In this document: positions 1 through 64,000 of the stretch, one piece after another | How the letters are laid out: every line of letters begins with the position of its first letter | How positions within the stretch are numbered: position 1 is the first letter of the stretch | Assembly (NCBI RefSeq): GCF_037963835.1 | Contig: NZ_CP150145.1 | Location: forward strand, 1,240,001-1,304,000 | Length of the DNA: 64,000 nucleotides | Source: Paenibacillus sp. FSL H8-0332 | GTDB taxonomy: Bacteria; Bacillota; Bacilli; Paenibacillales; Paenibacillaceae | Direction of reading: 5' to 3' | Made by a program: the position numbers and the translations under genes | Notes under the pieces: generated by a model | What the model saw: the letters and a program-made list of their open reading frames with translations, nothing else | What the model was told of the DNA's origin: nothing | Database searches by the model: none

Positions 1-2
1 TG

Positions 3-1244
3 TATTCTTTTCTTGAAAAGAAGAGGTACAAATTTAACGTCAAGAATGTTCTTTTGAGCAGGGAAATCAATTTTATTAATGGTATTTTAACTGAACGGGA
101 TAATGTCAAAGAATTAAAAGTCTTTGCGTTAGGAAGATACTTTCAGGAAAGGTGGAGTCAGAAATATTTAGAATATACTAAAGGGATAAATAATTTGGAC
201 AAGGAACAAAGTAGATCGAGAATGATCTTAGATACAATTAATTCAGTTTTTTACATATTATTCGCGGTTTTTCTTGTTTATATAATAAAAAGAAACAAAA
301 ATATGCTTATCGGTAATTTTGTAATAGCTAATCAAGCTCTCATTAATACTCAAACTTCTTTAAGGCAATTGTCAAATTTTTTTTCTGAAACAAAAGGAAA
401 TGTACTATTTTTGAATGACTATTTTGAATTTTTGAATATTCCTATTAATGAGAAGAATATTATCGCTGACGAAAAGGTTGAATACAGGCAAGAAGCACCC
501 TATATCTGTTTCAAAAATGTTTATTTTAAATATAAGAATCAAGGCACATATACATTAAGAGACATCAATCTTTCAATTAATCAAGGTGAGAAGATTGCTA
601 TAATTGGCGAGAATGGTTCTGGAAAAAGTACTCTTCTCAAATGTTTAGCTGGTCTATACACGGAGACTGAAGGAGATATTCTTCTGGAGGGTAGAAAGAT
701 CCGTGAAATGCCTGAAGATGAGATTCAGGATAAATTCTCAGTTATTTTCCAGGATTTTATTAAGTACCCTTATTCTATAAAAGAAAATATTATGTTTGGA
801 AATATACAGAACTCAAATGATAGCGACATTATAGAGGCTGCTCAACACTCCAATATACATAGCTTCATTAATGGTTTACCTGATGGCTACGATACGTATT
901 TAGGTAACTATTTAAAGATTGGAATTGATTTTTCAGGGGGGCAATGGCAAAAATTAGCTATTTCACGTGCGTTGTTCAAGAATTCAGATATATTAATTCT
1001 TGATGAACCAACCTCATCATTAGATTCAAAATCGGAAATTGATATTTATAACCATTTATTCAATGTGATAGAAAATAAAACTATCATATTTGTCTCGCAC
1101 AGAATAGCTGCGGCCAGAAATGCGGATAAAATAATTATGATTAAAGACGGTGTAATTCTAGAAGAAGGCAATCATGAAGCACTATTAAATGCAAGAGGAG
1201 AGTACTATAAGCTTTATCATATGCAATTAAAGTACATCAACTAA
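3..1244 (+). CDS. ABC exporter, C-terminal part (partial, runs off the window start)
   Basis: The reading frame is open from the first bases of the window, so the gene starts upstream and most of its membrane domain is missing. What remains is the end of the transmembrane domain followed by a full ATPase domain: Walker A GENGSGKST (about 606-632), signature FSGGQ (about 930), Walker B ILILDEPTSSLD (about 990-1025) and the switch histidine in VSHR. This is the layout of a half-size type I exporter of the MsbA/LanT kind. No peptidase domain can be seen because the N terminus is absent. It is followed after 24 bases by a thioredoxin-like protein and then a cysteine-rich peptide, so peptide export is the likely job. 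Base composition is much more AT-rich than the sugar and kinase genes later in the window. The internal TTG at 54 is not the true start. Confidence 0.88.
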   Translation, partial: YSFLEKKRYKFNVKNVLLSREINFINGILTERDNVKELKVFALGRYFQERWSQKYLEYTKGINNLDKEQSRSRMILDTINSVFYILFAVFLVYIIKRNKNMLIGNFVIANQALINTQTSLRQLSNFFSETKGNVLFLNDYFEFLNIPINEKNIIADEKVEYRQEAPYICFKNVYFKYKNQGTYTLRDINLSINQGEKIAIIGENGSGKSTLLKCLAGLYTETEGDILLEGRKIREMPEDEIQDKFSVIFQDFIKYPYSIKENIMFGNIQNSNDSDIIEAAQHSNIHSFINGLPDGYDTYLGNYLKIGIDFSGGQWQKLAISRALFKNSDILILDEPTSSLDSKSEIDIYNHLFNVIENKTIIFVSHRIAAARNADKIIMIKDGVILEEGNHEALLNARGEYYKLYHMQLKYIN

Positions 1245-1268
1245 TGTCATTTTTTCAAGGAGAAAACC

Positions 1269-1787
1269 ATGAATAATTTTTTGTTGATCTCTAACATAAT
1301 TCTATGGGTTGTTGTGTTGATTGTAATCATATTGATGTATTTCTTAATAAGAACGATAGCTTCATTTGTGGACAAGTTTACGGATAAAATCCCTTCTACA
1401 TCCGATTTAGCCGGAATAAAAACGGGGGACTTAATTCCAAAGTTTAAAGCTAAAAATCAAAGAAATGAAATTATTCTATCCAGCAATTATTACGGTAAAA
1501 AATTGGTGTTTTTAAGCGACGAATGTGGAACATGTGTAGAAGTCTTGAAACGTATGAGTTTGTATACCAATCTCAATGATTTCCTTGTTATCAAATCAAT
1601 TTCATTTGGAGATAGTTTAAGTGATATAGAATATCCAATTTCAATTATCAGATCTAAAAAGATTATTAAATTATTTGGTGTAGTAAAAGTGCCTACAATT
1701 ATGACTGTAAATGATGCCGGAAGAGTAAGTGGCATTGATGAACTAACACACATGGATAATTTAGTATCTCTTCTTAGGTTCTCATAA
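1269..1787 (+). CDS. membrane-anchored thioredoxin-like (TlpA/MauD-type) protein
   Basis: The 172-aa protein has one N-terminal membrane segment (residues about 5-28) and then a thioredoxin-like domain with an active-site CGTC motif (Cys86 and Cys89) and a cis-Pro region KVPT near residue 140. The topology places the thiol domain outside the membrane. Proteins of this type oxidise, reduce or isomerise disulfides of exported proteins. An AAGGAG site sits 5-8 bases before the ATG. It lies between a partial ABC exporter and a small peptide with eight cysteines, which suggests that it acts on that peptide's disulfides. The direction of the redox reaction cannot be read from the sequence. Confidence 0.8.
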   Translation: MNNFLLISNIILWVVVLIVIILMYFLIRTIASFVDKFTDKIPSTSDLAGIKTGDLIPKFKAKNQRNEIILSSNYYGKKLVFLSDECGTCVEVLKRMSLYTNLNDFLVIKSISFGDSLSDIEYPISIIRSKKIIKLFGVVKVPTIMTVNDAGRVSGIDELTHMDNLVSLLRFS

Positions 1788-1819
1788 TTTAATATGCTGA
1801 AAGGAGGTGAAGAAACGTA

Positions 1820-1846
1820 TGGATAAGAAACTTTGGATTACATAAA
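1820..1846 (+). other. eight-codon mini-ORF behind a perfect ribosome-binding site
   Basis: AAAGGAGGTGA at 1801-1811, a near-perfect match to the anti-Shine-Dalgarno sequence, is followed eight bases later by ATG and an ORF reading MDKKLWIT then TAA. It sits just upstream of the cysteine-rich peptide gene. It could be a leader peptide controlling translation or transcription of that gene, or the start of a decayed second peptide gene. A real peptide product is not demonstrated. Confidence 0.35.
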
Positions 1847-1905
1847 TTTGTGAATTGAAGATATTAAGTAGTTAAAAAAACTTAAAAAAGGATGAGATGA
1901 TTATT

Positions 1906-2103
1906 ATGAGTATGTTATCCAAAGCTTTGGGAATTCAACCGAGGGTAGCAATTTGTTCTTGTACTGTTACAAAAAATCTCTGTAAAACAAGTTATTTGAC
2001 TTGTGATGGTTATACCAATTTCAAGCACAAATCCAGTGTTCAAGTAGATTGCACTACAGGTGAGGAATGTTCAAGTTGGAGAATTGAAGGATGTTGCTAT
2101 TAA
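1906..2103 (+). CDS. cysteine-rich small peptide, candidate disulfide-rich bacteriocin
   Basis: The peptide is 65 aa if started at the ATG at 1906 (AAGGATGAG about 10 bases upstream), or 68 aa from the ATG at 1897, which is too close to that site. Eight cysteines fall at residues 17, 19, 26, 33, 49, 55, 63 and 64, in the pattern CxC, C, C, C, C, CC, ending in CCY. The first 15 residues are cysteine-free and could be a leader, but there is no clear GG site or classical signal peptide. The even cysteine number and the thioredoxin-like neighbour favour a disulfide-knotted bacteriocin. The CxC start faintly recalls the defensin-like laterosporulins. No lanthipeptide, sactipeptide or YcaO enzyme lies within view, although genes upstream are not visible. 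Confidence 0.6.
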   Translation: MSMLSKALGIQPRVAICSCTVTKNLCKTSYLTCDGYTNFKHKSSVQVDCTTGEECSSWRIEGCCY

Positions 2104-2160
2104 TTTTGGTAGTAGGCTGGGTATTATAGCTTAGTTATACGAAGCTCTTTGATCATAGGG

Positions 2161-2187
2161 CCCTTAGGTGTCATTCATGCCTAAGGG
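2161..2187 (+). terminator. hairpin between peptide gene and transporter genes (weak terminator or attenuator)
   Basis: CCCTTAGG at 2161-2168 is perfectly repeated as CCTAAGGG at 2180-2187 with an 11-base loop. Only a poor T run follows, so it may allow partial read-through and give more peptide than transporter transcript. Confidence 0.4.
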
Positions 2188-2230
2188 TCAGTTCCATTTT
2201 GTATTAAACCTAATGATAAGAGGTGCAAAA

Positions 2231-2929
2231 ATGACCATTATACTTCAAGATGTGAATAAATCCTACAAAGGGAAAGGGATTGAGACACAAATTTTGCATA
2301 ATATTAATGCTACGTTTGACCGTAACGATCTATCGGTGATCGTAGGCGCATCAGGCTCAGGAAAATCAACTCTTTTAAATTTAATTGGTACATTAGATAG
2401 CCCTACTTTAGGAAAGATAGAATTCGATTGCATTGACATTTCTACATTAAAAGGAAAACAAATGGCGGATTTTCGCTTTGATAATATAGGTTTTATATTT
2501 CAACAATTCAATTTAATTCCTTCGTTAACGGCAATTGAAAATGTATGCTCGCCGTTCTTCGGCAGGCGTACATTAACTGCTTTTAAAAAAAGGGCGATGG
2601 ATTTACTAGAAATAATGGGTATTCCATCTAAAGCTAATTTTATGCCATCCCAATTATCCGGCGGCGAACAGCAGAGAGTGGCGATTGCCCGTGCTCTAGT
2701 AAACGAACCTAGTTGGTTACTAGCTGATGAACCAACCGGCAACTTGGATTCCAAGAACAGTGAAATTTTTTATCAAACTCTACATCATATAAAATCAAAC
2801 CTTGGCTGCGGAATAATTGTTGTAACTCATGATGCCGTACTTGCAAGCAAGGGGGATTGTGTCATTGAAATCAAGGACGGCCGAATAATTGATCAAGAAC
2901 GGGATGTCGTGGGAGCTCCGCTATGTTGA
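2231..2929 (+). CDS. MacB/LolD-type ABC transporter ATP-binding protein
   Basis: The 232-aa ATPase carries Walker [10 protein letters not shown], the Q-loop in FIFQQFNL, signature LSGGEQQR and Walker [11 protein letters not shown], the form typical of ATPases that pair with FtsX-type permeases. The ATG at 2231 is chosen because GAGGTG lies at the proper distance and the protein then starts at the usual family position; a longer GTG start at 2168 lies inside the upstream hairpin. Its end overlaps the start of the permease gene by seven bases, so the two are translationally coupled. MacB-type transporters are mechanotransmitters that export peptides or move lipoproteins and often give self-protection against peptide antibiotics. 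Confidence 0.92.
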
Positions 2930-5900
2930 GAACATTATTTTCATTTTGGCGTTACTATAAAGAAAGATTGTTGACTATACTTGTAGGACTATTAATTGTA
3001 AGTTCAGGCTTAGGTTTCTTAACAGGGCTATCAGAATCTAATAAAGGTACGGTAGTATCAACCTTACAAAATAAATGGAAAGTTTCCTATCATATTCTCG
3101 TTCGCCCTGTTGGAACAACGATAACAGATCCACTGAATCAATTATTGGAACCGAATATTCAATCAGGCATTGCCAATGGAATTACAATGGATCAATGGGA
3201 ACAAATAAAACAAATCTCTGACATTGAGATCGCAGCTCCGCTTTCTATTGTTGGTTACAGACCACTAATATTCAAGTTGAACGCAGAGGCAGGGCTTGAT
3301 GAATATGGGATTTACCGTGTTCATCAAGAGGTTATTGCAGACAATGGTATGCAGCAACAGTTAGTATCATCAGAAAATCACTATATAGCTTACGGTCCTT
3401 GGGAAGGAGATGATGCATTCACAGAATACGGTGTCTCTGTCTCAGGTCTTAATAATTCTAAAGCCCAATTTGCTGAAGATAATGTGTTATTGGTGGGTAT
3501 CGACCCTTCCGAAGAAAATAAATTGGTCGGCCTTGATCAAGCCTTGGTTTCTCTTCCACAGGGCCAGAGCAGATACTTTAACAACACTGATTACTCCAAG
3601 ATGGAACAAGAAGATCATTATAAAGTGATCCATTTGCCTATTTTGCTCAGCAATGGAAGTTTGGCAAAGAAGACGTATACCTACAAATATGAGAAGCTGA
3701 ACCTGCCCTTTAATGATAATCAAAAAGCAGTGTCCACCATGCAGAGGATTAAGGAAATGGGGGGCAAAAATTATTTGGATGATGTCTCGGCATCTTCGCA
3801 AATCATGCATTCCTATACATCGGACCAGTTGCTTCCACAGATGATCTCAAGCCTGTTTGATGCGGAATTGCAGTTACAGCCAGCAAGAACCTTTCAAAAA
3901 CCGATGCCGCTCTTATATAATGCAGTACTTTCTCCATATAAAGATAGATGGGAGAATGCTTACGAACTGAAAAGTTATACAACAAACGACGAAATGGTCC
4001 AACAATCTTTCCCTGAGTTCTATCGTTCTTATGAAACACCCGTTGATTCCAAGACTAAAGCAGCGTCTAATCATTTTATGTTAATACCTAATTACATCGG
4101 TATATATGATAGTTCCAAGCTTCAAATCAAAAGTGATATTGATCAGCAATTTCCTATGGACACCTACAATTCTCCCATAGCAAAAGCTGTGCTCGACCCC
4201 AAAGGCAGGCCTATAAACCCGCCGGTCACAATTCGTTCCATTAATAACCCGCTCGGATTTATGAGTAATCCACCTATGATGATGACTACTATTGAGGCTG
4301 CTTCGCAGATTATCGGTGAGCAACCTATATCTGTAATTCGCGTAAAAGTGACAGGTATTGATAAAGTTAATGATCAAAATTATAAAAAAATTGAAAAAAT
4401 TGCCTCAGAGATTCGGGAGAAAACCGGATTACTAACAGATATAACTTTTGCTTCGGCCCCGGAGCCTGTAATCATCCATGTTCCAACCAGCAAAACTCAG
4501 ACAAAACTTGGGTGGATCGAAGAGTATTGGATTAAGCTTGGAACGAGTATAACTTTACTAAATGAAGTCACAGCCGGTTTCTCGGGCATGGTGGTTCTAA
4601 TCCTTCTTGTGGCCCTTATATATGTATTTGTCAGCAATACAATATCTTTTCTTGTACGTAAGAAGGAAATCGCGATTTTGCTTTGTTTAGGCTGGAGAAC
4701 AGGCCAAATACGAAGAATGCTTCTGCTGGAAGCCATAATCCTCGGTTTGTTTGCATCTCTTGTAATATGGAGTATACAGGGATACTTTATCTTCTTCCAG
4801 GAGCGGGATGTTTCCATTGTTAAATTCATATGCATTGGACTCAGTGGCATGTTCATCTACATAATTGGTGCTGTAGCACCGCTAGTTATGGTCAATACAA
4901 TCCGGCCGATATCAGCTATTCATTCCGGAGAACACTCTGAAGCTTCGAGGCGAGTGATTCCAGTACGGGGCCTGTTCGGGCTTGCGCTGGCTTACTTCAA
5001 TGGAAGATTAAAGAGGAATCTGCTCTCCGTACTCTCTATGACTCTTCCGACAGTTCTTTTAACGTTCTTTATATTTGTAACCGTACGCCTCAAAGGAACT
5101 TTTTATTCATCTTGGTTTGGGCAGTATGTTGTGGCAAAGGTCGGGGTTCTTCACTATATTACAATAGGAATAACATTATTCATTGCTATACTAACCATAT
5201 CAGAAATTATATGGCAGAATATATCTGAGAGAAAAGATGAAATATCCATACTAAAAGCCTTAGGCTGGAGAAATGGTAATATTCGCAGATTAATTTGGTT
5301 GGAGGGGACTTTAACGGGGGCAATATCCGGTATCGTATCGTTTCTCATCAGTCTTGTTGTAATTATTATCATTTACCGAAAGTTCCCTGCATCTGAATTA
5401 ATCGAATTAACCCCTGCGCTAGTTGTTCCGTTGGTAGGAGGTTTGTTAAGTTCAATTATCCCTGCTGAGAGAATTGTACATATGTTAACTAAGCCTGGGG
5501 TGATGCAAGCTAATGAAGGGCCGAGTCTATGGAGTAAAATAATGAGTGGGGCAATCGTACTGAGCAGTTTATTTTTTCTCTTGATAACTGTTTTTACAGC
5601 GATACATGTAATTGGAAGGGGAATAACGACACAGCCAATTTATACAGATACTGCGGATGTAACTCAAAAAATAAAGGAAGAGCCCTCAACTCAAATAACG
5701 AATGAAAACCGGGCTGAATACCATTTACAGTTAACAATGAATGAGCAGAAGACCTTTAGTGTAGACGCCAAGATTACTGTTTCGAATCTGTCGTCAGACG
5801 ATTGGAATCAGCTTGTCTTCTACATGATTCCAAATGTTTTTACACAAAAAGATGACTTGAAGGTTTTTAAAGCAGATGCTTACTTTTCAATTGAAAAAGT

Positions 5901-6957
5901 GTTGGTTAACGGAATTGTGGCTGAGTATTCCCTAGTGGGAGATACGCTGCAAGTATCTTTATCGGGACAATTACATCCTGGTGTCGCGGCAGACGTACAG
6001 ATATTGTATAATTTCAGGGTTCCACAAGAAGGAATTCGTCTTACTCAAATTGAGGAATCCTTTGTACTGGCACAATGGTATCCAATGCTGGCGACTTATC
6101 AAAATAGTGCGTGGAATAAGAAGCCTTACGATTCTAAGGTAGAATCTTATTTTACTGATTTTAGTGACTTTTATGTAAATTACTCCCTTCCTGGAGAATA
6201 TCAGATCATAAGTTCAGCAGATTCAGATCCATTAGCCCCTGTTACAAGCGGAAGCATTGAAGCTAAGCGAATCAAGGAAATGACGATTATTCTTTCGAGA
6301 AAATTGTCCATGATAAGTGATAACATCGAGGGTATTAATGTAAGGGTATGGGGGGATGAGAATAAAGGTGTAACAGAGCAGTTAATGAAAGAATCACTGG
6401 AAAAGGCTGTTAATGCATTGGGATACTTCCAAACCGAAATAGGAGGTTATCCTCATAAACAAATAGATATATTTCTTGGGGGAAAACTATCAATGGAGTA
6501 CCCGGGTCTGGTAACCGTCTATCCAAATGGTCATTGGGAGCATTCGCTTGTGCATGAACTGGCGCATCAGTGGTTCTATGGTGTGGTCAGCAATGATCCT
6601 TACATCGAAGGTTATTTGGATGAAGGCATGGCCGAACTAGCGACCTCCTTATATTTGAATGATTTTACGTTTTCTGAAGATTTTGAGAAGTTGAGGGAGG
6701 GGAAAGTAAAGTATTCCAATTTACCATTGAGTGATTATAGTGCTGGAGAAACAGGTGTGTATCTCTATTCTCAGCCTGTGCTAAAAATGAAAAGCCTGTT
6801 CTGCAAATATGACGTTGATGGGATGAACTTTTTGAAGGATTATTTTGAGTTTTTCCAATACAAGCAAGTAACCACACAAGAGTTTGTTAACTTTACGGTT
6901 GATTATTTTAAAATGCAAGACAAAACTTTTTTTGAACAGTGGCTTGATTTGAGATAG
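2923..6957 (+). CDS. FtsX-type ABC permease fused to an M1-family metallopeptidase
   Basis: This 1344-aa protein joins two modules. Residues 1 to about 890 are a long FtsX/MacB-type permease: an N-terminal membrane segment (about 15-35), a large extracytoplasmic domain, a block of membrane helices near 545-665, a second block near 700-860 and a final helix near 870-895. From about 915 to the end is an M1 (gluzincin) peptidase: a beta-rich N-terminal part, a MEYPG motif in place of the usual GAMEN exopeptidase loop, and a complete zinc site HELAH at 1211-1215 with the third ligand Glu1234 eighteen residues on. The topology places the peptidase outside the cell. ABC-2-type permeases fused to M1 domains are known, mostly in Bacteroidetes; an FtsX-type fusion beside a bacteriocin-like peptide suggests extracellular trimming of the exported peptide or destruction of an attacking one. 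Coupled to the ATPase gene by a seven-base overlap. Confidence 0.88.
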   Translation: MLRTLFSFWRYYKERLLTILVGLLIVSSGLGFLTGLSESNKGTVVSTLQNKWKVSYHILVRPVGTTITDPLNQLLEPNIQSGIANGITMDQWEQIKQISDIEIAAPLSIVGYRPLIFKLNAEAGLDEYGIYRVHQEVIADNGMQQQLVSSENHYIAYGPWEGDDAFTEYGVSVSGLNNSKAQFAEDNVLLVGIDPSEENKLVGLDQALVSLPQGQSRYFNNTDYSKMEQEDHYKVIHLPILLSNGSLAKKTYTYKYEKLNLPFNDNQKAVSTMQRIKEMGGKNYLDDVSASSQIMHSYTSDQLLPQMISSLFDAELQLQPARTFQKPMPLLYNAVLSPYKDRWENAYELKSYTTNDEMVQQSFPEFYRSYETPVDSKTKAASNHFMLIPNYIGIYDSSKLQIKSDIDQQFPMDTYNSPIAKAVLDPKGRPINPPVTIRSINNPLGFMSNPPMMMTTIEAASQIIGEQPISVIRVKVTGIDKVNDQNYKKIEKIASEIREKTGLLTDITFASAPEPVIIHVPTSKTQTKLGWIEEYWIKLGTSITLLNEVTAGFSGMVVLILLVALIYVFVSNTISFLVRKKEIAILLCLGWRTGQIRRMLLLEAIILGLFASLVIWSIQGYFIFFQERDVSIVKFICIGLSGMFIYIIGAVAPLVMVNTIRPISAIHSGEHSEASRRVIPVRGLFGLALAYFNGRLKRNLLSVLSMTLPTVLLTFFIFVTVRLKGTFYSSWFGQYVVAKVGVLHYITIGITLFIAILTISEIIWQNISERKDEISILKALGWRNGNIRRLIWLEGTLTGAISGIVSFLISLVVIIIIYRKFPASELIELTPALVVPLVGGLLSSIIPAERIVHMLTKPGVMQANEGPSLWSKIMSGAIVLSSLFFLLITVFTAIHVIGRGITTQPIYTDTADVTQKIKEEPSTQITNENRAEYHLQLTMNEQKTFSVDAKITVSNLSSDDWNQLVFYMIPNVFTQKDDLKVFKADAYFSIEKVLVNGIVAEYSLVGDTLQVSLSGQLHPGVAADVQILYNFRVPQEGIRLTQIEESFVLAQWYPMLATYQNSAWNKKPYDSKVESYFTDFSDFYVNYSLPGEYQIISSADSDPLAPVTSGSIEAKRIKEMTIILSRKLSMISDNIEGINVRVWGDENKGVTEQLMKESLEKAVNALGYFQTEIGGYPHKQIDIFLGGKLSMEYPGLVTVYPNGHWEHSLVHELAHQWFYGVVSNDPYIEGYLDEGMAELATSLYLNDFTFSEDFEKLREGKVKYSNLPLSDYSAGETGVYLYSQPVLKMKSLFCKYDVDGMNFLKDYFEFFQYKQVTTQEFVNFTVDYFKMQDKTFFEQWLDLR

Positions 6958-6984
6958 GGAAAATTAAAATAGCGGAACTTTCGT

Positions 6985-7516
6985 TGCTTTTTTACATCGC
7001 ATCGTGTCCACAACCTCAAGAAATTCGACAACACCGGCGAAGACATGGAGGACCTGATCTCCATCGGCACGATTGGGCTGATCAAGGCCATCGAGAGCTA
7101 CCGCCCGAACAAGGGCACGAAGCTGGCTACTTTTGCCGCCCGTTGTATCGAGAATGAAATCCTGATGCACCTCCGGTCGCTGAAAAAAACCCGCAAAGAC
7201 GTATCCCTGCACGATCGGAACGGATAAGGAAGGCAACGAGATCACCCTGATCGATATCCTAGGCTCTGAAGCGGATGATGTGATTAAGGAAGTTGATTTG
7301 AAGATTGAGAAGAGCAAGATTTATCGTAACCTGGACATTCTGGATGACCGGGAGAAGGAAGTCGTGGTCGGGCGTTTCGGCCTGGACACTGGCGGGGAAG
7401 AGCGGACGCAGCGTGAGATCGCGAAGGAGCTGGGGATCTCACGGAGTTATGTGTCGCGGATTGAGAAGAGGGCGCTGATGAAGCTGTATCATGAGTTTTA
7501 TAAGGTGAAGCGATGA
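6985..7516 (+). pseudogene. sigK: sigK-like sporulation sigma factor remnant (5' truncated and frameshifted)
   Basis: Two reading frames together match the C-terminal two thirds of the mother-cell sigma factor SigK. The first (to 7227) holds the region 2 sequence [20 protein letters not shown] and [16 protein letters not shown]; the second (from about 7232) holds [17 protein letters not shown] and the region 4 helix-turn-helix [19 protein letters not shown]. The first frame runs into a stop after SLHDRNG. Compared with the usual family text ([12 protein letters not shown]), the break fits loss of five bases, apparently one copy of a short CGATC repeat. The N-terminal region and start are missing, replaced from about 6985 by unrelated AT-rich DNA. 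GC content is much higher than the cassette just upstream. Further pieces of the same gene occur at 13.5 and 30.2-31.0 kb. Confidence 0.85.
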
Positions 7517-7536
7517 GAGAATAATCAATTTCTAAA

Positions 7537-7570
7537 GCAACTTGTCTGCGGATGAGTTGCCTTTTGTTGT
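7537..7570 (+). terminator. probable terminator after the sigK remnant
   Basis: GCAACT (7537-7542) pairs with AGTTGC (7555-7560) and is followed by CTTTTGTTGTT. A preceding AAA run could let it act for the opposing araC-type gene as well. The stem is only six base pairs. Confidence 0.45.
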
Positions 7571-7576
7571 TCAGAC

Positions 7577-8425
7577 TTAATTTTGAACAGGTTTTGTTTT
7601 ACGGATATATCGTCCTGGAGATACCCCTTCTGACTTCGTAAATTGTTTGGTGAATGAATATATATCCCCGTAACCCAGACTAACGGCTACGTGTTTGATG
7701 GGAAGTCCGGAGAGCAGCATCATTTTGGCCTGTCTCATTAAATGCTCAGTGTGGTATCGTTTAGGGGAAATCCCCGTAGTATCTTTGAAAAATTTTCGAA
7801 AGTTCTCGTAGCCCATATTCACGGCAGCAGCCACTTCCTGAATATCAAAGTGAATATCATTGGAGACACTAATCAGCTCGCAGGCTTTTGTTATTTTACT
7901 ATCATTTTCATTGCTATGAGCATTATGAATGCTACTGTGTAATCGGATAATCAAATCCTGAGACTTCATCAGCAGGGAGGGAAGACTTTCATCTGTTGCA
8001 CTTTTCAAGGCTTTCAGCAAGGAAACAAAATCAAAGAAAAAATCATTCGTATGCAGTGTCGATTGGACTTCCTTATCGGAATTAATAATTCCAAGTGTCT
8101 TTAAGTATGAATAGACAGGATACCCGACACTGATATAGAACTCGATCCAATTCCCATCTGGTTCAATTGCAGTAGTGTGCAAACGTTCAGGTAGACGTTG
8201 AACCAGATCACCTGCTTGCATAGGAGTAACGGTACCGTCCATAGAAATAAACGTTCCACTGCCTTGCAATACTACAAAACAGCTGTAATAGCCTATCTTA
8301 AAATCATATTGAGAACGCTCTGCTGATCTTTTTCGCATAAAGCCGCAAGATACAATCCCCTGATTAAAATCTTTGCCGATACAGCGGTAGATTACATCAT
8401 TTTCATTAATGTCTTCAAAATTCAT
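7577..8425 (-). CDS. AraC-family transcriptional regulator
   Basis: The 282-aa protein has an N-terminal cupin-like sensing domain (about 20-120, with the turn GTFISMDG and a PERLH segment) and a C-terminal pair of helix-turn-helix motifs (about 180-275) with the family pattern IQEVAAAVNMGYENFRKFFK and VSLGYGDIYSFTKQF. Its ATG follows TAGGAGTG at the usual distance. It is transcribed away from the beta-galactosidase gene, and the 118 bases between them must hold both promoters, so it very probably controls that gene in response to a sugar. The exact inducer is unknown. Confidence 0.9.
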   Translation of the reverse strand: MNFEDINENDVIYRCIGKDFNQGIVSCGFMRKRSAERSQYDFKIGYYSCFVVLQGSGTFISMDGTVTPMQAGDLVQRLPERLHTTAIEPDGNWIEFYISVGYPVYSYLKTLGIINSDKEVQSTLHTNDFFFDFVSLLKALKSATDESLPSLLMKSQDLIIRLHSSIHNAHSNENDSKITKACELISVSNDIHFDIQEVAAAVNMGYENFRKFFKDTTGISPKRYHTEHLMRQAKMMLLSGLPIKHVAVSLGYGDIYSFTKQFTKSEGVSPGRYIRKTKPVQN

Positions 8426-8519
8426 GTATTCACACTCCTACCAAAATGGATAAATGAAATACCATACTCAACATTTAATACAAGGGATTTTCCTTATATT
8501 ATAGGGGTATCTACATTGA

Positions 8520-11648
<3,129 letters not shown>

Positions 11649-11669
11649 GAAAAACTAATAGGGGTAATG

Positions 11670-11709
11670 GCCTGTAGGGATGAGAGAATAACGTCTCATC
11701 CCTGCAGGC
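11670..11709. terminator. bidirectional terminator between lacZ and nitronate monooxygenase genes
   Basis: GCCTGTAGGGATGAGA (11670-11685) pairs with TCTCATCCCTGCAGGC (11694-11709): sixteen pairs with one G-T. The right arm includes the stop codon of the gene on the minus strand, so the hairpin serves two convergent genes. Confidence 0.8.
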
Positions 11710-12673
11710 TATTTGTGTTTCTCAATGCCCTTTGATACTCACTCATTAAATTGTCGATAATCTGCTGGACGGACAAAATCTCTGTAATCTCATGGACTCT
11801 GGACCCGGCAAAAACCAAGCCGTTCTTAACATCCCCTCTAAGGGAAGTGAGCAGGGACTCCATTGTACAGAAGCGATGTGAACACACCTTTAGACAATCA
11901 TAGCATTTGGCTATCTTTAATCTGGCATCATTACGGATGCTGTCCGTAAATTCATTGCGAATCGCTCTTCCTTCCAGACCCACAGTAGATTTGATCAGGA
12001 CCGTATCTCCTTGCTGAGCATCTACATACTTTTGCTTGAAGGCCAAGGGGGCATCACACTCGTGGCTTGCCACAAAACGGGTACCCATTTGAACACCGGA
12101 AGCGCCCATCCGAAGGGCTTTTGCGATATCATCCCCTGTCAGAATTCCACCCGCAGCAATAACCGGAATCGAAACGGCCTCTAAGACTTCAGGAAGGATA
12201 TCAAACATGGGTCTGTCTGTACCTAAATGGCCCCCGGCCTCGAATCCTTCTACAACGACTGCGGAGGCACCAAGTTTTTGGGAGATTCGGGCTAATTTGG
12301 CGGATGAAACAATAGTTACGACCGGAGTATCATATTCTCTGCCCCAAGCATAAATATCTCTAGAAATTCCGGCTCCGGAAATAATAAAGTCAACCTTTTC
12401 TTCCAAAGCAACCTTCATTTTCTCGGCAAAATCCTTCACTGCGAAGAGTACATTCACACCGACATAGCCAATTCCATTAGAGAGTTCTCTTGTTTTGCGA
12501 ATATGTATTCTCAGCTCTTCAGCAGTGATTCCTGTACCAGAGATGGTGCCGATCCCGCCTGCATTGGCTACAGCAGCGGCTAGTCCGCTTAAGGATATAC
12601 CTACACCCATTCCACCTTGAATAACAGGAACTCTCGATGTAATCTGTCCGAATTGGATTGTTGGAAGTTTCAA
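11696..12673 (-). CDS. nitronate monooxygenase (2-nitropropane dioxygenase-like, FMN TIM barrel)
   Basis: The 325-aa protein begins with the FMN-binding stretch VPVIQGGMGVGIS and carries AGGILTGDDIAKALRMGASG plus MGTRF, the phosphate-binding end of the barrel shared by nitronate monooxygenases and FabK-like enoyl reductases. The absence of other fatty acid genes nearby favours the nitronate monooxygenase reading, oxidising alkyl nitronates with O2. An insert near residues 255-275 contains a cysteine cluster (CYDCLKVC, then C six residues on) seen in a clostridial/bacillar branch; a metal site is possible but unproven. Length is normal. Confidence 0.87.
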   Translation of the reverse strand: MKLPTIQFGQITSRVPVIQGGMGVGISLSGLAAAVANAGGIGTISGTGITAEELRIHIRKTRELSNGIGYVGVNVLFAVKDFAEKMKVALEEKVDFIISGAGISRDIYAWGREYDTPVVTIVSSAKLARISQKLGASAVVVEGFEAGGHLGTDRPMFDILPEVLEAVSIPVIAAGGILTGDDIAKALRMGASGVQMGTRFVASHECDAPLAFKQKYVDAQQGDTVLIKSTVGLEGRAIRNEFTDSIRNDARLKIAKCYDCLKVCSHRFCTMESLLTSLRGDVKNGLVFAGSRVHEITEILSVQQIIDNLMSEYQRALRNTNSLQG

Positions 12674-12874
12674 TTACACACCTCTTTCGCAAGTTATTGA
12701 CATATCGTAACACAGTTAAGTCTTTCCGGGATGTGACTGTAAACATGCTCAAACTATGTTAAATATCATGTCTTTCAACTGGAGTGATGTTTCTACTGAT
12801 ATATTTTGGATTGTGATACAATATTTTAAATGGAAGTTGTGCTTGTTAATAATGATATTCAAAGGAGTTTTAGA

Positions 12875-13525
12875 ATGAAACGTTTTCGCTGGAGCATTGC
12901 AGTTTATTTCGTGCTGTTCGTGTTTGTCTTATTCGTATTATTCAACGACTATTCATCAATCCTGATAGTAGTTGGGGCTGTGGTGGCTTGTATCATTGCT
13001 TTAATAGCCCAATTCTATTATCCTGCTATTTTGGAGAAGCGGGTGGACCGCGTGGAGTCCTTTTTACGCAGCCAGAAAAACAATCCTGCCCTATATATTC
13101 AGTCTGTTCTTGCGAACAGACTTGACGATGAATCAAGAATGGTTATGGAGAAGCTAATGAGCAAACATAAGCAGGTGGCGGTACAGGCAACATTCAAGGC
13201 GGCTTACGGACTGTACCGCAATGACATGGCTGCTGTTCGGGAAGCCGTGCCGCATATCCGCCATGCTGATTACCGGACATACTATGAAACGGTTCTGCTG
13301 TTGGAGGAAGGGGAAAGTGCTCAGGCGCGGGAACATCTTGAGTCAATTAAGAAGCAATGGATGAGATCAGCTCTGCTCGCAGAAATTGAACTCAAAGCAG
13401 GTAACAGTGAAACTGCTATCACTCATGCGAGGGAAGCAGTAAGCGCTTCGAGAGGCGTCCAACGTTATGTGTTACATAAGGAATACGAACGAACGTTACC
13501 GCAAGCTCTTGAAGCTGTATCATGA
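12875..13525 (+). CDS. membrane protein with two N-terminal TM helices and a TPR-like domain
   Basis: The product is 216 aa from the ATG at 12875, which has AAAGGAG nine bases upstream; the ATG at 12830 has no such site. Two hydrophobic helices (about 8-25 and 30-50) are followed by a charged, helical, repeat-like domain probably facing the cytoplasm, rich in Ala/Leu/Glu pairs such as LLLEEGESAQAREHLESI that resemble tetratricopeptide repeats. I do not recognise a named family. The last codons (reading ALEAVS) are not native-looking: they read, out of frame, the tail of a sigK gene that continues to about 13546, so the normal C terminus may have been replaced by a recombination. Confidence 0.72.
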   Translation: MKRFRWSIAVYFVLFVFVLFVLFNDYSSILIVVGAVVACIIALIAQFYYPAILEKRVDRVESFLRSQKNNPALYIQSVLANRLDDESRMVMEKLMSKHKQVAVQATFKAAYGLYRNDMAAVREAVPHIRHADYRTYYETVLLLEEGESAQAREHLESIKKQWMRSALLAEIELKAGNSETAITHAREAVSASRGVQRYVLHKEYERTLPQALEAVS

Positions 13526-13546
13526 GTTTTACAAAGTAAAAAGCGG
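13505..13546 (+). pseudogene. sigK 3'-end fragment
   Basis: Read in the frame starting at TTG (13509), the DNA codes [11 protein letters not shown], matching the last residues of the sigK remnant at 7480-7516 ([13 protein letters not shown]) with a few base differences. It overlaps the end of the TPR-like gene in another frame. It is one of several sigK fragments in the window. Confidence 0.7.
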
Positions 13547-13579
13547 GAATCCTCCTCATTCAAGGATGATACCCGCTTT
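13539..13579 (-). terminator. terminator of the oligosaccharide operon
   Basis: AAAGCGGG on the left and CCCGCTTT at 13572-13579 form the outer stem, with inner pairing of ATCCT and AGGAT. On the minus strand the hairpin runs into a T-rich stretch, so it suits the GH130 operon; it could also stop the convergent TPR-like gene. Confidence 0.7.
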
Positions 13580-13600
13580 CTGTTAGTTAGAAGGCCAGTC

Positions 13601-14611
13601 TCACTGTCCCAAACAAAGCCGGATCAAATCATCTACATGGGCGGTAACCAGACATTCTACGGTGTCGGCGGCGCCGTAATAGATTTTGACTTCGCCATCG
13701 TCCTCCAGGATCATGCCGCCGGGGAAGATGACATTATTGCGGAAGCCTCCGTCTATTTCGTAGGGGGCTTCAGGGGCAAGCAGCGGCGATGCACTCATCC
13801 CGAGAATCTTCTTCGGATTGTCCAGGTCAAGCAGCATAATACCTGCGGTATACCGCTTCTTCCAGGACGGCTCCCAGCCGTGCTTCCCTCTGGCGGGATC
13901 GATATCCACCGCATGGAAGGTGGTGAGCCAGCCCTTATCCGTCTTCACTGGCGGCGCTGCCGGACCGATCTTATCATTGGCGAACGGTACCTGCTCCACC
14001 GCCAGCAGCAGATCCGAACGTCCCCAATAGATCAGATCCGGCGACTCCGAGATCCAGGTGTCGAACCGGTCCTTGCCTCCGCGGCTGTATACGGTGAACG
14101 GGCGTTCCAGCCGCACATAGTTACCGTTGATCTTCTCCGGGAACAGTACCATGTTCCGCAGGTCCGGCGTAGACAGGCTCAATATTTCAAAGGATTCGAA
14201 GTCATCCGTGACTGCGACCCCTCCCCGGATACCATGCCGTGTATCTACAGCGAAGCACATGTAGCAGCGGCCGTCAATCACCGTCAGACGCGGATCGTAA
14301 GCGCGCACGACCTCTTCGTCATGCAGCTTGAATACCGGCTTGGGCCCTGCCGTCCAGTGAATTCCGTCTTCACTGAAGGCGATGCCCAGATCCGTTGTAT
14401 GAGTCTGTTCAAGGGTCTGCTTGCCGAGTGAGCCATAGTCATTGCGGAATACCATCACATACCGGCCGCCGAACTTAACCACTCCTGCATTGAACACAAG
14501 TGCGGTGGGATAAGGGACCCGGGCCGCATCCAGCACAGGATTGGCCGGGTGACGGCGGATGAGCGTGCTGGATGTCAAAGCTCCTATGATGGGTGTATTT
14601 GTATTAGTCAT
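13601..14611 (-). CDS. GH130-family glycoside phosphorylase (mannoside type)
   Basis: The start at 14611 is set by AAGGAGGATA; the product is 336 aa and begins MTNTNTPIIGA. It is a five-bladed propeller protein of family GH130, shown by NPVLDAARVPYPTALVFNAG, the loop with MVFRNDYG, the RAYDPRL segment, ERPF and the phosphate-binding region around GPAAPPVKTDKGWL and KKRYTAG. Members phosphorolyse beta-1,4- or beta-1,2-mannosides to mannose 1-phosphate, or hydrolyse them. It is the last gene of an operon with a sugar ABC importer and a DUF1861 protein, so it probably processes the imported oligosaccharide. The precise linkage cannot be given from sequence alone. Confidence 0.9.
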   Translation of the reverse strand: MTNTNTPIIGALTSSTLIRRHPANPVLDAARVPYPTALVFNAGVVKFGGRYVMVFRNDYGSLGKQTLEQTHTTDLGIAFSEDGIHWTAGPKPVFKLHDEEVVRAYDPRLTVIDGRCYMCFAVDTRHGIRGGVAVTDDFESFEILSLSTPDLRNMVLFPEKINGNYVRLERPFTVYSRGGKDRFDTWISESPDLIYWGRSDLLLAVEQVPFANDKIGPAAPPVKTDKGWLTTFHAVDIDPARGKHGWEPSWKKRYTAGIMLLDLDNPKKILGMSASPLLAPEAPYEIDGGFRNNVIFPGGMILEDDGEVKIYYGAADTVECLVTAHVDDLIRLCLGQ

Positions 14612-14645
14612 CGTAGAATATCCTCCTTGAATGTTGAACTGCGTG

Positions 14646-15599
14646 CTAGACAATGCTTCCATAGGGTGCGAACGGATAGTCGATCGTAATACGCCCGGCC
14701 TGGCAATCACCAACACCGCTGTACAGATCAGCCTTGCCGTCCCCCCGCATCACGATCCCCGAAGAAAAGACGCAGTCCGTCAAATATGGGAACTTGGCGG
14801 GTCCCGGCGGGTAGCAGGAACGGCTTCCAATCAGATGCAGGTTATTGGATTCCCGGGTGATGGGATCAAAGATAAAGGCCATGTTCAGATATACCTTGAT
14901 TTCCTGCCCGTTCTCATCCTTATGCGAATAACAAATATGGCCGATAATTCCGATCTTGCCGCTGTCCAGCAGATAAGCCTGATTAACGCCTCCCCATTCG
15001 CCTGCACCAAAAATACCATGAAGGTAAGGTGCATTCTCAATGATGTCTGCAGTTAACTCTTCCAGCTTGTCAATAACTGTGAAGCCGATCATGGATTCGC
15101 TGCCGTATTGGCCCTTCATCTCACTGCCCCGCGGGCGTGAGAAGACGCCAATCCTGCCGTCTGCCAGAGCAACAAGGCGGATATCTTTCATTTTGTTAGG
15201 ACCGGTAGTGAAGTAGTACAAATCGTGGAGGTCAGTCCCCCGGTAAAAATATCCGAAAAACGTGCTGTATTTGCCGCTTTGATATTGCACATGCGTTCCG
15301 CCCAGGACAAGCTCATCACCGATTTCACTGATAAACGGGTCCTCCAGCGTATAGATCATACTATTATCTACCACGGTCCACTCATCCTGACCGGTCTCCT
15401 CGAATAGGCGGACCCAGGAGCGGGCCCATTCTTCGCGGCGTTCTACCCGGCCGAACAAATAACGTTTGCCATCCCGTTCAAAAGGAATCGAAATATTATA
15501 GACATCAAACCCTTTCACGTTTTTAAATGATAAGGTTGCGCTTTCATAAATAGTTTTTGACGCTTCAAATTCTATTTTTTGCTTATGCAGGCTCAACAT
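14646..15599 (-). CDS. DUF1861-like beta-propeller protein, partner of GH130
   Basis: The 317-aa protein starts MLSLHKQKIEFEA, has a potential ribosome site AAGGAGTG just before the ATG, and has no signal peptide. Its repeated beta-sheet strands with GGTHV, FSRPRG, GVNQAY and CYPPGPAKFPYLTDCVF resemble the DUF1861 family, which has a propeller fold related to GH43/GH62/GH130-type enzymes and is often encoded beside GH130 genes. It is therefore a candidate glycosidase or phosphorylase for a manno-oligosaccharide; no catalytic residue is established here. The gene lies 34 bases upstream of the GH130 gene and 29 bases downstream of the binding-protein gene, in one operon. Confidence 0.75.
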   Translation of the reverse strand: MLSLHKQKIEFEASKTIYESATLSFKNVKGFDVYNISIPFERDGKRYLFGRVERREEWARSWVRLFEETGQDEWTVVDNSMIYTLEDPFISEIGDELVLGGTHVQYQSGKYSTFFGYFYRGTDLHDLYYFTTGPNKMKDIRLVALADGRIGVFSRPRGSEMKGQYGSESMIGFTVIDKLEELTADIIENAPYLHGIFGAGEWGGVNQAYLLDSGKIGIIGHICYSHKDENGQEIKVYLNMAFIFDPITRESNNLHLIGSRSCYPPGPAKFPYLTDCVFSSGIVMRGDGKADLYSGVGDCQAGRITIDYPFAPYGSIV

Positions 15600-15628
15600 T
15601 TCCGCACTCCTTTTTGTAACAGCTCATT

Positions 15629-17173
15629 TTATTGAAGAGAAGCTTGATATTCCTTGAACTGCTTTTGGTATTCGGCAACGACCTTGTCCAGACCCGCCTT
15701 CTTCATTTTGTCCAGCGCTTCCGGGAATGCCTTATCGTAGTCCAGAACCCCCATATAGATCGGAGTGATGCTGGCTGAAGCTTCTGAGAGAATATTGGTA
15801 TATTCCGTTCTCACATTCGTTGGATCAAAAATAAAGTTGGCTGCAATACTATTAACCGCTTTGGGATTTGGCTCAAATAAGACTTTGTTATTGTCAGGAA
15901 TACTATTCTCCAGGTCAAAGCGCATAAAGTTCACATTCCCGTTCTGCGAATCGGAGCCCCTGTACCTTGGATTGTTATTGTTATTCGGATCTTTGATCGG
16001 CTTTAGGCCCTTTTCGCCATCTTTGGTGTAGTGCTCACCCTCTATGCCATATTGAACCAGATCATAATTGTCCTGACTGGCCAGCATCCAATCCATGAAT
16101 TTAACGGCTGCCTCCGGATGTTTGCTGTTCGCCGGTACGGCATTTCCGTTCTTGAAGGAGAGGGGACGCAGATATTCTTTCTCCGGGTTAAACCATACCA
16201 CTCCGATATCGTCTACTGTAGCTTCCGGATTGTATTTCTGGAGCCCGTTCAAGCTTCCGCCGGTTCCCAGGCGTACGAACCACTCCCCGCTGTCAAGCTG
16301 AGCATCTACCTGCTCCTGCTTCATAACTAAGATATCAGGATTCGTAATTTCCTTGGTGTACAGCTCGCGCATGAAGGCGGCATCCTTCTTGAATTCTTCC
16401 GTCTCAATCCAGGATTTGACCTCACCGTTCTGATTGACATAAAAGAACTTATCCTTAACGGTGAACGGGAAGCTGTCATAACTCCGGTGTAAGATGGAGG
16501 TATGCAGGGATATCGGGTCAAAATCGGCCCGGGTGCCGAGATAAGGCTTGTTTTTGCCCTTCCAGTTCTTCATCACAATCTCCCAGGCGCTAATCAATTC
16601 AGCCGGAGTTGTCGGCTCTTTCAGATTGTTCTCGCGGAGAATATCGCGGCGGATATTGAATTGCCCCTCGCTCGCCATTTCAACCCAGTAGGAGGGGACG
16701 ATATAATATTTCCCGCCGATGGTTGCGCCGCTAAAGATATCCTCTGGGATATGCTTTTTCAGGTTAGCTCCATATTTTTCAATTTCCTCTGAGATATCTG
16801 CCAGCGCCCCCCGGGTATAGTAGTTGGAGAACGGAGTGCGGTCCTGCATGACATGGAACAGATCGAACTCTTCACCCGTGGACAGCATCAGGTTCAGCTT
16901 CTGGTCCCACGCATCCCAGGGGATGAAGATTTTCTCCACTTCAACGCCAACACCGTCTGCTGCCAGCTTCTCATTGACTTTTTGGAATACCTGTTGGTAG
17001 TCTTTGGGCTCGGTGCCGGGAACCACGTATTTGATCCGGACGATATTGTCTGACTTCGGGGATGAAGTGTTATTCTCCCCGGTTGCGGCAGGGCTGTCGG
17101 ACGCCTTGCCGCACCCGATCAATGTAGAAAGGGCAAGCACCACAGCACATAGAATGGCATAATGTTTTTTCAT
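15629..17173 (-). CDS. sugar ABC transporter substrate-binding lipoprotein
   Basis: The 514-aa precursor has a type II signal peptide with lipobox LIGC (Cys21), then a Ser/Thr/Asn-rich linker and a large solute-binding domain of the LipO type (VEKIFIPWDAWDQKLNLMLS near the hinge). Length is typical of the big Paenibacillus oligosaccharide-binding proteins that work with LplB/LplC permeases. It would capture the substrate outside the membrane. No ATPase is encoded in the operon, as usual for this group, which share a general MsmX-type ATPase elsewhere. Confidence 0.93.
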   Translation of the reverse strand: MKKHYAILCAVVLALSTLIGCGKASDSPAATGENNTSSPKSDNIVRIKYVVPGTEPKDYQQVFQKVNEKLAADGVGVEVEKIFIPWDAWDQKLNLMLSTGEEFDLFHVMQDRTPFSNYYTRGALADISEEIEKYGANLKKHIPEDIFSGATIGGKYYIVPSYWVEMASEGQFNIRRDILRENNLKEPTTPAELISAWEIVMKNWKGKNKPYLGTRADFDPISLHTSILHRSYDSFPFTVKDKFFYVNQNGEVKSWIETEEFKKDAAFMRELYTKEITNPDILVMKQEQVDAQLDSGEWFVRLGTGGSLNGLQKYNPEATVDDIGVVWFNPEKEYLRPLSFKNGNAVPANSKHPEAAVKFMDWMLASQDNYDLVQYGIEGEHYTKDGEKGLKPIKDPNNNNNPRYRGSDSQNGNVNFMRFDLENSIPDNNKVLFEPNPKAVNSIAANFIFDPTNVRTEYTNILSEASASITPIYMGVLDYDKAFPEALDKMKKAGLDKVVAEYQKQFKEYQASLQ

Positions 17174-17220
17174 GAATAATATAGACCTCCTCTATTTATG
17201 TTAACCCCTTAGGGATGACA

Positions 17221-18093
17221 TCAGCCTTTAACTGAACCTATAACCAGCCCTTTCACGAAGTACTTTTGCAGATACGGATAGAGGAGGACGATCGGCCCGA
17301 TCGTCACGATGGCTGTCGCCATCTTGACCGACTCCGAAGGAAGCGTAACGTCGCTTGTTCCGGCCAGTATAGCCATATCGTTCAGCATACTGATCTCCGA
17401 TTGCATCTGCAGCAGCATGAATTGCAGCGGATACAAATCTTTGGTGTCAATCAGCATGATCGCATTCCACCAGTTATTCCAGTAATCCAGTCCATAGAAG
17501 AGGGCAATGGTCGCGAGTACCGGCTTACATAACGGAAGGTAAATCTTAAAAGCAATAACAATATCACTCGCTCCGTCTATGGTAGCTGATTCCCGCAGCG
17601 AGTCGGGAATTCCGTTCATGAAATTGCGTACTAGGAAGAGGTTGAACGGGCTGAACAGGAGCGACGGAATAATCAGAGCCAAGATATTATTGGTTAATCC
17701 GAGCGACCGGTTCATCAGATACCAGGGCACAATCCCGGCTGTGAAAATCATGGTGATAAAGAAGTAAAGAGCCAGCAGATTGCGGTTCTTCACATTTTTG
17801 TTCGCTAGAGTATAGCCTGCCATAGAAGTAATCAGAATAGCCAGTGTGGTACCGACGACCGTGACAAAGATAGAAATTCCGTAGCTCTGAATGACTTGGG
17901 AGCCGCCCGTGAAGATCAGCTTATAGGCATATAGAGAGAATTTCTCCGGAAAGAGGCTGTAGCCGTTCTTAAGAATAGCATCCTCATCCGTGATAGAGAT
18001 CATCAGCACGAGCAGCATCGGAAGCAGGCAAAGCGCCGAATACACCGCAGTCAGCGTGTACATGACCGTCTTGCTGATTGATAATTTTTTCAT
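17221..18093 (-). CDS. carbohydrate ABC transporter permease, LplC type
   Basis: The 290-aa protein starts MKKLSISKTVMY with GGAGG seven bases upstream; an earlier possible start at 18162 overlaps the previous gene and is rejected. Six membrane helices are evident and the EAA loop lies around ESATIDGASDIVIAFKIYLP, where the ATPase docks. The C terminus GLVIGSVKG is the family signature. It is the second permease half, 16 bases after the LplB-type gene. Confidence 0.93.
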   Translation of the reverse strand: MKKLSISKTVMYTLTAVYSALCLLPMLLVLMISITDEDAILKNGYSLFPEKFSLYAYKLIFTGGSQVIQSYGISIFVTVVGTTLAILITSMAGYTLANKNVKNRNLLALYFFITMIFTAGIVPWYLMNRSLGLTNNILALIIPSLLFSPFNLFLVRNFMNGIPDSLRESATIDGASDIVIAFKIYLPLCKPVLATIALFYGLDYWNNWWNAIMLIDTKDLYPLQFMLLQMQSEISMLNDMAILAGTSDVTLPSESVKMATAIVTIGPIVLLYPYLQKYFVKGLVIGSVKG

Positions 18094-18109
18094 AGTTACT
18101 CCTCCGGAT

Positions 18110-19102
18110 TTAGTATAATGCGCCATCTTTGAAGAACCTGCGGGTAATGGCATTGGCACCAAAAACTAGGATAAATCCGATGACCGACTGGAAAAGTCCA
18201 ACAGCCATGGCTTCGGAGGGGTCGCCAATCTGACGCAAGGAACGGAATACATACGTATCAATGATATCCGTGGTCGAATACAGGGTACCGTTGTCACCGA
18301 TGAGCGCATAGATCATTCCGAAATCGCCGTACATAATTTTGCCGACGGAGAGCATCGTCAGGATAATAACCGTGGGCATCATTAGCGGAAGCGTAATCCG
18401 GAAGCACATCTGCAGGCGGTTAGCCCCGTCAATCTCGGCTGCTTCATACAACGTCTCGTCGATACCGGTAATGGTCGCCAAGTAGATAATGGCACTCATT
18501 CCGGCCCCCTTCCACACATGCATGACGGTAAGAATCGCCGGCCAGGACTGCGCCTCGGTATACCAGTTCACAGAGGACATGCCGAGCTGGTTCAGCGTTT
18601 TGTTCACAATTCCCATATCCATTGAGAATAGCGCATACAGCACATAGCTAATGACGATCCATGAGATGAAATTCGGGAATAACATCAGGGATTGACTGAT
18701 CTTAACAAATAGCTTCTTGCGCAGCTCGTTTAGAACCAGTGAAATAGCCAGCGCCATCAGCGTACCGAAAATAATAAAGAGTAAATTGAGGTAAATGGTG
18801 TTGAAGGTGACCGTAAGCGCTTTGTTGGACTTGAAGAAAAACTCAAAGTTCTTGAATCCCACCCATTCGCTATGGAATATTCCCTTGGTATAATTGAAAC
18901 GCTGGAAAGCAATGATCATATAAGGATACGTCATATAGCCAAAAATAAAAGTGTAGGCCATTGCCGGCAAAACCAACAAATAGGATGTACCATTTCTGCG
19001 GATGTCAGAAAGTATGCCCAATCCCGGACGCCGTTTTTTTGTCAATTTCCTGTTCCCCCCATTTGTTATAAATGACGCTTGCCTTGATTCCAGATTAGCC
19101 AT
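18110..19102 (-). CDS. carbohydrate ABC transporter permease, LplB type
   Basis: The 330-aa membrane protein has a positively charged N-terminal tail (about 40 residues), six helices and the EAA loop AAEIDGANRLQMCFRITLP. Its C terminus, ITRRFFKDGALY, closely follows the usual ending of this group. First gene of the operon, divergent from the AraC-type regulator at 19270. Confidence 0.93.
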   Translation of the reverse strand: MANLESRQASFITNGGNRKLTKKRRPGLGILSDIRRNGTSYLLVLPAMAYTFIFGYMTYPYMIIAFQRFNYTKGIFHSEWVGFKNFEFFFKSNKALTVTFNTIYLNLLFIIFGTLMALAISLVLNELRKKLFVKISQSLMLFPNFISWIVISYVLYALFSMDMGIVNKTLNQLGMSSVNWYTEAQSWPAILTVMHVWKGAGMSAIIYLATITGIDETLYEAAEIDGANRLQMCFRITLPLMMPTVIILTMLSVGKIMYGDFGMIYALIGDNGTLYSTTDIIDTYVFRSLRQIGDPSEAMAVGLFQSVIGFILVFGANAITRRFFKDGALY

Positions 19103-19138
19103 CGTATCACAAAGTGTCTATTTTAAAAGCTGGCAAAC

Positions 19139-19186
19139 GCTTTCAATTCGGCTCAAAAGGCTTTCAAAAAAACGGAATGGCTTTCA
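19139..19186. promoter_or_regulatory. three direct repeats GCTTTCA, probable AraC-type operator
   Basis: GCTTTCA occurs at 19139-19145, 19160-19166 and 19180-19186, that is every 20-21 bases or two helical turns, on the same strand in the 167-base gap between the permease operon and the two-TM AraC regulator. This spacing suits AraC-family dimers. A possible -10 TATACT lies nearer the regulator gene (about 19220). Confidence 0.55.
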
Positions 19187-19269
19187 CTTTCGCCTGATTC
19201 AGTACCTTTTCGGCCCGAAATATACTATAGTTTAGAAATGATAACGAGCAGTGTGGGGAGGAATTCAAC

Positions 19270-21594
19270 ATGCGGACAACCATCAACCGGCTTGTTCGAT
19301 ACAAGGCATTTCAAAAGCTCACCATCTCATATTTCCTTCTCGTTCTTCTGACCGTAAGCCTGCTATCCGGTGTGCTTTTCTCACTATTCTCCAGAAGTGC
19401 TATTAAGGAGATAGAACGTAATTCCCGGGCGATGTTATCCCAGATCACCTACGCCTCCGATGTAGTCTATAATCAGGTCGTTACTATAGGAAATACACTG
19501 CTGATTCAACCGGAAATCCTGTCCTTTCTGAATGAGACGGTGGAGGACAAGGTCAGAAATTATCATATTTTTCAGCAGATCGAACAAATTACAAATGTGA
19601 ACCCATATATACACAGTATCGGGATACACCGGCCTTCCACAGGAACTACCATTGATACAGCCGGGCTTCCGTTTGATGCTTCGCTTACCACCCTCAGCGC
19701 GAAGCAGTATATGGAGTTCCATCCGCGCAGTCTGAAGGTTCCGGGCCGCAACAACGGGAAGTCATTACAGTTCCTGACCTTCTTGCTGTACCCGAATTTC
19801 TCACCCCGGACCACAGGCAATCCGCTGATCTATATCAATGTGGAGGAGCAGTCCATTCTGACGACCATCCGCAAGATCAGCAGTGCGGACGCCGCTAATA
19901 ATGTTTTTGTAATCAATAATGAAGGTAAAGTGCTGTCTCATACCGATTCCAACCTGTTTCTGGAGGATTTATCCGAAGAGGAGTATGTGCGGAAGATATT
20001 AATCGAGAACCACAAGGAGAGCAGTTTCACTACAACGATTTCAGACCAAAGGAATCTGGTCACTTATGTGAAGTCAGAGGAACTGGACTGGTATTTTGTA
20101 AGCGTTTCACCGTATTCTGAGCTCATCTCTAACATCGACCAGCTCCGGGGGATTACGCTGCTGGTTACCGCCGGAATTGTACTCGCAGGTCTGTTGCTCT
20201 CTGTCCTATTGACCTCCAACATGAATAGACCCTTATCGGCGCTGCTCGAAAAAGTCATGCCTAACCCGGCCCATCCGGCCTCCGGTATGGCGCCTATTGA
20301 TGAATACAAGCTGATGACCGAGGTGTTCCATTCCTATCATGAACGTGAGAAGTCGATGCAGTTTGTAATTAACCACTCCTCCCGGACCGTCCGTGAGCAT
20401 TACCTGCATGCCTTGCTGCGTGGTCATTCCCTGGAGCACTATGTTTCGAGCGAAATTCTTAAGGATATCGGCGAGGAGGTGGCGGGGCCATATTTTGGCG
20501 TGCTGGTGTTCAGGATCAATGAGCTTGAAACACTAGAGGAGAGGATGGAGGGGAAACAGCAGTCTTTGCTGCGCTTCGCACTCGGGAATATCGCCAAAGA
20601 GATGCTGGAGCCGATCGGCCCATGTGATGTGCTCATTATGGGAGGAAGTGAAGCCGTGGCTATCCTTCAATACACGGACAATCAGCTTCCGGAGGAGCTG
20701 TGGCCTGCCTTGCGCAATATTCAAAGCTTCCTGAACCGCTACTTCAAGGTGACGGTATCTATAGGGATAGGAGATATATCCTGCGGAAAAGGTAATATTC
20801 CGTCCTCGTACACTTCTGCACAGCAGTATGTGAAATATCGGCTCATCTATGGGAAGGAAGCGATTCTGGATGCTATAGCGACACGCCGCCATGTGTTGAC
20901 GGCCCTCAGTTATCCCGGCGCCTACGAGAAGAAGCTGATTGATGCTGTGCAGGACGGCAAGCCGGAAGCAATGGTTAGTGCAATCGAAGAATTTATAGTT
21001 AAAATATCCGGCGGTTCCGTTCATCAGGTCATCACCTTTAGCACTCAACTCATGTTGTCTTTGCTTAAACATTTTGACTATTTACAGCATGTGCCGGATT
21101 CTAATTTCAATGATTACCTGCAAGCGGTAACCGATATTGAACGGGCTGAAGATCTGACGGAGATCCGTAACCTGTTCAACCGCTATTGCAGCACCATCTG
21201 CACATTAATTGAAGACAAGAATCACTGGCTGAATGCTCAAAAGCATAATATCCTCATTGAAAAAGCACAGAATTACATTCATGAGCATTATGCCGAGCCT
21301 AACATCTCCCTCGATCTGGTGTCGAGCATCGCCGGACTGTCGCCCAGCTATCTGGGGAAACTGTTCAAAGGAGCGACCCGGCAATCCTTCAGTGAATACT
21401 TGAACAACACCCGGCTGGAAAAGGCAAAGGATCTGCTTGCTTCTACCTCGGAGACTGCGGCCAGGATCAGTGAAGCGGTAGGGATATACAACATTACTTA
21501 CTTCTCCACCTTGTTCAAGAAAAAGTACGGGCTGACCCCTTCGGCGTTCCGGGAACAGGAGGCGATGAAGAGCACTGCAGGTGATGATGAGTGA
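19270..21594 (+). CDS. two-TM extracytoplasmic-sensing AraC-family regulator
   Basis: The 774-aa protein has a membrane helix at about 17-40, an extracytoplasmic Cache-like sensor to about 293, a second helix at about 295-313, a cytoplasmic linker domain and a C-terminal AraC helix-turn-helix pair (about 670-765; ISLDLVSSIAGLSPSYLGKLFK and AVGIYNITYFSTLFKKKYG). This one-component architecture is frequent in Paenibacillus beside LplB/LplC importers. GTGGGGAGGA precedes the ATG. It is divergent from the oligosaccharide operon and probably activates it when the sugar or loaded binding protein is present outside. Confidence 0.92.
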   Translation: MRTTINRLVRYKAFQKLTISYFLLVLLTVSLLSGVLFSLFSRSAIKEIERNSRAMLSQITYASDVVYNQVVTIGNTLLIQPEILSFLNETVEDKVRNYHIFQQIEQITNVNPYIHSIGIHRPSTGTTIDTAGLPFDASLTTLSAKQYMEFHPRSLKVPGRNNGKSLQFLTFLLYPNFSPRTTGNPLIYINVEEQSILTTIRKISSADAANNVFVINNEGKVLSHTDSNLFLEDLSEEEYVRKILIENHKESSFTTTISDQRNLVTYVKSEELDWYFVSVSPYSELISNIDQLRGITLLVTAGIVLAGLLLSVLLTSNMNRPLSALLEKVMPNPAHPASGMAPIDEYKLMTEVFHSYHEREKSMQFVINHSSRTVREHYLHALLRGHSLEHYVSSEILKDIGEEVAGPYFGVLVFRINELETLEERMEGKQQSLLRFALGNIAKEMLEPIGPCDVLIMGGSEAVAILQYTDNQLPEELWPALRNIQSFLNRYFKVTVSIGIGDISCGKGNIPSSYTSAQQYVKYRLIYGKEAILDAIATRRHVLTALSYPGAYEKKLIDAVQDGKPEAMVSAIEEFIVKISGGSVHQVITFSTQLMLSLLKHFDYLQHVPDSNFNDYLQAVTDIERAEDLTEIRNLFNRYCSTICTLIEDKNHWLNAQKHNILIEKAQNYIHEHYAEPNISLDLVSSIAGLSPSYLGKLFKGATRQSFSEYLNNTRLEKAKDLLASTSETAARISEAVGIYNITYFSTLFKKKYGLTPSAFREQEAMKSTAGDDE

Positions 21595-21608
21595 GCAGGG
21601 TAACGTGA

Positions 21609-21647
21609 GCACTTAGATGGACGCTCCGCGAACGGACCGTTGTTCCA
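21609..21647 (-). repeat. dispersed 39-bp repeat, copy 1
   Basis: On the minus strand this stretch matches 31239-31277 at 36 of 39 positions and includes the near-palindromic core GAACAACGGTCCGTTC. It lies between the convergent AraC and ABC-2 permease genes. No coding function is apparent; it looks like a member of a small intergenic repeat family. Confidence 0.7.
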
Positions 21648-21657
21648 TCCGGTCCGA

Positions 21658-22374
21658 TTACGGCTGCTCCGCATATCTCCACCAGGCAAAGGTTCCGGCT
21701 ATTCCGACTATCCCTGTATACGCAAGTATCAATATACTGCTGAGCTGTAAGGAACCGGTGCTTTGAAATACCGACGGGATGGTCCATGGGAAATAGGGTG
21801 CAAATCCAAAGGAGGCGAGCACATTGGACAGAATAACGATGATCAGGATGAGCCCCAGGGGTGCCAGATAGCCTTTGGTCACATTGGCCAAAAGAATGGT
21901 TGGTGCGGTCACGAAAATGTACAATAGCGAGGTGATCAGGAACTTAAAGAACAAGCCCGAAATGAAAGCAGCGGACCCGCCTTGGACGCCCAGGATGGCT
22001 CCAACGGCAAAACCTACGGCAAACATATAAACGGAAAGTAACAGGCACCATGCTAAAATGACAAGGAATTTGGACAATACAATTTTCGCTCTGGACACGG
22101 GCTTTGCCAGCAAATCCTTGATGGTTCTATCCGCAAACTCCCGTCCGAATACCCATGCCGCAACAAAGGTATATCCGATAAGCCCCAGCGGGGCAAGTGT
22201 ATCCAGCAATCCGGTTAAATACTGCTCCCAGTTGACACCGCCTGCCTCACTGGATAATACATTTCCGACGCCCATCATGATGGGCCCGAAGCCTAACACA
22301 AGAAACATGATCCAGAACACATTGGAGCGGATAATCTTGCGAATCTCACAATGTAACACAGATAGAATATTCAT
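21658..22374 (-). CDS. ABC-2-type transporter permease
   Basis: The 238-aa protein has six hydrophobic helices and the family pattern FGREFADRTIKDLLAKPVSRAKIVLSKFLVI after the second helix, as in bacitracin/lantibiotic-type BcrB and related ABC-2 permeases. Its start codon overlaps the end of the ATPase gene, so the two form a complex. An adjacent separately transcribed two-component system may control it. Substrate unknown; antimicrobial peptide resistance is one possibility. Confidence 0.87.
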   Translation of the reverse strand: MNILSVLHCEIRKIIRSNVFWIMFLVLGFGPIMMGVGNVLSSEAGGVNWEQYLTGLLDTLAPLGLIGYTFVAAWVFGREFADRTIKDLLAKPVSRAKIVLSKFLVILAWCLLLSVYMFAVGFAVGAILGVQGGSAAFISGLFFKFLITSLLYIFVTAPTILLANVTKGYLAPLGLILIIVILSNVLASFGFAPYFPWTIPSVFQSTGSLQLSSILILAYTGIVGIAGTFAWWRYAEQP

Positions 22375-23324
22375 TATTTAATCCCCCTGGTCATCCCAAT
22401 GGTGCGGAGAAAATACCCTTCCAAATCCTCCGTAACCACCCGGAGCGATGTTGGCGGCTGATTGCGTTGTACGAGCAGTTCAGCCAGCCGTTCAGGATGA
22501 TCTGCCGCGTGCTCGTTGGTTAGTTTGATATAGCCGTCCGAGGTATCCTCAAAGGTATAGCCATGCTCTTCCAGCACCTTCTTTAAGGCAGGTTTGTTCA
22601 GTCCGTTCACCACCAGGTTTTTCTGTAAGGATTGCTCCAGCTTATCCATTGCGACCTCCTTAACAAGGCGGCCATTATGAATAATTCCTATGCGTGTGGA
22701 CACCTTCGAGAGCTCCTCTAACAGATGGCTGGATATAAAAATAGTTACGCCGAAATTGGTTGCCAGATTATATAACATATTCCGTATCTCCGCTACGCCT
22801 GCGGGATCAAGGCCGTTGATCGGCTCGTCCAGGATTAGAATTTCCGGATTGTGGATCATCGCTTTGGCAAGTCCCAGGCGCTGCTTGTTACCGAGTGAGA
22901 GATGTTTTGCTTTTTTCTTTTGGTGCGGCTCAAGTCCCAGCTTATAGATCACCTGATGTACGGCATCCTTGTCAGCCACCCCTTGCATACGCCGTGCGAT
23001 GTCAAGATTCTCAGTTACCGTGAGATCGGGATAAAAAGTAGCCTCCTCCAAATATCCGACCTTACTCCATAATGTAGAGTTTCCGGCATCGACCTTTTCA
23101 CCTAACATATAGAGCTTGCCGGAGGTTGGCTTCAGCATCGCCAGGAGCATCTTGATCGTCGTTGTTTTCCCGGCGCCATTCAGTCCCAGGAATCCAAAAA
23201 TCTCACCGCGGCTCACCTCCAGCGAAAGATTGTTTAATATGGTATAGTCGCCAAACTTTTTGTGCACACCGTCAATCTGTATAGCAGGCGTGCTGCCGCT
23301 TTTCTTCTCTGATAAAATTTGCAT
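22374..23324 (-). CDS. ABC transporter ATP-binding protein (BcrA type)
   Basis: The 316-aa protein carries Walker A GLNGAGKTT, signature LSLGNKQRLGLAKA, Walker B ILILDEPINGLDPAG and the switch region SSHLLEEL. The C-terminal extension of about 90 residues (VVNGLNKPALKKVLEEHGYTF) is typical of ATPases pairing with ABC-2 permeases for drugs or peptides. The bases upstream to 23457 hold its promoter, since the two-component operon before it ends in its own terminator. Confidence 0.92.
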   Translation of the reverse strand: MQILSEKKSGSTPAIQIDGVHKKFGDYTILNNLSLEVSRGEIFGFLGLNGAGKTTTIKMLLAMLKPTSGKLYMLGEKVDAGNSTLWSKVGYLEEATFYPDLTVTENLDIARRMQGVADKDAVHQVIYKLGLEPHQKKKAKHLSLGNKQRLGLAKAMIHNPEILILDEPINGLDPAGVAEIRNMLYNLATNFGVTIFISSHLLEELSKVSTRIGIIHNGRLVKEVAMDKLEQSLQKNLVVNGLNKPALKKVLEEHGYTFEDTSDGYIKLTNEHAADHPERLAELLVQRNQPPTSLRVVTEDLEGYFLRTIGMTRGIK

Positions 23325-23457
23325 AGCCGTTAACTCCTCCTATGACAATCCCTAATATATACAAGTTATTTTCACATGTAGAGATGAAGCTCCGGTAAAA
23401 GAAACATAAAGGTTTATAAAGAGAATATAAAAAACTATAAACTGCTAAAAAAACAAA

Positions 23458-23495
23458 CAGGCTGTTGTCTGGGTGTCACACCCGGCAGCAGCCTG
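23458..23495 (-). terminator. terminator of the two-component operon
   Basis: CAGGCTGTTGTCTGGGTG pairs with CACCCGGCAGCAGCCTG, and on the minus strand the hairpin is followed by TTTGTTTTTTT. It separates the response-regulator/kinase operon from the ABC transporter genes. Confidence 0.85.
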
Positions 23496-23533
23496 TAATC
23501 TTTGGTTGTTGAAGAAGAAGTGCTTACCTACAA

Positions 23534-24589
23534 TCAGTGAAGTGAAGCCAGGGGGAGGCTGAATCTTATCCCCAAACCGCCATATTCGGAAGGGAAGGCC
23601 ATAATCTCTCCCCCGTGATGCTCAATAATAGATTTACAGCTTGCCAGACCCAGCCCAAGGCCGCCCTTTTGGATTTGCCGCGATTTATCCACCGTGAAGA
23701 ATTTAAGGAACAGAGAAGAGAGATCCTTATCCGGCACGCCAATTCCGTTGTCCTCGATTTGGAAATAGGCATGATGCTCCCGCAGGTATCCGGTCATATA
23801 CACGTTCAGCTTATTCTTCCCCCCATATCTTACAGCATTGCTGAAGAGGTTGCCGAACACCCGGCGGATCATCGGTTCATTGACCCTTAGCCATATACTG
23901 TCCGTGAATGAATGGCGGCAAGTCAGTTCGTTGTCAAGTCCAGCCAGCTCAACCTCATATTCAAAAGCAATGTCTTCAAATAACTCTGTTGCCCTTACAG
24001 GCCCGGCTACCATGGATTCCAGCTCCAGTTTTTGTTTGGTGAAGCTGGAGAGATCATTGAGGAGCTCAACCATATAGGCGGACTTTTTTTGAATCAGTTC
24101 ATAATACTCCTGCTTTTCAATGTCGGGTAAGTCCCCATGTGTAGCCAGCAGTTCGGTGAAGCCGTTAATAGAGGTAAGAGGTGTCTTCAAATCGTGGGCG
24201 ATGGCTGCAATCATATCGGTTTGTTCTCTGTGGGCGAGCTGCAGCTTATGCTCCATCTTATTGAAGTGCTTATACAGCTCTCCGATCTCGTCATTACCTC
24301 TCGAAGCCAGCGGAGGCAGGGGATGGACCACATTGACTTCCCCCAGCCGGGTATTCAGAAGCCGGATGGGCTTCTCTATGCTTCTATAAATATAGATGAT
24401 CAGAATGAGAAATATGCAACCCGCGATGGCAAGGATGGGCAGCAGCAAGGCTATATATCGGGAGTCCAGCAATGTAGTGCGTATAGGAGAATACACTGCA
24501 AAGATAAACTTCAGGTAGATTCCAATGGAAAACATAAGAATGAGAAGCATCAGCAGGAATAAGAGGGGAAGTTTTATTTTCAGTTTCAT
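23534..24589 (-). CDS. sensor histidine kinase, short extracellular loop
   Basis: The 351-aa kinase has two membrane helices (about 8-31 and 47-68) with a loop of only about 15 residues outside, then a HAMP segment, a HisKA domain with phospho-acceptor His132 in AHDLKTPLTS, and a HATPase with the N box NLFSNAVRYGG and G boxes DNGIGVPD and GGLGLGLA. The tiny outer loop suits sensing in or at the membrane, as in cell-envelope stress kinases. It follows its response regulator with one base between. Confidence 0.93.
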   Translation of the reverse strand: MKLKIKLPLLFLLMLLILMFSIGIYLKFIFAVYSPIRTTLLDSRYIALLLPILAIAGCIFLILIIYIYRSIEKPIRLLNTRLGEVNVVHPLPPLASRGNDEIGELYKHFNKMEHKLQLAHREQTDMIAAIAHDLKTPLTSINGFTELLATHGDLPDIEKQEYYELIQKKSAYMVELLNDLSSFTKQKLELESMVAGPVRATELFEDIAFEYEVELAGLDNELTCRHSFTDSIWLRVNEPMIRRVFGNLFSNAVRYGGKNKLNVYMTGYLREHHAYFQIEDNGIGVPDKDLSSLFLKFFTVDKSRQIQKGGLGLGLASCKSIIEHHGGEIMAFPSEYGGLGIRFSLPLASLH

Positions 24590-24590
24590 C

Positions 24591-25286
24591 CTATTGCTCT
24601 CTTTCCGTATATTTATAGCCTATACCCCAAATGGTTTTAATGAAGTTATGTTCAGGACCCAGCTTCTTGCGGATATTCTTAATATGAACCGTTACGGTAT
24701 TGATTTCTCCGTACTCGTCCCCCCAGACCTTCTCATAGATCTGCTCACGGCTGAGTACCTGATTGGGATGACGCATAAGGATAGACAGAATTTGAAATTC
24801 TTTCGCGGATAAGTCGAGCTTCCGGTTATGCAGGAAGGCTTCAAACGTTTTATCATTCAAAATAAGCGGAGCATCCGCCTTTTCTTTACCGGGGCTAAGC
24901 TCATCCCACTCTTTATGCAGCCTGTCCACTTTCCGGAAATGGGCCTTGATCCTGGAGGCCAGCTCCTGAATACTGAACGGTTTGGTCATGTAATCGTCTG
25001 CTCCTATTTCGAGACCGACGATTTTATCAATATCCTGATCACGCGCACTTAAAAAAAGGATGGGAACATTATAGGAAGTCCGGATATTCCTGCAGACATC
25101 AAGCCCATTCATATCAGGCATCACTATATCCAGAACGATGAAATCAATGTGGTTATCATTCACTACAGATAAGGCTTCTTCCCCGGAACGGGCTGTGATG
25201 ACTTCAAATTGCTCGTATCTTAAACTTTTGGTGATGAGTTTTACGATTTCTTGATCATCGTCTACAACCAAGATCGTTTTTGTCAT
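24591..25286 (-). CDS. OmpR-family response regulator
   Basis: The 231-aa regulator starts MTKTILVVDDDQ (GGGAGGTG upstream); a longer start at 25325 lacks a good site. The receiver has the acidic pair Asp9/Asp10, phospho-acceptor Asp53 in FIVLDIVMPDMNG and Lys in TKPF. The winged-helix DNA-binding domain covers about 135-228 (LSAKEFQILSILMRHPNQVLS). It is encoded with the kinase and near an ABC-2 transporter, an arrangement common for drug or peptide response. Confidence 0.94.
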   Translation of the reverse strand: MTKTILVVDDDQEIVKLITKSLRYEQFEVITARSGEEALSVVNDNHIDFIVLDIVMPDMNGLDVCRNIRTSYNVPILFLSARDQDIDKIVGLEIGADDYMTKPFSIQELASRIKAHFRKVDRLHKEWDELSPGKEKADAPLILNDKTFEAFLHNRKLDLSAKEFQILSILMRHPNQVLSREQIYEKVWGDEYGEINTVTVHIKNIRKKLGPEHNFIKTIWGIGYKYTEREQ

Positions 25287-25378
25287 TTTACACCTCCCAA
25301 CCTCATCATACCGCAACCCTGACATTCAACGCCAGATACGCTCAGAGCAAGCTTGCCCGGATGTCTTGAAAACAGGAG

Positions 25379-25404
25379 AAAGACCATCCTTTTCGGGATG
25401 GCCT
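25379..25404 (-). terminator. terminator of the SLH-amidase gene
   Basis: CCATCC (25384-25389) pairs with GGATGG (25396-25401) around TTTTCG; on the minus strand the hairpin is followed by CTTTCTCC. The GC-rich short stem sits 23 bases past the stop codon. Confidence 0.65.
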
Positions 25405-25426
25405 TGTCTTTTATGGATTGAACCTC

Positions 25427-28400
25427 TTAATTCGCAGTCTCCAGTAATCTGGAAACCACTGTTGCAAACTCTGCTCTGGTAATATCTTTTTCAGGCTTAA
25501 ATGTGCTGTCTGCGTATCCTGTAATGATCTTATTGGAGGCGAGTGCATCAATGGAGTTATAATACCAGGCCTCTTTTTTAACATCTTTGAATGTTGTATT
25601 TCCTGTACCTGTAAGCTTGAAGGCTCTGGTGATTAGTGCCGCTAATTCACTGCGGCTAATCTTCTCATTGGGGCGGAAGGTGCCATCGCTATATCCGTTC
25701 ATCAGGCCGGCACCGGCTGCTGCGCCGATATACTTGTTGGCCCAATGCGCACCAGATACATCGGTGAATTTACTTGCTTGTCCATCAAGTCCCATGTGCG
25801 TTGTAATGACCTTGATGGCTTCGGCACGGGTCAAGCCTGCATCCGGACGGAAGGTGCCATCGGCATAACCTGTCAGTAATCCTTTGGAAATCAGCAGGTC
25901 AATGCTTGCCTTTGCCCAATGATTCAGTGTATCTGTGAAACTTACCACTTCCGGCTTAGGTGTTGGTGTTGTTGTTTCTGCTGGTGCTGGTGTTGCTGTA
26001 GGAGCCGGTGTTGGTGTAGGCGTTGCTGTTGCCGGGGGAGTTACGGAACCTCCACCAGGACCTGGATTGCTTGGTCCATTATCTACCGGATCAGGATTAG
26101 TAGGGTTAGAAACGTACTGAAGTGCCGGCGCATAGGCTGTAAGTAGTCTGGCATGACTTTGTTGCTCAAGCGCATAGCCCATACCTAGAACTTTGGCATC
26201 GTCCCACGCTCTACCCACAAGCTGCATCGAGACCGAATATCCGCTGTCGTTCGTTCCTACAGGAACCACTACCGTAGGGAGACCCACGTTAGAAGTTAAT
26301 ACGCCTGTATTGCGGTCCGAACTTAATTGAGAGGCTGAGGCGTCATTGTTGTATACGTCACTGATAAATCCTGCATACACAACAGCATCCACGCCATTCT
26401 CGTCCATCCAGCCTTTAATGACTTCCTTATAATCAGTTCTGTACTTGATGTAATCTTGTACTGCCTGTTCCGTCATCCGCGTAGGCTTGGTATATCCTCT
26501 CTGATTATAGATAAGCACCTTGTCGGAAGCGAGTACACTTGCTCCATCAATGTAAGGGAAGTCCTTATGAAGCTCGATATAACGCGCCCAGCCTTCAGTA
26601 GATCCGTTAATACCTGACGGACGGGCAGGGGCTGCTGGCATTTTTGACATTTCCACCATTGATGCACCCGCTGCTTGAAGCTCTGAGAACTTATCCTTTA
26701 CGACTTGTCCGGTATCATCATCCGCATAGCTAGAGATGAAGGATGCCGGGATATATCCAATCTTCTTTCCTTTCAATGCATTGGTATCCAGAGCTTCTTT
26801 CCAGTTCGCTGGACGTTTATGATCAGCATCAGCAGTTACTGTGAAAATATCCTGCGGATCAGTACCCGTTGTAGCATTTAGCATAATGGCCAGGTCCGTT
26901 ACGGTTTTGGCAATGGGCCCTGCATAATCCTGTCCCCAAGTGAGTGGCAGCACCCCAGTCGTACTTGCCATGCCGTCTGTACCACGGAAGCTTTTTAAGC
27001 TGGCGCCTGTCGTAGGTGCATAGAGGGAGACGCCTGTCTGCGATCCCATCGCTGCTGCTGCAAAATCAGCTGCAACCGATACGGCCGATCCGCCGCTGGA
27101 GCCAAAAGAGGTTTTGGATGGATAGAGTGCATTCCATGTTTGCTGCCAGCCACTTTCACTAAAGCTTCCGCTATTTGCAAACTCAGAAGTATTTACTTTA
27201 CCAATAATGATAGCGCCTGCTTCCCGCAGCTTATTCACCTGGAAGGCATCCGATTCAGGCCGCCAGCCGTCAAGTGCTTTACTGCCGCCTGTAGTCGGCA
27301 TATCCTTGGTGTCATAGATATCTTTGATCGCAATCGGAATCCCCAGCAGATCGCCTGAGGCGCCTTGTGCACGGGCATCGTCCGCAGCTTTGGCTTGAGC
27401 CAGCGCGGTTTCGGATACATGCAGGAAGGCATGGAATCCGAGTTGCCCTTCATCGTACACCTTGATTCGGTCCAGGTATGCTTGCGTAATTTGTACCGAA
27501 GTAGCTTTACCGCTAATCATGTCCTGCTGCATGTCTGCAATGGACTTATTCGTAACATCATAAGGGGAGGAGGTTACGAATGATTTGGCTGCAGGAGCCT
27601 CAGGAATAACCAGGGTATCTCCAGTATCAAGCCCCTCGATAGCAGATATATCCCAGTTACTTATGGAACGGATCTGGGCGTTGGTTAAGCCGGTTACATC
27701 CAGCTGGCTATTCAGTCCATTTAGCACAGTCACCAGCTTCTTCAGCCCATCTTCACCGGCCTCACCAACTTGTACATAATGCACCAGGGATTTGGACTGA
27801 CCCGGCTCCATATTCAGTGTATTAATGAACCCGTAGAAATTCGCCTCATTTCCCGACTTGGCTAAGGGGGTGGTGAATGGATTCTGCTGCTGATTGCCCA
27901 GGCTGGTTAATCCATTAGCAAATGGATGTGGAGACCCGACTGCAACGCCTAACGGCTTATTGTCTTTGGCGCTGCTGTCTACAACAATCCATGAATCATC
28001 CGTAGATACCTCCAGATCATTGGAGTAGGTTGCCTTGACTACGGAAGCATTCGCCCCGGTACCATAGCCTAAAGAGCCGCCGAAGGATACATCAACCTTG
28101 ACAGCTACATCATTCTTATTCGTAAAAGTATCAAAGAATCTGGTTCGATTATTAATAGTATCCACATAGACATCACGGGTAACTGTTACATTGCCCAGAT
28201 TAACAGATTGCGTCGAAGTGAATCTATTAACGCCATCGTATTTGAGGTCAAAGCCGCGCATCATTTGTCCATTCATCAGTGAAGCGGAAGGCGAGGATAC
28301 CTTCACGAAGATATTACCGAAGCCTTGTACTTGTGTAGTACCAACTGTACGTAAACTTCCCGTGTCTAAGCTGGGAGCAAAAACATCGTGAATCTCCCAT

Positions 28401-28540
28401 ACGGTGCCGCTTTCGGAGGTCACCCTGGTTAAAGCATCAGCGGTTTGAAACGGAATGACTCCCGACGCAATGACAGATAAGGCGATAGAAGTAGCTATTA
28501 CTTGCTTTTTGGTTCTACGCAGACGCTTTAGCTTACTCAT
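25427..28540 (-). CDS. secreted amidase-signature protein with three SLH cell-wall anchors
   Basis: The 1037-aa precursor starts with a twin-charged signal peptide (KRLRRTKK then a hydrophobic stretch ending near residue 36, ADA). Residues about 37-290 form a beta-rich domain I cannot name. Residues about 325-815 form an amidase-signature enzyme with the catalytic triad region: Lys near 404 in IAIKDIYDT and the Gly/Ser-rich loop SFGSSGGSAVS near 480. A Pro/Thr-rich linker (TPTPTPAPTATPAPA) leads to three SLH domains (about 860-1035), which bind pyruvylated secondary wall polymer. It would be an exported hydrolase of amide bonds held on the surface. Amidase-signature enzymes are usually cytoplasmic, so an SLH fusion is unusual though not unique in Paenibacillus. 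Substrate unknown. Confidence 0.9.
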   Translation of the reverse strand: MSKLKRLRRTKKQVIATSIALSVIASGVIPFQTADALTRVTSESGTVWEIHDVFAPSLDTGSLRTVGTTQVQGFGNIFVKVSSPSASLMNGQMMRGFDLKYDGVNRFTSTQSVNLGNVTVTRDVYVDTINNRTRFFDTFTNKNDVAVKVDVSFGGSLGYGTGANASVVKATYSNDLEVSTDDSWIVVDSSAKDNKPLGVAVGSPHPFANGLTSLGNQQQNPFTTPLAKSGNEANFYGFINTLNMEPGQSKSLVHYVQVGEAGEDGLKKLVTVLNGLNSQLDVTGLTNAQIRSISNWDISAIEGLDTGDTLVIPEAPAAKSFVTSSPYDVTNKSIADMQQDMISGKATSVQITQAYLDRIKVYDEGQLGFHAFLHVSETALAQAKAADDARAQGASGDLLGIPIAIKDIYDTKDMPTTGGSKALDGWRPESDAFQVNKLREAGAIIIGKVNTSEFANSGSFSESGWQQTWNALYPSKTSFGSSGGSAVSVAADFAAAAMGSQTGVSLYAPTTGASLKSFRGTDGMASTTGVLPLTWGQDYAGPIAKTVTDLAIMLNATTGTDPQDIFTVTADADHKRPANWKEALDTNALKGKKIGYIPASFISSYADDDTGQVVKDKFSELQAAGASMVEMSKMPAAPARPSGINGSTEGWARYIELHKDFPYIDGASVLASDKVLIYNQRGYTKPTRMTEQAVQDYIKYRTDYKEVIKGWMDENGVDAVVYAGFISDVYNNDASASQLSSDRNTGVLTSNVGLPTVVVPVGTNDSGYSVSMQLVGRAWDDAKVLGMGYALEQQSHARLLTAYAPALQYVSNPTNPDPVDNGPSNPGPGGGSVTPPATATPTPTPAPTATPAPAETTTPTPKPEVVSFTDTLNHWAKASIDLLISKGLLTGYADGTFRPDAGLTRAEAIKVITTHMGLDGQASKFTDVSGAHWANKYIGAAAGAGLMNGYSDGTFRPNEKISRSELAALITRAFKLTGTGNTTFKDVKKEAWYYNSIDALASNKIITGYADSTFKPEKDITRAEFATVVSRLLETAN

Positions 28541-28872
28541 GTAGGCAAATCTCCTTTTCTCTTATGTAAATTATTTAGTATGTTAGGAAATATAACATCG
28601 TTAATCTATTCAGTCAATAAATATTATAAATTTAATATATTTATGCAGTTTTGATACAGACTAAATACTATATTTATTAAAATGTGTAATTTTAATGGTG
28701 ATTAATAGATATGTTAAATAACACTATATGTCATGTATTACTCGTATTGAGCAATTTTGTTGCACGAGCCCATTTCGCCACTTAAACTATACATTAAGAA
28801 GAGGACCAGGTTTCCTGGTCCTCTTCTTAAAGCTGGAGCTAATTTTGGCGGTATCAAATATCAAGATCCTGC
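28541..28872. other. AT-rich intergenic region upstream of the SLH-amidase gene
   Basis: This 332-base gap holds the ribosome site and promoter region of the amidase gene and the hairpin at 28794-28830. The middle (28570-28720) is very AT-rich. I see no gene in it. Confidence 0.6.
28794..28830. terminator. perfect hairpin terminator
   Basis: TTAAGAAGAGGACCAGG and CCTGGTCCTCTTCTTAA form a 17-base-pair stem with a three-base loop, 43 bases past the end of the minus-strand gene at 28873. A T run is short on both sides. Confidence 0.7.
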
Positions 28873-29382
28873 TCACATGTTATATGATAATAAGTAAATT
28901 CTATTCTTATCAAGATTCATCATTCCAATTATTACATTGTCGAAGCTGGAGTTAAATACATCAGTCCCTGAAATTGAAGCGTTGGTTTGGTTATTTCTTA
29001 TCACAAAGTATCCTTTGTCAGCATTGAGTGGTATTAGTTTAGAAGTTGTCTCATCTGTTATCGCCCTGATCTTTTTGAAGAATGAAGCCGCAAAATCTGA
29101 AGGAAGCGGGAGTTCGGACCAATGATTCTCCCGGCCCTTTTCTGCTATTATTTTCATGTTCTCAGAATCGACTTGATAGATATACACCCGATACCCATCT
29201 CCCATTGCCCCATATGATTTCTTACTCAGTATAATTTCGCTTTTTTTTGGCAGTTGTATTCCGAACGTATCGTTGAAAAATTCTATTTCTTTACTACTGT
29301 CAAAATAACCTTTATACAACACGGCCAATAAGATTATTAAAATAACGAATCTACCAATGATTATTCTTGTGTTTTTCATCAT
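28873..29382 (-). CDS. membrane-anchored hypothetical protein
   Basis: The 169-aa protein has an N-terminal membrane segment (about 8-26) and a mixed alpha/beta outer domain with no cysteine. I do not recognise a family. An ATG-proximal GAGGATATG can serve as ribosome site. It follows the frameshifted secreted-protein gene by 80 bases on the same strand, so the two may be one transcript. Composition is AT-rich like that neighbour. Confidence 0.65.
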   Translation of the reverse strand: MMKNTRIIIGRFVILIILLAVLYKGYFDSSKEIEFFNDTFGIQLPKKSEIILSKKSYGAMGDGYRVYIYQVDSENMKIIAEKGRENHWSELPLPSDFAASFFKKIRAITDETTSKLIPLNADKGYFVIRNNQTNASISGTDVFNSSFDNVIIGMMNLDKNRIYLLSYNM

Positions 29383-29462
29383 TTCATATCCTCTATTTTA
29401 ATAGTGAGAGTAGGATTTGGGAATATACGGGCATAATTTAAATTCATATTATTTAAGAATGA

Positions 29463-30067
29463 CTAGAAATTCATTACTACAGTGGATTGAGTAGTTCTAA
29501 GTCTTGCTAATTCGGCAGTTCCATTTGCCTGACTTTTATAGTATGGAGTGTATGAGCCCCCATTTGAAGATTGTTTGGCATAAGTTAGCAACTCAGAAGC
29601 CAATAGATAACCTTGTACATTAAAAAAAGCAATTATTGAACTTACCGCAGGAGATAGCACAGAGTCAGATACCCCAGCAGTTGAAAATCCATTTTTAAGT
29701 GAATTCTGTTGGGAAATATAATTTTCATATTCAGCGATATTTGTATCATAACCCGCAATTAAATCTGATAATTTACTTTTTCGGTTTCGTCAGTTTCATT
29801 CTCAAAATCCTTTTCAAGTCTTTCTTTGCCTTTAACAAGCTCATTTAAAACGGTTGTTCCTTGAGTTTCCATAAATATTTCAATCTCATTAATATTGTCT
29901 GTTAATTTTTGTTGAACTTGGGAATTGGTCAATTGATTATCTGAGATATGACTATTAAAAGTGGAAGTAGGGTAATTTTGCGCCCCTACTTGAGTAAGAC
30001 CTGTTGTTCCAGCTAGAAATGTTGCAGTGCTCATCAATAATAAAAATTTTTTAATAGTATTCTTCAT
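29463..30067 (-). pseudogene. secreted hypothetical protein, broken by a one-base frameshift
   Basis: Two overlapping frames together give one protein of about 201 aa. The first (30067 to 29759) has a signal peptide (KKFLLLMSTATFLAG, cleavage near VGA) and ends in ETEKVNYQI; the second continues from about 29780 as SKLSDLIAGYDTNIAEYE and runs to 29463 ending VVMNF. Adding one A to the five-A run at 29777-29781 (T on the plus strand) rejoins them. The mature protein is helical and Gln/Asn/Ser-rich with no recognised domain. It may be a true pseudogene, a phase-variable homopolymer or a sequencing error. Confidence 0.7.
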
Positions 30068-30211
30068 TCATCTGCCTTCAGTGAAATTTAATAAAACAGT
30101 CTTAAAACTATAAAGTTATTATTCCCTTACTATATATATTATTCCATTTAACTTACATATAATATCATAAATATGTATATAAAGTAATGGAAATCTAATT
30201 ATGTATTAAAT

Positions 30212-30378
30212 ATTCTCGGCTCGTTAGTGGACGATGTGATCGATCTGATTAAAGAGGTGGATTTGAAGATTGAAAAAACAAGATCTATCATAATTTGGAT
30301 ATCTTTAATGATTGGAAGAAGGAAGTCGTGGGGGGCTTCCGGCTGGACACAGGCGGGGAAGAAAGGACGCAGCGTTAA
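30212..30378 (+). pseudogene. degenerate sigK fragment (middle to region 4)
   Basis: Reads roughly as [16 protein letters not shown], then frameshifted LDI, EKEVV, and ends with GGEERTQR, parallel to 7262-7425 in the larger sigK remnant, with several small indels. It stops at TAA in the region corresponding to QREIAK. Upstream (30068-30211) is AT-rich spacer with the promoter of the minus-strand gene. Confidence 0.75.
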
Positions 30379-30456
30379 GGAGAGAGATCTGTTAGTAGAA
30401 AGGTCTCTTCTTTTATTTTATGGGTGCACTATCAGTGGAGTGGATTCGGGGAAACG

Positions 30457-30508
30457 TAAAAATAAACCAATTCGAATCGGAAACGATCGCGATTGGTTTA
30501 TTTTTTTA
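30457..30508 (+). terminator. A/T-rich hairpin terminator
   Basis: TAAAAATAAACCAAT (30457-30471) pairs with ATTGGTTTATTTTTTTA (30492-30508), giving an A-rich stem with a T run, usable in both directions. Confidence 0.65.
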
Positions 30509-30566
30509 CATCATATTGTTTCCATAACCTGATCAAGTTCATCATGAGTTCTATAAATCTAAGTAG
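30503..30566 (+). pseudogene. sigK fragment with junction-like left side and 3' tail
   Basis: TTTTTTTACATC and CCATAACCTGATCAAG resemble the left border of the main remnant (6988-7022: TTTTTTACATCGCATCG and CCACAACCTCAAG), then the frame at 30537 reads VHHEFYKSK and a stop, like the sigK C terminus. So a shared left junction and the gene's 3' end are brought together with the middle missing. Confidence 0.6.
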
Positions 30567-30642
30567 TGAGGTCATGCATAAATTAGGAGATTGAACCGAT
30601 AAGTTGTTAGAAGGATTAGAGAAGGAATAAGAGGAGTAACTC

Positions 30643-30918
30643 ATGGTCATTAGTCTTTTTTTTGTTATTTGCAGTGCCGCTTGGGGGGCTTGGATATGGT
30701 ATTTAATAATCAGGATATTATTATCTTTAGGAGGCGGTTTATTCGTAACACTTTATGATTCTGTATTCTTTTACATTACGATTCTGATAATATGGACTGC
30801 AACCGGACTTCTATTTGCGAATCATCTGAGGGAACAAAAACTGGATCTGTTGTTGTTTGTGTGTGGGATAACGTCACTTCTAGCTTTTTTTGTAGCAGCC
30901 ATGTCTTTTCTGTTGTGA
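30643..30918 (+). CDS. small hydrophobic membrane protein
   Basis: The 91-aa protein consists almost wholly of three membrane helices (about 4-28, 38-58 and 67-90) joined by short loops, with the only strongly charged stretch at NHLREQKLD. AGAGGAG lies 8 bases before the ATG. No family is recognised. It lies between two sigK fragments. Small immunity or regulatory membrane proteins look like this, but there is no direct evidence. Confidence 0.5.
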   Translation: MVISLFFVICSAAWGAWIWYLIIRILLSLGGGLFVTLYDSVFFYITILIIWTATGLLFANHLREQKLDLLLFVCGITSLLAFFVAAMSFLL

Positions 30919-30936
30919 TTTGATCTTCATTGGTAT

Positions 30937-31000
30937 AATTGGGCTGATTAAGTTAACGAGAGCTATCGCCCGAACACGAAGCAGGTTGGTCTTTTTCTCG
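30937..31000 (+). pseudogene. sigK fragment (region 2)
   Basis: ATTGGGCTGATTAAG, then GAGAGCTATCGCCCGAACA and CGAAGC follow 7069-7125 of the main remnant ([17 protein letters not shown]) with a few deletions. It is out of order relative to the fragments at 30.2 and 30.5 kb, which correspond to later parts of the gene. Confidence 0.7.
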
Positions 31001-31031
31001 AATTTCTCAAAAGCTTCAAACGTTAAAAACG

Positions 31032-31068
31032 CAGCGATTCTTCCATTATTGGAGAATCGCTGTTTTTT
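31032..31068 (+). terminator. intrinsic terminator
   Basis: CAGCGATTCTTCC (31032-31044) pairs with GGAGAATCGCTG (31051-31062) with one bulged T, followed by TTTTTTG. It would end transcription of the small membrane protein gene before the biosynthetic operon. Confidence 0.8.
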
Positions 31069-31181
31069 GTTTTTGGTCGATTGCTTGATTCAATAGATTA
31101 TAGATGTTGAAAAGTGTTTTCGTATCCCGCTTAAACAGCGGAAAGGACGGAACGATTGTGTAAAAGCGTCAGCGGTCGCCT

Positions 31182-31277
31182 TTGTCCCCGGATTTTCACC
31201 GCTAAGGAGAATCAATAAAATCTGGGGACAACAGCGATTGGAACAACGGTCCGTTCGTGGAGCGTCCACCCAAGTGC
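31182..31277 (+). repeat. dispersed repeat, copy 2, with an adjacent long hairpin
   Basis: TTGTCCCCGGATTTT (31182-31196) pairs with AAAATCTGGGGACAA (31217-31231), and 31239-31277 matches the inverted copy at 21609-21647 (36 of 39). No coding potential is seen. It may be a REP- or MITE-like intergenic element. Confidence 0.65.
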
Positions 31278-31437
31278 CTCCGTCGATCTTACTCTCAACA
31301 TATATAAAATTTTAATCAAAACGATAAAAAAGTTTGATATATTTACATTTATTAGGATAAAGAGGTATGATTCGATATGTAATTATTTTACTTTAATTAG
31401 AAAAATATATGAGAATATGCCTTAGGAGGTGAGAGAT
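31278..31437 (+). promoter_or_regulatory. leader and probable promoter region of the biosynthetic operon
   Basis: This AT-rich 160-base stretch precedes the first operon gene. A possible promoter is TTGATA (31334-31339) with GATAAA about 16 bases on. No Fur box (GATAATGATAATCATTATC-like) is visible, and no regulator gene lies in the operon. TAGGAGGTGAG at 31423-31433 is the ribosome site of the first gene. Confidence 0.4.
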
Positions 31438-32409
31438 TTGATCTACGACAATGTGCTGCAATTGATTGGGAACACACCGATTGTTAAATTGAATTACCTT
31501 CCGGAGCCTCTTGGGGCGCAGGTATTCATCAAGCTGGAGGGACTTAATCCCGGAGGCAGCATGAAGGACCGCACGGCGCTGTACATTATCAGCCAAGCGG
31601 AGGAAGCGGGTCTGCTGCAACCCGGCGGCACGATTGTTGAATCTTCCTCCGGGAATCTGGCGATCGGGCTTGCGCTTGTGGCCCGGCAAAAAGGGTACAA
31701 GCTGATTTGTGTAGTCGATCCCAAAATAAGCCCGGTCAATCTCAGCATTATCCAGGCTTATGGCGCAGAGACCGTGATGGTGGAGCAGGCTGACGAGTAT
31801 GGAAACTTTCTGAGAGCGCGCATAGACAAGGTGCAGGCTCTCGTTAAGCAGCTCGGGGCATTCTGGCCGAATCAGTATAATAATCCCAGCAATCCGGAAG
31901 CGCACATCCAAACCACCTCACGGGAGATCTATGAAGCCTTCGGCAAGGAGCTTCACTGGGCGGTGATTCCCGCAGGGACCTGTGGCTTAATCACCGGTTG
32001 CAGCTTGGGGCTGAAGGAACATATTCCGCAGATCAAAATAATGGCTGTGGATGCAGTCGGCTCCGTTACCTTTGGAATGCCGCCGGGTGTCCGGTATCAG
32101 ATCGGCATTGGTTCGGCCATTGTCCCGGGCAATATGCGGAGACATTTGTACGATGAGGTTACCCATGTGTCGGATGCTGAGGCCTTCGCTACTACCCGCA
32201 GACTGGTGAAGGAGGAAGGGCTGCTGGTTGGAGGTTCTGCAGGTGCGGCGGTGTTCGCTGCGCTTAAGCTTGCAGAGCGCCTGCCCGCTACCGAGAAAGT
32301 GCTGGCGATTCTGCCTGACCGGGGAGACCGCTATTACAATACTATTTTCTCGGATGAATGGCTGGAGAAGAACGCGATTGAACTGGATAAACACGCTGTC
32401 AAAATTTGA
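31438..32409 (+). CDS. sbnA: SbnA-type N-(2-amino-2-carboxyethyl)-L-glutamate synthase
   Basis: The 323-aa PLP enzyme of the cysteine synthase fold has the PLP lysine in GGSMKDRTA, the substrate loop ESSSGNLAIG and a glycine-rich PAGTCGLITG phosphate cup. The residue pattern (LIYDNVLQLIGNTPIV start, ESSSGN rather than EPTSGN) fits SbnA-type enzymes, which join O-phospho-L-serine and L-glutamate. The TTG at 31438 is chosen because AGGAGG lies eight bases upstream. With the SbnB-type enzyme at the other end of this operon it should make L-2,3-diaminopropionate, as in staphyloferrin B and zwittermicin pathways. Confidence 0.9.
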   Translation: MIYDNVLQLIGNTPIVKLNYLPEPLGAQVFIKLEGLNPGGSMKDRTALYIISQAEEAGLLQPGGTIVESSSGNLAIGLALVARQKGYKLICVVDPKISPVNLSIIQAYGAETVMVEQADEYGNFLRARIDKVQALVKQLGAFWPNQYNNPSNPEAHIQTTSREIYEAFGKELHWAVIPAGTCGLITGCSLGLKEHIPQIKIMAVDAVGSVTFGMPPGVRYQIGIGSAIVPGNMRRHLYDEVTHVSDAEAFATTRRLVKEEGLLVGGSAGAAVFAALKLAERLPATEKVLAILPDRGDRYYNTIFSDEWLEKNAIELDKHAVKI

Positions 32410-32416
32410 GCCGGGG

Positions 32417-33541
32417 GTGGACCCAATTTCTGTTTCGTTACGCCGCAATGTCGTTGACCGTGCAGTAAGACAGGCCCGACAGCAGCTTACCAGGCTGGCC
32501 TCATTGCCGCCCTCAGAGGAGATCAGACTTCCTTATGTCACGCATCACGGAAAATATATTCTCGGGGATAAGTGGTCGTCCGGATTTTTTATCGGCTTGC
32601 TCTACCGGCTCTACCAGCTGACCGGCGATCCAATCTATCTGGAGGAGGCGGACCACTGGATCGGCCTGATCGAACCCTACAAGAATCAAGGCGATTATCA
32701 GGATATTGGATTTCTGTTCTATTATTCTTATGCGCTGGGGTATGAGCTGACCGGTAAGGATGCCTATAAGGCCACCGCGCTTGAAGCTGCCGATCATCTC
32801 TTTGATTCTCAGCTTCCGGGCGGGTATCTGGAATGTAATTGGCTGCCCGAAGGGAAGCATTATGCCGGCATTGACAGTATGATGAATATCCGTTTGTGGT
32901 TATGGGCCAGCCGGGTAACCGGTGAGACACGCTACCATACCGCTGCCATGGAATCCGCACGTATTACCAGTGAAGCGATGATGAGGGAAGACGGCTTTAC
33001 TTACGAATACATGCGAATGAACCCTTTTACGGGAGCCGCAGAGCAGCCCTATAACAAGAATGCAAGATTCGGCACCGAATCGGTCTGGGCCAGAGGTCAT
33101 ACATGGGCATTGTATGGAGCTGTACAGCTATATGTATTGAACCGTGAAGAGGAGTGGAGACACAAGGTCCAGCAGCTCTCCGCCTTCTACTTATCCCATG
33201 TCTGCACAGATGGTGTTCCGGCATGGGATCTGATGTTGTCCGGCGAAGATACAGCCTTGAAGGATGCTTCGGCCGCTGCCATTGCCTGCTCTGCATTTTT
33301 TCAATTCGCCGCAGCCTTAAGCGATCAAGATCCCTTGCGCCAGCCCTTCCTGCAACACGCAGAGCGAATACTGGATACTTTGACTTCTGCGGAATATGCT
33401 CCTTCGGGTCCTGACCACGAGGGAGTGCTGGTGCACGCCAGTTCACCCCTGCATATCGTTCAAACCGCAGGAGAATCCCAGATCTGGGGCGATTATTTTC
33501 TTCTGGAGGCTCTATATTACGCATTGGAGGTCGGTTCTTAG
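32417..33541 (+). CDS. GH88/GH105-like six-hairpin glycosidase-fold protein
   Basis: The protein of about 374 aa has the alpha6/alpha6 barrel pattern of unsaturated glucuronyl/rhamnogalacturonyl hydrolases: a YQDIGF segment, then GIDSMMNIRLWLWAS with the usual catalytic-type Asp, and RGHTWALYGA. The start is uncertain: the GTG at 32417 lies just after the previous stop but has a poor ribosome site, while ATG at 32354 would overlap the previous gene. Its end overlaps the start of the carrier gene (TAGTG). Family members hydrate and cleave 4,5-unsaturated uronides; such a reaction has no obvious place in an amino-acid-based pathway, so the enzyme may have been recruited for a new hydrolysis or for removing a protecting sugar. 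Confidence 0.8.
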   Translation: MDPISVSLRRNVVDRAVRQARQQLTRLASLPPSEEIRLPYVTHHGKYILGDKWSSGFFIGLLYRLYQLTGDPIYLEEADHWIGLIEPYKNQGDYQDIGFLFYYSYALGYELTGKDAYKATALEAADHLFDSQLPGGYLECNWLPEGKHYAGIDSMMNIRLWLWASRVTGETRYHTAAMESARITSEAMMREDGFTYEYMRMNPFTGAAEQPYNKNARFGTESVWARGHTWALYGAVQLYVLNREEEWRHKVQQLSAFYLSHVCTDGVPAWDLMLSGEDTALKDASAAAIACSAFFQFAAALSDQDPLRQPFLQHAERILDTLTSAEYAPSGPDHEGVLVHASSPLHIVQTAGESQIWGDYFLLEALYYALEVGS

Positions 33542-33813
33542 TGAATGTTAGTGTCGGATCAATAGAATCTAGCGATATTAAAATAGTTATCGAAGAGGGG
33601 CATCCTGCGATTCAATTCATCAATATGGTGCCGGAGCTCCCGGACCAGCAGGTCTATGATTATGTCGTCCCTCTATTGGAGCAATATGGACTGGCGGGCA
33701 GGTCCCCTCAGATCTGGTTCAATGGAGCCAATGAGTGGGTGGTCCGCAGCCGCTGCGAAGCATTAGCCTACTCTCTGAATCCTGTGAATCAGCGGGAAGG
33801 GGTAACGGGATGA
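33541..33813 (+). CDS. CitD-like acyl carrier protein (citrate lyase gamma subunit-like)
   Basis: The 90-aa protein starts at a GTG with GGAGGT eight bases upstream. VGSIESSDIKIVIE near the N terminus matches the citrate lyase gamma-subunit motif AGTLESSDVMV, in which the first Ser after Glu carries the 2'-(5''-phosphoribosyl)-3'-dephospho-CoA arm; here that is Ser10. The C-terminal RSRCEALAYSL matches the family's RARLEAL. The protein should be modified by the CitG and CitX products encoded downstream. It is followed by a CitE-like gene with a four-base overlap (ATGA). Not an ordinary phosphopantetheine carrier: there is no DSL motif. Confidence 0.85.
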   Translation: MNVSVGSIESSDIKIVIEEGHPAIQFINMVPELPDQQVYDYVVPLLEQYGLAGRSPQIWFNGANEWVVRSRCEALAYSLNPVNQREGVTG

Positions 33814-34538
33814 GTCTAGCTGCCGAACAACTCGTCTATTTCTATGTTCCGGGATACAAACCGAATTACATAGAGTATGCTATGACCTTCTATCCTATGA
33901 ATATTATTCTCTGCCTGGAAGACGGCACGCCGGAAGACAAGAAGCTGGAAGCCAGATACGTGGTTAAGAATGCGCTTCAGGAGTTCACAGACTCGGAGCA
34001 TACTCTCATTGTCCGCATTAACAGTGTTCATACCCCGCACTGGGAGCGGGATCTGGAAGAGGTTGTGCCGCAGCGCCCCGACCGCATCCGCTTGCCAATG
34101 GTCAAGACGGCGGATGATCTGCGTCAGATTGAACGCAAGGTGCAGGAGATGTTGCGGGACCTGGGTCTGGACTATACTCCCAGCTATGAAGTCATGATCG
34201 AATGCTGTGAAGCTATTGCCAATATCGGCGACATTCACCAGGCCAGCGACAATATCTATGCCTTTACCTTTGGAGGAACAGATTATTTCAATGACTGTGT
34301 AGCTAAGGGGCTTGTGGACCCGGCCCGGGAGGTGCTTAGCGCCAAGCAGAAGCTGGGAGCTTACTGCCGGAGTATGGAGCTGCAGTGTTTTGACACCACT
34401 TATATGGCCTTCCGTGATCTGGAGGGGTTCCGCGAGGATTGTCTGCTGTCCAGGGAATATGGCTTCACCGGACGTTCAGTCATCCATCCTGACCAGGTTG
34501 CCGTTGTCCAAGAGATTTACGGAACTTCATTAGCGTAG
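33810..34538 (+). CDS. CitE-like lyase/aldolase (HpcH/HpaI fold)
   Basis: The 242-aa protein follows citrate lyase beta subunit through most of its length: LEDGTPEDKKLEAR (metal-site region), the substrate arginine in VRINS, the acidic residues in MIECCEAIANI and TFGGTDYFND, and the ending YGFTGRSVIHPDQVAVVQEIY. CitE proteins are about 290-300 aa; here the C-terminal 45-50 residues forming a lid are absent. CitE cleaves citryl-carrier to acetyl-carrier and oxaloacetate, or the reverse. No CitF transferase gene is present, so free citrate turnover is unlikely; a biosynthetic carbon-carbon bond formation on the carrier is my inference. The start at 33810 is set by overlap with the carrier gene; a longer frame upstream lies inside it. 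Confidence 0.85.
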   Translation: MSLAAEQLVYFYVPGYKPNYIEYAMTFYPMNIILCLEDGTPEDKKLEARYVVKNALQEFTDSEHTLIVRINSVHTPHWERDLEEVVPQRPDRIRLPMVKTADDLRQIERKVQEMLRDLGLDYTPSYEVMIECCEAIANIGDIHQASDNIYAFTFGGTDYFNDCVAKGLVDPAREVLSAKQKLGAYCRSMELQCFDTTYMAFRDLEGFREDCLLSREYGFTGRSVIHPDQVAVVQEIYGTSLA

Positions 34539-34547
34539 GAGGCTGTT

Positions 34548-35789
34548 ATGTTCACAACATACCGATTGGAATTACCTGAGCCTGTGACTCTGAATAAGCT
34601 TCAAATCCCTGTTTTCACCCATATGTTCCTGCAAAATGTATCTGCCCATAAGGTGCAGGTCGATCCGATTCAAGGGAAGCGCATCAGCGTCACTTATTTA
34701 TCCGCCTATCCCAGGGAGCAAATCGAACAGGAAGTCGCTGGTTTTCTGGAACGGTTCGCCCCGAAGCACCTGGAGGATTCCTTATCATCCGATGAAGTAC
34801 AGGAGCCTGCACTGAATGTGGTCGAACTGCCTGAGCCTCCATTAGAGCATCTGTGTTCCTGCTGCAAGCCGGGCAACGATCTGAACATCTCGGACGGCCT
34901 GCTGGAGCAGGGATGGCTCACTCTGCTGAAGAATCAGGAGCTGGCCTACCATCGCCCGATCATCCGTCTGCTGGAGTATTTTGACCAGAGTTATGTGGAT
35001 TATGTCGGCCGGAGGATCGGGGATTGTCAGGAACGGCAGTATTCAGTTTTGTTGCCTGCTGCGTTCGCCGAGAAGATGAATTACTTCCATAGCGCACCGA
35101 TGCATTTGCTGCTGGCCACTCATTTAAGCCATGATCATGAGACAATGAAATCCTTCGCTACAGATGTATCCGTGAATAACGGGAAGCTGCCGCAGGACTG
35201 CGGTCCTTATCTGGAGACGCCTCCCTATATCCTGCAATCTGCCCCCTGCTATAAAGTCTATATGGAAATGGAGGATCAGATGTTTGAGGACAATACCGCT
35301 TTTGTGCTCAAAGGCCAGTCCTTCCGCAATGAAGGCAAACGTGTATATCTGCTTGAACGGTTATTGAATTTCACCATGCGGGAATTCGTATTTCTGGGTA
35401 CTCCCGAATACGTCACCCGGATGCGTGACTTGACATTAGGGTGGACCATCGAGTGGATGGAAGCCGTAGGGATGAAAGGCGAGTGCGCCTTAGCCAATGA
35501 TCCATTCTTCCTGCCGGGTAAGGTGAAGCAGAATTTCAAAGTGCCCAAACATGTGAAATACGAGGTTCGTGCGGATATTCCGTATAAAAACGACACGATT
35601 TCTATTGCTTCCTATGATACGCATGGCGATTTTTTTGCGAAAACCTTTAACTTTAGACTGAGGGACAATACGGAAACGTGGTCGGGTTGCATCGGGCTAG
35701 GACTGGAGCGGGTAGTCTGGAGCTTCCTCCAGCAGTATGGCCTGGATCATGACAACTGGCCTGAGGCGATCCCGGAGAGCGCACAATGA
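34548..35789 (+). CDS. class II aaRS-like amino acid:carrier-protein ligase
   Basis: The 413-aa protein resembles the seryl-tRNA-synthetase-derived amino acid:[carrier protein] ligases, not a tRNA synthetase: there is no tRNA-binding arm. The motif 2 region reads SFRNEG then LLERLLNFTMREFVFLGTPE, and motif 3 is CIGLGLERVV. The three zinc ligands of that family are in place: Cys234 (PCYKVY), Glu279 (REF) and Cys381 (GCIG). The first 100 residues are an extra domain I do not recognise. Known members adenylate Gly or Ala and place it on a phosphopantetheine arm. Here the likely partner is the CitD-like carrier two genes upstream. GGAGG precedes the ATG; the end overlaps the CitG gene by four bases (ATGA). 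Confidence 0.83.
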   Translation: MFTTYRLELPEPVTLNKLQIPVFTHMFLQNVSAHKVQVDPIQGKRISVTYLSAYPREQIEQEVAGFLERFAPKHLEDSLSSDEVQEPALNVVELPEPPLEHLCSCCKPGNDLNISDGLLEQGWLTLLKNQELAYHRPIIRLLEYFDQSYVDYVGRRIGDCQERQYSVLLPAAFAEKMNYFHSAPMHLLLATHLSHDHETMKSFATDVSVNNGKLPQDCGPYLETPPYILQSAPCYKVYMEMEDQMFEDNTAFVLKGQSFRNEGKRVYLLERLLNFTMREFVFLGTPEYVTRMRDLTLGWTIEWMEAVGMKGECALANDPFFLPGKVKQNFKVPKHVKYEVRADIPYKNDTISIASYDTHGDFFAKTFNFRLRDNTETWSGCIGLGLERVVWSFLQQYGLDHDNWPEAIPESAQ

Positions 35790-36718
35790 CAGCTTCGCAA
35801 CAGGATACATCCTATTCGCTTGCTGAGGCGATGACCTACAGTGTTCTGGCGGAGGCGGTGAGCTGGCCTTCTCCCGGACTGGTCTCCGCCGTCAGCACGG
35901 GTTCTCACGGGGATATGGATATCTACACTTTTCTGCGAAGCGCACTCCGCATTCAGCCGTATTACCAGGCCGCAGCCCGCTTGGGCATAGAAGAATCTGC
36001 GGACAGAACCGGCAGGGAAGATCTGTTCAGAATGCTCCAGAAGCTCGGGCGGCGTGCCGAGGCTGGCATGCTGAGGGCTACCGGGGGAGTGAATACCCAT
36101 AAGGGAACGATCTTCCTGGGGCTGATTCTATGTGCGGCTGCGGGAATAACCAGCCAAGGGCCATCCGGCGGCGCAGAACCACAGGACATCTGCCGGCTGG
36201 CCGGAGGGATCGCCGGGAGTCCGCTTCGTAAGCAGCTAACGGACATCCTGAAGGAGACACAGATTACAAGTACAGGCGGACGCGCGTACAGGGAATGGCG
36301 GATCAGAGGCATTCGCGGAGAAGTGATCGACGGATTTCCTTCCATTCTCCAGCAGGGTCTGCCTTCCTTCCGTTCTGCGCTTGATCAGGGGGCGAACATG
36401 CGAACGGCGGTTATTCATTGCTTGTTCTCCCTGATGTCTGTGGTTCAAGATACAACGCTTCTGAACCGTGACTTTGACAGGACGCGGATCAGTTATACGC
36501 AAGCGTGTGCGCTGGAGGCTCTGGACCGGGGGAGCCTGTTCACCTCTGAGGGCAGGGCCTATATCCGCAAGCTGGAGAAGGATTTCCAGCTTCGTTCCTT
36601 GTCGCCCGGGGGATCGGCCGATCTTCTGGCCATGACGGTTGCCCTGCACTTGTGGGACGAGCATCAAGGGGGGGAAGTATGTGGAGAACCACTCCGTTAT
36701 GTCTGCCATTCTTCGTGA
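35786..36718 (+). CDS. citG: CitG-like triphosphoribosyl-dephospho-CoA synthase
   Basis: The 310-aa protein has the CitG hallmarks GGVNTHKGTIFLGLILCAA and LSPGGSADLLAMTV plus conserved VSWPSPGLVSAVSTGSHGDM near the N terminus. CitG makes 2'-(5''-triphosphoribosyl)-3'-dephospho-CoA from ATP and dephospho-CoA, the precursor of the citrate lyase arm. Length is usual. It is coupled by ATGA to the ligase gene and by overlap to the CitX gene. Confidence 0.92.
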   Translation: MTASQQDTSYSLAEAMTYSVLAEAVSWPSPGLVSAVSTGSHGDMDIYTFLRSALRIQPYYQAAARLGIEESADRTGREDLFRMLQKLGRRAEAGMLRATGGVNTHKGTIFLGLILCAAAGITSQGPSGGAEPQDICRLAGGIAGSPLRKQLTDILKETQITSTGGRAYREWRIRGIRGEVIDGFPSILQQGLPSFRSALDQGANMRTAVIHCLFSLMSVVQDTTLLNRDFDRTRISYTQACALEALDRGSLFTSEGRAYIRKLEKDFQLRSLSPGGSADLLAMTVALHLWDEHQGGEVCGEPLRYVCHSS

Positions 36719-37232
36719 CCGTGAGCGCCTCCCTGAGCTTAGAGAGGCGAGGGTTCCGGCGGCAGGCTCGCTGATCCAGATCATGATGAATATTCCCGGA
36801 CCATCCAAGAGGCTGGATTGCACTTATGAATTGTTCGAGCTCTGTATCGGGGCTATGCAGAAAGCGCTGGCTTCATCAGCTTGTGAGGTGATGTCCGTGG
36901 AGCGGATCGACTTGAGTGTTGGTCCGGTAGCCTATATGCAGGTGTCATGGGAGGCTACAGCGTTGAAACGGTTCTGTTTGTCATTCGAACAGGGACATCC
37001 GCTGAGCGCCTATTGGGATATTGATATTTACAGTTCTTCGGGAAGAGCAGTGGGCAGGAGGGAGATCGGGGCCCCGCCGCGCCCCTGTTATCTGTGCAGC
37101 CAATCTGCCAAAGTGTGCGGATCACAGCGGCGCCATTCGCCGGAGGAATTAATAGGCCGCATGACCGCTGATCTGACAGCCTACAGACAGGCGCAGATGG
37201 GTGTGCCGATTGCAAGGAAGGCAGTCACATGA
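36681..37232 (+). CDS. citX: CitX-like apo-carrier phosphoribosyl-dephospho-CoA transferase
   Basis: The 183-aa protein has the CitX pattern LRDRERLPELRE at the start and RPCYLCSQSAKVCGSQRRH near residue 145. CitX attaches the triphosphoribosyl-dephospho-CoA product of CitG to the serine of the carrier. The GTG at 36681 is chosen because a run of seven Gs ends six bases upstream. It overlaps the CitG gene by 38 bases and the transporter gene by four (ATGA). Confidence 0.88.
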   Translation: MENHSVMSAILRDRERLPELREARVPAAGSLIQIMMNIPGPSKRLDCTYELFELCIGAMQKALASSACEVMSVERIDLSVGPVAYMQVSWEATALKRFCLSFEQGHPLSAYWDIDIYSSSGRAVGRREIGAPPRPCYLCSQSAKVCGSQRRHSPEELIGRMTADLTAYRQAQMGVPIARKAVT

Positions 37233-38467
37233 ATCTTTTCCGAAAGTTAAAGGTGCCCCGGCCGATATTCTCCATTTGTCTGAACACGCTGGTTACCCAT
37301 CTTGGCTTCTACGCCATGACGGCGATATTAACGGTCTATCTGTCTCAGGTCAAAGGACTGCCGCTGTCGGTTACCGCTGTAGTTACCATGATCTTCACGG
37401 TGTCTTACCGCAGTGCGAGATTCCTTACCGGACCCCTGCTGGACAACATGGACCCGTTCAAATGCATGTGGTTCGGCTGCCTGCTAACAGGGGTCTCCAT
37501 CGCTATGGTAGATTTCTGGCAGTCTCCGGTGTTGATTACTATACAGCTTATCATTGCAGGGATCGGCTACTCTGTCCGAGGCTTATCCTCCAAGGCTTCT
37601 TTATCCTTCGTGGGGAGTAAGGATGGCAATGCCCTGTTTTATTTTGCGAATTCCAATATGTATACGAACGGTGCAGCCATTGCCGGGCCCTTAATCGGCT
37701 CCTTTCTGCTGACAAGCTCCTTGAAGAGCTTCACGTTGTCCTTCGTTGGAGGGTTTTATATTGCGGGTGCCATCCTGCTCAGTATCTTCCCGCCCGGGTG
37801 CAGCCTGCAGGACCGGGAACGGAAGCCGGTAAGCTTCTGGAAAGGATATCAGACCGTTCTGCTCGATAAAAGCTTCCGTAAGGTGCTGCTGTTCAATATG
37901 ATCGGCTGCTTTTTCTTCACCCAATTGTTCAATTCCTTTCCTTATTTAATCGGCACTTATTATAACGCTCCGGAAAGGCTGGGAAGTCTGCTGATGCTGA
38001 ACGGAATCCTTGTGGTGCTCCTGCAGATTCCTGTCGGGCGCTGGATGAATACCGCGTTGTCAGGCCAGCGTGAGGGATACCGGCTGATGCTGGCGTTTCT
38101 GCTGTTCAGTGTTTCTTTTTCTATGAATGCGTTCATCGGCTCAATCTGGGGTTATTACGTATTCGTCGCGCTGTTCAGCCTTGCAGAAATGTTATTCATA
38201 CCCACGATAGATGCGTATGTCTCTAACGCTGCCCATCCGGATCTGCGTATCACGTATTTCAGTATCATCGGATTGTCCACAGCCCTTGGCGAAGGAATCG
38301 GTGTATATACCGGGCTACAATTCATACATATGTGGAGCATCTACGGAGAGCTGTCTTACTTCTGGTTATCATTAGCTGTTCTGTCGGGGCTGTCCCTTGT
38401 ACTGTATGTAATGTTAAACCGGTCACCTGTTCATAACAAGGAGGAGGGGAAACTATGGCGGTATTAA
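37229..38467 (+). CDS. MFS transporter, probable product exporter
   Basis: The 412-aa protein has about twelve membrane helices; the loop between helices 2 and 3 reads YRSARFLTGPLLDNMDP, a variant of the MFS signature (GxLaDrxGrk). It resembles drug/sugar exporters of the major facilitator family. In a biosynthetic operon between cofactor and ligase genes it most likely exports the product and gives self-resistance. Its end overlaps the next gene by 13 bases, and GGAGGGG inside it is that gene's ribosome site. Confidence 0.88.
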   Translation: MNLFRKLKVPRPIFSICLNTLVTHLGFYAMTAILTVYLSQVKGLPLSVTAVVTMIFTVSYRSARFLTGPLLDNMDPFKCMWFGCLLTGVSIAMVDFWQSPVLITIQLIIAGIGYSVRGLSSKASLSFVGSKDGNALFYFANSNMYTNGAAIAGPLIGSFLLTSSLKSFTLSFVGGFYIAGAILLSIFPPGCSLQDRERKPVSFWKGYQTVLLDKSFRKVLLFNMIGCFFFTQLFNSFPYLIGTYYNAPERLGSLLMLNGILVVLLQIPVGRWMNTALSGQREGYRLMLAFLLFSVSFSMNAFIGSIWGYYVFVALFSLAEMLFIPTIDAYVSNAAHPDLRITYFSIIGLSTALGEGIGVYTGLQFIHMWSIYGELSYFWLSLAVLSGLSLVLYVMLNRSPVHNKEEGKLWRY

Positions 38468-39687
38468 TTCTGAATCAAAGGAGGCGAGCCTTCGCTCCTT
38501 ATCTGAGCTGGCTGGAGGATCTGGATGAAGAGGTATACCTGTATACTTCTCCGGCATATGGTGAGACAACGGAACCCTATGCCCTTGTACAGGTATTTGA
38601 CAACTGGGTGACCAATGACCGGGTAGAGATTGATGCGCTACGTTTGTATGAAGATCATCCTTACCGTCTGATTATAGCCCTCGATGAGAGCGATCTGATT
38701 CGTGCAGCCCGGCTGCGTGATCGGCTACACCTGCCTGGACAACGGCTGGACAGCGCAACTGCTTACAGGGATAAGGCGGTGATGAAAAGTCTGGTAAGGC
38801 AGTCTGTGTTATGTCCGGCGTTTCGCAGACTGGATTCGCCGCTTCACTTGTATGATTTTGTACTGGAACATGGATTGCCGGTTGTGGTCAAACCGGTTGA
38901 CGGCATGGGCTCCATGAATACGGAGATTATATGGACCCCGGAGCAATTGAACGAGGTGTGGGAACGCGGGCTTGGCAGCGGATTAATGGTTGAAGCATAT
39001 GTGGAGGGAGAGATGTATGAGATTGACGGCCTTATGATGGGCCAGGAGATCCGGTTTGCTTCTGCGGGCAAGTATTCCTGCAAGCCGCTGGAGATTCTCC
39101 AGCAGGATTGCTTCGTAGAATTGCTCAGCCCCGGCTGCGCGGTGTATGAGCGGCTGGTTCATGAAGTTCAGCAGGTCATTGAAGCCTTGCCCTCACCGGG
39201 AGTCTCAACCTTTCATTGTGAAATGTTCCATACCCCGGAGGATGAATGGGTATTCTGTGAAATTGCCAGCCGGACCGCAGGCGGGCGGATCAGCGAATCC
39301 GTCAGTGCCATGTATGGTGTTAATCTGAACCGGGAGTGGGTCCGGGCGCAATGCGGTCTGCAGCTGAAGCTGCCCGCGTCCAGTCCGCCGCAGGTAGCGG
39401 GGGTCTATCTAATGCCGAAACGTCCAGGGACAGTAAAAACCATTCCGCAGACGCTGCCCTTTGAATGGGTAAAGGAATATGTGCCCCGGGTCAGAGAAGG
39501 CGAACAACTGGACGCTGCCCATTCCAGTGTGGATGCAGTGATGACCGTAATCATCGTCGGCGGGGATTCGGTCTCACTGCAAGCCAGGCTGTCACAGCTC
39601 CTGCAATATTTGGAGAGAGAAGTACAAATTCTGCCTGCACTGAAGGAGGTTGCATGGAGTGAAGCATCTGTTATTGGTAGAAAGTAA
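38455..39687 (+). CDS. ATP-grasp ligase 1
   Basis: The 410-aa protein has the ATP-grasp pattern: the nucleotide-binding lysine strand [15 protein letters not shown], the segment [18 protein letters not shown], and the magnesium-binding region [25 protein letters not shown]. It belongs with carboxylate-amine/thiol ligases that go through an acyl phosphate. The N terminus (about 110 aa) is a Rossmann-like preATP-grasp domain. It probably forms an amide bond in assembly of the product. Overlaps the transporter gene and the next ATP-grasp gene. Confidence 0.87.
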
Positions 39688-40900
39688 TGAATCTATTACA
39701 GGCATTCAGGCTTGCCGAGAGCTGGGGTATACCGTTACTTTGATTACCCAGGATATCCAGCATTATCTGAAGGGCCAGCCGCTGGCGTCTCATCCGCTAC
39801 ATATGGTTGATTACATACATGAAGTGGATACCTTCAATGAAGAGGCTGTGGTCGATTTTGTAAAAGAGTACCACAAAGTACATCCGCTAACGGGAGTCAT
39901 GTCTTTTGCGGAATTCTACGTGGTTCAGGCAACGGCTGCTGCGCATGCTATTGGTGTGCCGACCATGCATCCGCTGGCCGCCAAGAATGCCCGGAATAAA
40001 TATAAATCCAGAGAACTATGCCTCCAGAACGGTGTTCCGGTTCCGGTCTCTTTGTTGGCAGCCAGCGTTGAGGAAGCTTGTCAGCATGCACAGGCCATGG
40101 GCTATCCCTGCATCATTAAACCCTGTGACGGGGCAATGAGCATTGGCGTGGTATTGGTTAACAATGAGAGAGAGCTGCGGCTCTCGTACGACAGCTATGT
40201 GAACAACCGGAATTATGGTCGGAATCTCTATGGAAGTGCCGATGTGCTCATTGAGGAGTTCGCAGCAGGGCCTCTGGTTAGTGTGGAGATGGTTACGTAT
40301 CAAGGGAAGGATGTTCTGATCGGGATTACGGACCGCCGTCTGGTCGGGTTTCCTTATTTTGTGGAGACAGGGGCGAGCTTCCCGGTTCAATTGAGCAATG
40401 AGACGGAGATTGTTGAGGCTGTGAGCCAAGGATTACGTGCGCTTGGGGTTGATTTTGGCCCGACCCACACGGAGGTGGCCCTTACCCCTGAAGGTCCCAA
40501 GATCATTGAGTTCAATCCCCGTATGGTCGGAGGTCCTGTTCCGGAGATGATTAAATACGCAACCGGCATCCATCTGCCCGCTGAAGTGCTTCGTATGCAT
40601 ATGGGGGAAGAGCCGAATCTGACGGCAACGGTCTCCCGCGGAGCCGCTTCCCGGGAATTCTGTTCGCCGGTGGACGGGACGTTACTGGAAGTTACCGGCC
40701 TTAAGGAGTTAGAGGGGCGGCCGGATATCCTGAAGTCGCATTTCATTGCTGCCGGGCGCGAGGTATCCTATCCACGGTCTAATTTTGACTGGATTGGCAG
40801 AGTTACCGTTGGAGGGGACGATGCAGAGCAGGCTGAGCAGAAATGCAGTGAAATCCAGAATGGGATTGGTCTGCATATTGTTGCCAGACCTTTAAGCTGA
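39659..40900 (+). CDS. ATP-grasp ligase 2 (L-amino acid ligase-like)
   Basis: The 413-aa protein carries PCIIKPCDGAMSIGV, VLIEEFAAGPLVSVEMVTY and the magnesium-binding FGPTHTEVALTPEGPKIIEFNPR (EFNPR with upstream Glu), very like L-amino acid ligases such as BacD and the dapdiamide ligase DdaF. The C-terminal YP..N segment is also typical. The GTG at 39659 is set by AGGAGG ten bases upstream; the frame overlaps the previous gene by 29 bases. It is the better candidate for joining diaminopropionate or its conjugate to another amino acid. Confidence 0.88.
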   Translation: MKHLLLVESNESITGIQACRELGYTVTLITQDIQHYLKGQPLASHPLHMVDYIHEVDTFNEEAVVDFVKEYHKVHPLTGVMSFAEFYVVQATAAAHAIGVPTMHPLAAKNARNKYKSRELCLQNGVPVPVSLLAASVEEACQHAQAMGYPCIIKPCDGAMSIGVVLVNNERELRLSYDSYVNNRNYGRNLYGSADVLIEEFAAGPLVSVEMVTYQGKDVLIGITDRRLVGFPYFVETGASFPVQLSNETEIVEAVSQGLRALGVDFGPTHTEVALTPEGPKIIEFNPRMVGGPVPEMIKYATGIHLPAEVLRMHMGEEPNLTATVSRGAASREFCSPVDGTLLEVTGLKELEGRPDILKSHFIAAGREVSYPRSNFDWIGRVTVGGDDAEQAEQKCSEIQNGIGLHIVARPLS

Positions 40901-40911
40901 GGAGGCCAACG

Positions 40912-41886
40912 ATGTTATTCTTAAATACTGCAAATTTACAGAGCATTCAGCTTCCCTGGAGCAGAAGTGTCGATATGATACGAAGAACGGTTCAAGTGAT
41001 GGCAGCGCACGAATTCTCCCAGCCTATTAAACCCTATCTGCTCTTTGATAAAGATCCAAGCAGCCGGATTATTGCCATGCCTGCTTATGTGGGCGGAGAG
41101 ATCGGGATGGCAGGCATCAAGTGGATCGCCAGTTTTCCCGGTAACCATGCCAGGCAGCTTCCCCGTGCCCACTCGGTTACGATCCTGAATGATTCCGGCA
41201 GCGGGAAGCCTGTGGCTATAATCAACAGCCCGCTTATCTCCGGGATTCGCACAGCATCGGTCAGCGGGCTGATGATTCAGGAATACGAGAAGGTACACCC
41301 TTTTGCCGGTAAAATTATTGCCGGTATCGTCGGGTTCGGGCCGATCGGTCAACTCCATCTGTCGATGCTGAATCAGCTGCTCGGGGACCGGCTGGAGGAG
41401 GTTCGGATCTTTGATCCGAATCAAGATACACTGCAACCCATCCCGGAAGAGCTTGGTACAAGGGTGCGGCCTGTGGATTCCTGGGAGGATGCCTACGAAG
41501 GGGCTGATCTGTTCATCACCTGTACAATTTCTAGCTCCGGTTATATTGACCGCAAGCCCAAAGCACAGAGTCTGCTGCTGAACGTGTCTCTGCGCGATTT
41601 CACCCCGGCTATCTTAAGCTACACCTCTGCCATTATTGTTGATGACTGGGATGAAGTGTGCCGTGCGAATACGGATATTGAACATATGCATAATCAAAGA
41701 GGGCTGCGGAAGGAAGACACGGCGTCCATCGTCGAGGTGGTCTGCGGCAACGCGCTGGCGAAATTCCCGAAGGAGGAAGCGGTCATGTTCAATCCGATGG
41801 GAATGGCCGCCTTTGATATTGCTATCGGCGCCCTTTATTATCAGGAAGCGCTGAATCGCGGGTGTGGTAAGGAGTTAGAGGAGTAG
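40912..41886 (+). CDS. sbnB: SbnB-type N-(2-amino-2-carboxyethyl)-L-glutamate dehydrogenase
   Basis: The 324-aa protein is of the ornithine cyclodeaminase/mu-crystallin family, with the NAD-binding GIVGFGPIGQLHLSML and the SbnB-like features KWIASFPGNHARQLPRA and ILNDSGSGKPVAIINSPLISG IRTAS region. SbnB oxidatively cleaves the SbnA product with NAD+ into 2-oxoglutarate and L-2,3-diaminopropionate. GAGGAGG lies before the ATG, eleven bases after the ATP-grasp gene. It is the last gene of the operon and is followed by a strong hairpin. Confidence 0.9.
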   Translation: MLFLNTANLQSIQLPWSRSVDMIRRTVQVMAAHEFSQPIKPYLLFDKDPSSRIIAMPAYVGGEIGMAGIKWIASFPGNHARQLPRAHSVTILNDSGSGKPVAIINSPLISGIRTASVSGLMIQEYEKVHPFAGKIIAGIVGFGPIGQLHLSMLNQLLGDRLEEVRIFDPNQDTLQPIPEELGTRVRPVDSWEDAYEGADLFITCTISSSGYIDRKPKAQSLLLNVSLRDFTPAILSYTSAIIVDDWDEVCRANTDIEHMHNQRGLRKEDTASIVEVVCGNALAKFPKEEAVMFNPMGMAAFDIAIGALYYQEALNRGCGKELEE

Positions 41887-41909
41887 GGGGCAAAATCAGC
41901 ATATAAAAT

Positions 41910-41948
41910 AGCCGGGCCGGATAAGAGATACTCTTGTCCGGCCCGGCT
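41910..41948. terminator. strong hairpin ending the biosynthetic operon
   Basis: AGCCGGGCCGGATAAGAG (41910-41927) pairs almost perfectly with CTCTTGTCCGGCCCGGCT (41931-41948) around ATA. A T run is weak. It separates convergent genes. Confidence 0.8.
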
Positions 41949-41969
41949 GTGTACTGCCTCGTCACAAGG

Positions 41970-42176
41970 CTACGGATTCTTGCGGTTCCTCTTCTCTTCC
42001 AGATCTGGTGCAAGGCCGGGAGCCGCTACCTCCGTGTCATTCCCCAGCACGGCGCCTACGATCTCATCCAGCTTGTCTGTTTCCGATTGACCGTCTGCCG
42101 GACTGGATTCGCCCTCCGGGATCGGGTGGACACCTGCGGTGCGTCCGTCAAGCGGAGCTTTTTGATCATCCTTCAT
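41970..42176 (-). CDS. small acidic hypothetical protein
   Basis: The 68-aa protein is hydrophilic and probably disordered, rich in Asp, Glu, Gly and Pro, with a basic end (EEKRNRKNP). AAGGGAGA lies about eleven bases before the ATG. It has no membrane segment or known motif. It is placed convergent to the biosynthetic operon and downstream of the MerR gene on the other strand. Confidence 0.5.
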   Translation of the reverse strand: MKDDQKAPLDGRTAGVHPIPEGESSPADGQSETDKLDEIVGAVLGNDTEVAAPGLAPDLEEKRNRKNP

Positions 42177-42280
42177 CTGTCAGTCTCCCTTCTAAGTGCA
42201 GGTTCTGTCTTAGGATGTGTCTGCGATAACCGTTCTATGTAACGATAACCGCTGCGGAGGCTGATGAACCATACGGCTGG

Positions 42281-42673
42281 TTAGGATTGGTGGACCACTT
42301 CCATACTCTTTTCCAGGGCAGTCTTATAATAGTGGCATTTATGGTCTATGACTTCCATCGTTTTTCTTAATTCCTCCATTTGCGCTTCTACAGAAGCCTT
42401 CCGCTCCAGGAACATGTCGTATCGGCGCTGCAGGGTGGAATCTCCTTCGGAGCACCATTCAATGAAATGCTTAATCTCTTTGATGGGCATCCCGGAGGCC
42501 TTCAGGCATTCAATGATCCGCAGGGCCTCCATATCGGAGGGCTTGAATACGCGTTTGCCGCTGGGAGTTCTCTCTATAGAAGGGAGCAGGCCCTCTTTGT
42601 CATAATAACGCAGGGTATGCGGGGTCATGTTGAAATGCGCTGCGGCTTCGCTTATGGAATAGGTCTTCATCAT
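42281..42673 (-). CDS. MerR-family regulator
   Basis: The 130-aa protein has the winged helix (YSISEAAAHFNMTPHTLRYYDKEGLL, residues about 4-29), the second DNA-binding part GKRVFKPSDMEALRIIECLKASGM and a long dimerisation helix. There is no cysteine cluster for metal; one Cys lies in the helix (IEWCSEGD) and one in HKCHYY. It resembles AdhR-type regulators that sense reactive aldehydes and control adjacent alcohol dehydrogenase genes. It is divergent from such a gene, with a classic MerR promoter between. Confidence 0.9.
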   Translation of the reverse strand: MMKTYSISEAAAHFNMTPHTLRYYDKEGLLPSIERTPSGKRVFKPSDMEALRIIECLKASGMPIKEIKHFIEWCSEGDSTLQRRYDMFLERKASVEAQMEELRKTMEVIDHKCHYYKTALEKSMEVVHQS

Positions 42674-42701
42674 CGTTCTCCTGTCCTGGATATTTCGGGC
42701 T

Positions 42702-42732
42702 TGACTTAGAGTTAACTTTAAGGAATATCATA
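42702..42732 (+). promoter_or_regulatory. MerR-type promoter of the alcohol dehydrogenase gene with operator
   Basis: The -35 TTGACT (42702-42707) and -10 TATCAT (42727-42732) are 19 bases apart, the over-long spacer that MerR proteins correct. The palindrome CTTAGAGTTAACTTTAAG (42706-42723; CTT..AGTTAACT..AAG) fills the spacer and is the likely operator. Confidence 0.85.
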
Positions 42733-42788
42733 GGCTTTGTAAAGCTTAAGGAATGATGTCTACTATTCTATTGAAAAGAGGTCTCACT

Positions 42789-43838
42789 ATGATACAAGTT
42801 AACGCACGCGCTGCATTCAGCCAGGAAGGCCCGTTCAAGCTGACTACGATCGAACGCCGGGAGCTGCTGCCGCAGGATGTTCTGATCGAGATTAAATACG
42901 CCGGTATTTGCCATTCCGATATTCATACCGTCCGCGGGGAGTGGGGACCGGTGAAATATCCGCTGGTTCCGGGGCATGAGATTGCAGGTATTGTCAGCCA
43001 GATCGGTTCTGGAGTGACGAAATATGCTGTTGGCGACCGTGTCGGGGTAGGCTGTATGGTCGATTCCTGCGGTGAGTGCAGCAGCTGCCGGCAAGGCGAG
43101 GAGCAATATTGCCTGGAGGGGAACACGGGAACCTATGGAGCGACTGACCGCCACGGGCACTATACACAAGGCGGATATTCCACACATATCGTTGTCACTG
43201 AAGACTTCGTGGTGCGGATTCCCGACAGCCTTCCGCTTGACGCTGCTGCACCGCTGTTGTGTGCCGGAATCACTACTTACTCACCACTGCGCCACTGGGG
43301 AGCTGCTCCCGGCAAAAAGGTAGCTGTAGTGGGTCTCGGCGGGCTGGGGCATATGGCAGTGAAAATTGCTCATGCCATGGGGGCTGAGGTTACGGTGTTA
43401 TCCCAATCCCTGAAGAAGAAGGAAGACGGCCTGCAATTGGGCGCAGATCATTATTATGCCACCACTGATCCGGAGACATTCAAGCAGCTGGCCGGTTCCT
43501 TCGACCTGATCATTAATACGGTCAGTGCGCAGGTGAATATCAATGCTTTCCTGTCACTCCTGGCGCTGGACGGGACGTTGGTGAATGTCGGTGCACCTGC
43601 TGATCCTTTGGCTGTTAATGCCTTCTCGCTGATCGGACACCGCCGTTCCTTTGCCGGTTCGATGATCGGGGGAATCCGCGAGACACAGGAGATGCTTGAT
43701 TTCTGCGCTGAACATCAGATCGCTTCCGAGATCGAAGTGATTTCGGCTGACCAGATTGACGAAGCCTGGGAGCGTGTGCTGGCCTCGGATGTGCGTTACC
43801 GGTTTGTGATTGATATCAGCACGATGGGGAAGGCATAA
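42789..43838 (+). CDS. zinc NAD(P)-dependent alcohol dehydrogenase (YahK/AdhA-like)
   Basis: The 349-aa enzyme starts [10 protein letters not shown] after GAGGT; an upstream ATG at 42753 has no site. Catalytic zinc ligands are Cys and His in GICHSDIH and PGHEIAG, with the structural zinc cluster [15 protein letters not shown]. The coenzyme fold shows [20 protein letters not shown]. It reduces aldehydes, probably with NADPH as in close relatives such as YahK, and is controlled by the divergent MerR protein. A clear hairpin lies after it. Confidence 0.93.
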
Positions 43839-43879
43839 GTATTTAGAGGAGCAAGATTCTTAATCTATACTGTTTGAAA

Positions 43880-43922
43880 AACAGCCTGCGGGAATGGAAC
43901 TACTCCATTCCCGCAGGCTGTT
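43880..43922. terminator. bidirectional terminator
   Basis: AACAGCCTGCGGGAATGGA (43880-43898) pairs perfectly with TCCATTCCCGCAGGCTGTT (43904-43922). It lies between the convergent dehydrogenase and alpha-galactosidase genes. Confidence 0.85.
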
Positions 43923-43943
43923 GGTATTTCTGCCTAGCTTCTC

Positions 43944-45224
43944 CTACGAGAAGCTATATAACCGTACCCCGTGCGGAGGCACGGTGGTTTGTAGCACGCC
44001 GCCGCTAAGCTCAGCAGGCGTCTGGCTCCACAGCTCCGTACCTGCGGCCACGCCGCCGAGGCCGATCTCTTCGAGGCTCAGGTCAACCGGCAGCGGACTG
44101 TTGCTGGTGTTGAAGACGGCCGCATACCGGGTGCCGTCGTCATGAGCAGCAGTCCAGACAATCAGCTCATCGCGGTACAGGGCTTCCTTGGCGCCATGGC
44201 TCTCGCGCTGCATGCGCAGCACCTCGCGGTTGGTGAGCAGCGACAGGGTCCAGTCGTCATTGTCCCGCAGCTCGCCGCCGAAGATCAGCGGCGAACGGAA
44301 AATACTCCAGAGCGACATCATCGTCAGCTGCTCGTCCCGGGTGAAGCGGGTCCAGCGGTCATCCCCGCCGCCGTCGACGGAGCGGACGCCGATGTGGCCG
44401 AGCGGCAGCATGTCGCAATCCGGCCAGGAGCCGGCTTGCGGGACGCCCTGCCAGCTGCGGCAGCGGCTGAACATGTCCAGCAGCAGCTCCCAGCGGTCCC
44501 AGAAATCATCCGTTATGCGCCACATGTTGGCATGTTCGGTGAAATGTTGTGCGTATTCTACCGGAGCAGGGCCGGGTGAGAGGCTTAGCACCATTGGACG
44601 GCCGCAGTTCTCGATCGCCTGGGAGATCAGGTCAATCTCCGGCTGATGGGTATCGTACAGTCTGGAGGCGGCGATGTCATCCACCTTGATCAGATCGACG
44701 CCCCACTGGGCGTACAGTTCAAAGAGTGAATTGTAGTAGGCTTGAGCGCCCTCCTTGGAGGCATCGACTCCGTACATATCTGTATTCCACGGACAAATGG
44801 AGTTCGTGTGCGCGATCTCGCGGGCGGTTGCATCTGTACCCAGAACAGCAGTGCCTGCATGGGCCGCCTGGCGCGGAATGCCGCGCATAATATGAATACC
44901 GAACTTCAGCCCCAGGCTGTGGACATAGTCGGCCAGCGGCTTGAATCCCTGCCCGCCCGCTGCCGAAGGGAAGCGGTTCTCGGCAGGCATCAGCCGGGAG
45001 TATTCATCCATGATTAGAGGGACGAAGGGGCGGTACAGAGAGGACACGGCACCAGGCTCATACCACTGGATGTCAACGGTGATATAGCTCCAGCCGAAGT
45101 CTTTGAGATGCTCGGCCATGTATTCGGCATTGCCGCGGATTTCCGCTTCTGTTACGGCTGCGCCGTAGCAGTCCCAGCTGTTCCAGCCCAGCGGGGGGAC
45201 AGGTGCTGCAAGCTTATGATTCAT
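43944..45224 (-). CDS. GH27 alpha-galactosidase-like enzyme
   Basis: The 426-aa protein has the GH27 start PPLGWNSWDCYG, the nucleophile Asp in VDLIKVDDIA, and the acid/base region around WRITDDFWDRW, followed by a C-terminal beta domain. No signal peptide, so it acts in the cytoplasm. Expected reaction: release of terminal alpha-linked galactose; some relatives act on other sugars. It lies 109 bases downstream of an AraC gene on the same strand that probably regulates it. Confidence 0.9.
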   Translation of the reverse strand: MNHKLAAPVPPLGWNSWDCYGAAVTEAEIRGNAEYMAEHLKDFGWSYITVDIQWYEPGAVSSLYRPFVPLIMDEYSRLMPAENRFPSAAGGQGFKPLADYVHSLGLKFGIHIMRGIPRQAAHAGTAVLGTDATAREIAHTNSICPWNTDMYGVDASKEGAQAYYNSLFELYAQWGVDLIKVDDIAASRLYDTHQPEIDLISQAIENCGRPMVLSLSPGPAPVEYAQHFTEHANMWRITDDFWDRWELLLDMFSRCRSWQGVPQAGSWPDCDMLPLGHIGVRSVDGGGDDRWTRFTRDEQLTMMSLWSIFRSPLIFGGELRDNDDWTLSLLTNREVLRMQRESHGAKEALYRDELIVWTAAHDDGTRYAAVFNTSNSPLPVDLSLEEIGLGGVAAGTELWSQTPAELSGGVLQTTVPPHGVRLYSFS

Positions 45225-45333
45225 TGTGTAATCTCCTTGTCAGATGGATTATTGCTCCTCATAAGTCCATCATAATCAAGGATAAATCCAATATCTATAG
45301 TAATCTTATAAGCCGAATAGCACTATATTGCGC

Positions 45334-46215
45334 TTAGTCAAAAAAGAGCTGCCGGTAGGTCAGGCTCTCGCCCCCGCTGCGGAAATCGCCCGGTGTCAGT
45401 CCGGTCAGGCTGCGGAAGGCCTTGATAAAGTAGCTTCCGCTGGAATAGCCGATCTGCTGTGCAATAGCTTCAATGCTTAAGCTCGTCCCCCGGAGCAGTT
45501 CCATCGCCTTCTCCGTTCGGACCCGGGTCAGATAAGCGCCGGGCGTATGGCCGGTGCTGGCCGAGAAGCGGCGGATGAGATGATACTTGGACAGGGAGAC
45601 ATGCTCCGACAGCTGGTCGATGCTGATCATCTGTGAGTAATGCTGTTCGATGAATTCGGCAGCGCGCCTGATATTCTCTGACCAGTTGTCCCTGTCACGC
45701 AACGTAGCTGCCTGCATTCGGGTCAATTCGGTCATGAATTGATAGACGCTGGACGAGGCGATCAGCGGATCGGAGATTCTTCCTGCTCCGGCGTCCATTA
45801 CAATCATCCGCGCCAGCCGGACGGGGGCACAATCTGCGGGTAACCAGGGCACCTCGCCCGCTTCGCGCAGGAATCTGCGCCAGTGGGGCAGGATTAGGCT
45901 TGGGCGCAGCAGCAGGAACAGGAACTCCCAGGGCTCTGCCGCATCCGGCGGATAGTAATACCGGTGAGGTCCCGGGATTTCCGCCAGCAGAGCCTGTCCG
46001 GCCCGGACCCGGTAGGTCCGGTTCTCTGACTCGAACACGCCTTCACCGGAGAGCGTATACTGGAACAGCAGCAGCGGGCCGTCGCTGCGCTCCATGCCGT
46101 CCCAGCGGTAAGCGGGATCGGAGACGGAATCATAACCGGCTGCGAACAATACGCACAGCTGCAGCTCCTTATCTTCGGCAAAGCGAAAGCCGTAAGTCCC
46201 TCTGGGGATGTCCAT
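45334..46215 (-). CDS. AraC-family regulator
   Basis: The 293-aa protein has an N-terminal cupin-like ligand domain (RVRAGQALLAEIPGPHRYYYP) and a C-terminal AraC DNA-binding domain (ISIDQLSEHVSLSKYHLIRRF and SIEAIAQQIGYSSGSYFIKAF). AAAGGAGG lies before the ATG. It precedes the alpha-galactosidase gene and is divergent from the esterase gene, and may control both. Confidence 0.9.
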   Translation of the reverse strand: MDIPRGTYGFRFAEDKELQLCVLFAAGYDSVSDPAYRWDGMERSDGPLLLFQYTLSGEGVFESENRTYRVRAGQALLAEIPGPHRYYYPPDAAEPWEFLFLLLRPSLILPHWRRFLREAGEVPWLPADCAPVRLARMIVMDAGAGRISDPLIASSSVYQFMTELTRMQAATLRDRDNWSENIRRAAEFIEQHYSQMISIDQLSEHVSLSKYHLIRRFSASTGHTPGAYLTRVRTEKAMELLRGTSLSIEAIAQQIGYSSGSYFIKAFRSLTGLTPGDFRSGGESLTYRQLFFD

Positions 46216-46351
46216 GGATATCCTCCTTTTTTCAAAATATAGAATTTATATGTTTCCGCTTGACAAGTACTTAATATCTTAACATATCATTGAAAATATA
46301 AAGCGCCTTTGCTACTGTTACGAATAGAAACGATAGAAGGAAGGTTATGGA

Positions 46352-47419
46352 ATGTCCCAGATGAAAACGTACCAACCGGCAGCTAATCATGTCAGACTGA
46401 TCGGACGGACCCACTGGATGGGGGAGGTGCTGTGGCTGGCTCTTTCGGGGAGCGGGGTGGAATTCTCATTTTACGGCCGGGCGGCCCGGATCACTCTGCA
46501 AGGCGATGATATCGCTGCAACCGGCAACAATCTGGCCCGGATTGGAATCAGTGTTAACGGCCAGCAGGTGATAGACGATCAGGTGGATCAGCTACGCAAA
46601 ACGTATACAGTGTTCGAAAGCGACACCGAGCAAGAGATTACTGTAAGAATTACGAAGCTGTCTGAAGCAGCCATATCAACGGTTGGCATTGCAGAGATCG
46701 CGGTGCAGGCTGAGGAAGGGATTAAGCCGGCTCCATCTGCGCAGCATACGATCGAATTCATCGGCGATTCCATTACCTGCGGGTATGGCGTGGATGATGA
46801 AGAGGCACTGCATACCTTTTCTACGGCTACAGAAGATGTAACGAAGGCTTATGCCTACCTGAGCGCAGAACATCTTGGTGCGGATTACAGTATGGTGTGT
46901 TACAGCGGCTACGGCATTATTACCGGCTATACAGAAAATGATCAGAAGCTGACCACGCATCTTCTGCCGGATTACTACGAGAAGGTAGGTAAGTCTGAAG
47001 GGAGGTTCGGCGGCAGTCTGCTGCCTCAGGAGATAGCTTGGGATTTCAGCAGATTCACGCCGGAGCTGATCGTCATTAATCTGGGGACCAACGACGATTC
47101 TTACACCAAGGATGACCCCGCCAAGCAGGCGGATTATGCAGAGAACTATGTCGCTTTTCTACAAATGGTCAGACGGAATAATCCCGATTCGGCCATACTA
47201 TGTACGCTCGGGATCATGGGGGACAGGCTGTATCCTGTCCTGGAGCAGACGGTGGACCGCTATGCCCGGGAAACCGGCGACAGCAGGATCTCAGTGATGA
47301 AATTCGAGGTGCAGCGCGAAGAGGACGGCTACGCCGTTGACTTCCACCCTTCCCGGGTGACCCACCGCAAAGCAGCAGACAGACTGACGTCCGAAATCCG
47401 GAAGCTGATGAAGTGGTGA
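46352..47419 (+). CDS. CE2-type SGNH carbohydrate esterase
   Basis: The 355-aa protein has an N-terminal jelly-roll domain (about 10-125) and an SGNH esterase domain with block I FIGDSITCGYG (nucleophile Ser), a Gly in YSGYGI, block III NLGTNDDSY and block V DFHPS with His. The layout is that of CE2 acetyl esterases that deacetylate xylan or mannan. There is no signal peptide, so it would act on imported oligosaccharides. Divergent from the AraC regulator; GAAGGAAGG precedes the ATG. Confidence 0.88.
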   Translation: MSQMKTYQPAANHVRLIGRTHWMGEVLWLALSGSGVEFSFYGRAARITLQGDDIAATGNNLARIGISVNGQQVIDDQVDQLRKTYTVFESDTEQEITVRITKLSEAAISTVGIAEIAVQAEEGIKPAPSAQHTIEFIGDSITCGYGVDDEEALHTFSTATEDVTKAYAYLSAEHLGADYSMVCYSGYGIITGYTENDQKLTTHLLPDYYEKVGKSEGRFGGSLLPQEIAWDFSRFTPELIVINLGTNDDSYTKDDPAKQADYAENYVAFLQMVRRNNPDSAILCTLGIMGDRLYPVLEQTVDRYARETGDSRISVMKFEVQREEDGYAVDFHPSRVTHRKAADRLTSEIRKLMKW

Positions 47420-47830
47420 GCTGGCGGAGTATGGCTGGTGAGTAGGTAAGCGGCTGGTTGGCACGGAAAGCAGGCTGACTGGCTGGGAGCTGAAATGAAA
47501 GGGGAAATCCCTTTGGATCGACTGGAAGTGGGCTGGCTAGTGAAGAAATGGAGCGGGTAGTCCAGTGGTGATTGCACTATGTGCAATAGAAATTCATAAA
47601 ACACCTCTAAAAACAGTCTCTATTGTATTTAGTACAGTAGAATGCTGGAGAGAAGCTCAATATGGGCAAAATCTCTAAATTCTGCTGTACATAATACAGT
47701 AGAATGGCTAGAAAGGTAGTTTTATAGCTAAATCTAATGTATAAAGTACAATAGGCGCATACTTAAGGGTGATACTCCGCCCGCGCTCATCACAACCCCG
47801 CCGATTCCCCGCCCGTCGCCCGCGTCTAAC
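47420..47830. other. 411-base intergenic region with repeated GCTGG motifs and a palindrome array
   Basis: The first 120 bases are G-rich with many GGCTGG repeats and no credible gene. The next 180 bases carry the four-unit palindrome array described separately. The last 80 bases are C-rich and include the 3' side of the convergent helicase gene. No good terminator is seen. Confidence 0.55.
47572..47751. repeat. array of four 15-bp imperfect palindromes
   Basis: TTGCACTATGTGCAA (47572-47586), TTGTATTTAGTACAG (47623-47637), CTGTACATAATACAG (47685-47699) and ATGTATAAAGTACAA (47737-47751) share the shape YTGYAY..T.RTRCAR and each is followed by TAGA or TAGG. Start-to-start distances are 51, 62 and 52 bases. 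They lie between convergent genes, so a role as ordinary promoter operators is not obvious. Confidence 0.65.
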
Positions 47831-49756
47831 TCAACCCCGATGAATCCCCTTCTCACGTACAAACTTCTCCAGCACCCCAAACTCCTCCGTCACCTTGGTG
47901 AACGGCAGGGCGGCAAGGACTTGTTCCCGGTACGGGTTGCGGGCTCCGGCCGACAGGCGGGAATCCAGGATGCTGAGTACACCGAGGTCTGTCTCGCTGC
48001 GGATCAGGCGCCCGGTGCCTTGCCGCAGGCGGAGCAGCATGTCCGGTACGTAGACCTCCATGAGCGGATTCGCCGCCTGCGCAGCCTTGTATTCGTAGAC
48101 GGGATCGGCCGGAACCGGGAACGGCAGCCGGAAGACGATCAGATGCGACAGGTCCGCCCCTTCGATATTCACGCCTTCCCAGAACACACCGGTACTCAGC
48201 AGCACGCCCTTGCTCGCCCGGAATTCAGTGATTACCCCGTCCTGGGATGAGCCTTCCCGCTGCATATGCAGCGCCCACTTCAGCTTCTCTGCGCTCAGCT
48301 TTTTGTGAATGTACTTCATATCCTCTTTGGCCGAAAAAAGCACCAGGGTCCGCCCGTCCGTTACATTGCATAGCCGCAGCAGCTCCTTATATGCCGCTTC
48401 CAGATAAGCTTCCCGGTTGTTGTGGTTATAGTAAGGGACGTCCTTGGCAATATACATCATCGTATGGTTGTCATAATCGAACGGTGAAGCCTGACGCTCC
48501 ATATACTCTCCTCCGTAGCCCAGCGACCGGGTCAGATAAGCGTATTGTTCCTCCAGCGTATCGCCGGACTGGCTGAGGGTTGCGGAGGTCAGGATGACAG
48601 AGCTTTTCCCGCTAAATAGACTATATTTCAGGAATTGGCTGATCCCCTTAGGACAGATACTGACGGTAGCTTCTCCCCGGGGCTGGCTTGCCCAGAGCAA
48701 ATAGTTGTCTTCCGTCCCGGCTAGCACCTGAAAGAGGTCAATCATTCCGTTAACCGCTTCGAAGGTATTATCGATCTCCCGCTCATGCCGGGAAGTCAGG
48801 ACCGAGAGACTAAGGCGGAACTCTTGCAGAATTTGCACGGCCTGCTCTAGCGGGACTCCCCCAATCTCCGATACTTTAATCCGGTCAGTGTCCTGCTTGG
48901 CGGTGTGCAGCAGGTCTGCTTCTATCTGTCTGAACAGCTCTTTGGCACAGCGCCGGACGAACTGGCAGGACTTCATCAGGCTGCGGTCCGCCGACTGCTT
49001 GAACAGAAGCTGCATGGCATCCTCCAGCACCCGGGAGATCTGCCGGAAGGTGAATTCAAGAGTCTGGGCATCCCTGACCTTGGCTTCCAGATTATGCGCT
49101 TCATCTATAATGATCAGCGCAGGCCGCTCGGTGATCAGGCCTTTGGTCCCTTCCTTTTTCTTGATCAGGTCTCGGATCAGCAGGTCCTGGTTCACGATGA
49201 TGATATCCATCTCGCCCGGGCCGGCATTGATCTTGGCCCGCATGTCGTAGAAGGCGCAGGTATGCTTGTAGTGGCAGTGCTCGAACTTGCAATCCGTCAC
49301 ACACACGTTAGACCATAAGGCGTCACTGACCCCGCCCTTCAGATCTGCCCGTTCGTTGATTTCTGCATTCAGGATACCCTCTGCGAGTACAGTGAGCGGG
49401 GAGCCGGGCTCTCCGGACGGGAACAGGTCCGCTGCCCGGTACCGGCAGGCATATTGCCCCATGCCCTTGCCGACTACAGAGCGGACCATCGAGAAGCCTA
49501 GCCGGCTGCCGATGAACCGCAGATCCTTATGGATCTGTTCGGAGAGCTGGATGGACGAAGTGGCGATAATGACCGGCCGCCGGGAGAGCTGGTTGATGAG
49601 CAGGCCGGGAATCAGGTAGGCGAAGGATTTGCCGATACCGACTCCGGCTTCAATCATTGCATTTCGGCCATGGATATAAGCGTCGGCAATATCCAGCGAC
49701 ATATCCTGCTGGCCTAGCCGTTCTGTGAGACCAAGCCGTTTGAACCGGTCATACAT
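47831..49756 (-). CDS. DinG/XPD-type ATP-dependent DNA helicase
   Basis: The 641-aa helicase has motif I GVGIGKSF, motif II DEAH (IIIDEAHN), motif III TSATLS, and motifs V/VI WEGVNIEG and RQGTGRLIR. Four cysteines (GQYACRY, then CVTDC, CHY and TCAFY) fit the iron-sulfur cluster site of XPD/DinG helicases. It is like the B. subtilis YpvA group, a probable 5'-3' DNA helicase for repair. The ATG at 49756 has no clear ribosome site; the frame stays open about 105 bases upstream (to a stop near 49865) and reads plausible protein (WLNDLYKLQKKEPAKD), but has no ATG, GTG or TTG, so the true start is uncertain. Confidence 0.9.
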   Translation of the reverse strand: MYDRFKRLGLTERLGQQDMSLDIADAYIHGRNAMIEAGVGIGKSFAYLIPGLLINQLSRRPVIIATSSIQLSEQIHKDLRFIGSRLGFSMVRSVVGKGMGQYACRYRAADLFPSGEPGSPLTVLAEGILNAEINERADLKGGVSDALWSNVCVTDCKFEHCHYKHTCAFYDMRAKINAGPGEMDIIIVNQDLLIRDLIKKKEGTKGLITERPALIIIDEAHNLEAKVRDAQTLEFTFRQISRVLEDAMQLLFKQSADRSLMKSCQFVRRCAKELFRQIEADLLHTAKQDTDRIKVSEIGGVPLEQAVQILQEFRLSLSVLTSRHEREIDNTFEAVNGMIDLFQVLAGTEDNYLLWASQPRGEATVSICPKGISQFLKYSLFSGKSSVILTSATLSQSGDTLEEQYAYLTRSLGYGGEYMERQASPFDYDNHTMMYIAKDVPYYNHNNREAYLEAAYKELLRLCNVTDGRTLVLFSAKEDMKYIHKKLSAEKLKWALHMQREGSSQDGVITEFRASKGVLLSTGVFWEGVNIEGADLSHLIVFRLPFPVPADPVYEYKAAQAANPLMEVYVPDMLLRLRQGTGRLIRSETDLGVLSILDSRLSAGARNPYREQVLAALPFTKVTEEFGVLEKFVREKGIHRG

Positions 49757-50001
49757 CCGGAAGATGGCATTGACCAGAGCAGGCTCGGCGTCTTTTGCCG
49801 GCTCCTTCTTCTGTAATTTGTAGAGATCATTTAGCCAGCTGATGACGACCGCCCCTTTTCCCTGTCAATGTTATTATTCTTGTCCTGCATGGATTACGGC
49901 AGAGGTTGTTATTATCTTAGATGGCGGGCGAACAGTCAAGGGTAATATCTATTATAATGAGGGCATAATCTGCGTACTGATCACGAAAGGAGAGATGGGA
50001 T

Positions 50002-51288
50002 ATGAGCGAACGTCTGCCTTGTCAGACCCCGGGCTGCACGGGAAGCATTCTTCCTGCAACGGCGCAGAGAACAGGCGGTATCTGTATGCCCTGCCAGCAG
50101 CGGAAGCTTGCAGAAGAGAGACAGGCTTATATTGAGCAGAACCGGAAAGAGATCAATAGATATGCAGGTGTGGAAGATCGGGTTGAAATTCTGACAATCA
50201 TGCACAGCCCGCAGAAGCCTGATCCGCTTATCCGGGAAGTGCCCTACCCCCAAACTGAGCAGGAGCTGTATCATGAGCTGACCGTGGAAGAACGGGAGCG
50301 AATGGAGAGCTACGCGGTTCAATTATTGGAAGAAGAGGAGGTTGACCAGGCTGAGACGATTCTGTTGTCCCTTGTCTGTTACACAGATACACGGCTCGGG
50401 CCGGGCCTCGAAAGCTTCCTCCGCACTGAGAATTATTATCCGGCGATTCTCTACAAGGATGCGGACGCGGTGATCCGGGACCGGCTCATCGCTCAGGTGG
50501 AGACTGATCAGGGGAACCGGAATCACCTGCTGCTGGCACTGGCCTGGATTGGTGATGAAGAAGTGGTCAGGCTGTTTGCGGCATGGCGGCAGTCCCCGCC
50601 GGCGTGGGCGTCAGCGTTATATATAGCTCCCGAGATGTATGCCCGTGAAGCGGGCTGGGAGCTTGATGCCGGAGGCGGCAAGAGGCTGCTTATATACCCG
50701 GAGTGTTATCCATTCAAAGTATATAAGGAAGAAATTGCGGAAGCTCCCCGCACTCCTGCGGCGGTGACAGCGCTCCAGACAGGGGCGGCGTCCTGTCCGT
50801 GGTGCGGAGGCGAATTGACCGTCTTATTCGATTACGATTTGCAGCATCCTTTGCTTCAATTCATGAAGCTGCCCGGCAAGCGTCTAAGGATTGCCGCCTG
50901 TATGCACTGTAATTGCTACGGCACCGTGTTCATGAACGTTGATCTGGAAGGCGGTTATTCATGGAGTCCATATAACACTGTTCCTGAATATCTGCCTGAC
51001 AATAACGGAGGGCAAGCGTCCCCCGTATGGCATGTGATGCAATTATCGGAACAGCCTGCAGGCACTTATGAAAGTGCGCATTGGACGCTTGAGGCGCCGG
51101 CATCGCAGATCGGGGGACATCCAGCCTGGATTCAGGATACGGATTATCCGGCATGTCCCTGCTGCTCGCAGACGATGACCTTTACCGCACAGATGGATAT
51201 GGAGCAGGCGGAAGACAGCGAGGGAATCTATTATGCTTTTCTATGCGGGGATTGCCTGATTACAGCGGTGAATTACCAGCAGAGCTGA
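50002..51288 (+). CDS. zinc-finger-like protein of unknown function
   Basis: The 428-aa protein has three cysteine pairs that look like zinc sites: CQTPGC with CMPC at the N terminus (residues 7-31), CPWCGG with CMHCNC in the middle, and CPCC with CGDC at the C terminus. The C-terminal part (IGGHPAWIQDTDYPACPCC then an acidic turn and EGIYYAFLCGDC) recalls DUF1963/YwqG-like proteins, some of which are immunity proteins to toxins. GAAAGGAGA precedes the ATG. I cannot assign a function. Confidence 0.7.
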   Translation: MSERLPCQTPGCTGSILPATAQRTGGICMPCQQRKLAEERQAYIEQNRKEINRYAGVEDRVEILTIMHSPQKPDPLIREVPYPQTEQELYHELTVEERERMESYAVQLLEEEEVDQAETILLSLVCYTDTRLGPGLESFLRTENYYPAILYKDADAVIRDRLIAQVETDQGNRNHLLLALAWIGDEEVVRLFAAWRQSPPAWASALYIAPEMYAREAGWELDAGGGKRLLIYPECYPFKVYKEEIAEAPRTPAAVTALQTGAASCPWCGGELTVLFDYDLQHPLLQFMKLPGKRLRIAACMHCNCYGTVFMNVDLEGGYSWSPYNTVPEYLPDNNGGQASPVWHVMQLSEQPAGTYESAHWTLEAPASQIGGHPAWIQDTDYPACPCCSQTMTFTAQMDMEQAEDSEGIYYAFLCGDCLITAVNYQQS

Positions 51289-51365
51289 GCCGCTTTTGTC
51301 ACAGATAAGTTACGGGCAAAGTGCTACCATGGAATGAAAAACAAACTGGCTGCGGGAGCTGCTAT

Positions 51366-52799
51366 ATGAGTTGTTTCTCAGTTCATCAGATGATGCATTA
51401 TTCACTGTATTCTTTTGCCGAGCACAGCCCGGACCCGATGTACATTCTGGGTATGGACAACAAGGTGAGCTACGCCAATTCCAGCTTCGTTGAGCTGTAC
51501 GGCTGGACAACGGAGGAATTGAACCTCCATGATTTCCCCCATGTTCCGCGGGAGCTTAGGGACGAGCTGAATCAGATGTATATCTTCATCAATCAGGGAA
51601 AGCGTCTGTTTGTCCTCGATACCTTCCGGATTAAGCGGGACGGGGAGTTGATCAGTGTCAAAATAACGATATCCCCAGTAAAAGATCTGGAAGGATGCAT
51701 TACGGCTTATGTATGTGCATTAAGGGATGTAACGGAGATCAAGTTCTCAGAGCTGAAATATTATAAGCTATTTAATGAGGCGAATGATCCTATTTTCATT
51801 TATGAACAGGATGAGGAGGGCAAGCCCTCGAAGTTCCTGGATGTGAACGAAGCTGGCTGCCGTATGCTGGGCTATACACGTCACGAGCTGCTGGACAAGA
51901 CCCCCCGTACTGTTACCGCAGAAGCACTGGTGAGAGAGGTGGATAAGACGTTCGGGTCCATTCTCAGCGGAGAAGGAAGGTTCGTCGAATGGGTTCAGGT
52001 CACGAAGGACGGAAGGGAAATACCGGTGGAGATCAGTGCGAAGCCGTTCAGGCTGAATGGCCGCCAGATGATAATCTCGATTACCCGCGACATGACTGAA
52101 CGAAAAAAAACAGAAGAGTTCCTGAGATACAACGAGAGTCTGTCTATGATCGGTGAGCTGTCTGCAGGCATCGCCCATGAAATCCGTAATCCGCTGACCA
52201 GCATCCGCGGGTTCGTCCAGCTGTTGTATTCCCGCTCTAAGATGAACAGGGAGCTGCACGAGATCATCCTGTCAGAGGTGGACCGGATCAATTCAATAAT
52301 TGGTGAACTGTTGCTGCTGGGCAAGGAAATGCCGTCCGAACTGGCAGACTGTAATCTGGCCGGGCTGCTCGGACAGGTAGTTGTGCTGCTGAATGCCCAG
52401 GCGCATATGACAGACAACGAGATTGTAATGCACTCGGATCTCGACAGCCTGCTCATTCGGTGCGCAGTTAACAAGCTGAAGCAGGTTTTTATCAATGTGC
52501 TGAAAAATGCGATAGAAGCAAGCCCGCACGGAGCAGAAATTACCCTGGAGCTGAAGCTTGAGGAGAATGCAGCCATTATTCGCATCATCGACACCGGGCC
52601 GGGCATACCGGCAGAGCTTCTGCACCAGATCGGTGCTCCGTTCTTCACGACCAAATCGGGAGGGAATGGACTAGGTGTTATGATTAGTAAGAAAATTATC
52701 CATAATCATAAGGGGACTCTCCAGTTCAAGAGTAACCAGCCGGTGGGAACAATAGTTGAGATTACGCTGCCTTTGCTTCATGAATTACAACATACATAA
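51366..52799 (+). CDS. PAS-domain sensor histidine kinase (sporulation-kinase type)
   Basis: The 477-aa soluble kinase has two PAS domains (about 15-120 and 130-250), then HisKA with phospho-acceptor His271 in AHEIRNPLTSIRGFVQLL, and HATPase boxes NVLKNAIEAS, DTGPGIP and GNGLGVM. No membrane segment. The His region and sequence order resemble KinA/KinE-type kinases that feed the Spo0 phosphorelay. The ATG at 51366 follows GGGAG; an upstream GTG start at 51321 is less good. A terminator follows. Confidence 0.9.
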   Translation: MSCFSVHQMMHYSLYSFAEHSPDPMYILGMDNKVSYANSSFVELYGWTTEELNLHDFPHVPRELRDELNQMYIFINQGKRLFVLDTFRIKRDGELISVKITISPVKDLEGCITAYVCALRDVTEIKFSELKYYKLFNEANDPIFIYEQDEEGKPSKFLDVNEAGCRMLGYTRHELLDKTPRTVTAEALVREVDKTFGSILSGEGRFVEWVQVTKDGREIPVEISAKPFRLNGRQMIISITRDMTERKKTEEFLRYNESLSMIGELSAGIAHEIRNPLTSIRGFVQLLYSRSKMNRELHEIILSEVDRINSIIGELLLLGKEMPSELADCNLAGLLGQVVVLLNAQAHMTDNEIVMHSDLDSLLIRCAVNKLKQVFINVLKNAIEASPHGAEITLELKLEENAAIIRIIDTGPGIPAELLHQIGAPFFTTKSGGNGLGVMISKKIIHNHKGTLQFKSNQPVGTIVEITLPLLHELQHT

Positions 52800-52813
52800 G
52801 CGTTATCCGAACG

Positions 52814-52849
52814 GAGCAGTGAGGTCAGACCAGACCCCGCTGCTCTTTT
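52814..52849 (+). terminator. intrinsic terminator after the PAS kinase gene
   Basis: GAGCAG (52814-52819) and CTGCTC (52840-52845) close an outer stem around pairing GGTC/GACC, followed by TTTTG. Confidence 0.7.
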
Positions 52850-52977
52850 GATTATCTGCGCTCAGGGGAAGTTCGCTATAAGAATGACCGGGTTTCGGGA
52901 TTTGAAATTTTGGGTATATAAGCTATATTTTCGAAATATAAACGTAAGCAAGCCACAGGTTGGAAAGTGAGGTCCTC

Positions 52978-54192
52978 ATGGATTATCCAATCAACATCCT
53001 GCTCGTAGACGATCATCCCGAAAACCTGCTTGCCATTGAGGCCGTGCTTAGCGGAGAGTCTTACCGGTTATTTCGGGCCTATTCCGGGATTGAGGCTTTG
53101 CGCTGTTTGCTGGAAGAGGAATTTGCGGTCATTGTAATGGATGTGCAAATGCCGGGAATGGACGGGCTGGAGACGGCCCGCCTCATCCGCACGCGGGAGA
53201 AGAACAATTTCGTGCCGATTATTTTCATGACCGCTAACAGCACTACCATGGAGGATATCTTCGCTGGCTATTCCGTCGGCGCTATGGATTACATGACGAA
53301 GCCCCTCGTCCCACAGCTGTTCAAGTCCAAGATTGAGGGTTACGTCAGCATGTATGAAGCGAATAAGACGCTGCAGCTCCAGAGTGAGATGCTGAAGCAG
53401 CAGGCCCGGCAGCTGGAGAAGACGAATCAGGAGCTGAGGGAAGCGAAGGAAGCCGCAGAAATTGCCTCCAAGGTGAAATCGGAATTCCTGGCCATGATGA
53501 GCCATGAAATCCGCACGCCGCTGAACGGGATCATCGGAATGTCTGATCTGCTGCTGGCTTCGGATCTGCCGGAGGAATATTGTGAGATGGCGGGAATTAT
53601 CCACACGAGCAGCAATGCCCTTCTGTCGGTGATCAATCCGATCCTCGATTATTCCAAGCTTGAATCCGGCAAGCTGGAGGTGGAAGAGGCGCCGTTCTCG
53701 CTGCAAGACTGCCTGAGCGAGACGGTTGCCCTGTTCACCGCTAGGACCCGTGAGCGGAAGCTTGATATGGTGGTGATGATTGACCCCGCCGTGCCGCCCT
53801 ATCTGTCGGGAGATGTGAACCGCCTCCGCCAGGTGCTGAATAATCTGGTAGGCAACGCAGTGAAATTCACCCATGCAGGCAGTGTATACATAATGGTTAA
53901 CAAGCTGGGGGAAGCGGCGGATAAGCTTACGCTTGAATTCACAATCAGAGACACAGGAATCGGAATTCCCCCGGATAAAATCGGCGAGCTGTTCCAGCCC
54001 TTCTCCCAGCTTGACGCCTCTACCACACGCAGATTCGAAGGCACGGGGCTTGGCTTATCGATCAGCAAAGCTCTGGTGGAGCTGATGGGCGGAAGCATCC
54101 GGGTAGAGCCGTCGAATGAACCTGGGGCTACGTTTGTTTTTACAATTGTCGTTTGTGAGCATCTTGGATTGGAGAGCAAAAATACGTGCTGA
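52978..54192 (+). CDS. receiver-histidine kinase hybrid protein
   Basis: The 404-aa protein begins with a receiver domain (acidic DDH, phospho-acceptor Asp55 in [13 protein letters not shown], Lys in TKPL), a coiled coil of about 35 residues, then HisKA with His176 in [17 protein letters not shown] and HATPase motifs [19 protein letters not shown] and GTGLGLSI. So the receiver drives a kinase domain, the reverse of usual hybrids. GTGAGG lies before the ATG at 52978. It ends 21 bases before the 1902-aa hybrid kinase gene, and the two are likely partners in one operon. Confidence 0.92.
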
Positions 54193-54213
54193 ATAAGGGG
54201 CAGGGTTGATACT

Positions 54214-57200
54214 ATGAGCGATGACAACCAAATCAAAGAAAACCATGGCGATGGAATAGACGCCGGTGAACTGCTGAGCGCCTTGATGGCGATGAAGAAG
54301 GGCAATTTCTCCCACAGAATGCCTTATGACCGGACGGGGATCGCCGGTAAGGTAGCGGATACGTTCAACGAGATTATGGACATTCAGGAGAGCCTGGTAA
54401 ACGAGGTCCAGACGGTGGCGAGAGTGGTCGGCAAGGAAGGAAACCTGTCCAGACGGTTCGTGCAGAAGAATCTGGGCGGGTCCTGGGAGATGGTTACCGA
54501 TTCCTTGAACGGCCTGGTGATTGATCTGATTCAGCCGACCAGCGAGATGGTCCGGGTCATTAACGCCGTAGCCAAGGGCGATCTGTCCCAGCAGGTGGAG
54601 CTGGCGATTGAAGGACGGCCGCTTACCGGCGAGTTCCAGCGAACGGCAAGCAATATTAATATGATGGTGAATCAGCTCAGCACGTTCGCCTCTGAGGTTA
54701 CACGCGTAGCGCGTGAGGTGGGTACCGAGGGTATTTTGGGCGGACAGGCTGATGTGAAGGGGGTCTCCGGCACCTGGAAGGATCTGACCGACAGCGTCAA
54801 TTATATGGCGACGAATCTTACGGATCAGGTGCGCAATATCGCGGCAGTGACTACAGCCGTAGCGAACGGCGATCTGTCGAAGCAGATTACGGTCAATGCG
54901 CGTGGCGAAATTATGGAGCTGAAGAATACGATCAACACGATGGTGGATCAGCTCTCCATGTTCGCTTCTGAGGTGACCCGGGTGGCGCGTGAGGTCGGGA
55001 CCGAAGGCAAGCTCGGCGGACAAGCCGATGTGAAGGATGTCTCCGGCACCTGGCGGGATTTGACCGAGAGCGTGAACTACATGGCGTCCAACCTGACCAA
55101 TCAGGTGCGGAACATCGCGGTGGTGACTACGGCGGTTGCCAACGGCGATCTGTCGAAGAAGATTACGGCCGATGTGCAGGGTGAAATTCTGGAGCTGAAG
55201 AACACGATCAATACGATGGTAGATCAGTTATCGACCTTTGCTTCCGAGGTGACCCGGATGGCGCGTGAGGTGGGTACGGAAGGGATTCTCGGCGGGCAGG
55301 CGGACGTCAAGGGCGTGTCCGGCACCTGGCGGGATTTGACCGAGAGCGTCAATTATATGGCTTCCAACTTAACGAATCAGGTGCGCAATATCGCGGAAGT
55401 GACCACGGCGGTAGCCAAGGGCGACTTGTCGAAGACGATTACCGTCGATGCGAAGGGCGAGATTCTGGAGCTCAAGAGCACCATTAACATCATGGTGGAC
55501 CAGCTCAGCAACTTCGCCTCCGAGGTCACGCGCGTGGCGCGCGAGGTATCTACGGAAGGGATTCTCGGCGGGCAGGCCGATGTGAAGGGCGTCTCCGGGA
55601 CCTGGAAGGATCTGACCGACAGCGTGAACTTCATGGCCGGCACGCTTACGGATCAGGTGCGCAATATTGCCGAAGTGACGACAGCGGTGGCCAAAGGGGA
55701 TCTGTCCAAGCAAATTACCGTGAATGCGACAGGGGAGATTCTGGAGCTGAAGAACACCATTAACACCATGGTGGAGCAGCTGTCGATCTTCGCCTCCGAG
55801 GTGACGCGCGTGGCGCGCGAGGTCGGCACTGAAGGCATGCTGGGCGGACAGGCCCAGGTGAAGGGCGTAGCCGGGACCTGGCGGGATTTGACCGAGAGCG
55901 TGAACTACATGGCATCTAACCTGACGAATCAGGTGCGCAACATCGCGGTGGTAACGACAGCGGTGGCGAACGGGGATCTGTCCAAGAAAATCACTGCGGA
56001 TGTGCAAGGCGAAATCCTGGAGCTGAAGAACACGATCAATACGATGGTGGACCAGCTCTCCATGTTCTCTTCCGAGGTGACGCGTGTAGCGCGCGAGGTC
56101 GGTACAGACGGTAAGCTGGGCGGACAGGCGCAGGTGAAGGGAGTCGGCGGCACCTGGAAGGACTTGACCGAAGGCGTAAATAACATGGCCCGCAATCTGA
56201 CGGATCAGGTGCGTAATATTGCAGATGTGACCACGGCGGTAGCCAAGGGCGACCTGTCCAAGAAGATTACCGTAGACGTCAAGGGCGAGATTCTGGAGCT
56301 GAAAAATACGATCAACACGATGGTGGACCAGCTCTCGATCTTCGCCTCCGAGGTGACGCGTGTAGCGCGCGAGGTGGGTACGGACGGCAAGCTGGGCGCG
56401 CAGGCCGAGGTGAAGGATGTCTCCGGCACCTGGAAGGATCTGACCGATACGGTGAACTTCATGGCGAGCAACCTGACGATTCAGATGCGCAATATTGCCG
56501 GTGTAACCACGGCGGTAGCGAACGGGGATCTGTCCAAGAAGATTACGGTGGATGTCAAAGGCGAATTGCTTGAGCTGAAGAACACGATCAACACGATGGT
56601 GGATCAGCTGAATTCGTTCGCGTCCGAGGTGACGCGTGTAGCGAGCGAGGTCGGCACGGACGGCAAGCTGGGCGGACAGGCCCAAGTGCGCGGTGTCGGG
56701 GGCATCTGGAAGGATCTGACCGACAACGTGAATATCATGGCGACCAATCTGACCGATCAGGTGCGGGGCATCGCCAAGGTTGTGACGGCGGTGGCGAACG
56801 GTAACCTGAAGCAGAAGCTGACGGTCGAGGCCAAGGGCGAGATTGCCGAACTGACGGATACGATCAATAACATGATCGAGACGCTGGCTACCTTCGCTGA
56901 TCAGGTAACTACTGTGGCACGCGAGGTTGGAGCCGAAGGGAAGCTGGGCGGACAGGCCAGTGTGCCGGGGGCTGCGGGTACCTGGCGTGATCTGACCGAC
57001 AACGTCAATTACATGGCGAGTACGCTGACCACACAGGTGCGGGCCATCACCAATGTGGCGACAGCAGTGACTAACGGCGATCTGTCACGGGCGATTGATG
57101 TGTCCGCCTCCGGGGAGGTTGCCACGCTCAAGGATAACATCAACGAGATGATCCGTAATCTGAAGGAGACGACCCGCATCAACACCGAGCAGGACTGGCT

Positions 57201-59922
57201 GAAGACCAATCTGGCCAAGTTCTCGCGGATGCTACAGGGGCAGCGCGATCTGTATGCAGTCAGCCGGATGATCCTGTCCGAGCTGGCTCCGCTGGTATCG
57301 ATGCAGCATGGCGTCTTCTATATTAATGAACCCTCCGGCGGGGAAGCGGTCCTGAAGCTGTTCGCCAGCTACGCGTATCAGAACCGCAAGCATCTGGCGA
57401 ATGAATTCCGGGCGGGGCAGGGGCTGGTCGGCCAGTGCCTGATTGAGAAGCAGCGGATTCTATTGACCAACGTTCCGGGCGACTATGTGATGATCTCGTC
57501 CGCACTGGGAGAAGCAACGCCGCTTAATATCATTCTGCTGCCGATCATCTTCGAGGATCAGGTGCTGGCGATTCTGGAGCTGGCGACCTTCCGGCCTTAC
57601 AGCGATATCGACATCGCTTTCCTGGATCAGCTTACTGAATCCATAGGCAGTGTAATCAACACGATGCAGGCGAACCAGCGTACGGAGGAGCTGCTGATTC
57701 AGTCCCAGTCGCTCACCGAGGAGCTGCAGAAGCAGCAGCTGGAGCTGCGGAGCACCAATGACGAGCTGGAGGATAAGGCGAAGCTGCTGGTACTGCAGAA
57801 GGCAGAGGTGGAGAGCAAGAACCATGAGGTAGAGGTGGCCAAGCGTTACCTGGAGGAGAAGGCGGAGCAGCTTGCCCTGACCTCCAAATATAAATCTGAA
57901 TTCCTGGCCAACATGTCCCATGAGCTGCGGACCCCGCTGAATTCCTTGCTGCTTCTGGCAGAACAGCTGGCCGAGAACCCGGATGAGAATCTGCACGAGC
58001 TTCAGGTGAAGTTCGCCAAGACGATTCAGGATTCGGGACTTGAATTGCTGCACCTGATCAATGATATCCTGGATCTGTCCAAAATCGAATCCGGCACGAT
58101 CACGCCGGACTTCAGCGAGGTCTCTCTGGCAGAGCTGACGGGCGGACTGGACCGCACCTTCCGCCATATGGTGGATGCCAAGAAGCTCGACTACCGGATC
58201 AGCGTTGATCCCGGTGTACCGGCCAGCATCGCCACGGATTCCAAGCGGCTGCAGCAAATACTGAAGAACCTGCTCTCGAACGCCTTCAAGTTCACGGAGC
58301 AGGGGCAGATTATGCTTCAGATCCGCAAGGCAGAGGATGGCTGGCACCCGGACAATGAGTCGCTGAAGCGGGCCAGAACGGTGATCTGTTTCTCCGTAAG
58401 CGATACAGGGATCGGCATTCCGCAGGAGAAGCAGCAAATTATCTTCGAAGCCTTCCAGCAGGCGGACGGCAGCACGAACCGGGAATACGGGGGAACGGGC
58501 CTGGGGCTTGCCATCTCCCGCGAGATTGCCGAGATGCTGGGCGGAGAGATTACCCTGTACAGCGAAGTGGGCAAAGGGAGCGTATTTAATCTGTACCTGC
58601 CAACGGAAGCGGAATTCACAGAGCCGGTGCTCCCGCAGACTCATGTCCCCGAGGTCATTGATATCACCCCGGCCAAACGCAGAAGCAGCCTTGTCAAGCC
58701 GGAAGAGGAGCCTTTCTTGGATGACCGCGATGGGATTGAACCGGGAGACCGGGTGTTCCTGATCGTTGAGGATGACCAGAAGTTCAATGAGATCATTCTG
58801 GGGATGCTCCACAAAAAAGGGATCAAAGCGGTTATCGCCACCAGCGGCTGGGATGTCCTGGAGCTGGTTCAGAAATACCAGCCGGCGGCCATCACGCTGG
58901 ATCTGCATCTTGGCGGAGATACGGACGGCTGGCTGGTGCTTCAGCAGCTCAAGAACGATATCGGGGTGCGGCATATTCCGGTCTGCGTGATGACTGTGGA
59001 TGAAGACGAGGTGCTGCTGCTGCAGAAGGGTGCTTACGATTACTTCCGTAAGCCCGTGACCAATGAGGAGCTGGAGAATGCGCTGGACCGGTTGAACCGG
59101 TTCGCGGATCACGCCACGGCTAATCTGCTGGTTGCCGTCCAGGATGAACAGGAGCGCAAGCATATAGCCGAGCTGCTGGACAACCCGGATCTTACGCTCA
59201 CCGCCGTAGAGACCGGGCGCAAAGCCTTGAACCAGTTGAACAGCAAGACGTTCGATGCGATCGTGCTGGACAGCAGCCTGGCGGACATGAATCTGATTCG
59301 TTTCCTCCGGGAGATGTACAAGAACGCCAGGAACAAAAGAATCCCCGTTCTGGTGCAGATGAACCGGAAGCTGACGCCGGAGGAAGAAACCGAATGGGAT
59401 GAGCTGGCGAAGATGGCGGTGCTCAAAGAGGTGAAATCGGATGCCCAGCTGATTGATGAATCCACCCTCGCCCTGCACCGCAAGGCAGAGAATCTGCCGC
59501 CGCTCTCCAGAGACAAGCTGGTGAAGCTGTATCAATCGGATGAGATGATCGAGTATAAAAAGGTGCTTGTCGTGGATGATGATATCCGCAACATCTTTGC
59601 GCTTACCTCCATTCTGGAGCGCCATCAGATGAAGGTGATCCCTGCGGAGAATGGCCAGGATGCGATCACGCTGCTGGAGCAGACGCCGGATATCGGGATT
59701 GTCCTGATGGACATCATGATGCCGGGAATGGACGGCTATGAGACAACCCGGGCGATCCGGGAGAAGCCGGAATGGGGGGACCTCCCGATACTAGCGCTTA
59801 CAGCCAAGGCGATGAAGGGGGACCGGGAGCTGTGCCTGGAAGCAGGCTGCTCGGATTATATTACCAAGCCGGTGAACAGCGGACAGCTGTTATCAATGAT
59901 GCGTACCTGGCTGGACAAATAG
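54214..59922 (+). CDS. 1902-aa HAMP-repeat hybrid histidine kinase
   Basis: The soluble protein has, in order: about ten to eleven HAMP units of about 92 residues (residues about 20-985, hallmark [19 protein letters not shown]), a GAF domain (about 1010-1150), a coiled coil with [19 protein letters not shown], HisKA with His1236 in [12 protein letters not shown], HATPase ([28 protein letters not shown]), and three receivers: about 1508-1620 with Asp1563 in ITLDLHLGG, a middle one with changed surroundings ([10 protein letters not shown]), and a C-terminal one with Asp1833 in [12 protein letters not shown]. No membrane segment. The stacked HAMP array recalls fungal group III (Nik1/Os-1) osmosensing kinases; bacterial equivalents exist. 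The DNA repeats are near-identical, so unit number may vary between strains. Confidence 0.93.
54580..57093 (+). repeat. 276-bp tandem repeats coding HAMP units
   Basis: The DNA coding GDLS recurs at 54580, 54871, 55147 and then every 276 bases to about 57079, with long stretches of identical bases between units. Slippage or recombination between units is likely. Confidence 0.8.
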
Positions 59923-59955
59923 AGCAGGACGAATAGGACAGGACCCTAGAATAGG

Positions 59956-60012
59956 AACAGGAGCCAACCCCTCAGCCGCGATCAGGCGGTTAGGGCTGGC
60001 TCCTGTTTTTTT
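59956..60012 (+). terminator. intrinsic terminator of the hybrid kinase operon
   Basis: AACAGGAGCCAACCC (59956-59970) pairs with GGGCTGGCTCCTGTT (59993-60007) with one mismatch, and a seven-T run follows at 60006-60012. Confidence 0.88.
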
Positions 60013-60037
60013 GCAAATAGGCTGTGAATGTAGCTGA

Positions 60038-61096
60038 CTAATCCGCAGAGGGTTCGAGCCTCCGGCAGGAAGCTCTCTCGATAAAGAGGGTGTCGACTTT
60101 GACCTTGGTGCTGACTGCGGGCTGCCGGTGAAGAGAAGCGGTGAACAGATCGACTGCCCATGCGGCCATCCGTTCTTTCTCCACATGTACCGTGGTTAGC
60201 TCCGGGGCTACAATCTGCGATTCATTGATATTATCGAAGCCGATGACGGATACATCCTCCGGGATGGAGAAGCCCAGCTCGCCAAGTGCCTTGATCGCGC
60301 TGATGGCGATGTAGTCACATTCACAGAAGAAGGCGGTGGGAAAAGGCTGTCCGCTGTCCTTCAGCCGCTGCAGCTTGTCCCGTAACGGCCCCTGCGAGGA
60401 AAATAAGGTCGGCGGCACCGCCAGCATATTGCTCCGGGGGATATCCGCCTGCGCCTCCGCCACGGCATCCATGAACCCGCGCTGCCGCTCCTTGAAGTTA
60501 TGAATCCGCTCCTCGGATGCGATATAACCGATTCTCCGGTGCCCGTGGCCGGTCAGATAGGTGCCTGCCTGATAAGCCCCCATATAATTGTTGATCTCCA
60601 CAAAATGGACAGGCAGCGCATCGAAGCAGGTGTCCAGCACGATCAAGCCGGGCAGCTTGTCCGCAATATCGGCTATTCTGGCCGCATCCAGGCTGGTCCC
60701 GAGCAGAATCACGCCGCTGGTCGGCTCCTCCATCACTGATTGAATGCCCTGCTCATAGTGCTTCTCTTCAATTGCGGAGAAAATAAGGCTGTATCCCCCC
60801 ATCCGGCAGCGCTCCTCGATATGATGAATCAGCTCCCGGAAGAAGGGCTGCTGATAGTACTCCTCATGAACCAGCCCGGCATTGGTGAACACCAGGAATC
60901 GCAGGGTGGTGGGGTTCGCCTCAGCGGCGGCCGCCTTTCCCCTGCCGGTATATCCATAGGTCTCCGCCAGGCGAAGGATTCGTCCGCGTGTCTCCGGACC
61001 GACCCCCGGCTTCCCGTTCAGTGCCAATGAGACGGCCCCTTTGGAGACCCCGGCCAGCCGGGCAAGCTCCTCCATATTCAATGACAAGACCTCCAT
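60038..61096 (-). CDS. LacI-family transcriptional regulator
   Basis: The 352-aa protein has the LacI N-terminal helix-turn-helix and hinge (MEELARLAGVSKGAVSLALNGKPGVGPETRGRIL) and a periplasmic-binding-protein-like effector domain (about 65-345; VSVIGFDNINESQIVAPELTTV). It is divergent from a glycoside hydrolase and a dehydrogenase gene and probably represses them until a sugar binds. The 297-base gap has a perfect palindrome and repeated GTTTAGT motifs. Confidence 0.93.
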   Translation of the reverse strand: MEVLSLNMEELARLAGVSKGAVSLALNGKPGVGPETRGRILRLAETYGYTGRGKAAAAEANPTTLRFLVFTNAGLVHEEYYQQPFFRELIHHIEERCRMGGYSLIFSAIEEKHYEQGIQSVMEEPTSGVILLGTSLDAARIADIADKLPGLIVLDTCFDALPVHFVEINNYMGAYQAGTYLTGHGHRRIGYIASEERIHNFKERQRGFMDAVAEAQADIPRSNMLAVPPTLFSSQGPLRDKLQRLKDSGQPFPTAFFCECDYIAISAIKALGELGFSIPEDVSVIGFDNINESQIVAPELTTVHVEKERMAAWAVDLFTASLHRQPAVSTKVKVDTLFIERASCRRLEPSAD

Positions 61097-61112
61097 TCAG
61101 CATCGTAGCTTA

Positions 61113-61342
61113 AGTATGTTTAGTGTAAGGGAAGGCGCTAAATTTAGCAATGAAGTGTAAATTGTATCTTTGTTTAGTTATGTTTAGTTCATTTGGTATA
61201 TAATCGAGGTTGATATACAAGTTTAATTAAGTAGGTTTTTAGCTTGAATAAGAACATTGACGATGGCATGAAGGTGTTGTAGGATTGCTTTATAATAGAT
61301 TTATAGTTAATAATATTATTTTTGTTTAGTTATTGTTTAGTT
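61113..61342. promoter_or_regulatory. palindrome and GTTTAGT repeats between the LacI and glycoside hydrolase genes
   Basis: GCTAAATTTAGC (61137-61148) is a perfect 12-base palindrome. GTTTAGT occurs near 61118, twice at 61172-61189 and twice at 61324-61342, in pairs 10-11 bases apart (one helical turn). LacI proteins bind palindromes, so the first is the best operator candidate; the GTTTAGT pairs look like sites for another factor or half-sites (CTAAA/TTTAG is the shared core). Confidence 0.55.
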
Positions 61343-61393
61343 TGATGTTGCTATTTGTATATCTGAGGATTCATACAGAAGGGAGCAGGACTT

Positions 61394-62926
61394 ATGGCTA
61401 ATCCGAAGGAAGCAGGGCAGGCTGAAGCATTCCAGGGGAGGGTCTCCGTATCGGTACCTGACCAGACTTCACAGTGGGGCGTATGTGAAATTGTACTGCA
61501 AGGAGGTCCTGCCGGGGGCAATCCGTTTACGGAGGTAGCGCTGCAGGCGGAATTTTCGATGGGAGAACGTTCGGTTCTTGTTCTGGGCTTCTATGATGGA
61601 GACGGGGCGTACCGCATCCGCTTCATGCCAGAACATCAGGGGAAGTGGACGTTCAGGACCAGCAGCAATGAGCCTGCTCTGCATGAGCTTGAAGGGGAAC
61701 TGGAATGCACGGCTGCTGCGGTCGGGAATCATGGTCCGGTCCGGGTGCGGAATACCTTTCATTTTGCCTATGCGGACGGAACGCCTTATCTTCCTGTCGG
61801 CACGACCTGCTACGCCTGGACCCATCAGGGGGATGAGATGGAGCGCCAGACGCTGGATACGCTGAAAGCGTCTTCTTTTAACAAAATAAGAATGTGCGTG
61901 TTCCCGAAGTCCTACTCCTATAACGAGAATGAACCGGAATATTATCCCTATGAAGGCTCGGTGGAGGAAGGCTGGGATTACAGCCGGTTCAGTCCGGCGT
62001 TCTTCCGGCATCTGGAGGAGCGGATTGCAGATCTTGGGGAGCTGGGCGTCGAGGCCGACCTGATTCTGTTCCACCCGTATGACCGCTGGGGCTTCGCAGA
62101 TATGGGCAAGGAGGCGGATGACCGCTATCTCCGGTACCTTGTAGCCAGGCTCTCGGCTTACCGCCATATCTGGTGGTCGCTGGCTAACGAATATGATTTC
62201 ATGAGCAACAAGCAACTTACTGACTGGGAGCGGTATGCGCATATTGTAACGTCGTATGATCCTTACGGGCACCTGATCTCTAATCACAACGGTATTGCCT
62301 TCTATGATTTCAACCAGCCCTGGGTTACGCATTGCAGTATTCAGCGTGTGGATGCGTACAAGACTTCTGAGCATACGGATGAATGGAGACGGCGCTGGAA
62401 TAAGCCTGTCGTGATCGATGAATGTGCCTACGAGGGCAATGTCGAGCATGGCTGGGGAAATATTACCGGGGAAGAGATGGTCCGCCGTTTCTGGGAAGGC
62501 GCGGTCCGTGGAGGGTATGTCGGACATGGGGAAACCTATCTGCACCCGGAAGATAAGCTCTGGTGGGCCAAGGGCGGCCGGCTGTATGGCACGAGCCCTG
62601 AGCGGATTGCTTTTCTGCGCCGCGTGCTGGAGGAAGGGCCTTCAGAGGGGCTGAACCCGCTGCCTTCGGATTGGGATCTGCCCAGAGCCGGGGTGGAGGA
62701 TGAATATGTTCTGTATTATTTCGGGTTTAACCGGCCGGGCTTCCGCCAGTTCACAATGAACCCTGATATCCGCTACAAGGTGGAGCTGCTGGATACCTGG
62801 AACATGACGGTGGATGAGCTTGCGGGTAGCTATCAGGGAACCTTCAGGGTCGATCTGCCGGGACGGACATATATGGCGGTGAGAATGACGCGCCTGCGCG
62901 ACGAGTATGACCTGGAGGCGAAATAA
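61394..62926 (+). CDS. DUF5060/DUF5605-like glycoside hydrolase
   Basis: The 510-aa protein has an N-terminal beta domain (DUF5060-like, about 15-115; WGVCEIVLQG, FYDGDG) then a TIM barrel starting YLPVGTTCYAWTHQ, with the acid/base Glu in WWSLANEYDFM and a nucleophile Glu in VVIDECAYEG, and a C-terminal beta domain. This order is that of retaining glycosidases of clan GH-A. No signal peptide. GAAGGGAGCAGG lies before the ATG. Substrate unknown; the dehydrogenase gene that follows two bases after its stop suggests a shared pathway for one sugar. Confidence 0.82.
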   Translation: MANPKEAGQAEAFQGRVSVSVPDQTSQWGVCEIVLQGGPAGGNPFTEVALQAEFSMGERSVLVLGFYDGDGAYRIRFMPEHQGKWTFRTSSNEPALHELEGELECTAAAVGNHGPVRVRNTFHFAYADGTPYLPVGTTCYAWTHQGDEMERQTLDTLKASSFNKIRMCVFPKSYSYNENEPEYYPYEGSVEEGWDYSRFSPAFFRHLEERIADLGELGVEADLILFHPYDRWGFADMGKEADDRYLRYLVARLSAYRHIWWSLANEYDFMSNKQLTDWERYAHIVTSYDPYGHLISNHNGIAFYDFNQPWVTHCSIQRVDAYKTSEHTDEWRRRWNKPVVIDECAYEGNVEHGWGNITGEEMVRRFWEGAVRGGYVGHGETYLHPEDKLWWAKGGRLYGTSPERIAFLRRVLEEGPSEGLNPLPSDWDLPRAGVEDEYVLYYFGFNRPGFRQFTMNPDIRYKVELLDTWNMTVDELAGSYQGTFRVDLPGRTYMAVRMTRLRDEYDLEAK

Positions 62927-62927
62927 G

Positions 62928-63971
62928 ATGTGGAAGGTTGGTGTTGTGGGCGCCGGGTACTGGTCGGATAAGCATTTACAGGCATGGCAGCGTATCCCCG
63001 GCGTTCAGATTCAAGGCCTGTGCGACCTGGATTCGGACAAGCTGCGCAGTAAGGGGGAGGCATACGGGATTCCCGAGGACATGCTGTACTCTAAGCTGGA
63101 AGACATGCTGTCTTCTGCGGAGCTAGATATAGTAGATATTATTACCGCGCCGGATACTCATCCTGAGCTGGTCGGACTGGCCGCACGGGCCGGGAAGCAT
63201 ATCATGTGCCAAAAGCCGTTTGCCCGTTCTATGGAGGAAGCTTGTGAGATGGTGGAAACGACCCGTGCTGCGGGCGTCCGGCTGATGGTTACAGAGAACT
63301 GGCGCTGGCTGCAGCCGATTCAGGCCATCCGCAAGCTGCTGGATCAGGGAGCGGCAGGACGGCTTCAGACGATCCGCTATATTCACACGGATTATTATTC
63401 ACCGCGCTTTGCCCCGGAGAATGAGCTGCCGCAACCGTTTTTCCGGGAGATGCCGAAGCTGCTGTTCTATGAGATGGGGGTTCACTGGTATGATACGTGG
63501 CGCTTCCTGTTCGGGGAGCCTAAGCGGCTATATGCAGAGACCCGGAAGGTCAGCCCGTTTATTGCCGGAGAGGACGCCGGGCTGATTACTCTCGGCTACG
63601 AGGATTACATGGGCCTGATGGATATGAGCTGGGCCACCCGGCAGAATCTGCCGGGCAAGCTCACGCTGCCTGTGTTGCCGGACCATAAGGAACAGCTGAT
63701 TATTGAAGGCGATCAGGCCACGATCAAGCTGTACAGCAGCGGCACACTCAGCCTGATTGATAACAGCGGGCTGGAGACTACGATCTCGGAGGATCACGGC
63801 CTTGATTTTGAAGAGAGCCATTACCGCCTGCAGTCGCATTTCATTGAATGCCTGAATACCGGTGAGGAATTCCAGACGAGCGGCGAAGATAATCTGAAGA
63901 CGCTGGAGCTTGTATTCGGGACCTACCGGAGTGCGGAGGAGCATGAGGTCATTCATTTGGGGCAGCCCTAA
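62928..63971 (+). CDS. Gfo/Idh/MocA-family oxidoreductase
   Basis: The 347-aa protein has the N-terminal Rossmann fold (VGVVGAGYWSDKHLQAW) and the family EKP motif in variant form CQKPFARSMEEA, then the alpha/beta C-terminal domain. GGAGGCG inside the previous gene's end is its ribosome site. It would oxidise or reduce a hydroxyl of a sugar or inositol with NAD(P). The last 29 bases of the window after it hold nothing recognisable. Confidence 0.92.
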   Translation: MWKVGVVGAGYWSDKHLQAWQRIPGVQIQGLCDLDSDKLRSKGEAYGIPEDMLYSKLEDMLSSAELDIVDIITAPDTHPELVGLAARAGKHIMCQKPFARSMEEACEMVETTRAAGVRLMVTENWRWLQPIQAIRKLLDQGAAGRLQTIRYIHTDYYSPRFAPENELPQPFFREMPKLLFYEMGVHWYDTWRFLFGEPKRLYAETRKVSPFIAGEDAGLITLGYEDYMGLMDMSWATRQNLPGKLTLPVLPDHKEQLIIEGDQATIKLYSSGTLSLIDNSGLETTISEDHGLDFEESHYRLQSHFIECLNTGEEFQTSGEDNLKTLELVFGTYRSAEEHEVIHLGQP

Positions 63972-64000
63972 CGCGGCAACCGCCTCATTCCGTAGGTGAA

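Follow-up and report, generated by a model that had tools for sequence, protein, structure and literature searches.

What does an operon make that pairs a citrate lyase-type carrier protein with a seryl-tRNA-synthetase-like ligase and the genes for L-2,3-diaminopropionate (L-Dap)? This combination lies at positions 31438-41886 of the window, the whole 64,000-nucleotide stretch of Paenibacillus sp. FSL H8-0332 DNA that was analysed. There, 11 open reading frames on the forward strand form an operon in the order SbnA, GH88-fold protein, CitD, CitE, amino acid:carrier protein ligase (aaCL), CitG, CitX, MFS exporter, ATP-grasp 1, ATP-grasp 2 and SbnB. The operon begins with a TTG codon at 31438, behind AGGAGGTGA, and ends at 41886. 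A sequence-only reading of this DNA had described 11 close-packed genes on one strand, and the coordinates bear this out, with gaps or overlaps of under 30 bases throughout except between CitG and CitX, where the overlap reaches 38 bases if CitX starts at GTG 36681 and is 20 if it starts at ATG 36699. That reading was right in its count of eleven and incomplete in naming ten; the missing gene encodes the GH88-fold protein at 32417-33541. All 11 genes are under purifying selection (dN/dS 0.07-0.30 against two relatives, by a simple Nei-Gojobori count), and the operon is therefore not a chance array of reading frames. A consensus scan placed a promoter-like site, TTTACA-18-TATGAT, 5' of the operon at 31342-31371 (+, 10/12), of a kind not commoner here than in shuffled sequence (eight found, against a mean of 9.9 in shuffles), and an Rfam search over 28500-44000 returned nothing at gathering score.

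The CitD-type acyl carrier protein (33541-33813, +) matches PF06857 at 27.2 bits (cut-off 25.1) and is divergent, scoring far below the cut-off of the ordinary citD equivalog (19.7 bits, cut-off 63.5). Ser10 and Asp12 are invariant in all eight rows of an alignment that takes in two ordinary CitD proteins and one malonate decarboxylase carrier, and we take Ser10, in an ESSD motif, to be the site at which the arm is attached. CitD is the only carrier recognised among the 11 operon proteins, none of which gave a PP-binding (phosphopantetheine carrier) match, and it is the sole PF06857 match in the window's genome, as is the case in each of the eight genomes found to carry such a cluster. Two enzymes for the arm accompany it. 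CitG, a triphosphoribosyl-dephospho-CoA synthase (35786-36718, +; PF01874, 216 bits), matches the MdcB and CitG equivalogs almost equally, at 217 and 214 bits, both under cut-off, while CitX, the apo-carrier phosphoribosyl-dephospho-CoA transferase (36681-37232, or from 36699 with the later start, +), matches PF03802 at 124 bits and TIGR03124 at 111 bits (cut-off 105). Outside citrate lyase and malonate decarboxylase, the phosphoribosyl-dephospho-CoA arm is, to our knowledge, not known.

Both of those enzymes were considered and rejected as explanations of the operon. The CitF profile PF04223 finds no match across the window's whole genome, in searches whose controls detected CitF in E. coli and, at more than 700 bits, in two ordinary citrate lyase operons of the same family. 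The CitC profile PF08218, which gives 246 bits with the CitC of one of these operons (L109), has a single match in the genome, of 30 bits over 62 profile positions, in a 173-residue cytidylyltransferase-like protein that scores 105 bits with PF01467 and reads as CoaD rather than CitC. Neither a CitF nor a CitC that might act with these proteins was recognised in the genome by profile search, and the claim that the operon encodes the whole CitD/CitG/CitX carrier system but neither CitF nor CitC agrees with both the profile matches and the genome search. The ordinary operons of the family carry CitD-CitE-CitF, followed in L109 by CitC, CitX and CitG; L110 likewise has CitD-CitE-CitF. The present operon shares with citrate lyase operons (CitCDEFXG) homologues of CitD, CitE, CitG and CitX, the adjacency of citD and citE, the CitD serine and the CitE catalytic residues discussed below, but it lacks CitF and CitC, places the aaCL next to a shorter CitE, and adds L-Dap, ATP-grasp and export genes. 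Against malonate decarboxylase stand the presence of CitX and the lack of any Mdc decarboxylase subunit in the operon; a third operon, L111, with an MdcE match of 193 bits, is of that type.

The CitE-type lyase/aldolase (33810-34538, +; 242 residues; PF03328, 113.9 bits) is also far below its ordinary equivalog (134 bits, cut-off 443). Profile searches with PF06857, PF03328, PF01874 and PF03802, as the sequence-only reading had proposed, thus each found their protein. Arg69, Glu131 and Asp158, presumably the Arg/Glu/Asp catalytic residues of the CitE family, are invariant in 7/7 aligned rows. The protein is without the C-terminal 50 or so residues of ordinary CitE, and its activity may therefore differ. 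We know of CitE-family enzymes only with acyl thioesters that bear no alpha-amino group.

The gene adjoining CitE (34548-35789, +) encodes a seryl-tRNA-synthetase-like protein with no Pfam match at 0.01. Its NCBIfam matches are all below cut-off and are confined to the serine--tRNA ligase models PRK00960 and TIGR00415 and the amino acid--[acyl-carrier-protein] ligase PRK07080; at 110 bits against a cut-off of 357, its sequence marks it as a relative and not an equivalog of the last. It matches 3w3s and Bll0957 both by sequence and by structure model (the structure-match rows leave out residues 1-81 of the model). Sequence and model alike contain a class II SerRS-type core with a Cys-Glu-Cys site, which we take to be the zinc site of that core, and the expected zinc ligands Cys234, Glu279 and Cys381 are present in all 39 aaCL rows. 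These matches favour the earlier proposal that an amino acid:carrier ligase would stand in for CitF and CitC. Catalytic core and zinc ligands resemble those of the Bll0957-type amino acid:[carrier protein] ligases of Bradyrhizobium and of methanogen-type SerRS; the partner here, in contrast, appears to be a CitD-type carrier, and residues 236 and 357 differ. About 100 residues precede the part that matches Bll0957, and other aaCLs of the same bacterial family are also 320-430 residues long or longer.

The CitD-linked aaCLs form a single clade with support of 100/100, in a midpoint-rooted tree with a long branch for L056 and an unusual sequence composition for L038. Eight positions set this group apart from other aaCLs. 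At two of them, 236 and 357, its residues are unlike those of all 31 other aaCLs compared: Lys236 replaces a residue that is His in 30 of the 31, and Asp357 one that is Asn in every one. Both are candidate pocket residues. Small reading frames with a phosphopantetheine-carrier motif occur within 2.5 kb of 11/31 of the other aaCL loci and CitD-type carriers at none, so the carrier looks to have been exchanged for the CitD type in this group. The scan used a crude motif on small reading frames of one strand, which carriers within larger proteins would escape, and matches at L033, L035, L043 and L051, as well as the second of those at L047, were discarded on visual inspection.

Between SbnA and CitD lies the GH88, or unsaturated-glucuronyl-hydrolase-fold, protein (+; PF07470, 58.8 bits, cut-off 26.6). 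Its model superposes on 3wiw with a Z score of 45.7 (rmsd 2.3 over 353 residues) and on 1vd5 with a Z score of 43.7; fold matches to epimerases and mannanases (Z below 29) were left unused. As in unsaturated glucuronyl hydrolase (UGL), both catalytic aspartates are present, with Asp96 and Asp153 aligned to UGL Asp88 and Asp149. By contrast, UGL His87 and His193, which we take to be active-site histidines, are replaced by Gln95 and Glu197, and the gene sits within a carrier-protein operon. All four residues are invariant in the five aligned rows. The protein is present in 8/8 clusters and has to enter any account of the core.

The remaining genes point to an L-Dap product, and the earlier description of SbnA/SbnB, two ATP-grasp ligases and an MFS exporter matches what the profiles predict. 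The first gene (31438-32409, +) encodes an SbnA-like, PLP-dependent L-Dap biosynthesis enzyme (TIGR03945 equivalog, 385 bits, cut-off 350), whose homologues, one in each of the seven other clusters, share 36% (G075), 58% (P. pinihumi) or 89-99% (the rest) identity with it. The last (40912-41886, +) encodes an SbnB-like dehydrogenase of L-Dap synthesis (TIGR03944, 318 bits, cut-off 327; PF02423, 90.6 bits); the P. pinihumi cluster ends with this gene as well. Between them are a predicted MFS exporter (37229-38467, +; PF07690, 84.8 bits), ATP-grasp ligase 1 (38455-39687, +; ATP-grasp and LAL_C2 below Pfam cut-offs, best NCBIfam match PRK02186 at 57 bits) and ATP-grasp ligase 2 (39659-40900 from GTG, or from TTG 39650, +; PF13535, 72.7 bits; LAL_C2, 39.2 bits), which shares 50% identity with the ATP-grasp encoded in the P. 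pinihumi cluster. According to one report (PMC3179956), SbnA/SbnB homologues occur in other L-Dap pathways. Among such systems, the dapdiamides, L-Dap amide antibiotics made by ATP-dependent ligases, share SbnA/SbnB homologues and ATP-grasp-type ligases with this operon; there is, in contrast, no equivalog of the dapdiamide synthase DdaF here (NF041595, at most 37.5 bits, from ATP-grasp 2, cut-off 840), and assembly of the acyl unit would take place on the CitD carrier.

A gene-neighbourhood search for CitD, an aaRS-like ligase and SbnA, suggested by the sequence-only reading, found the combination in eight genomes of the family, the window's included. This aaCL type occurs in 8/394 family genomes; six of the loci are related operons, and the other two are divergent clusters that retain GH88-CitD-CitE-aaCL-CitG-CitX together with SbnA, SbnB, ATP-grasps and exporters. 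This six-gene core is contiguous in three lineages, and the ATP-grasps and exporters vary. The P. pinihumi cluster additionally encodes a phosphopantetheine-type ACP upstream of SbnA, so the amino acid there could go to that ACP. Any aaCL match was found in 50 family genomes, the eight cluster genomes at 44% identity or more and the next best at 32%; gene neighbourhoods were inspected for 22 of the 42 non-cluster genomes. With nine further aaCL genomes of the class, these 50 made up a sample of 59 for PF06857, which exceeded its cut-off in 11, eight of them through the clusters, two through citrate lyase operons and one through a malonate decarboxylase operon. In G491, a sub-cut-off match of 23 bits fell in an unrelated 147-residue reading frame with no Cit genes around it. 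The CitE type is found with the aaCL type, a CitE profile at 1e-50 returning the same eight genomes out of 392 order genomes that were a sample of a larger group. The aaCL profile gave 13 matches in 398 class genomes and two in 299 phylum genomes, each count including the window's own. Coverage beyond the phylum came from a genome scan and a plasmid collection. The scan, of 84,980 species genomes with two peptide patterns (relatives without those peptides escape it), found five loci; four were of the cluster type, and the fifth, in Xenorhabdus griffiniae, lacked Cit genes. Among plasmids, tblastn with the aaCL returned 93 records, none covering 80% of the query, and with CitE 457 records, all below 60% identity.

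The architecture of the operon is well supported, and on balance we favour a biosynthetic role, in which an amino acid carried on CitD would become part of an exported, L-Dap-containing amide metabolite. By homology, CitG and CitX would fit CitD with its phosphoribosyl-dephospho-CoA arm. The aaCL, in place of CitC and CitF, would then activate an amino acid with ATP and pass it to this arm as an aminoacyl thioester, and that an amino acid is loaded on CitD is likely from the sequence evidence. CitE, working in the synthetic direction, might join the thioester through its alpha carbon to a 2-oxo acid, and the product would be a branched di- or tricarboxylic unit with a hydroxy and an amino group; we put the chance of C-C bond formation by CitE at about even, and we doubt that the unit is aminocitrate itself. 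Glycine and oxaloacetate, from which the sequence-only reading would have formed an aminocitrate-like unit, are no more than candidate substrates; in the case of glycine, residues 236 and 357 are unlike those of all 31 other aaCLs compared. The GH88-fold protein could conceivably act on the unit while it is tethered, perhaps hydrating, dehydrating or releasing it. SbnA and SbnB would supply L-Dap, the two ATP-grasp enzymes would link the new acid and L-Dap, and perhaps one further unit, by amide bonds, and the MFS protein would export the product. Substrate, CitE direction and GH88 role are the parts of this scheme that we infer. The full thiotemplate logic, an aaRS-like ligase forming an aminoacyl thioester on the CitD arm and CitE extending the amino acid with a 2-oxo acid, is offered tentatively, at somewhat less than even chances.

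Other readings draw on the same genes. The aaCL might load L-Dap itself on CitD for tailoring, with CitE and the GH88-fold protein modifying or releasing it and no aminocitrate-like acid being built. An SbnA homologue in all eight clusters and an SbnB homologue in all eight cluster genomes would suit this, and an acidic residue such as Asp357, if it lies close to the amino acid in the pocket, might accommodate a further amino group. However, Lys236 and Asp357 are two of eight group differences and may be there only because they pair, the CitE residues that are kept point to lyase or aldol chemistry with a 2-oxo acid that L-Dap does not obviously need, and coupling of L-Dap by the two ATP-grasps need not involve a carrier; we consider this reading unlikely. 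Alternatively, the aaCL may charge CitD with a hydroxy amino acid that CitE splits, making the core a degradative or precursor-supply module. The lyase direction is the physiological one for CitE in citrate lyase, and the catalytic residues are kept, but with CitF absent the carrier has no means of acyl exchange, the ATP spent per loading fits synthesis, and the surrounding genes are for L-Dap, ATP-grasp ligases and an exporter, which leaves this reading rather improbable.

A carboxylate siderophore pathway akin to that of staphyloferrin B, combining L-Dap with a citrate-like acid, seems to us similarly improbable. In the staphyloferrin B pathway, SbnG is the CitE/HpcH-fold enzyme that gives the citrate-like acid, and the present operon resembles sbn in making L-Dap with SbnA and SbnB and in having an enzyme of this fold as a possible source of such an acid; iron binding by a citrate-like unit joined to L-Dap is conceivable. 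Yet no IucA/IucC-type NIS synthetase match was found among the 11 proteins, a search of the whole window with one 19-base Fur-box consensus, allowing up to three mismatches, gave no match, and no siderophore uptake gene was recognised by eye among window reading frames of at least 150 residues. The chemistry here would also be carrier-bound, not on CoA.

The sequence-only reading knew of no described pathway with this set of genes, and our search of the open-licence PMC literature found none. The operon places an aaCL in a conserved setting with one defined carrier, its modifying enzymes and an enzyme that may form C-C bonds, which makes substrate, carrier and product directly testable. If the biosynthetic reading is true, the phosphoribosyl-dephospho-CoA arm would also serve amino acid chemistry in natural product biosynthesis, and these bacteria would make a new class of L-Dap-linked metabolites in which an amino acid:carrier protein ligase has a pathway role.

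We read eleven open reading frames on the forward strand at 31438-41886 as one operon, with gene assignments taken from Pfam and NCBIfam. They encode SbnA (31438-32409), a GH88-fold protein (32417-33541), CitD (33541-33813), CitE (33810-34538), the seryl-tRNA synthetase (SerRS)-like amino acid:carrier protein ligase aaCL (34548-35789), CitG (35786-36718), CitX (36681 or 36699-37232), an MFS protein (37229-38467), two ATP-grasp proteins (38455-39687 and 39659-40900), and SbnB (40912-41886). The sequence-only reading had the count of eleven right but named only ten, omitting the GH88-fold protein. Neighboring genes are separated or overlap by fewer than 30 bases, with one exception: CitG and CitX share 38 bases if CitX starts at 36681. 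Upstream lie a terminator-like hairpin (31031-31063) and a promoter-like site (31342-31371), the latter of a kind that shuffled sequences contain as often or more. All eleven genes are under purifying selection, with dN/dS of 0.07-0.30 against two relatives, L036 and L034.

The proposal of a carrier system lacking CitF and CitC is borne out. CitG and CitX are clear members of their families, and Ser10 of CitD, which we take to be the attachment site, is kept in 8/8 rows of an alignment that also covers ordinary CitD and the carrier of a malonate decarboxylase. Profile searches of the window's genome, a single contig of 7,543,334 bases, gave no match to CitF, and the sole match to the CitC profile PF08218 was a CoaD-like protein; the same profiles detect both subunits in ordinary operons of the family. 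No carrier other than CitD was found by Pfam and NCBIfam searches among the eleven operon proteins. PF06857 was searched in all 50 family genomes with an aaCL and nine more of the class. In the eight cluster genomes it matched the operon's CitD and no other protein; outside the clusters it matched in three genomes, in operons for citrate lyase or malonate decarboxylase, with one additional weak and unrelated match. CitE retains R69, E131, and D158 in 7/7 aligned rows and ends about 50 residues short of ordinary CitE.

Sequence comparison and a structural model (mean pLDDT 85.0) both match aaCL to methanogen-type SerRS and to the glycine:carrier protein ligase of Bradyrhizobium. The model aligns with 3w3s (Z 33.9, rmsd 2.7, 322 residues) and 4h2w (Z 28.6, rmsd 2.6, 283 residues), with residues 1-81 outside the coverage. 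C234, E279, and C381, present in 39/39 aaCLs, align with the zinc ligands of the Bradyrhizobium ligase Bll0957 and are on that basis putative ligands themselves. At eight positions the eight CitD-linked ligases share a fixed residue that is rare among the 31 other aaCLs. We single out two of these positions: Lys236, two residues after C234, where the others have His (30) or Tyr (1), and Asp357, which is Asn in 31/31 others and lies in a segment that is substrate-facing in SerRS. These residues suggest that the substrate of the CitD-linked ligases may differ from that of other aaCLs. A 39-row tree separates the CitD-linked ligases from the remainder on a branch supported at 100/100. By motif, a small phosphopantetheine-carrier ORF lies within 2.5 kb of aaCL in 11 of the 31 other loci, whereas a CitD-type ORF does so in 0/31; a carrier visible next to an aaCL thus usually belongs to the phosphopantetheine type, and for the CitD-linked ligases that carrier is CitD. 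At another locus (L041, 8842-11421), a small carrier ORF of the phosphopantetheine type and a homologue of SbnB (50%) lie beside a different aaCL gene, and the genes upstream read as ketosynthase-like. This may be another L-2,3-diaminopropionate (L-Dap) pathway with an aaCL.

The GH88-fold protein, modeled from a five-row alignment (mean pLDDT 79.8), resembles the unsaturated glucuronyl hydrolases (UGLs) 3wiw (Z 45.7, rmsd 2.3 over 353) and 1vd5 (Z 43.7, rmsd 2.4 over 354). D96 and D153 align with the UGL catalytic aspartates and are invariant in 5/5 rows, while UGL His87 and His193 are replaced by Gln95 and Glu197. Its gene immediately precedes citD in all clusters. Because an enol-ether-hydrating fold here adjoins a candidate carbon-carbon bond former, we offer only as a suggestion that it might act in hydration, dehydration, or release of a tethered product.

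Sampling was in depth within the window's phylum. A protein search (1e-10) found aaCL matches in 50 of 394 family genomes; in eight, this one included, the match spanned the whole or almost the whole length with at least 44% identity, the next best being 32%. A CitE-type search of 392 order genomes (1e-50) returned the identical eight. Five relatives, P. silagei, P. tritici, and P. piscarius among them, carry all eleven genes in unchanged order, with per-gene identity to the window of 63-99%. All five share the downstream alpha-galactosidase-like gene (43944-45224), and most other neighbors are common to at least three, which argues that the operon occupies one ancestral site there. Between P. 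tritici (L035, 6331-16794) and the window operon, identity is mosaic: SbnA, GH88, CitD, CitE, CitG, and ATP-grasp 2 reach 98-99% and CitX 95%, but aaCL (89%), MFS (84%), ATP-grasp 1 (86%), and SbnB (90%) are lower, as though lineages had traded segments of the operon.

Both divergent clusters, in genome G075 and in P. pinihumi, keep GH88-CitD-CitE-aaCL-CitG-CitX as a contiguous block. Around the G075 block are three ATP-grasp genes, an MFS gene, SbnB, and an SbnA homologue (36%). In P. pinihumi, SbnA adjoins the block, and the cluster ends in SbnB, which follows two genes for ABC exporters and one matching BtrH_N slightly below the cut-off; the cluster also encodes a phosphopantetheine ACP, an amidohydrolase-2, a Rieske protein, an AMP-binding ligase, a 412-aa protein with no Pfam match, and a single ATP-grasp. 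There (L055, 12305-13752), CitX is followed by the amidohydrolase-2 and Rieske genes, both absent from the window operon.

Elsewhere in the window, a 1344-aa protein (2923-6957), preceded by an ABC ATPase gene, looks like a fusion of a permease with a metallopeptidase-like portion that carries an HExxH motif. A 1037-aa protein (25427-28540) looks like an amidase that carries S-layer-homology repeats at its C terminus, and a 1902-aa protein (54214-59922) has many near-identical repeats of about 90 residues, which we read as HAMP-like, followed by GAF-, histidine-kinase-, and receiver-like parts.

From sequence and predicted structure, the basis of the whole analysis, we propose that aaCL would replace both CitC, in loading, and CitF, in acyl exchange. 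The ligase would supply a new aminoacyl group at each turnover, so that CitE would naturally run toward synthesis; glycine and oxaloacetate, giving aminocitrate, are one option among several for this step. The ATP-grasp enzymes would couple the CitE product to L-Dap made by SbnA/SbnB, and the coupled product would then be exported. In P. pinihumi, the amino acid may instead be carried on the cluster's own ACP. The clusters for zwittermicin, viomycin, and dapdiamide contain SbnA/SbnB-type L-Dap genes (PMC3179956). Full-text searches of the open-licence PMC literature turned up no paper describing a pathway with these genes together, in keeping with the sequence-only reading, which knew of no such pathway. 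Every enzyme of the operon comes from a known family, and it is their combination that is new to us.
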